Shown one piece after another: positions 1 through 26,378 of a stretch of 26,378 nt of DNA. Below the pieces are notes generated by a model. That model had not been told where the DNA came from, did no database searches, and was given only the letters and a program-made list of their open reading frames with translations. The position numbers and the translations under genes are program-made. Source of the DNA: a virus; the IMG/VR virus record IMGVR_UViG_3300011247_000042, positions 1 to 26,378 of that record; one strand, given 5' to 3'. Positions within the stretch are counted from its first letter, which is position 1, and each line of letters begins with the position of its first letter.

Positions 1-444
1 AAGTCAATCAATGAAGGTGAGATGTTCAGTGTCACCACCATGCATTCTGATATGAGCATCGATGAAGAGATGTCTGTATCAAAGATGTACGTCGGTAACC
101 CGATTGCAGCAATGGGTAACATGATGATCATGAAGCGTAATGCTGAGAAAGTGCTTGAAGAAGATGACACTGCTACTGATATGGAGATCGTCATTGATGT
201 AGTGAATGCGTGCATTGTCTTCATGTCCGATGAGATCAGTTCACATCAGTCTGGGATGACACCGGTTGAAGAACGTGAACCATGTCCTGCTATAAATGAT
301 TATTGTGATCACTTCAGTTATAGCGGTAATCACCAGATAGATATGATCCTGACTCACTGTACTCACCCTGATAACTCTAAAGATGAAGAAGGTAACACCA
401 CACCGTCACTTTGCCCTTTATGTACTGAAGGTGGTGGTTCGTAA
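1..444 (+). CDS. Partial unknown phage protein with a Cys/His-rich C-terminus
   Basis: The reading frame is open from base 1, so the true start may lie upstream. The first in-frame ATG is at base 22 and would give 140 residues. I do not recognise a family for the N-terminal part, which is Met- and acid-rich and probably helical. The last 50 or so residues hold ordered Cys and His residues (CPAINDYC, HCTHP, CPLC) with an EEGNTT segment before the final pair. This is compatible with a small zinc-binding module and recalls short Cys-rich tails of other phage proteins. The stop is 3 bases before the VRR-NUC gene, and its last codons carry that gene's purine-rich ribosome binding site, so it belongs to the same + strand operon. 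No function is assigned. Confidence 0.6.
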   Translation, partial: KSINEGEMFSVTTMHSDMSIDEEMSVSKMYVGNPIAAMGNMMIMKRNAEKVLEEDDTATDMEIVIDVVNACIVFMSDEISSHQSGMTPVEEREPCPAINDYCDHFSYSGNHQIDMILTHCTHPDNSKDEEGNTTPSLCPLCTEGGGS

Positions 445-447
445 CTG

Positions 448-765
448 ATGGGTGTACGCGAAAACAAAGTGGAAAAGTATCTTGATGACCAGATAAAATC
501 ATTAGGTGGTATCACTCGTAAATGGGTATCACCTGGTCGTGATGGGGTGATGGATCAGATCTGTTTCTTGAACCCTGAATGGTATGTTGAAGTCAAAACT
601 ATTGACGGTATACACGAACCCCACCAGAAACGTGAAGCAATGAGACTGATTAAATGTGGTGCAAGAGTTGCTGTTGTATATGGTAACGAAGGTGTTGATA
701 AATTCATTCACTGGGTGGAAGTTAACCGTCATGAACAACCACAGATTCAAGTTGTGTTTAGATGA
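448..765 (+). CDS. VRR-NUC domain nuclease
   Basis: This 105-residue protein is essentially one stand-alone VRR-NUC domain, a PD-(D/E)XK fold. The expected residues are visible: Glu5 in the first helix (RENKVEKYL), the GVMDQ loop with Asp36, the VEVK strand with Glu48 and Lys50, and a Gln/Lys helix (HQKREAMRLIKCGARV) before a final strand. Family members act as structure-dependent endonucleases (FAN1 in eukaryotes), and small versions are common in phage replication modules, often beside SNF2 helicases. A role in resolving branched replication or recombination intermediates is therefore inferred. The start sits just after the previous stop, behind GAAGGTGGTGG. The stop overlaps the methyltransferase start as ATGA, suggesting coupled translation. 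Confidence 0.88.
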   Translation: MGVRENKVEKYLDDQIKSLGGITRKWVSPGRDGVMDQICFLNPEWYVEVKTIDGIHEPHQKREAMRLIKCGARVAVVYGNEGVDKFIHWVEVNRHEQPQIQVVFR

Positions 766-1799
766 ATGTATTAAGTTTGTTCGATGGCATGAGTTGTGGT
801 CGTATCGCATTATCTCGCGCTGGTATTAAAGTTGATAATTACTACGCCAGCGAATTAGATAAGTACGCTATTAAAGTGACTCAAGCAAACTGGCCTAACA
901 CTATTCAACTGGGTGATGTCACCAAATGGCGCGAGTGGGATATTGACTGGTCATCAATTGATTTGTTAATCGGTGGTTCACCATGTCAGGGTTTTAGTTT
1001 CGCAGGTAAACAACTGGCTTTCAATGACCCACGATCTGCATTATTTTTTGTGTATGTTGATATTCTTAATCATATTCGTACTGTCAACCCTGATGTAAAG
1101 TTCCTGCTTGAGAATGTAAAAATGAAACAGGAATATTTAGATGTGATATCCGAGTACCTTAACTGTAAACCTGTATTCATCAACTCAGCCTTGGTATCAG
1201 CACAAAACCGCCAGCGTTATTACTGGGCTAATTGGAAGTTCGATCAACCTGAAGACGGGGGGGTGATGTTAATTGATATATTAGAAAATAAACCGATGGA
1301 ATATACCCTAATGTCAGACAAGTTTATTCAACGACAATCAGGTAGAAAATGTTTAGTCGATTTTGATAAACCTAAATCTGTTAATTTATCATCAATGGAG
1401 TATGTTAAAAATGGCAGGCAGGGTGATTATATAGCATGTGATTCTGAAGGTTCACCTACACTTATGAAATGTGGATCAATGATAGGGCGAAAAATTAACC
1501 CATCAACTGGTAAACGTGATGATTACAATCCTGATATTAAAACTACCCAACGTCTTGAATTACGTGATGATGATAAAACAGGAACACTCACCACTGTACA
1601 AAAAGACAATTACATATCAGATGCAAAAGGTTATCGTAAACTCACACCGATTGAATGCGAACGTCTTCAAACTATCCCAGACAATTACACTGATCACGTC
1701 AGTAATACTCAGCGATACAAGATGCTAGGTAACGGTTGGACTGTTGATGTTATTACTCATATTTTTAAATCACTACAACCTGAAGTATCTTTCCTATGA
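762..1799 (+). CDS. C5-cytosine DNA methyltransferase
   Basis: This 345-residue protein transfers a methyl group from S-adenosylmethionine to carbon 5 of cytosine. Motifs appear in canonical order: motif I LFDGMSCGRIAL (residues 6-17), catalytic PCQG with Cys75, ENV (117-119), QNRQRYYW (148-155), the LTPIECERLQ segment and the final MLGNGWTVDVI motif X. The region between motif VIII and motif IX, about residues 160-290, should hold the target recognition domain. It is compact and clearly more AT-rich than its surroundings. No cognate restriction enzyme is visible, so it is probably an orphan phage methylase protecting viral DNA or modulating expression; the adjacent VRR-NUC is not a typical restriction partner. 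It overlaps both neighbours by ATGA. Its own Shine-Dalgarno is poor, which supports coupling to the upstream gene. The target sequence cannot be predicted. Confidence 0.95.
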   Translation: MNVLSLFDGMSCGRIALSRAGIKVDNYYASELDKYAIKVTQANWPNTIQLGDVTKWREWDIDWSSIDLLIGGSPCQGFSFAGKQLAFNDPRSALFFVYVDILNHIRTVNPDVKFLLENVKMKQEYLDVISEYLNCKPVFINSALVSAQNRQRYYWANWKFDQPEDGGVMLIDILENKPMEYTLMSDKFIQRQSGRKCLVDFDKPKSVNLSSMEYVKNGRQGDYIACDSEGSPTLMKCGSMIGRKINPSTGKRDDYNPDIKTTQRLELRDDDKTGTLTTVQKDNYISDAKGYRKLTPIECERLQTIPDNYTDHVSNTQRYKMLGNGWTVDVITHIFKSLQPEVSFL

Positions 1800-3292
1800 C
1801 TGACCTTCTCACCCCGCAACAACTTCACGAGTACCAGCGTCAATGTGTCATGCACCAGCTGCAGCACGACGACTCAATGCTGTGGCTGGGTATGGGTTTA
1901 GGTAAGACACCTGTTACCCTCACCACGATCATTGATCGTATGCGTGCAGGTCAGGTTCAGAAGACATTGATCTTTGGACCACTGCGAGTCATACAGGCTG
2001 TGTGGGCGCGTGAATCACGTAAGTGGAGTCATACTAATCATCTCAGGTTCAGCGTCATACACGGTGTCAAAGAGAAGCGTTCACGTGCACTGTTTGCTGA
2101 TGCTGATATCTATCTCATCAACTATGAAAATATGAATTGGTTGGCAGAACAACTGGACCACTACTACATCAGCCAGGGTAAACCGTTACCGTTTCAAATG
2201 GTCGTCTATGATGAAGTGTCGAAGCTGAAGAACTCAACCACATTACGCATGAAAGGTGGTAACCGAGATCGTAAAGATGGACGTGGTGAAACCTATAAAA
2301 TTAATGTCACTGGTTGGCGTAAGATTATTAAACATTTCAAATACCGTACTGGTCTGACCGGCACACCTGCATCAAATGGATACCTGGACCTTCACGGTCA
2401 GTACTTAGCTGTTGACGGTGGTGAACGACTGGGTGAATTCGTTACGCATTATAAAGACAGTTACTTCATGAGTGATTACAGTGGTTGGAAGTACACACCG
2501 ACAGTATTAGGTAAAGAATGGATTGAGCACAAGATCAGTGACATCACTGTGAAGATGGACGCACGTGACTACCTGGATCTTCCTGATGCAATAACAACAA
2601 ACATGATGGTTGACCTACCAGCATCAGCACGTAAGTCTTACAAAGAAATTGAGAAAAATTTATTCACTCAACTTGATAGTGGTAGTGAAGTTGAAGTGTT
2701 CAGTAAATCATCAGTGTCAAATAAATGTTTACAGTTCTGCAATGGGTCACCGTATTTCAGCAGCGAGTCATCAGAGTTTGAAGCGGTGCATGATGCAAAA
2801 TTAAATGCACTTGAAGAAGTGCTGGAAGAAGCCGGTGGTTCACCAGTGCTGTGCAGTTATTCATTCACAGCTGATGCTGATCGTATCATGAAGAAGTTCA
2901 AGAAATATAACCCGGTGAACCTGACCAAAACAAAATCAACTGACACCGAGAAAGTGATTGACCGGTGGAATAAAGGCGAGATTAAATTGTTAGTGGGTCA
3001 CCCTGCTTCAATGGGGCATGGTGTGGATGGCTTGCAGGACTCAGGTCACATTGTTGTGTGGTTTGGTATCAACTGGTCACTGGAACTATATGATCAGATG
3101 TGTGGGCGTATAGACCGTCAGGGTCAGACTCACCCTGTATCGATCATCAGGATCTTATGCAATGATACAATTGATCTGGCTGTTGCTGATGCTATAGAAA
3201 GAAAAACTGATGACCAGGAAGGGTTGAAGCGTGCGTTGCAGCGATACCGTGATGGTATCACTACGAATGATTTAGAAGTTAATTTCTTTTAG
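1796..3292 (+). CDS. SNF2-type superfamily 2 helicase/ATPase
   Basis: This 498-residue protein has both RecA-like lobes. Lobe 1 shows a Q-like LHEYQRQCV start, Walker A GMGLGKT (residues 32-38), a DEVS Walker B in place of DEAH (139-142) and motif III TGTPASNG (188-195). Lobe 2 shows SYSFTADADRI, the motif V region GHPASMGHGVDGLQ (401-414) and arginine-finger motif VI GRIDRQGQ (437-444). This matches the compact phage SNF2 proteins often found near VRR-NUC genes. They are presumed to translocate on double-stranded DNA and help replication or recombination. The start overlaps the methyltransferase stop (ATGA). The gene ends the + strand block and faces the holin gene 17 bases away. Confidence 0.93.
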   Translation: MTDLLTPQQLHEYQRQCVMHQLQHDDSMLWLGMGLGKTPVTLTTIIDRMRAGQVQKTLIFGPLRVIQAVWARESRKWSHTNHLRFSVIHGVKEKRSRALFADADIYLINYENMNWLAEQLDHYYISQGKPLPFQMVVYDEVSKLKNSTTLRMKGGNRDRKDGRGETYKINVTGWRKIIKHFKYRTGLTGTPASNGYLDLHGQYLAVDGGERLGEFVTHYKDSYFMSDYSGWKYTPTVLGKEWIEHKISDITVKMDARDYLDLPDAITTNMMVDLPASARKSYKEIEKNLFTQLDSGSEVEVFSKSSVSNKCLQFCNGSPYFSSESSEFEAVHDAKLNALEEVLEEAGGSPVLCSYSFTADADRIMKKFKKYNPVNLTKTKSTDTEKVIDRWNKGEIKLLVGHPASMGHGVDGLQDSGHIVVWFGINWSLELYDQMCGRIDRQGQTHPVSIIRILCNDTIDLAVADAIERKTDDQEGLKRALQRYRDGITTNDLEVNFF

Positions 3293-3297
3293 CGCGA

Positions 3298-3313
3298 TTA
3301 ACATGTATGTTAA
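3298..3313. other. Inverted repeat at the convergent gene junction
   Basis: TTAACA-TGTA-TGTTAA forms a 6-bp stem with a 4-base loop, or a 7-bp stem if the loop is tight. It lies directly after the helicase stop and includes the stop codon of the opposing holin gene. It has no flanking T-run and few G-C pairs, so it is at best a weak bidirectional terminator or a 3'-end stabilising hairpin. It may be fortuitous. Confidence 0.3.
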
Positions 3314-3681
3314 CTACCTTTATGAGCGTTCACTCCATTGACACCGAAAGACGCTGCCACGATACTTGCCCAAGATGCTGTGATGGGTAAGAATAATTCG
3401 GTTATTGCTGTCATCGCTGCTTTGGATTGATCAACGTCACCTACCCCGAACGAATGCATGAATATTAATATAGTGGTGGAGACAAGGTAAAACGCATAAG
3501 CATTGCTTGCAAACTTAGACAGGTCACGTCGCATCTTTCCATTCGGGTCCAATGTCTTAATCATTAATGCCTTTGCTTCAGCGGATTCTGTATCCGTGTC
3601 GATGGCTTCGAGTGCAATACGTTCAATCGAACTCATCGCGCCACCTGTAAATAAATTACCTATGACTGATAGAATACTCAT
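3310..3681 (-). CDS. Putative holin
   Basis: This 123-residue protein has two clear hydrophobic segments, about residues 60-80 and 92-114, behind an N-terminus that could form a third, amphipathic helix (MSILSVIGNLFTGG). The middle, with ETAD-type acidic stretches and the DPNGKMRRDL turn, resembles the three-segment holin family known from gene transfer agents and many podoviruses. It would form pores in the inner membrane that release or activate the endolysin. Position supports this: it is the last late gene, and it overlaps the M15 peptidase gene by four bases (ATGA). Family identity comes from topology and context and needs a profile search. Confidence 0.72.
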   Translation of the reverse strand: MSILSVIGNLFTGGAMSSIERIALEAIDTDTESAEAKALMIKTLDPNGKMRRDLSKFASNAYAFYLVSTTILIFMHSFGVGDVDQSKAAMTAITELFLPITASWASIVAASFGVNGVNAHKGS

Positions 3682-4082
3682 TTGTAATAATCCCAGATAA
3701 CTGCACAGTCTTTACCTTCACTTTCAATCATGTCATCAAAGTGAATCGAACCCCGGTTGATACCAATACGTGTGATCTTGCGACCACGTAAAGTGCCGTT
3801 ATCAATACGGTGATTACGTTTGAAGATCCAGTCAAGTATCAGAAACTTCTGTCGTGAGTTCGCAACAACATCTAATGCATGACCTTGGTGAGCACCGTTG
3901 TCTTTACCATCATAATCAGCACAGCGATAAGCACCACCGTTGGGAATCACGAAAACAAACCCTAATGCTTTTCGCATAGGTACAACAACGTCATCCATAA
4001 ATTCATTCGACATTCGACCATCACACCCGCAAGGGCAGTCGAGTTCATGTTGTGGGAAGTGATCCCATGTTTGTTCTGGCAT
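3678..4082 (-). CDS. Peptidase M15 family endolysin (peptidoglycan L,D-/D,D-peptidase-like)
   Basis: This 134-residue single-domain protein has the zinc-peptidase M15 layout: an N-terminal HFPQHELDCPCGC segment, a PNGGAYRCADYD loop, the zinc-binding stretch AHQGHALD with His65 and Asp71, and the third ligand His114 in GSIHFDD after RIGINRG. Relatives cleave peptide stems of peptidoglycan. Next to a holin, it is the probable lysis enzyme. No signal peptide is visible, so export would depend on the holin. Oddly, the His-to-Asp spacing in AHQGHALD is one residue shorter than the SxHxxGxAxD pattern I know for the family. Start: ATG behind AGAGGTG, sharing one base with the upstream stop (TAATG). 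Confidence 0.88.
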   Translation of the reverse strand: MPEQTWDHFPQHELDCPCGCDGRMSNEFMDDVVVPMRKALGFVFVIPNGGAYRCADYDGKDNGAHQGHALDVVANSRQKFLILDWIFKRNHRIDNGTLRGRKITRIGINRGSIHFDDMIESEGKDCAVIWDYYK

Positions 4083-4471
4083 TATTTATTCACCTCTGGA
4101 AATAGAAATTTAGCTACTAATATAGCCACTGTGATGACTGAACCCATTATGGTGATGCGTGCTAAAATCCTTCGTGTCATTATATCAAGTTCTGGTTTTG
4201 TAACATAATGCTTATCAAGCTTATCCTGCATTTTCTTGTTACATCTTTCAACACGTTCATCAATCTCATTTCGGAAGTTCCCCATATCCTTCTTCACTTC
4301 TTCAATTTTAGAGAACAACTTATTGAATAGTTTTTCTGTGTGCTCTCTGAAAGCATCATCCCTTTTGAGTCGTTCGTCCAATATCTCTTTTATAAACTTA
4401 TTAGCCTGTTCATTCAAGCGACAAAGTGTTTCGAGACTTTTCAAATCGTCAAGTTTTGTATCATCAGACAT
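4082..4471 (-). CDS. Coiled-coil protein with C-terminal membrane anchor, probable lysis or spanin-like accessory
   Basis: This 129-residue protein is highly charged and helical through residues 1-100, with a likely coiled coil around 20-85. It is followed by one strong hydrophobic segment at about 104-124 (ITIMGSVITVAILVAKFLF) and a short tail. The ordering, soluble coil then C-terminal anchor, resembles small phage proteins of the XhlA type found beside holins. It is the reverse of a classical i-spanin, whose anchor is N-terminal. Sitting between the tailspike and the endolysin, it probably takes part in lysis, as a membrane-associated regulator or holin partner. I see no lipoprotein partner. 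Function is inferred from context only. Confidence 0.6.
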   Translation of the reverse strand: MSDDTKLDDLKSLETLCRLNEQANKFIKEILDERLKRDDAFREHTEKLFNKLFSKIEEVKKDMGNFRNEIDERVERCNKKMQDKLDKHYVTKPELDIMTRRILARITIMGSVITVAILVAKFLFPEVNK

Positions 4472-4501
4472 TGTGATATCTCGTGTTATTGATAAGAATA
4501 T

Positions 4502-7207
4502 TTAAACAGTCCACTGGAAGTTACCTTGATCCACAACTAAGTTACCAACAGGTAAATCTGAATCTGTGGTGTTTGTCAGTGCTACACAACCAACACAGAT
4601 AACACGAGCATTACCAGCACCATCAATAACACCGTGATTCATATTATTAACTAATGCAACATCAGTTTTAAAATTATAAGTACCGGTGTATTTAATACCA
4701 CCTGATGACCCTGCTAATGAACTGGCATCAACACTTATATTTCCAACTGTTGAATACTTGCACGAATTAAAGTGTAAAACAGCATCATTAGTTGTTTTGT
4801 TTGCGACAAAATTGTAAGCCTCAATAGCACCGATGGTTGAAGAGGTAGCTTTATATTCAAGCAATGATTTATTAACCTGTCCACTTTCTAATCTACCGTT
4901 TATTCTTCCTATATTACTACCCTTGGCTCTCGTTCCGATTTCAATTGATGGCTCTAAATAGTAAGTCCCTTTTATCGTCACATCATCAAAATTTATACTA
5001 CCGAGATTATGTTGGCAATGCAGCATAACTGCATTAGCAGCGTGATCTTCAACGTCAATCACATCGACGTTTACGCTAGGTTCTCTACCCATTGCAGCCG
5101 TAATAGAGAAAGTATAATTCACATGATTAAAAAGTAATGCAGCTTCTTTTATATTTTGCGCTCTGATCTGACCTACTTTTGCGCGAGTGTATCCGATGTT
5201 AACAAGCCCACGCTCTAATCTTTTGGGGTCATTTAACACTGCGTCATTATCGTCATCTATAATCCCCAGTGTTATTTTTTCAACAGTCGGTGTACACCAC
5301 CCTTTGTATGAACCAAAATCAACAGCGACATAATGTGGGTTTTTGCATTCAATATGTCCAACACTGAAACCAGTTTTAACATCTACAAATGATGTAGTCT
5401 GAGGGCTATCCCACAACAGGAAGTCACGATCAAAAACAACATCTTTTTGTGCAAATGCTCGACCACTGAAACCATCTTTTTGATCAATAACCACGTGATC
5501 TATACGACCTGTTGCACGTGATATCCATAAACCATGAGCCAGGGTAGCACTTGTTTGTGAAAATAAATCTTGATCACCTACATACGGTATGACACTACTC
5601 ATGACACCGTTACCATATCTATCAACAACCAATTGACCGATGTGGTAACCCTCACCTTGTATGATGGCACCATTAACTTTAGTATCTTTAACCCACACTT
5701 TACCGAAAGTTAAACTTTCTAAACCAACACCATCACAAGCAAATGCAGCGTGCATGTTTGCGCTTGCTGCTTGATTTTTAGTGTCTTCTACAATCACCTC
5801 ATTGATATTGAAATTTTTACACAGTGTAAAAATATGAACACCACCACCTTCATCACCAAGTGTATTTTTGCTTGTGTCTGATTTACAAATAACCCTATCA
5901 GCAATCAACCCGTCAACATTTATAGTGCCAAACCTGTCATAAGTCGTGAAATCACCTTTCAATATCACGTTTTGAATTGCAATATCAGAAAGCGATCCTG
6001 GACCGGTGTATGTTCCAGTCACTGTTGCTGTTACGGTTGCTGTACTAGCCCCTGTTGGAGTAACTAACGCACTTGTTCCATCTAAACTTGTTCCAGTTCC
6101 TTCAAAACTACAATACCTTTCTGATCCCATACCGTGAGCTGATGCAGTTGTTATTGTTGGGTTAACACCAATCGCAACATTAGATAATGGTTCAGAAAAA
6201 ACAGGAGTTCCAGAACTAACAAGATGAAATAATCCACCGAACTCAGCACCGTCAGCGAATTCCATTTTTATATTCTGATATTTATTGGTGAAATTAAGTG
6301 CTGTGTTGTAAAGACCAGTAGGCCAGTAGACACCGACTGTTTGAGATAGGTCATATAGAACAGTCATCTTACTGACATAGGATGCTTCCCAGTTAGTAAC
6401 ACCATCAGCAAAAACACCGAACTGGTTTACATTCGCCTTACCTGAATATTGCAGTATGGCTACATTTCCATTATCTAATGTATGGTCACCATGTTCATCA
6501 ACCGATTGTGACCCTTTAATCAAATATTTAGCAGCACCAGTATCACCAGCTGTGTTATAACCTTGAGTTTCAACAGTCATATCTGCATTAATTGTTACAG
6601 GGTTCCCAGCTACATCTATTGGAGATGCACTGATCATAGCCGCGACTGTTGCAAATGTTACATTATGACGTTTATCAAGGTCATTCTGATCGATTAATGA
6701 TGGGTCAAAAAATGTTTTAACTACAAGGTTACCAGCGTTATCAAAACCCAACGCTAAATCAGCACGTGTTGCAGCATCTTGTGCAATGGTGAAAACACCA
6801 TCGATATCAATTGAATCATCTAATCGGAATGATCTGTCTTTAGAATCAAGGATTTGTTGAATCAAGAATGTTAGATGATCCATCTGATTTTCATGCACTT
6901 CAGGAAAAAAAGGACCCTGAGATGGGAAAGCAGTCAGCTGGTTTGCAATATAATTTGACCTGATGTACCAAGTATAATCAGTCGGAAGATTCCCAGCAGC
7001 ACGCACAATAGTACCACCTGCGTCAACACCAATACCGCTGACTGTATAATCAGTATCAACTACCAGTAAAGTCTGCACACCGGTATCATCAGTTTCATAC
7101 ACTGATAGTTGAGTTTTATCATTGACCCTGAATGTGTATGAATAAGTATTTGATAAACCATTACCGGTGTACGGTCCTGATGTGATGTTGGTAGTATTAA
7201 CAGTCAT
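4502..7207 (-). CDS. Tailspike / tail fibre with T7 fibre-like N-terminal anchor
   Basis: This 901-residue protein starts with the domain that attaches T7-type fibres to the tail: SNTYSYTFRVNDKTQLSVY near the start, then a QGPFFPEVHENQMDHLTFLIQQ segment and a hinge (about residues 1-140). After a linker, NQFGVFADGVTN and VYWPTGLYN mark entry into a pectate-lyase-like parallel beta-helix that seems to run to the C-terminus, with many repeated hydrophobic strands and short turns. Such tailspikes bind and often degrade capsule or O-antigen; catalytic residues cannot be assigned by eye. About residues 340-410 interrupt the helix with a segment (NPTITTASAHGM...) resembling the FCCH-like domains in the nozzle protein. 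There is no obvious chaperone domain at the C-terminus. Its place after the internal proteins matches T7 gene 17. Confidence 0.88.
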   Translation of the reverse strand: MTVNTTNITSGPYTGNGLSNTYSYTFRVNDKTQLSVYETDDTGVQTLLVVDTDYTVSGIGVDAGGTIVRAAGNLPTDYTWYIRSNYIANQLTAFPSQGPFFPEVHENQMDHLTFLIQQILDSKDRSFRLDDSIDIDGVFTIAQDAATRADLALGFDNAGNLVVKTFFDPSLIDQNDLDKRHNVTFATVAAMISASPIDVAGNPVTINADMTVETQGYNTAGDTGAAKYLIKGSQSVDEHGDHTLDNGNVAILQYSGKANVNQFGVFADGVTNWEASYVSKMTVLYDLSQTVGVYWPTGLYNTALNFTNKYQNIKMEFADGAEFGGLFHLVSSGTPVFSEPLSNVAIGVNPTITTASAHGMGSERYCSFEGTGTSLDGTSALVTPTGASTATVTATVTGTYTGPGSLSDIAIQNVILKGDFTTYDRFGTINVDGLIADRVICKSDTSKNTLGDEGGGVHIFTLCKNFNINEVIVEDTKNQAASANMHAAFACDGVGLESLTFGKVWVKDTKVNGAIIQGEGYHIGQLVVDRYGNGVMSSVIPYVGDQDLFSQTSATLAHGLWISRATGRIDHVVIDQKDGFSGRAFAQKDVVFDRDFLLWDSPQTTSFVDVKTGFSVGHIECKNPHYVAVDFGSYKGWCTPTVEKITLGIIDDDNDAVLNDPKRLERGLVNIGYTRAKVGQIRAQNIKEAALLFNHVNYTFSITAAMGREPSVNVDVIDVEDHAANAVMLHCQHNLGSINFDDVTIKGTYYLEPSIEIGTRAKGSNIGRINGRLESGQVNKSLLEYKATSSTIGAIEAYNFVANKTTNDAVLHFNSCKYSTVGNISVDASSLAGSSGGIKYTGTYNFKTDVALVNNMNHGVIDGAGNARVICVGCVALTNTTDSDLPVGNLVVDQGNFQWTV
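5980..6190 (-). other. FCCH-like insert inside the tailspike beta-helix
   Basis: About residues 340-410 of the tailspike read VNPTITTASAHGM, then a Gly/Thr/Ser-rich stretch ending near YTGPGS. The opening NP-(A/T)-(I/V)-T-x-x-x-AHG pattern matches the second repeat of the nozzle protein (ANPAVVTTSGAHGF). It would be a small beta domain protruding from the spike. Boundaries are approximate. Confidence 0.5.
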
Positions 7208-7243
7208 GATATAACCCCGGTATTTGTTGACATGAGTTTAGCA

Positions 7244-8293
7244 TTACTTACGCTCTGGACCAAACAACAGTTGACGTGCAGTGAGATCTTCACCTTCTTC
7301 AATAACGTCGTATAAGTGCTCACCAGTAGCCCACATCTGATTCACCCCTGGAATACCAGCTGCAGCGGCTACAAGTTTACTTGTGTTCTTGACAGCAGAT
7401 AATGTCATCTCTTCATCGGTGAACCCACGTTCGATCATCTGCTTACTACCTTGGATACCCTTCTCAAGTAATGATGCTACTGGTGAGCTATTGTAACCGA
7501 AATCACTCAGCAGACCGCTTGCTACATCACGCACGTAAGGTACTGATGTTATAGGGTAAAGTGCTACTTTAGTTAAAAAGTCACTCATACGATCATCTTC
7601 ACCTTCAGGTTCATCTAACTCACCACGCATTAACATTTCAAAGAACACAGGTAATGTGAACAAGAACATTGTTTTAGCAGCGACCGATGTCGGTGAATAG
7701 ATCCCAGTTCGAGCACCCTTCACCAAGTCACGTGACAAGTTACCCAGAGAACTGAAGAACGTCATGAACATGGTGAAAGTGGTATGTATCTTGCTTTGAT
7801 TCCTGAGTATCGTAGCCATGTCTTTAGTGGCACCCGAACCCTGTAAATTTTCAACAGACCAATCAGCACGATTGATAGCCTTCGATTCATCACCGGATTC
7901 ACTCAACTCTTTATCATAGGCTGCGTGCCACGTTGGTAAGTCGATCATGTAAGTCTGGATTAATGCGATGTGTTTCATTGATGTTTCTTGAACAGCAGCA
8001 ACCATACCTGATTTACCTTGCAGTCTATCCATCGCATTACGGATCTCACGGTCCATTGTTTTCGCACGATGGTTCATTACTTTAGATCTTTCAGCTGCAA
8101 AATCCCAACCGGTCTGCATGTCTTCACGACTACCTAATACTCTACGCAGTGCATTCATGTACCAGCTTCTACCTATCGTGGTGTATATACCTTGTACAGT
8201 AGGACCAACACCCAGTTCAGCAGCAGTGGTCATGATACCGAAAAGCTGCATGATACCAGTGGATGCTTTGAAACCCATCACACCTAATGTTGT
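7244..8293 (-). other. C-terminal LPD38-like hydrophobic region of the giant protein
   Basis: About residues 2560-2908. It has hydrophobic stretches near 2570 (GIMQLFGIMTTAAELGVG), 2727 (TFTMFMTFFSSLGNLSRDL) and 2770 (TMFLFTLPVFFEMLMRG), then a short conserved-looking tail with AAAGIPGVNQMW and a final LLFGP. Many giant phage structural proteins end this way. Membrane insertion during ejection is inferred. Confidence 0.55.
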
Positions 8294-11200
8294 GCCGAAA
8301 CGTAAACGCCCGAATGCAACATCAATGTAAGTTTTAACTGGCTGTTGACGACCGTCTTTAGCGACATCATTCAACCACGGTTTAAGTTGTTTGAACTCTT
8401 CTTCACCCAGTACACCAGTGATCGCACTTGCCACGTCAGGTGACTGTATAAGCCTGTTAGTCTGACGAACAGCATCATGGTGAGTAATGTAATGAATCGT
8501 TTCATTAAAGTGATCTGGGATGACTTCAAGGCTTAAATATATACGATCATAGAAACCTGTACGTTCATTCGTCGCACCTGTGTTCACTGATGACTGAATA
8601 CTGGCTGTGTTGTTAAACATTGACTCAGTTTCAGCTTCACGTTTCTCAGCGTTCTTCTCAGCTTTATGACTGCGCCGCGGTGAATATTTAACAGGGTAAT
8701 AACCACCTTTGAATGTACCGTGTTTAGTTTCCACCGGTGTTGATTGAACTTTCGGTGGTGTCAGACCTGTAGTACGACGGTGAACTTCAGCCAATTTAGG
8801 GTAAAGTAATTCCATTTGATCCCAAATCTTTTGCACCATCACCCAGTCACTTTTTGTCATGTGAGCAAGTACCGCTTGAAGTTTAGGGTTGTCGATACTG
8901 ATCTCAGCATCCACTTCAGGATTAGCCCAACCTTCACCGAGTAACATCTTCTTCAGGTTACCTTGGTTACCGGTGTTGAGTGCAACAGCGACCACCTGAT
9001 GACCCAGTAAATGATCATCAATCTCAGGTATGAATATTTTTCTCATGTGTCGTTTCTGATCTTCTTTACTACGACCACTGATTAACTCAAGCACAGGTGT
9101 AGCAACTTCATCGATCATTTTTATCTTGTCGTCAAGTGCATCAGTCATCGGTTGTACTAATATGTCGTGACTTAAACCCGCACGTTCACCACCGTCTAAC
9201 CATGATGCTAAGAATGGTATCTTGGTGAGTTGTGAAGCCCACTTGCGTATATGATCCATACCTGTTGCTTCACGTGCATCAGCAATACGACTGCGACTCT
9301 CTTTCGTTTCAAATCGCTGATCTTGTTCACCGATGTGATCGATCCACTGTGACTTCAATTTTTTGAAATCAACTTCTTCCTGCTGCATTCTGATCTTGTC
9401 AGCATAGCGTGCAACATGCTCAATGTTCTTCACAGAATCATTGATACCCTGCAGATCTGAGAATGGTACATTTTTCCAATGAGTCACATAAGATTCATTC
9501 AACACTGCGTTAGTCAGAGTCAATGCATCACCGGCTTCACCGTTGCGCTCATTCATCCATACGTTAAGGCTCTCAGTTTCTTTAAGTGTTGCCGCTTTTC
9601 TGAATTCAAAACGACCGAGGATCTTGACGATCTGATCCCAGTAACCACCTTCAACTTTCATGATGGATTCACGTACTTTCTTTTTGTTGTAACGTGCCAT
9701 ACGATCAACAATTTTAGTTGTCTCGTTTTTAGCATTCGTTGCAGCCATACCCAGATAGTAATTAGTGACCTGACGAAGTTTAGCTGCAGCTGCACCGTCG
9801 CGATTACCCTCTGCTAACATGCGTGCAGCTTCCTGTGCTGCTCTGATCTCAGCTTTACGGTACTTACCAGGGTGAATCTGTCGATACGATAACTTACCGA
9901 TACGTTCTTCAGCTAATGCTTTGATTGTTTGACGGTCAACAGTCGGTGCATTCGTACCTTTAGCAAGTGCTTTCAATTCTGCAAGGATTAACTTACCGCG
10001 TTCTTCACTAGCAACAGCTTCATCAGCTTCACGTTCAATCGTACCGTCAGTGAGAATGTCACCATGACGATCAATCATTGCAGCTTCAGCATTGACTTCA
10101 GCTTGCACCTTAATAGTAGGTGCAGTGATCAGATCATTAATCATCTCAGAACCTGAGTTGTAACCGAAGAATGCAGCAGCCTCATCAGGGTGCACACCTT
10201 GCAGACCTTTCGCAGTCATACCAATTAACTCAGGTGGAACAACAACAGATGTTTTACCTATCTTATTTGTTTTCTCTTCACCTGCCATTTCTTTAACAGT
10301 GGCATGGTCCAGTTTGATGTTCGCTTCTTGAGATTGTTTCTCAGCTTCAACTTTGTCCTGCTCAATAGAATCCATATCAGATTCAAGTGCATCAATTTCA
10401 GCACCTACATCAGCGTTCACATAAGTGGTGTCAGCTGTTAACGTATCGAAAATAATATCAAGTGCATCATTCGATGTTAAACCACCACCTTTATAATCTT
10501 GTTCATTTAATTTTTCAGCAAAGTCATCAACAGTCATACCGCCTTTAGCCGGGAACAATGGTTTACCAGAAACCTTATCTTTAAAGTGAGCAGGGTCAAC
10601 ACCTTCACTTTCCATTGACTCACGATTTAAACCACTAGATTTAGCAATGAATTTACCAATGGTGTCGTTTTCTCGTTTTAACTTTTTAACACGTTTGTCA
10701 ATTTCTAATATTTCTTTATCAAGCCCTTCAATAATGACATCGAAAGCTTTTGTTGTTAATGGTGTTTTAAGACGTTCACGAGTCAGATGAACTTGTTGCT
10801 TACTCAATGATTCAATTTCTTCATCAACAATGTCTTGTTTTTCTTCCTTCCACCACTTCTCAGTTTGACGTGTTAACTGTTTAATAATCTTGTCACGCAG
10901 AGTTTCAGATTGTACATCTTTCACTTTTTCCTGACGTATTTGATAATCAGCAAATTCTTTTTCAGTCATGCCAGCCATCGTTGCATCAGTGAATAACGGC
11001 TCAACACGTGCACGCGCCTCAGCCGCTTGGATCTGTTCTTCAGTAGCCAGCAGACGATCAAATACCTGACGCATTTCAGCATCAAGGTTCACATTAAGTT
11101 GACCCTTCAGTGCTTGATAAATACGTGACAACCAACGTGCAAACGCTCTGAAAGCATTACGCAGTTCAATCGACGGTGCTTTACCTTCCATTAGATAAGT

Positions 11201-14200
11201 TTCAAAACCGCGTGCGAAATGCTCATGTACAGCACGACGGATTGCATCATCACGTTCTTTATCACCAGTTGTACCTTCATCAAGGAATGCAACTACATGA
11301 CTCGGTATGATCGTGGTGTTTGGTGCGTACTCACCAGCCTCTTTAGCTACATCTTCAGCATTACGTTTGTACCAACTGTTGATACTCTTCAACATCTCAG
11401 TATCACCGTTGACTTCCATCTCATACATGAAGTGTGCGAACTCATGTAGGAAGGTAGACAGGTCAGCTGCTTCAGTTAATCTGATGATGCTGTTAGCTGG
11501 GTCGTAGTAACCACGTGGTTGTTTCTTCTCTGGTGTTGGTTGGAATAACAATTGTTTCTGTTTCGCAATAACGTCAGCACGTGAAGCTTTATCTTTAGGA
11601 TCATAAGTTTTGATTTTCAGACCAGCGTCTTTCAAAATTTGAAGTGCATCTTTACGCATACCACGTGGAACTACAGCAGTGTTGAATTCTTCAAAACCTA
11701 CAGCACGTTGTACTTTTGCTTCAAAGTAACTGGTAGGAAGTGCAGTCAAATACTCAAGCAGATCATCAACAATTTGCTGTGCTTCAGGTGTCATGTTGAA
11801 TGCTTCATTCAGACCTTTACGACCTTCAATGATTGCATTACCAGCATCATCAGAATACCCCCCTGAGCTGGTGTCATATTTATAGAATGGTTTTAAATCA
11901 TCAAGTGCTTGTGAAAATACATCAGCAGATTCTTCTTTGATTTTCTTCATATCTTCTTCAGATACAATTTCATCACGTTTAGCTTGTATCTGTTTGATGG
12001 TCTTCATTTCATTCGCAAATTTTGAACGAACAGTACCGGCACCATAGAAGAACGATTCACCAGCTTGAAGTTGCTGAGTCATTTCTTTAACGACATTCTG
12101 AAGATTGTAATCGATGTACTTACGGTTACCCGATGGTGTAAACCCTTTAAATATTTTCTTACCAGTGACCATTTTATTAAACTGTTCAGTAGCCCACTGT
12201 TCGTATTCATTACGATTCTTTTTGACGCGAATCTTTTTAACAATGTCTTCTCTTAGTTTACCTGTATCGATACCACCACTTCTGCGAAAACGATCAACTT
12301 GACTAGCAAGGTCACGTAATTTTGATAATTTTAATGACCCATCTTCATTGAAATACCAGTCAGTCATTTTCTCAACACGAACATCAAAACCTTTTTCTGT
12401 TAACGCATCAAGTTGAGCCTGATAATGATCAGTTGCTATCTTTATAAATTTTTCATCTTCAACTAAATTAATAGGGTGAACATCAATTTTCGCAGCTTTA
12501 CGAACAACAGGGTCAACTTTTGCTTTTTTCAGTTTCGGTTCTTTACCTTGAAGTTTTAACCAATGATACTCAACAGCTTCTGACCTGAGAAAATTGTCAG
12601 GTCCAGTTGTATCTTCCATTGAATTGATATCAGGTTTACTTAATTCTAAATTATCAGGGTCAAGCTGCTGATATAATTCACTGTAAACATCTTGATCAAT
12701 ATCGTACACAGCACGAGGTTGACGTGGTGAATAGATATCAGCATCAAATGTACGTGCTTTAGGGTCTTCAAGCAACTTAGGATCTGCTAATAATGTGACC
12801 TCACCAAAACCTGTGAAATCTGAGACACCTGCACGAGCTACTGCAATAGAAGGTGCAGCAAGTCCACCGAGATCTTCAGCTGCTAAAATATTTTCTGCAC
12901 TTAAATTATGAGCAACAAATAAATCTTTTTCTGGTTCAACTTGACCTTCCTGGAAGAACACTTCAGCTTCTTCTAACTTACTAAGCGTTGAACCTTCAAA
13001 TGCAATAGCCCAGTTCAGACCTTCAACCAGTACACCGTCATGACCCATGTCCATGAGTGACTGACGACGGACCATCACTTCTTCAGGTGTGAGATCACTC
13101 ATGACATCAGCGAATACTTCAGCACCGATGACAAGTGGGTTTTCAAATGTGAATTCGTGAACGCTTAGTTCGTGACCGTATCGTTCTTGATTACCAACAT
13201 CGTCAGCAGAGAGATAGTGACCGAGATTACCCGCTGGTGTAGTGGTGTTCTGACCCAGCAGACTGTCGTCAAACTGGGTGAAGTCTTCAGGTGAACGGTG
13301 TGTGAATGTTACTGACTCACCTGCTTTTGCCCGGTTGAACTCGGATAAAGCTTCTGCGTCAGTTCTTGCTTTCGCTCTGTCGATAGTTTCTTGCTGGGTA
13401 GCACGCGCTTCAGTAGCGACGGCTTCTTGGTCAATTTCTTCAGGTCGTCTTGTAATTCGCCCATCTTCTGATACCTCTCCTGGTTGAAACAATAGATCAG
13501 CTTCATCGGTTGTAAACTTCTCTGTGTTACTTTGTAGCACAGGTATAGCGTTTTGTACAGTTAAATCAATACCTTTACCCTGAGTAAACTCCTGACCTTT
13601 CAAATTCATATCTGATGGGTCTGATGTATATTCAGGTTGAGTTATAACAACAGGTACACTTTTATACCCAGCTTTAGCTAAAGCCATCATGCGATGACGA
13701 CCTTCATGAGTAATGATTTTACCGTCTGTTTGAATCCTTAAATTAGGTACATCAACTTCACTTTGTAATTGTTCAACATCTAATTCAGTAGACTCAGCTT
13801 CAATCACAGTCACATCAGGGTGAGTCAATGCTACAAAATCAATAGGATCAATATAAGCAACACGTGCTCTTGTTTCTAACCCGTTAGCATGAACATAATC
13901 TTCTAATAATTCACCCACCCGTTCAGGTGTAAACCCAGCTACTTTAGTACGTTCTTCAGGTAAATCTAACTCATCACGTCGATCTTTAGCTTCCTGAATT
14001 TTAAATATTGATTCACTTATATCTTTATCAAGAGTACCTTCAGGGAATATTTCATCAAATTCAGCTAGTAACTTAGTCAGAACATTATCTTCCTGACTAA
14101 GTAATATCTCACCTTCAAGACGTGCGCGCTCACCGGTCTGAGGACCTTCGACAACCAACCCAGCATCAGTATAAATCTGCTGCACTGTCTTACCCTGACG

Positions 14201-15970
14201 ACGTGCTTGAGCTGTAGCCCACGCAGGTACGATCTGAGCCATGATTGATGCATTAGCCGGTGTCACTTGACCTGTATCGATTAACTGATCACGTACAGTG
14301 CTGTAGATCTCCTGAGCTTCAACGTACTCGCTGGTGTTCTCTTGAGCTTCATCCATCAAAGTTTTAACGTAATTTTCAGTTTCTTGTTTAGATTGTTCTT
14401 GTCTGAATGGTGAAGTTGTCTCATCACTCATGGTCATGCTGTCACGTAACTCAGCATAGTGTTCAGTACCTGCGATATCAGCAGCAAAATCAGCGACTGG
14501 GATCTGGACATCATTACCTTGTGCAGAAGCTTCACGCGCCTGATCAGCTAACAACTGCAGTGCAGGATCTGCTTCAATTTCTTCACGAGTTTTATCTTGC
14601 AGGTATAACGAAGTCTGAGCACCATCGATAAACACGTGAGTATTATTCTCACCGTCAGCTTCTTCAACAAACTGTTTAAATGATTCTTTATCACGTTCAC
14701 GTAATTTTGATTTCTCAGACTGTTCATTCAATTTGTCAATTTTCTGCTGCTCAATATCACCTTGATTCTGTTTTTTACTCTCATCTTGAGTCAATGCTTC
14801 AATGCTTTTACGCACACCAGTGACAGCTGTAATCTGAGCACCACCTGCAACTACTGTTGCAATGGCAGTGACGGCTTGACGACGTAATTGGATTTGAACC
14901 ATCTCACCGACATCTGCAGCTTGCTCCATTTCTTTGTCAAGACCGAAAGCGTATGAATTCAAACTCTGACCCAGTGTAGCCAGTTGTTCAGTACCCATTT
15001 CTTGAATAGCAAACTTCAGTGCTGATTTAGTCAACCCTTCACTTTTACCGAGTAAAATAGTTTCAAGTGTTTTAGTAGGTAATAACTCAGTACCGACTTC
15101 AATAGCCGCATCAATACCTGCGAACCAAGTTGCTTCGCCTGGTGTCAGACCATCAGCACGACCACTACCGTATGAGCCAGTAAACGTCTGAGCACCGATA
15201 GTAGTAAGCAATGGTGCAGCACGACCACCTGATGCTAACATTAATGCAAACCCAGGAGCCATGTGACCCAGTGACTCAATACCGGCTCGAACACCTTCTT
15301 CAAGCAGGTTCATGTCTTCAGGTGTTAAATTCTGTTGCTTCTCCTGAAGTCCACGTATTTCAGTCAACAATTTATCAGTTGACTCTTGTTTTACTTTCTG
15401 AAGTTCTTCATCAGTGGTGATACCCATCGACTCAGCAAACTGTGTTGACATCATCTGAGTTTCTTGGATTGACATCACACCCATAGGCATAGCACCCATT
15501 GGTATCAGATCTTGAATACGATCAGGTGCTGCATCAACACCAGCTAATTGAAAACCTTTACCTTGAGTACTGAACCCGGTAAGGATTGATTCACCTATGT
15601 TTTCAAATGTTTTACCAAAATCAAAGATGTCTTCAATCGTTTGCAGAACATCAATGTCATCTTGAGCGATGACAGAGTTATTAAAATCAGTGAGGTATTT
15701 AGCCGTGTTAGGGTTGCGTGTTGACATCTGATTGAAGTCAATATTGTCTAACTTCAAACCGTGTTCAACTTGAGCAGGATCTGAATCAACTGCGAATTCA
15801 GGTACACCGGATTGTTTACTGAGTTTAGTTGTTTGAGCATGTTGATCAGGGTTGATCTTCAATGCTTCGTCCATATTGGCACGAACCTGAGTATTTAATT
15901 CAGGTTGAGTATCATCTTCTTCACTGATACCGAAACCACCGAGGTCAATCTTTTCCAGATCTAAAGCCAT
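7244..15970 (-). CDS. Giant internal virion / polyvalent ejection protein (T7 gp16 position)
   Basis: This is a single uninterrupted 2908-residue frame. Regions in order: a disordered acidic N-terminus; a hydrophobic Gly/Ala-rich segment (about 235-395) like those of DNA-ejection proteins; a region at 445-600 common in phage polyvalent proteins (HVFIDGAQ, DVQIPVADFAA); a ParB/sulfiredoxin-like region (697-777, HEGRHRMMA at 755); an ADP-ribosyltransferase-like region (887-1004); a Lys-rich segment; a zincin region (HEFAH at 1509, HEHFARGFE at 1582); long coiled coils (about 1600-2300); and a hydrophobic C-terminus (about 2560-2908) resembling the LPD38-type domain. It probably leaves the virion with the DNA, forms part of the trans-envelope conduit and delivers enzymatic domains to the host. 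I see no lysozyme-like domain as in T7 gp16. The start overlaps the upstream stop (TAATG). Confidence 0.88.
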   Translation of the reverse strand: MALDLEKIDLGGFGISEEDDTQPELNTQVRANMDEALKINPDQHAQTTKLSKQSGVPEFAVDSDPAQVEHGLKLDNIDFNQMSTRNPNTAKYLTDFNNSVIAQDDIDVLQTIEDIFDFGKTFENIGESILTGFSTQGKGFQLAGVDAAPDRIQDLIPMGAMPMGVMSIQETQMMSTQFAESMGITTDEELQKVKQESTDKLLTEIRGLQEKQQNLTPEDMNLLEEGVRAGIESLGHMAPGFALMLASGGRAAPLLTTIGAQTFTGSYGSGRADGLTPGEATWFAGIDAAIEVGTELLPTKTLETILLGKSEGLTKSALKFAIQEMGTEQLATLGQSLNSYAFGLDKEMEQAADVGEMVQIQLRRQAVTAIATVVAGGAQITAVTGVRKSIEALTQDESKKQNQGDIEQQKIDKLNEQSEKSKLRERDKESFKQFVEEADGENNTHVFIDGAQTSLYLQDKTREEIEADPALQLLADQAREASAQGNDVQIPVADFAADIAGTEHYAELRDSMTMSDETTSPFRQEQSKQETENYVKTLMDEAQENTSEYVEAQEIYSTVRDQLIDTGQVTPANASIMAQIVPAWATAQARRQGKTVQQIYTDAGLVVEGPQTGERARLEGEILLSQEDNVLTKLLAEFDEIFPEGTLDKDISESIFKIQEAKDRRDELDLPEERTKVAGFTPERVGELLEDYVHANGLETRARVAYIDPIDFVALTHPDVTVIEAESTELDVEQLQSEVDVPNLRIQTDGKIITHEGRHRMMALAKAGYKSVPVVITQPEYTSDPSDMNLKGQEFTQGKGIDLTVQNAIPVLQSNTEKFTTDEADLLFQPGEVSEDGRITRRPEEIDQEAVATEARATQQETIDRAKARTDAEALSEFNRAKAGESVTFTHRSPEDFTQFDDSLLGQNTTTPAGNLGHYLSADDVGNQERYGHELSVHEFTFENPLVIGAEVFADVMSDLTPEEVMVRRQSLMDMGHDGVLVEGLNWAIAFEGSTLSKLEEAEVFFQEGQVEPEKDLFVAHNLSAENILAAEDLGGLAAPSIAVARAGVSDFTGFGEVTLLADPKLLEDPKARTFDADIYSPRQPRAVYDIDQDVYSELYQQLDPDNLELSKPDINSMEDTTGPDNFLRSEAVEYHWLKLQGKEPKLKKAKVDPVVRKAAKIDVHPINLVEDEKFIKIATDHYQAQLDALTEKGFDVRVEKMTDWYFNEDGSLKLSKLRDLASQVDRFRRSGGIDTGKLREDIVKKIRVKKNRNEYEQWATEQFNKMVTGKKIFKGFTPSGNRKYIDYNLQNVVKEMTQQLQAGESFFYGAGTVRSKFANEMKTIKQIQAKRDEIVSEEDMKKIKEESADVFSQALDDLKPFYKYDTSSGGYSDDAGNAIIEGRKGLNEAFNMTPEAQQIVDDLLEYLTALPTSYFEAKVQRAVGFEEFNTAVVPRGMRKDALQILKDAGLKIKTYDPKDKASRADVIAKQKQLLFQPTPEKKQPRGYYDPANSIIRLTEAADLSTFLHEFAHFMYEMEVNGDTEMLKSINSWYKRNAEDVAKEAGEYAPNTTIIPSHVVAFLDEGTTGDKERDDAIRRAVHEHFARGFETYLMEGKAPSIELRNAFRAFARWLSRIYQALKGQLNVNLDAEMRQVFDRLLATEEQIQAAEARARVEPLFTDATMAGMTEKEFADYQIRQEKVKDVQSETLRDKIIKQLTRQTEKWWKEEKQDIVDEEIESLSKQQVHLTRERLKTPLTTKAFDVIIEGLDKEILEIDKRVKKLKRENDTIGKFIAKSSGLNRESMESEGVDPAHFKDKVSGKPLFPAKGGMTVDDFAEKLNEQDYKGGGLTSNDALDIIFDTLTADTTYVNADVGAEIDALESDMDSIEQDKVEAEKQSQEANIKLDHATVKEMAGEEKTNKIGKTSVVVPPELIGMTAKGLQGVHPDEAAAFFGYNSGSEMINDLITAPTIKVQAEVNAEAAMIDRHGDILTDGTIEREADEAVASEERGKLILAELKALAKGTNAPTVDRQTIKALAEERIGKLSYRQIHPGKYRKAEIRAAQEAARMLAEGNRDGAAAAKLRQVTNYYLGMAATNAKNETTKIVDRMARYNKKKVRESIMKVEGGYWDQIVKILGRFEFRKAATLKETESLNVWMNERNGEAGDALTLTNAVLNESYVTHWKNVPFSDLQGINDSVKNIEHVARYADKIRMQQEEVDFKKLKSQWIDHIGEQDQRFETKESRSRIADAREATGMDHIRKWASQLTKIPFLASWLDGGERAGLSHDILVQPMTDALDDKIKMIDEVATPVLELISGRSKEDQKRHMRKIFIPEIDDHLLGHQVVAVALNTGNQGNLKKMLLGEGWANPEVDAEISIDNPKLQAVLAHMTKSDWVMVQKIWDQMELLYPKLAEVHRRTTGLTPPKVQSTPVETKHGTFKGGYYPVKYSPRRSHKAEKNAEKREAETESMFNNTASIQSSVNTGATNERTGFYDRIYLSLEVIPDHFNETIHYITHHDAVRQTNRLIQSPDVASAITGVLGEEEFKQLKPWLNDVAKDGRQQPVKTYIDVAFGRLRFGTTLGVMGFKASTGIMQLFGIMTTAAELGVGPTVQGIYTTIGRSWYMNALRRVLGSREDMQTGWDFAAERSKVMNHRAKTMDREIRNAMDRLQGKSGMVAAVQETSMKHIALIQTYMIDLPTWHAAYDKELSESGDESKAINRADWSVENLQGSGATKDMATILRNQSKIHTTFTMFMTFFSSLGNLSRDLVKGARTGIYSPTSVAAKTMFLFTLPVFFEMLMRGELDEPEGEDDRMSDFLTKVALYPITSVPYVRDVASGLLSDFGYNSSPVASLLEKGIQGSKQMIERGFTDEEMTLSAVKNTSKLVAAAAGIPGVNQMWATGEHLYDVIEEGEDLTARQLLFGPERK
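11201..11446 (-). other. Zinc-metallopeptidase signature within the giant protein
   Basis: HEFAH (residues 1509-1513) provides an HExxH zinc-binding helix, preceded by STFL as in phage polyvalent metallopeptidases. About 70 residues later HEHFARGFETYL (from 1582) supplies the glutamate expected as third ligand (Glu1590), followed by the F..FARWLSRIY helix usual in this family. All catalytic residues appear intact. Confidence 0.75.
12959..13312 (-). other. ADP-ribosyltransferase-like (ART-PolyVal type) region within the giant protein
   Basis: About residues 887-1004. TFTHRSPEDFTQFD opens with the His of the H..F..FD pattern (His891). GNLGHYLSADD (around 918) matches the G.G.Y.S step where NAD-binding aromatic residues lie. 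MGHDGVLVEG (Asp978-Gly979) and an IAFE strand match the closing (Y/H)DG(V/I) ... (V/I).F pattern. A canonical catalytic glutamate is not obvious by eye, so activity is uncertain. Confidence 0.6.
13640..13880 (-). other. ParB/sulfiredoxin-like (DdrB-type) region within the giant protein
   Basis: About residues 697-777. A YIDPIDFVAL start and a DGKIITHEGRHRMMALAKAG helix with the G-R-H-R motif (755-763) precede a VPVVIT strand. This is the ParB/sulfiredoxin nucleotide-binding signature, which also occurs in polyvalent phage proteins. Whether it binds a nucleotide here is not known. Confidence 0.6.
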
Positions 15971-17577
15971 TAGTCACTCGCTTGTTTGTATGCTCTAATT
16001 AAGTTATCAGCTGTCACAGGTTTGTTATTATCACGTAAGAATTTACTCAACACTGATACATCATCGGCTGGTATATCAGTTAAATCAAGTTCAGTGTCAA
16101 AGAATCTACCCTCCTGCACAACAGTACGGGTTAACCCTGATAACATGTTAGTATACTCTTCAGACGTTAATTTACGATCTAAATCCGATTCACGTGCGTT
16201 AACTTCATCATCGAGTAAGGCATAGAACCCATTTGCCTTTTCACGTTTTTTCTTATTCTTACTCCATTGTGATTTCTTACCAAACAACTGTTCAACAGCT
16301 GCTGTGGTCTGAGCTGATCGAGTACGACCAACCTGGTGATCAACTTTATCTTTTGGCGATCCTGTACCACCTGCTGACTTCACCGCGCTGATTAATCGAC
16401 TGCGTTCAGTTTTAGCCAACTTATCAAAATGTTCAGTAGGGTCTACTTTCGCCAGTTCAGCTTTTGGAAGTAACATCAAATCACTGTAAGTATTCCAATC
16501 GGTTGTTGCTACGACACCTGATTCAATACTGCGTTGCTGTTTCGTTGACAAAGTTTCCCACTCTTCAGGGTTAGTAGCTTGGAATGATTCAGCTGAACCA
16601 CCTTTAAGAATATGACTCTCAGCATCTTCAAATGAACTGGCACGCGCTTCTGATTCAGCTTGTTTCTTACGAGAGAACTGACTCATGGTTTCAGTCATTG
16701 TTTTCTTGCGTAAGTCTTCATCTTCAATTTTATTCACTTCTTCCATAGCATCACTGCGATCATCATATTGATCAACTAAACGGGTGGCTGTGGCAACTGC
16801 TACACGAGCATCATTTTGAGTCTTCTCAACTTTTTCTTTCTTTTCAATCAGACTTTCCATCTTAACTTTATCAGGACCTTCTAATCGATCACCGTAATCT
16901 TGAAGTGCAACTTTACCTTCAACAGCACTACTCTGAGTAGCTGCATTGATAGAAGATTTTGCAAATGATGACTCAAATGTTTGCAGTTTCTCAGCGGTCG
17001 CTTCTGGACCTAAACCCATCATCTCAGATGAATCGATAACTGCTTGACGACCAAGTACGTTCTGAACTTTCAACCGATCTGGATCATTGAAATATAATGA
17101 AGCATTCTCAATTGAATTCTCAGTCTGTGATTCAAGAGTGGTTATTTCCCACGCTTTCAAACCTTTTGATGCATGACGTGTAATATCTAAATTACTACGA
17201 GTGATATGTCTATCAGCAGAACGATCAAACAATCTCTTAGCATTAGAATTAAGACTTTCACCGTATTGCTTTTTCAGAGCTTCAAGTGATTGTGTAGCAG
17301 CTGTTGAATTATCATAGGCATTTTTACCCTGGGTATTGAAATAACCAGATTCAGGGTTGAAGAACAAGTCATTCTTACTGCGTTCAAATTGAACCAGTGA
17401 CTCTTCAGCTGATGTAACATCAACACGCTGCTTGAGTGCTGCACCTGCTTTAACAACGTCAAGAATACCCTTACCAATCGCCTGCCCAAAAGCACCTTTT
17501 GGTGCAGCTTTCGCTAAAGGTTGTGCTACTACTTGTGTTGATACCTGTGATGGTCCGTACTGTACAATTGTAGGCAT
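15970..17577 (-). CDS. Internal virion protein, T7 gp15-like position
   Basis: This 535-residue, mostly helical protein lies between the gp14-like gene and the giant gene, the place of T7 gene 15. The segment FFNPESGYFNTQGKNAYDNS (about 72-91) is a landmark shared by internal core proteins of many podoviruses. A long Glu/Lys-rich coiled-coil middle (about 200-330) and a PTEHFDKLAKTERSRL-type helical C-terminus follow. It would be part of the core stack inside the capsid and be ejected with the DNA to help form a channel across the envelope. The start is ATG behind AGGTGG. The stop shares one base with the start of the giant gene, indicating coupled production. Confidence 0.78.
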   Translation of the reverse strand: MPTIVQYGPSQVSTQVVAQPLAKAAPKGAFGQAIGKGILDVVKAGAALKQRVDVTSAEESLVQFERSKNDLFFNPESGYFNTQGKNAYDNSTAATQSLEALKKQYGESLNSNAKRLFDRSADRHITRSNLDITRHASKGLKAWEITTLESQTENSIENASLYFNDPDRLKVQNVLGRQAVIDSSEMMGLGPEATAEKLQTFESSFAKSSINAATQSSAVEGKVALQDYGDRLEGPDKVKMESLIEKKEKVEKTQNDARVAVATATRLVDQYDDRSDAMEEVNKIEDEDLRKKTMTETMSQFSRKKQAESEARASSFEDAESHILKGGSAESFQATNPEEWETLSTKQQRSIESGVVATTDWNTYSDLMLLPKAELAKVDPTEHFDKLAKTERSRLISAVKSAGGTGSPKDKVDHQVGRTRSAQTTAAVEQLFGKKSQWSKNKKKREKANGFYALLDDEVNARESDLDRKLTSEEYTNMLSGLTRTVVQEGRFFDTELDLTDIPADDVSVLSKFLRDNNKPVTADNLIRAYKQASD

Positions 17578-17580
17578 GTC

Positions 17581-18144
17581 TTAACCACCTAAACTTAAAT
17601 CAGCTGATGTTATCGAAGGGTCGTAATTCGACAAGTTCGCAGCACTATTAGGTGTGTACCATGAATCAGATACACCTGTATCAAATACACCTGTGTTTAT
17701 TGTTTTAGCACCGCCACTGAGCACTGTACCGAGAGATTGTTGAACACCTGCTGATGCTGCGAATTCACCTTGACTCAATGTTAAGTCAGCACCTGTTTCT
17801 AATGATCTGGCTTTTGCTTCAAAATTACTACGAATACGCAGAGCATCAGCTTCACCGAGGGTGACCGTATCTTCTTGTAATTGCAGAGGTGACCCACTTG
17901 TTAATTCAACATTAGCTGCACCGAGTTGTGCACGCTGTTTCGCTAATAATTGAGCAGTCTTCTGACGCTGAGTATTTTCAGCTTCTGCACCTGCTGTACG
18001 CACGTCTTGAGCACGATTCTCAGCAACACGTGCGTTGTACTTACTAACATCTCGCTGATACCGGCCTTGCTGATATTGACCTCTGGCTACAAGAACCGTT
18101 GAAGCAACAGTTGCTACTGCTGCTATCGTTGCTGGTTCACACAT
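17581..18144 (-). CDS. Internal virion protein, T7 gp14-like
   Basis: This 187-residue protein has an N-terminal hydrophobic helix (ATIAAVATVASTVLVA, residues 5-20) followed by a long Gln/Arg/Ala-rich coiled coil (YQQGRYQRDVSKYNARVAENRAQ onward) and a Gly/Ser/Ala-rich C-terminus. This composition and order are typical of the virion core protein family that includes T7 gp14, which on ejection inserts in the outer membrane as the first part of the DNA conduit. A GAGAGG ribosome binding site precedes the ATG. The gene lies 2 bases after the gp13-like gene and 3 bases before the gp15-like gene. Confidence 0.8.
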   Translation of the reverse strand: MCEPATIAAVATVASTVLVARGQYQQGRYQRDVSKYNARVAENRAQDVRTAGAEAENTQRQKTAQLLAKQRAQLGAANVELTSGSPLQLQEDTVTLGEADALRIRSNFEAKARSLETGADLTLSQGEFAASAGVQQSLGTVLSGGAKTINTGVFDTGVSDSWYTPNSAANLSNYDPSITSADLSLGG

Positions 18145-18146
18145 TA

Positions 18147-18617
18147 TCAGGTCCTCTCAAGAGTAAATTTATGGAATAACGCATTATCACATCCATACGG
18201 TAAAGGTTCGTCAATAGTGAACCCGATCCATTCAAGCCATTTCATGCTGACTTTATTCTCAGTATGTACATAATTGAACAAACTGGGGCAAATAGCCAAC
18301 ATCTCATCAATGACTGCAGGTACTTCAGTAAGAAAATGACGTTTATATTTTAATGCATTTTCAGTACCCAGTAACCAGGGTGAACCAGTTCCAGACAATA
18401 TATCATGAATCACCAACCCTAGCATCACACAGGGTTCATCATTCACAGTAACTATCACTGATCGATTTGATACCTTCCAACTTCTCATCAATGATTCAAT
18501 GGGTGTATGGTGATTTGAAGCCCATACTTCATCAGCATCAGCTTGACGCATGTCAGCAGCAATCGCTTCGATGAGCTCCTGAGTTGGTTTGATAAATTTA
18601 ACTTCCACCAATATCAA
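18147..18617 (-). CDS. T7 gp13-like internal protein with GNAT-like fold
   Basis: This protein of up to 156 residues has an acetyltransferase-like arrangement: an N-terminal helix (PTQELIEAIAADMRQADADEVW), strands SVIVTVNDEPCVMLGLVIHD, then YVHTENKVSMKWLEWIGF, the typical end of a GNAT-like domain. Members lie at the gene-13 position in T7-like tail modules. T7 gp13 is needed for virion morphogenesis, and acetyl transfer is not shown for the family. The start is uncertain: the longest frame begins at a TTG (18617) inside the nozzle gene, with a second TTG at 18611 and a GTG at 18608, and no ATG before Met23. A CAGG six bases before the second TTG makes that start plausible. Confidence 0.78.
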   Translation of the reverse strand: MILVEVKFIKPTQELIEAIAADMRQADADEVWASNHHTPIESLMRSWKVSNRSVIVTVNDEPCVMLGLVIHDILSGTGSPWLLGTENALKYKRHFLTEVPAVIDEMLAICPSLFNYVHTENKVSMKWLEWIGFTIDEPLPYGCDNALFHKFTLERT

Positions 18618-21138
18618 CCTGTGGGATTACTGACAATATAGCCATCGGTAAAGGTGATCGTTGTTCAATACGAACACCACCACTCTTACCCCATAAAGGA
18701 TCAATAGATACTTCCTGTTTATATGTTTTTAATGCAATAGCATCATAAGCATCAGCATCAAATCGTGGTTTAATTTCTTGGAATGTTACAGGTTGTCCAC
18801 TGGTAGGGTCTTGACGTGGACCAACAAAACCACCACGTGTACCTTCAACTTCCAGATACACTTTAGACACTGACACTGATTTTGCTTTTAATGTTTCAAC
18901 AACTGACGCTGAATCAAGATCAAGTGTTTCAATAGCGGGTACATAAGGTAGACCTACGTGTACTTTAGATGCTGCACGAGTTAATGTAATACCACCTGAT
19001 ACCACTGTTTGATTATCTGTCACATACCCATCAGTTAAGATTGCAACTTCTTTACCTTCAAGATGACTTAATCCGGTAATGCTAGTCGCAGGAGCACCGT
19101 CATAAGACAAACCTGAATCAACGTAAAACGCATCTTCAGCGTTCACACTTTCACGTGCTTCAAGGCGTTCAACATATCGTTTAGTCACACCACCGATTGT
19201 CCGTTTAACAATCACATAAACTGCATCACGACCTTCTTCATTAATTGTTGCTATTGATTCAAACTCACCATCAGTATTATGTTGGTGCCATCCCCAGACT
19301 TGATGCTCACGTAAATAAGTAAGACCTAATAAAACACCGTCATTACGAACACACCATAAAATACCGTAAGGTTCATCTGCGTAGGCCATCTCAATAATCT
19401 GATGACCTTCAAATAAATGTTCTGACATTATTGATAAGTCATTACCTGTATATTTATCACTGCTGAATTCATAACCTAAATCACGAATACGTGCACCTTT
19501 CTCTTGTAAATACAATGCAGTACTGTTGATGACTACAGGTTTAACCCATGATGCCCCGTTATAAGATTGAGGGCGTACACCGATGGTCGCTGGTGTAAGC
19601 ACTCTGTCTTGACCTTCACTTACAATCCATTCACCACCGGATGTTAATAAGATCATTGAATCAAGTGACATGATGTGTCTGATCTCATTCACTTGCTGTG
19701 CTGCAATAGTAAAAGTCACAGCGTCATCAGCACGAGCCGGGTTTGATGTACGCAGAGAATTAAAATTATTAACCTGGGTAGTATATGTCGCTTGTGGTTC
19801 ATTATTTGTATTAGCGAATACTTGACGTTGCTGATAATAATTAACAACAGCAGGTTTGTTATCAACACTATTAAACGGTTGCCTGTCTTCAGGTGGTGCA
19901 TCACTGGTGATCGGTGCAATATTATAATCATCAAAAGTATTATTGTTAGAATCACCGATCCAACCATAAATTTGAGTATTGTTCGATGGGTCTTTATAAA
20001 CCCGGTAATATGTAGCACCTGCAACTGCACCCCATGATATCCGAACACCACCGGTTACTGATAATGAGTTAGTAATGACAGATACTGATACTGATGCTAA
20101 CGATTCGATACCTGCTTCATTAACAGTGGTAACAACATACGTGTATGTTTTTTCAAAATCACCGAAACCAGAACCTACTGTCACAGCAGCAGTTTGTCTG
20201 GTTGCTGTACCATCTGACGTATAAGCAGTATGTAAAGTGGAATCTTCACCATCGAGTTCAAAAGTAGTAGTTGATAAAACAGTGAGTCTGAACGATCTAC
20301 CATTAACTTCAGTCATACCTACAACAGCAGCAATATCAATGACATTACCTGTCACGAATCCGTGAGCCCCTGACGTAGTGACTACAGCAGGGTTTGCTTG
20401 TGTGATACCTGTTATAACTGCAATATCTGGACTTGCAAATACAGGTGGTGTAACAGTTGATGCATAACTGATAGTGGTCAGGGTCCAGTGACCATCAAAT
20501 ATTCGATTGAGATTACGAGGGTCATGACTAGGATGAACAAGAGTTAAAACATCAGCAGACTGAGTGTACCCGAGTCTGGATAGTTGTGCTTCAGTGTAAG
20601 GGGTTACCAATTCAAAAATAGTTACACCTTGAGCCACACCACCTGATACATAAGCAGTGAATGCTGTGCTATCGATCCCGGACAATTCAAAAGTAGAATC
20701 AGTCCTATTTGCAACAGTGTAAGTGTTACCGTTGAGCTCAGTCATCCCTACCACATCAGTAATAGTAACAGTCTCACCATTGGTGAAAGTATTTGCAGAT
20801 GTGACTACAGCAGGGTTTGCTTGAGTGACCCCAGTGATTGATGATGATTTAAGTAAATAACCACCGTCTTTCATGACTCTCATTTTGAGATCTTCAAAGA
20901 CTAATATATAAGTTTGTTCAGTATTGAAGCTGAATGGTATCAATCGACCGACTTTAGATGAGTCATCTAACTCACCACGGAAACTGAACCCAGGGCGTGA
21001 ATAGACACCACCTTGAGCACGCACAAAAAAGTTCTCACAGAGGTTAAGACCAGTGGTGTATTTAGTAAGATCTGCACGAGATTGTAACCCTGGCGCAATC
21101 TCACCGGATGTAAAACTGCGTTGAATAGTTTGTGGCAC
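18598..21138 (-). CDS. Tail nozzle protein (T7 gp12-like tail tubular protein B)
   Basis: This 846-residue protein forms the distal tube of the tail. The N-terminus, with SFTSGEIAPGLQSRADLTKY, the NFFVRAQGGVYSRPGF stretch and LIPFSFNTEQTYILVF, is the hallmark of T7 gp12-type nozzles. Two inserted repeats of about 70 residues, at 101-172 and 242-314 (ITGVTQANPAVVT... and ITGITQANPAVVT...), resemble the FCCH domain found in such proteins, and 320-418 looks like a fibronectin type III module (YTYVVTTVNEAG). The C-terminal half continues the propeller-like core (GGEWIVSEG, PYGILWCVRNDG). The start is GTG, chosen because AGGAGA lies 6 bases upstream and the N-terminus matches the family. The stop overlaps the gp13-like gene by up to 20 bases. 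Confidence 0.92.
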   Translation of the reverse strand: MPQTIQRSFTSGEIAPGLQSRADLTKYTTGLNLCENFFVRAQGGVYSRPGFSFRGELDDSSKVGRLIPFSFNTEQTYILVFEDLKMRVMKDGGYLLKSSSITGVTQANPAVVTSANTFTNGETVTITDVVGMTELNGNTYTVANRTDSTFELSGIDSTAFTAYVSGGVAQGVTIFELVTPYTEAQLSRLGYTQSADVLTLVHPSHDPRNLNRIFDGHWTLTTISYASTVTPPVFASPDIAVITGITQANPAVVTTSGAHGFVTGNVIDIAAVVGMTEVNGRSFRLTVLSTTTFELDGEDSTLHTAYTSDGTATRQTAAVTVGSGFGDFEKTYTYVVTTVNEAGIESLASVSVSVITNSLSVTGGVRISWGAVAGATYYRVYKDPSNNTQIYGWIGDSNNNTFDDYNIAPITSDAPPEDRQPFNSVDNKPAVVNYYQQRQVFANTNNEPQATYTTQVNNFNSLRTSNPARADDAVTFTIAAQQVNEIRHIMSLDSMILLTSGGEWIVSEGQDRVLTPATIGVRPQSYNGASWVKPVVINSTALYLQEKGARIRDLGYEFSSDKYTGNDLSIMSEHLFEGHQIIEMAYADEPYGILWCVRNDGVLLGLTYLREHQVWGWHQHNTDGEFESIATINEEGRDAVYVIVKRTIGGVTKRYVERLEARESVNAEDAFYVDSGLSYDGAPATSITGLSHLEGKEVAILTDGYVTDNQTVVSGGITLTRAASKVHVGLPYVPAIETLDLDSASVVETLKAKSVSVSKVYLEVEGTRGGFVGPRQDPTSGQPVTFQEIKPRFDADAYDAIALKTYKQEVSIDPLWGKSGGVRIEQRSPLPMAILSVIPQVDIGGS
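20378..20400 (-). repeat. Direct repeat copy 2 (nozzle FCCH-like domain)
   Basis: A 23-base segment identical to 20801-20823, coding the QANPAVVT part of the second FCCH-like repeat. The flanking bases diverge. It marks an internal duplication or gene conversion in the nozzle gene. Confidence 0.8.
20801..20823 (-). repeat. Direct repeat copy 1 (nozzle FCCH-like domain)
   Basis: A 23-base segment identical to 20378-20400, spaced 423 bases away, a multiple of three. Recombination between the copies would stay in frame and leave a single hybrid domain. Confidence 0.8.
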
Positions 21139-21141
21139 TGG

Positions 21142-21798
21142 TTATCTCCTGATTGTTTCAAACTCACTTAATGCAGGTGTTTCATATTGTTCATTCAAAT
21201 CATTTGCCAGAGCTGCACTTAAATATTCTTTATACAATTGTACTGAATCACTGCGTAATGCTCTACCAGTTTCAGCACCAACAATAGGTATTGCTAACAC
21301 AGAAGCTAATAAGTATGAAAATGCTATATTAAAATCATCAGTGAATAAATTAGGATCTGTTATTTTTGCAGCGTAATCAATGCGTAAATCAGCTTCATTG
21401 GTGCCAATTGTTTTATTGTCATCAAAGTTAAATACTTCATACGATATCTGAGTACGCATATCTTTCAACGGTAACAACTGACTGTCAAGTAATCTTGATA
21501 CCACGTCAGCATCAGCGTTTGCTAATTCTTCATGTGCACCAACTAATCGATTGATCTTTAAACAGTCAGTAGGGTATTGCCACGCATAAGCCCAGTTGAA
21601 TATCTCAGTGGTAACTAATGATAGAGCCCGGATTTTGCGGTTAAACCCCCATGCTGATTCTTTGAGCATTCTGTTACGTATGATCGGATACCACAGCTTA
21701 CATTGTTGAGCTGGTAAACTACCTTCAGTAAGTGAGTTAATGCTACCAGCACGAATATGAGACAACGCCATATTGCATGTTTCAACTTCAGAAGCCAT
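21142..21798 (-). CDS. Tail adaptor protein (T7 gp11-like tail tubular protein A)
   Basis: This 218-residue protein forms the ring between portal and nozzle. The N-terminus CNMALSHIRAGSINSL and the helix-turn CKLWYPIIRNRMLKESAWGF with a following WAYAWQYPTDCLKI are the signature of gp11-type adaptors. The C-terminus, with AFSYLLASVLAIPIVG, completes the helical bundle. Its last codons are AGG AGA TAA, which also serve as the Shine-Dalgarno of the nozzle gene, so expression of the two tail-tube proteins is tied. The start shares a base with the stop of the upstream small gene (TAATG). Confidence 0.93.
   Translation of the reverse strand: MASEVETCNMALSHIRAGSINSLTEGSLPAQQCKLWYPIIRNRMLKESAWGFNRKIRALSLVTTEIFNWAYAWQYPTDCLKINRLVGAHEELANADADVVSRLLDSQLLPLKDMRTQISYEVFNFDDNKTIGTNEADLRIDYAAKITDPNLFTDDFNIAFSYLLASVLAIPIVGAETGRALRSDSVQLYKEYLSAALANDLNEQYETPALSEFETIRR
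21145..21150 (-). promoter_or_regulatory. Ribosome binding site of the nozzle gene, inside the adaptor gene
   Basis: AGGAGA on the - strand, 6 bases before the GTG at 21138. It consists of the last two sense codons of the adaptor gene. Its strength and spacing decide the GTG start of the nozzle protein. Confidence 0.8.
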
Positions 21799-22106
21799 TA
21801 TGAATCATCACCGTACATTCTTTTAGCAACGTCATCAGTCTCACGTGCAATTTTCATCGATGTCATTTGTAATCGAATTGATTTATGAGAACCATCTTCA
21901 TCGTCACGACTGGATATACTATCAACGAACGCATACCCGCGAACTTCAACAACATCACCACGTGCAAGATTACCAACACCTAATTCTTCAACTAGCTCAT
22001 CGTCAAAACTGAGTGCAGTACCATACGGGTAATAATTTTCATCAGAGCAACAGGTCACACCCATTGATGAAGCTTCTTTTTTAATTTTCACTTGATCTTC
22101 AGGCAT
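21798..22106 (-). CDS. Putative capsid staple / small head protein
   Basis: This 102-residue protein has a charged N-terminus (EDQVKIKKEASSMG), a Cys pair (CCSDEN), the sequence YPYGTALSFDDELVEELGV (26-44), a GDVVEVRGYAFV strand and a final SIRLQMTSMKI strand. The YPYG...L.DD...LG... order with a beta-rich second half recalls small phage proteins annotated as capsid staples. They lie between capsid and tail genes and clamp capsomers. The assignment is from memory of the family pattern and is moderate. It is preceded by a good GGAG-free but coupled context: the unknown gene's stop is 13 bases upstream with AAGGAGT across it. Confidence 0.5.
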   Translation of the reverse strand: MPEDQVKIKKEASSMGVTCCSDENYYPYGTALSFDDELVEELGVGNLARGDVVEVRGYAFVDSISSRDDEDGSHKSIRLQMTSMKIARETDDVAKRMYGDDS

Positions 22107-22119
22107 GACTTATTACTCC

Positions 22120-22620
22120 TTAAAGTGTTTCGACGTTACTATTATTACCAGTTACTGCGTTGGCAATCTTACCAAGGAAAGATGTTTCTTTACCATCACC
22201 TTCAGTCGATGCTTCAGAAAGTTGATCATCAACAGACTTATCTGCTTCAACAATCAGACCTGTTTCAATTGCGCGATTTTTGATATTAGTAAGTTCTAAC
22301 GTGATTTTTGATAGCGTTACTTTAGCTTCCTTTTTTGAATCATCGTCAGATGCTGATTCGACTGCTTTCATAGCGTCTTTCAATGCACCTTCTGTTAACT
22401 CAATTAATTCAGCAAAATCATCACTTGCTTGTTTCACAGAATCTTCTTGAAGCTCACGTTTTTCACTAACAGCTGTAGATTCTTTAGGCATAGCTATCAA
22501 CCATGAAGGTATGTTCTTTTTACTGAATGGTTTATCAGTGTGTAAAACATTACGCTTACCTATAGGATTGTAATGCATACCCTGATAGAACCCTGGCGCA
22601 ATTACTTTATATGATGGCAT
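22120..22620 (-). CDS. Unknown head-region protein, coiled coil
   Basis: This 166-residue protein is not assigned to a family. Residues 1-45 form a compact, probably beta-rich start (YKVIAPGFYQGMHYNPIGKR, then LHTDKPFSKKNIPSWL). Residues 50-120 are acidic and helical and probably coiled coil (ELIELTEGALKDAMKAVESA). The tail is Ser/Gly/Asn-rich and likely disordered. The gene lies between the cement gene, which ends in a terminator, and the putative staple gene, so it is probably a minor head or head-completion component. Ribosome binding site GGAGT lies 9 bases before the ATG. Its mRNA must arise by read-through of the upstream terminator or from a promoter I cannot see. Confidence 0.7.
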   Translation of the reverse strand: MPSYKVIAPGFYQGMHYNPIGKRNVLHTDKPFSKKNIPSWLIAMPKESTAVSEKRELQEDSVKQASDDFAELIELTEGALKDAMKAVESASDDDSKKEAKVTLSKITLELTNIKNRAIETGLIVEADKSVDDQLSEASTEGDGKETSFLGKIANAVTGNNSNVETL

Positions 22621-22647
22621 TTTAAATACTCCAAAAATAAGGGTTAG

Positions 22648-22669
22648 AAAAAGGGGCCGTGAAGCCCCT
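22648..22669 (-). terminator. Intrinsic terminator after the capsid cement gene
   Basis: On the - strand AGGGGC-TTCACG-GCCCCT forms a 6-bp, GC-rich stem with a 6-base loop, immediately followed by TTTT and then C (a T-run of five if counted from the stem end). It begins 7 bases after the cement stop codon. It should end or attenuate late transcripts between the head genes and the tail genes. Confidence 0.85.
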
Positions 22670-22675
22670 CAATCA

Positions 22676-23107
22676 TTAAGCACCGTGGACGTTAGTCTGG
22701 TTGCCCATAGTGATACCAGCTGTTACCTTACCAGTCGTCGGTGTAGTACCTACAACCACATACTCAATACCAAGGTATCGTTCAGTGATTTCATTAGGTA
22801 ACACATCAACAGGGAACTGATAACCAGCAACTAAATCAGCTAATAGGACAACTTTACTAATAACAGTAGTACCTAATGCAGTAGTTGCACCAGTAGAGAT
22901 TTTAATCTCAAGACTGGTTAAGTTATCAAATACCTCAGTAACCTGTACTAAAAGTGGAATCTTAGCACCTTTACCGATATCCTGATTTAATGCAGCAGCA
23001 GCACCATACGGTGTACCAGCTACGCCTAAGTCGATGACATTAGTTGAATCAGCAGAAGCTGTAATCGCCTGGTCATCAGAGAAGAGTTGTTGAGCTGAAA
23101 AAATCAT
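22676..23107 (-). CDS. Capsid cement protein, Bbp16-like
   Basis: This 143-residue, beta-rich protein starts with MIFSAQQLFSDDQAITASA, followed by TNVIDLGVAGTPYGAA. This is the N-terminal pattern of the Bordetella BPP-1 cement protein Bbp16 family, whose size it also matches. The remainder alternates strands (IPLLVQVTEVF, LEIKISTGA, YLGIEYVVVG) consistent with a jelly roll. It is expected to sit on the outside of the capsid at capsomer junctions and stabilise the shell. It lies directly downstream of the major capsid gene between two terminators, fitting a protein made in very large amounts. Ribosome binding site GGGAGAT is 7 bases from the ATG. Confidence 0.88.
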   Translation of the reverse strand: MIFSAQQLFSDDQAITASADSTNVIDLGVAGTPYGAAAALNQDIGKGAKIPLLVQVTEVFDNLTSLEIKISTGATTALGTTVISKVVLLADLVAGYQFPVDVLPNEITERYLGIEYVVVGTTPTTGKVTAGITMGNQTNVHGA

Positions 23108-23121
23108 TTTATTGATCTCCC

Positions 23122-23154
23122 AAAAAATTAAAATTAGCCGGGTGTTACCCCGGC
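23122..23154 (-). terminator. Intrinsic terminator after the major capsid gene
   Basis: On the - strand GCCGGG-GTAACA-CCCGGC makes a perfect 6-bp GC stem with a 6-base loop, followed by TAATTTTAATTTTTT. It lies 17 bases after the capsid stop codon and just before the cement gene's ribosome binding site. It is probably a leaky terminator or attenuator within the late operon. Confidence 0.82.
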
Positions 23155-23171
23155 AACTGATGGACCAAAGC

Positions 23172-24170
23172 TTAAACTACACGAGCTTCAGTGTTGATGA
23201 TTGCATCTGTTTCACGAATAGGAATACCACGATAAGTCATTACTTCCTTACCTTCGATTTCCATCGGCTTCAGACGAACAAAGTTATCACTAGCACCTGC
23301 ATTTGTAGCTAAAGCATCAAGTGATTCAAGTACATCACGATTACAGTAGATAGCGATCTTACCACCGGCTACACGACGATTCTGCAACTTGTAATATGCT
23401 TTACGCATAAAGTTATACAATGCTACTGAACCCGCTTGCATCAATGATACATCGACATTCGCAATACGTGACACATAACGCCAATCTTTAACTGCAAGAC
23501 CGATATGCCAGGTGAATAACTCTTCCTTAGCATAGTAAGCATTACCTGGACCATCAGTAACACGTTGCTCACCTTTATCATCACGCTGAACACCCGCTTG
23601 AGTGCCTTTAGGGTAAAGAAGATTACACTGATTATCACCCCACGTTACGAACCAGATTGATGTGTTATCAGAACCTGTACCACCGGCATCGATAATCTGA
23701 CCACCATTAGCAGCACCAAGATCATCAAATCGTGGAGCAAGACCCATGAACTCTTCAGGATCTGACGCACTGTTACCGTAAATCAATTTAGTAGCAACTT
23801 CCTGTGACATTGCTTCCAAATATGATTGAGCTTCAGATAAACGCACAGCACCTTCATTGGTTGATAATTCCAACAGACGTTTGTCAACGGTACTAAGACC
23901 TTCAACAAAACCAGTTGTATCTTCAACTTGAGCTTTTGCACCCTTACTGTTTGGGATACCTTGATAAAGCTTACCCCATGTAACAGTTGGCAGACCTGAA
24001 CGAACGGTGTGCAGGTGAGTTGTACCCTTATTACATTCGACTGCAATTGCATCGTCGAGCATAGGGGTCATTTCCATCAGCATTTCAATAACGTCTACGA
24101 AATTACCGCGACCGTCTTGCTGTTTATAAACGTCGATTAAATCGACAAAAGTAGCTCCTAAAGTAGCCAT
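23172..24170 (-). CDS. Major capsid protein, BPP-1/epsilon15 type (HK97 fold)
   Basis: This 332-residue protein matches the capsid family of BPP-1-like podoviruses: TVRSGLPTVTWGKLYQGIP near residue 58, then DTTGFVEGLSTVDKRLLEL, AMSQEVATKLIYGN, GLAPRFDD, the very typical DAGGTGSDNTSIWFVTWG, YPKGTQAGVQ, WHIGLAVKDWRYVSRIANVD and a C-terminal YRGIPIRETDAI. The family builds the icosahedral shell with an HK97-type subunit. It has the strongest Shine-Dalgarno in the region (GAGAGGT, 5 bases from the ATG), consistent with the highest expression. It lies directly after the scaffold gene with a 19-base gap and is followed by a terminator. Confidence 0.95.
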   Translation of the reverse strand: MATLGATFVDLIDVYKQQDGRGNFVDVIEMLMEMTPMLDDAIAVECNKGTTHLHTVRSGLPTVTWGKLYQGIPNSKGAKAQVEDTTGFVEGLSTVDKRLLELSTNEGAVRLSEAQSYLEAMSQEVATKLIYGNSASDPEEFMGLAPRFDDLGAANGGQIIDAGGTGSDNTSIWFVTWGDNQCNLLYPKGTQAGVQRDDKGEQRVTDGPGNAYYAKEELFTWHIGLAVKDWRYVSRIANVDVSLMQAGSVALYNFMRKAYYKLQNRRVAGGKIAIYCNRDVLESLDALATNAGASDNFVRLKPMEIEGKEVMTYRGIPIRETDAIINTEARVV

Positions 24171-24189
24171 GATTTACCTCTCAAAAATT

Positions 24190-24888
24190 TTAAGTATCTG
24201 TTGGATACATTCTATCGACACGATCACCAGCTGGATTAGATGAAGCACCGGATGAACCAGGTACATCTTCATTCAACGTGCGACCAACTTTTACCATAAA
24301 CCGAATGACTTCAGGATGGTTACCCATACCGTGATCTTTCAGTAACTGTTGTAATTCTGGTGTACCGTATTTATTAACAGCATTCTGTGCAACTTTGACA
24401 TTTTCATCAAACTTGTCTCCACCGAACTCACCGTCATTTTCAGATTGAGTACGCCAGTCTTCAAGCAGCTGGTTGAAGTCGTCGAATTGCTTCTGCGAAC
24501 TCGCCTGGACTTGTTTTGCCGCAATATCCATGAGCTTTTGAGCCTGTTCCTGAGTAGCATTCAATTCTTTAAGAATTGGAGCTGCTTCAGTAAGAAGAGT
24601 CTCATCAAGCGTCACACCATCGGGCATAACAAAATCGGCATAAGTGTCGGGAACCTCATCACTACCTTCTGTACCAGCATCTGTATCACCGTCAGCAATG
24701 GGGTTACCATCTGCATCAAGCTCTACATTATCATCAGTAGACGCAGAAGCATCTCCTTCAGAATTTGTGTCTGCAGCATTACCATCTGCAGTACTTTCGT
24801 CACCAGTTAAAACTGTACCTGTATCATTAGTATCTACAGCATCAGCACTTGATTCTGTCTCAACGCCAGTTGTCGCTTCGTCACCCAT
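24190..24888 (-). CDS. Capsid scaffolding protein
   Basis: This 232-residue protein lies immediately upstream of the capsid gene, the standard scaffold position. Residues 1-80 are a disordered, strongly acidic Asp/Thr/Ser/Ala/Gly stretch. Residues 85-205 are helical (TLLTEAAPILKELNATQEQAQKLMDIAAKQVQ, then FDDFNQLLEDWRTQ and YGTPELQQLLKDHGMGNHPEVIRFMVKVG), the conserved core seen in scaffolds of this phage group. The tail (GSSGASSNPAGDRVDRMYPTD) has the basic-then-short end often used for capsid binding. No protease motif is visible. Start: ATG with AAGGAG about 8 bases upstream, overlapping the end of the Bbp19-like gene by 8 bases. Confidence 0.85.
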   Translation of the reverse strand: MGDEATTGVETESSADAVDTNDTGTVLTGDESTADGNAADTNSEGDASASTDDNVELDADGNPIADGDTDAGTEGSDEVPDTYADFVMPDGVTLDETLLTEAAPILKELNATQEQAQKLMDIAAKQVQASSQKQFDDFNQLLEDWRTQSENDGEFGGDKFDENVKVAQNAVNKYGTPELQQLLKDHGMGNHPEVIRFMVKVGRTLNEDVPGSSGASSNPAGDRVDRMYPTDT

Positions 24889-25168
24889 CGATATTCTCCT
24901 TAACCATTTTCACATAATCAGCAGGTGCCGCTTCTTTAATCTTACGCTGAAGCATCAACCCTGCATCTCTCATACCAGAATTATAACCCGCCTGAACGGG
25001 ATCTGTACTGAATATACTCTCAAAAACACCAAGAGATTGCAAATGACCCCAGATAAAATCACGATTTGATTCAATTCGCATGATGTTCTGAATAGCAAGA
25101 ATTTCAGAATCCTGTTTTTTATTATTCTTTTGATCATCAAGATCATCATCTAAGTCATCATCACTCAT
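24881..25168 (-). CDS. Bbp19-like small head protein
   Basis: This 95-residue protein has an acidic/Asn/Lys-rich N-terminus (about residues 1-20) and a helical domain with IMRIESNRDFIWGHLQSLGVFESIF, the YNSGMRDAGLMLQRKI helix and a final helix. This matches the small Bbp19-type proteins of BPP-1-like phages (R.F...L...GVF...F, N.G.R..GL.L), which lie between portal and scaffold genes. The function of the family is not established. The start overlaps the portal stop as ATGA, and the gene overlaps the scaffold start. Confidence 0.75.
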   Translation of the reverse strand: MSDDDLDDDLDDQKNNKKQDSEILAIQNIMRIESNRDFIWGHLQSLGVFESIFSTDPVQAGYNSGMRDAGLMLQRKIKEAAPADYVKMVKENIDG

Positions 25169-26378
25169 GACGGTAACCCACCTGCGTTCTCAATGGTGGC
25201 AGCAAGCGCGTTATCACCAGAGATATCAGTCTCTGATGCTGTCTTAGCCATATCAGCCACCTGCTGACCTTGCTCCATCATTGCCATACGTTGTTGCATC
25301 TGTGCTTCAGCATCAGCTGCTGCACGAGCATCAGTATCACTCTTGACCATAGCAGGATCATTACCGAGTGCTTCAGCGTAATCATCAACCGATTGCATGA
25401 TGTCAATCTTGTGACGTGCTTCAGGCCATACTTGAGCAACACTTGCAACATAACCAGTCAGACGATCAATAGCACCGGTGTTAACCAGACGTTGTGCTTG
25501 AGCTAATACTGATACATATTCAATACTCAATTCACGTTGCTGTAATTCTGGTGGTGGCACCGGTAATACACCGTTGCGTTGTAGAATGTTGAATGTACGA
25601 TCAATCAATGGGTCAAGTAACTCAGTGTGCAGACGTTCAAGCACAGGACCTAGCATTAGTAATTTCTCTTCATGCTTCTCAGCTACTTCACGTGCAGTAA
25701 TTGTGCGACGGTCAGTATTAGCCAACATTAAGAACAAGTCTTCATAGAATGCACGCTGTATGCGTTCTTCTACATTTAATATCTCACCTTTAATCTGTTC
25801 GATTTCAGGACGGTAATTTTCATAAACACTTCTCAATCCACCATTGTTAGCGTTCTCATGCCATACAATTTCATTAGGACCGAGCTGATTGCTTTTCATT
25901 TTATTCTTTAATGAAGAAGGTCCTTGCAGTGGTGGACTAACCAGTTTATCAATGGCTTGATATTTACGACGTTCAGCCAGTTGTAGTGCTTTAGTATCAC
26001 CAAGTGCTGTGATCCCAGGGCAATCAGTCGCATAAACATCTTCACCGGTTACATCCCAGCGAGGTGATAGTATAGGGAACTCATCAAAACCTGATTCACG
26101 TAAGAACTTATCAGTGTCATTTTTGTTACCACGATCTGCTTCATAATAAACAGATCTGAATTTTTTATCTTTAGCTGCTGGACTGTTGTTGTCACGATCA
26201 TCGTTTGGTTCAATAACCTGAATGATCTTCACCCATGCTTCAGAGTTGCCAGTTTCCCATTGTTTCTTTACTGAATCACTGACATTCTCAACACCGAACT
26301 GTTTAATGACCTGAGCAACACTGAGCTCATATTCACGATACATAGTGTCACTAACATTCTGACCATCCATACCCAGCA
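25165..26378 (-). CDS. Portal (head-tail connector) protein, C-terminal part
   Basis: The frame is open at base 26378, so the 5' end of the gene lies outside the window; at least 404 codons are present. The sequence is that of T7-type connectors: VSDTMYREYELSVAQVIKQFG, the SEAWVKIIQVIEPND stretch, FPILSPRWDVTGEDVYATDCPG, LGDTKALQLAERRKYQAIDK, then a stem/wing region with FYEDLFLMLANTDRRTITAREV and RLHTELLDPLIDRTFNIL. The C-terminus (about the last 80 residues) is Ala/Gln/Met-rich and probably forms the barrel extending into the capsid. Twelve copies would form the DNA entry vertex. It is the first structural gene of the late block seen here, and the terminase genes probably lie further upstream. 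Confidence 0.95.
   Translation of the reverse strand, partial: LGMDGQNVSDTMYREYELSVAQVIKQFGVENVSDSVKKQWETGNSEAWVKIIQVIEPNDDRDNNSPAAKDKKFRSVYYEADRGNKNDTDKFLRESGFDEFPILSPRWDVTGEDVYATDCPGITALGDTKALQLAERRKYQAIDKLVSPPLQGPSSLKNKMKSNQLGPNEIVWHENANNGGLRSVYENYRPEIEQIKGEILNVEERIQRAFYEDLFLMLANTDRRTITAREVAEKHEEKLLMLGPVLERLHTELLDPLIDRTFNILQRNGVLPVPPPELQQRELSIEYVSVLAQAQRLVNTGAIDRLTGYVASVAQVWPEARHKIDIMQSVDDYAEALGNDPAMVKSDTDARAAADAEAQMQQRMAMMEQGQQVADMAKTASETDISGDNALAATIENAGGLPS

Follow-up and report, generated by a model that had tools for sequence, protein, structure and literature searches.

Phage polyvalent proteins are held, as a general claim, to bundle effectors and travel with the DNA, and zincins have been proposed to process the polyvalent chain (Iyer et al. 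2017, PMC5512222). No border motif or cut site was found in their text, from which the words 'linker' and 'LFQ' are also absent. The giant protein gp69 of phage JC1 has been found in virions by mass spectrometry (PMC9144972), the vRNAP of phage N4 is present in 4 +/- 1 copies and is ejected into the host (PMC12633501), and residues 700–1000 of Bbp10, from Bordetella phage BPP-1, are a seed of the published CLCA_X metalloprotease family (PMC3650047). Sequence comparison identifies the giant protein described here as a phage polyvalent protein of the Bbp10 family, and the protein class is therefore already known. The novelty lies in an arrangement of frame and cassettes, with border peptides, that could not have been recognised from a single sequence; no earlier description of such a system with frame-specific border peptides was found in the open-licence literature searched.

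The window, by which we mean the whole stretch of DNA analysed (26,378 bases, IMG/VR record IMGVR_UViG_3300011247_000042), comes from a short-tailed phage related to Vibrio phages. Its nearest annotated relatives are Vibrio phages 1.185.O, 1.021.A, PS25B.1 and MZH0603 (about 60% identity), and the next is BPP-1 with Bbp10. As the initial annotation had noted, about a third of the window (33% of the record) is taken up by a single uninterrupted frame, which has 2908 codons and lies on the minus strand; since full-length homologues of its product are present in many phages, the frame is not due to chance. On this strand, the portal gene is followed by those for a small protein, the protease, the major capsid protein and the tail tube proteins, then by those for internal virion proteins of gp13, gp14 and gp15 kinds, the giant gene and a tail fibre gene; the giant gene overlaps the gene upstream of it by one base. 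The genes that bear on its role are the following.

24190..24888, minus strand: head protease-like protein (PHROG 458), a possible alternative cutter
18147..18617, minus strand: internal virion protein (PHROG 308; weak match to T7 gp13)
17581..18144, minus strand: gp14-like internal virion protein (PF24072, E = 4e-8)
15970..17577, minus strand: gp15-like internal virion protein, N-terminal PHROG 1044 'endolysin'
7244..15970, minus strand: putative polyvalent ejection protein, whole gene (2908 amino acids; ATG at 15970, stop ending at 7244)

The giant gene, which directly follows the gp14-like and gp15-like genes, indeed occupies the place of T7 gene 16, as first claimed. In relatives, the gene syntenic to the gp15-like one is annotated 'structural lysozyme', and no lytic domain was detected in the giant protein of the window. 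Elsewhere in the window, the tail tube B-like protein (18598–21138) contains ubiquitin-activating-enzyme E1 FCCH-type domains (PF16190, E = 2.7e-23, two stretches), which are also found in relatives, and a 166-residue protein of the head/tail region (22120–22620) has no match to any PHROG family. The opposite-strand early genes (448–3292) include those for a PHROG 93 endonuclease-type protein, a C5 cytosine methyltransferase and an SNF2-type helicase. In the record of Vibrio phage 1.185.O (locus L013), a short CRISPR-like spacer array is annotated inside an opposite-strand early gene, at 26624–26841.

Three parts of the giant protein form a conserved frame, namely an N-core (residues 1–626), a zincin (1480–1735) and a helical C-core (1885–2908). 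The homologue set consisted of 11 close loci, then 80 wider loci, together with the named phages; HMMs built for the N-core, the two zincin parts and the C-core were used to parse the 83 proteins in which every frame part is represented, and the frame is constant across them. Slot 1, between the N-core and the zincin, measures 5–1519 residues in these homologues (858 in the window), slot 2, inside the zincin, 0–342 (11 in the window), and slot 3, before the C-core, with few exceptions about 3–25 or 136–166 (149 in the window). From the N-terminus onward, the window protein is made up as follows.

14105..15970, minus strand: N-core (residues 1–622, before the border LLSQ at 623–626), conserved frame part with a hydrophobic stretch at 366–384
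15623..15880, minus strand: LPD22 domain (31–116; Pfam, E = 2.3e-15)
14093..14104, minus strand: border peptide LLSQ (623–626), at the end of the N-core
13481..14008, minus strand: cargo 1, ParB/sulfiredoxin-like module (655–830), with a HEGRHR motif at 755
13484..13495, minus strand: border peptide LLFQ (826–829)
12968..13345, minus strand: cargo 2, ART-PolyVal-like ADP-ribosyltransferase (876–1001), with H891, Y919 and E992
12950..12961, minus strand: border peptide VFFQ (1004–1007)
11552..12949, minus strand: cargo 3, PBECR5 (predicted RNase) block (1008–1473; PBECR5 Pfam E = 7.9e-13)
11533..12930, minus strand: segment 86.5% identical in DNA to homologue L038 (residues 1014–1479), almost certainly a horizontally exchanged cassette
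11540..11551, minus strand: border peptide LLFQ (1474–1477), immediately before the zincin core
10766..11533, minus strand: zincin metallopeptidase core (1480–1735), frame part; slot 2, empty here, lies at about 1547–1557
11432..11446, minus strand: HEFAH zinc motif (1509–1513), invariant in 20 homologues
10370..10696, minus strand: slot 3 mobile module (1759–1867), found elsewhere in other members
7247..10318, minus strand: C-core (1885–2908), mostly helical frame part

LPD22, ParB/Srx-like, ART-like, PBECR5 and zincin domains are thus found in one chain, whose gene lies among virion genes, between the gp15-like and the tail fibre genes, in keeping with a phage polyvalent protein. Across 76 members, the cargo of slot 1 includes ART-PolyVal (28), PBECR5 (23), GNAT (8), GGDEF (4), RadC (4) and kinase (2) domains as well as zeta toxin, GHKL ATPase, nucleotidyltransferase and MuF-C types, and slot 2 carries an ART or a GNAT domain; close relatives, too, differ in cargo. 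The initial annotation had placed the novelty in the particular combination of domains, which was misplaced, because cargo changes from phage to phage and the exact combination is therefore unremarkable.

Within the frame, the N-core is probably a membrane or ejection region. The Gly/Ala-rich character ascribed to it proved mild, with 22% Gly+Ala at residues 120–400 against 16% overall, and its LPD22 domain, present in 19 of 20 homologues, had been overlooked. The zincin assignment was borne out by the invariant HEFAH motif; the region is 38.6% identical to Bbp10 over window residues 1486–1717, and its HExxH domain, homologous to Bbp10 700–1000, is of the CLCA_X type. The predicted structure of the C-core is almost wholly helical and, when compared with the PDB, the model had no match; dozens of giant phage proteins do match it in their C-terminal parts, and some of these are annotated as polyvalent, ART-PolyVal, MuF or nuclease. 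Of the first reading as a whole, what stands is that the protein is polyvalent, takes the position of internal virion protein D and has credible enzyme-like domains. The LPD38-like C-terminus was not recovered (PF18857 had no HMM match even at E = 10), and membership of the gp16 family was not supported (hhalign probability 1.1% for the C-core and 0.2% for the whole protein).

The cargo modules differ in how readily they can be assigned. The ParB-like module was folded alone with AlphaFold (pLDDT 82.8), and the structural matches listed for the model, of the ParB/sulfiredoxin type apart from one uncharacterised protein, are weak (Z 2.2–4.3), the top one being the plasmid protein Osa (Z 4.3 over 138 residues). 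The earlier ParB-like call holds at this level of the fold; the Pfam model of DdrB-type ParB (PF18763) has no match in the window. Relatives of the module are found in slot 2 of one homologue (L045) and in unrelated giant phage proteins. The ART-like region likewise has no Pfam match to ART-PolyVal (PF18760) in the window, and the values for two homologues (L027, 0.0077; L038, 1.4e-6) are both under the cut-off. It receives indirect support from a profile-profile comparison with true ART-PolyVal domains (hhalign, 93.1%, E = 3.2e-7), and seven close relatives retain the H891-Y919-E992 set almost in full. In the close relative L025, Arg replaces the ART histidine (VRRS versus VHRS or THRS), and this copy may therefore be inactive. 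PBECR5 (PF18814), which had escaped the initial annotation, spans residues 1008–1104 with 49.3 bits against a cut-off of 25, covering only profile positions 7–105 of 239. The slot 3 module, of about 110 residues, had been passed over as well; it has no Pfam family, also opens slot 1 in distant homologues and recurs in unrelated 58–62 kb Vibrio phages.

It is almost certain that cassettes are exchanged between phages as units. Two relatives (L010 and L001) have 77–81% of the C-core in common with the window and none of its cargo, whereas two others (L038 and L047), with a C-core at only 23–24%, have the PBECR5 block at 90% (identity in protein) and 66%. In DNA, the window matches the 32-kb L038 locus over a single stretch of 1398 bases at 86.5% identity, which starts seven residues past the VFFQ border and ends within two residues past the LLFQ border.

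The peptides at these edges share the form hydrophobic-x-Gln. Directly before the zincin core, this form is present in 75 of 76 proteins, compared with 15–31 in control windows, and a narrower form, with Phe or Tyr before the Gln, in 32, compared with 0–4. Before PBECR5, hydrophobic-x-Gln is found in 24 of 24 cases (2–10 in control windows), behind 16 unrelated upstream modules, and a restricted form marks 21 of 33 unrelated cargo ends. When slot 2 is filled, a border is seen on both flanks (9/10 and 10/10), and in close relatives slots 1 and 2 have one border when empty and two when filled, as if each cassette brought its own terminal border; in MZH0603, the N-core is joined directly to the zincin via one VLTQ border. 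The border at the end of the N-core is clear only in close relatives, as over the whole family it is present in 64 of 78 proteins, other N-core windows reach up to 63 of 78, and it is not separable from its Gln-rich surroundings. The signal is one of position and not of overall abundance: plain L[FY]Q occurs 18 times in the first 21 proteins, not above the shuffles (12.3, maximum 20). At BLAST break points inside slot 1 the narrow motif is not enriched, and we therefore limit the claim of a border to sites compared with a fixed domain edge.

Giant proteins that contain the ParB module of the window in another frame and with another type of zincin led to a second polyvalent family, with HExxHAL-type zincins (48 non-redundant members; loci L099–L108 and L120–L199). 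Its border takes the form D-[IV]-[RK]-[YF]-S-L-[RK], which occurs 39 times in 25 proteins against 11.5 expected, in many cases immediately after an ART tail or the ParB/Srx module, and which is not enriched in slot 1 of the window's family (3 against 8.6 expected). In the window's family, x-Gln comes after the ART tail N-x-G-T-F-D...P-D-I in 11 out of 11 proteins, whereas the same tail in the second family ends in R-Y-S-L-R, R-Y-N-L-R, K-A-S-L-R or R-L-S-L, and the sole 'Q' match there is not an ART tail. Because the ART tail is the same and the border differs by family, the border type goes with the frame and not with the cargo. This covariation with the zincin clade is also covariation with the phage lineage.

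The best explanation of the whole, to which we assign a probability of roughly 0.5, combines a fixed ejected frame, swappable cassettes and cutting by the zincin at the borders. A fixed delivery frame, made of N-core, zincin and a helical C-core of ~1000 residues, would be packaged in the phage head and then driven, along with the DNA, into the cell through a channel made by the gp14- and gp15-like proteins, and the giant protein would act as a third ejection protein, at the inner membrane or in the cytoplasm. Interchangeable enzyme cassettes, here the ParB/Srx-like module, the ART and the PBECR5 block, are spliced into this frame, each with a short hydrophobic-x-Gln border peptide at its end; cleavage of these peptides by the embedded zincin, either during assembly or once the protein has entered the cell, would free the enzymes to act on host nucleic acids and proteins. 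Ejection of the giant protein with the DNA is very likely, and we infer both its packing in the head and its ejection from the gene position and from analogy with T7 and N4. Internal virion proteins of phage phiRIO-1 reportedly carry cytoplasm-bound domains. Cutting by the zincin is put forward more tentatively, at somewhat less than even odds; the borders adjoin the embedded peptidase and change in type with the peptidase clade, which suggests that it is the zincin that cuts there. More speculative again is a general border code, in which hydrophobic-x-Gln would go with STFLHE-type zincins and D-I/V-R/K-Y/F-S-L-R with HExxHAL-type zincins, an enzyme of any kind could be loaded provided that it carried the local peptide at its end, and the train would be cut into single effectors by the zincin at infection.

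The same borders could belong to an effector-carrying ejection protein whose chain stays whole, like N4 vRNAP, serving as structural linkers or docking strands, so that the cassettes could unfold and be threaded through the tail or could lie against the frame. This reading, which we consider possible but rather unlikely, draws on N4 gp50, which works as one chain with a membrane NTD, cargo, an HExxH C1 and a helical C2, and which is packaged intact and showed no degradation on purification, a fact that counts against cutting; moreover, the border before the zincin could be simply part of the zincin fold. Yet the same type of peptide brackets PBECR5 and the slot 2 cargo, away from the start of the zincin, the type that follows the same ART tail differs between frame types, and N4 lacks such a peptide at its RNAP-CTD linker. 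Another cutter may also be envisaged, the capsid maturation protease of each phage lineage in place of the embedded zincin. Head proteases of giant phages cut many ejection proteins, the window encodes a PHROG 458 protease of its own (24190–24888), and the peptide type tracks phage lineage as well as zincin clade. We nonetheless regard this as improbable, as the zincin adjoins the most conserved border and is the processor proposed in published work (PMC5512222).

Two further readings seem highly improbable to us. Were the protein a plain structural ejection protein whose enzyme-like regions are inactive remnants, the weak ParB and ART matches of the window itself and the loss of the ART histidine in L025 would be accounted for, but catalytic-type residues are otherwise conserved, and neither the replacement of cargo by unrelated enzymes at the same place nor the recent transfer of one cassette would be expected of dead filler. 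As for border peptides that would be footprints of a DNA-level recombination site for cassette swapping, with no protein role, the exchanged DNA does end within two codons of the LFQ border. However, all six Leu codons, both Phe codons and both Gln codons are used at the borders and differ between borders even within the window; selection therefore acts on the protein, a second protein-level dialect exists, and a DNA recombination site as the cause of the peptide is rejected on this codon variation.

Splitting of polyvalent proteins by zincins has been proposed since 2017, and the border peptides now give it predicted cut positions and, with the second dialect as a built-in control, make the cutting idea directly testable. 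A fixed frame with swappable cassettes cut by its zincin would, if true, explain how one injection protein is reloaded with new counter-host enzymes without redesign, and would help to locate effector cassettes, and to set their limits, in the many giant phage proteins that lack annotation.

Among described proteins, Bbp10 of BPP-1 has homologous N-core, zincin and C-core in the same gene order, but it is shorter (2052 residues), about 28–39% identical over shared segments and carries little slot 1 cargo (160 residues). The giant 'coil containing' or hypothetical proteins of Vibrio phages 1.185.O, 1.021.A, PS25B.1 and MZH0603 have a frame ~60% identical and the same gene order, with other cargo or none; virion mass spectrometry of a close relative was not found in the open-licence literature. 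The polyvalent proteins of Iyer et al. (PMC5512222) are likewise single late-gene chains in which several domains with no relation to one another, of the zincin, LPD, ART, PBECR and ParB types, are joined. P1 DdrB, which is processed, and the DarB-like JC1 gp69 and Bcep22 gp75 are also giant polyvalent proteins, built on other frames with other cargo, and are virion-associated. T7 gp16 (internal virion protein D) resembles it in genome position, after gp14- and gp15-like genes. Homology to N4 gp50 was not detected by hhalign (0.7% for the C-part) or by the frame HMMs, which were silent on it, and N4 vRNAP differs in that its cargo is one RNA polymerase, without a border peptide at the RNAP-CTD linker, and is not known to be cut. 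By analogy of layout, with a membrane N-part, cargo, an HExxH domain and a helical C-part of about 1100 residues, N4 vRNAP is nevertheless the best functional parallel to the window protein.
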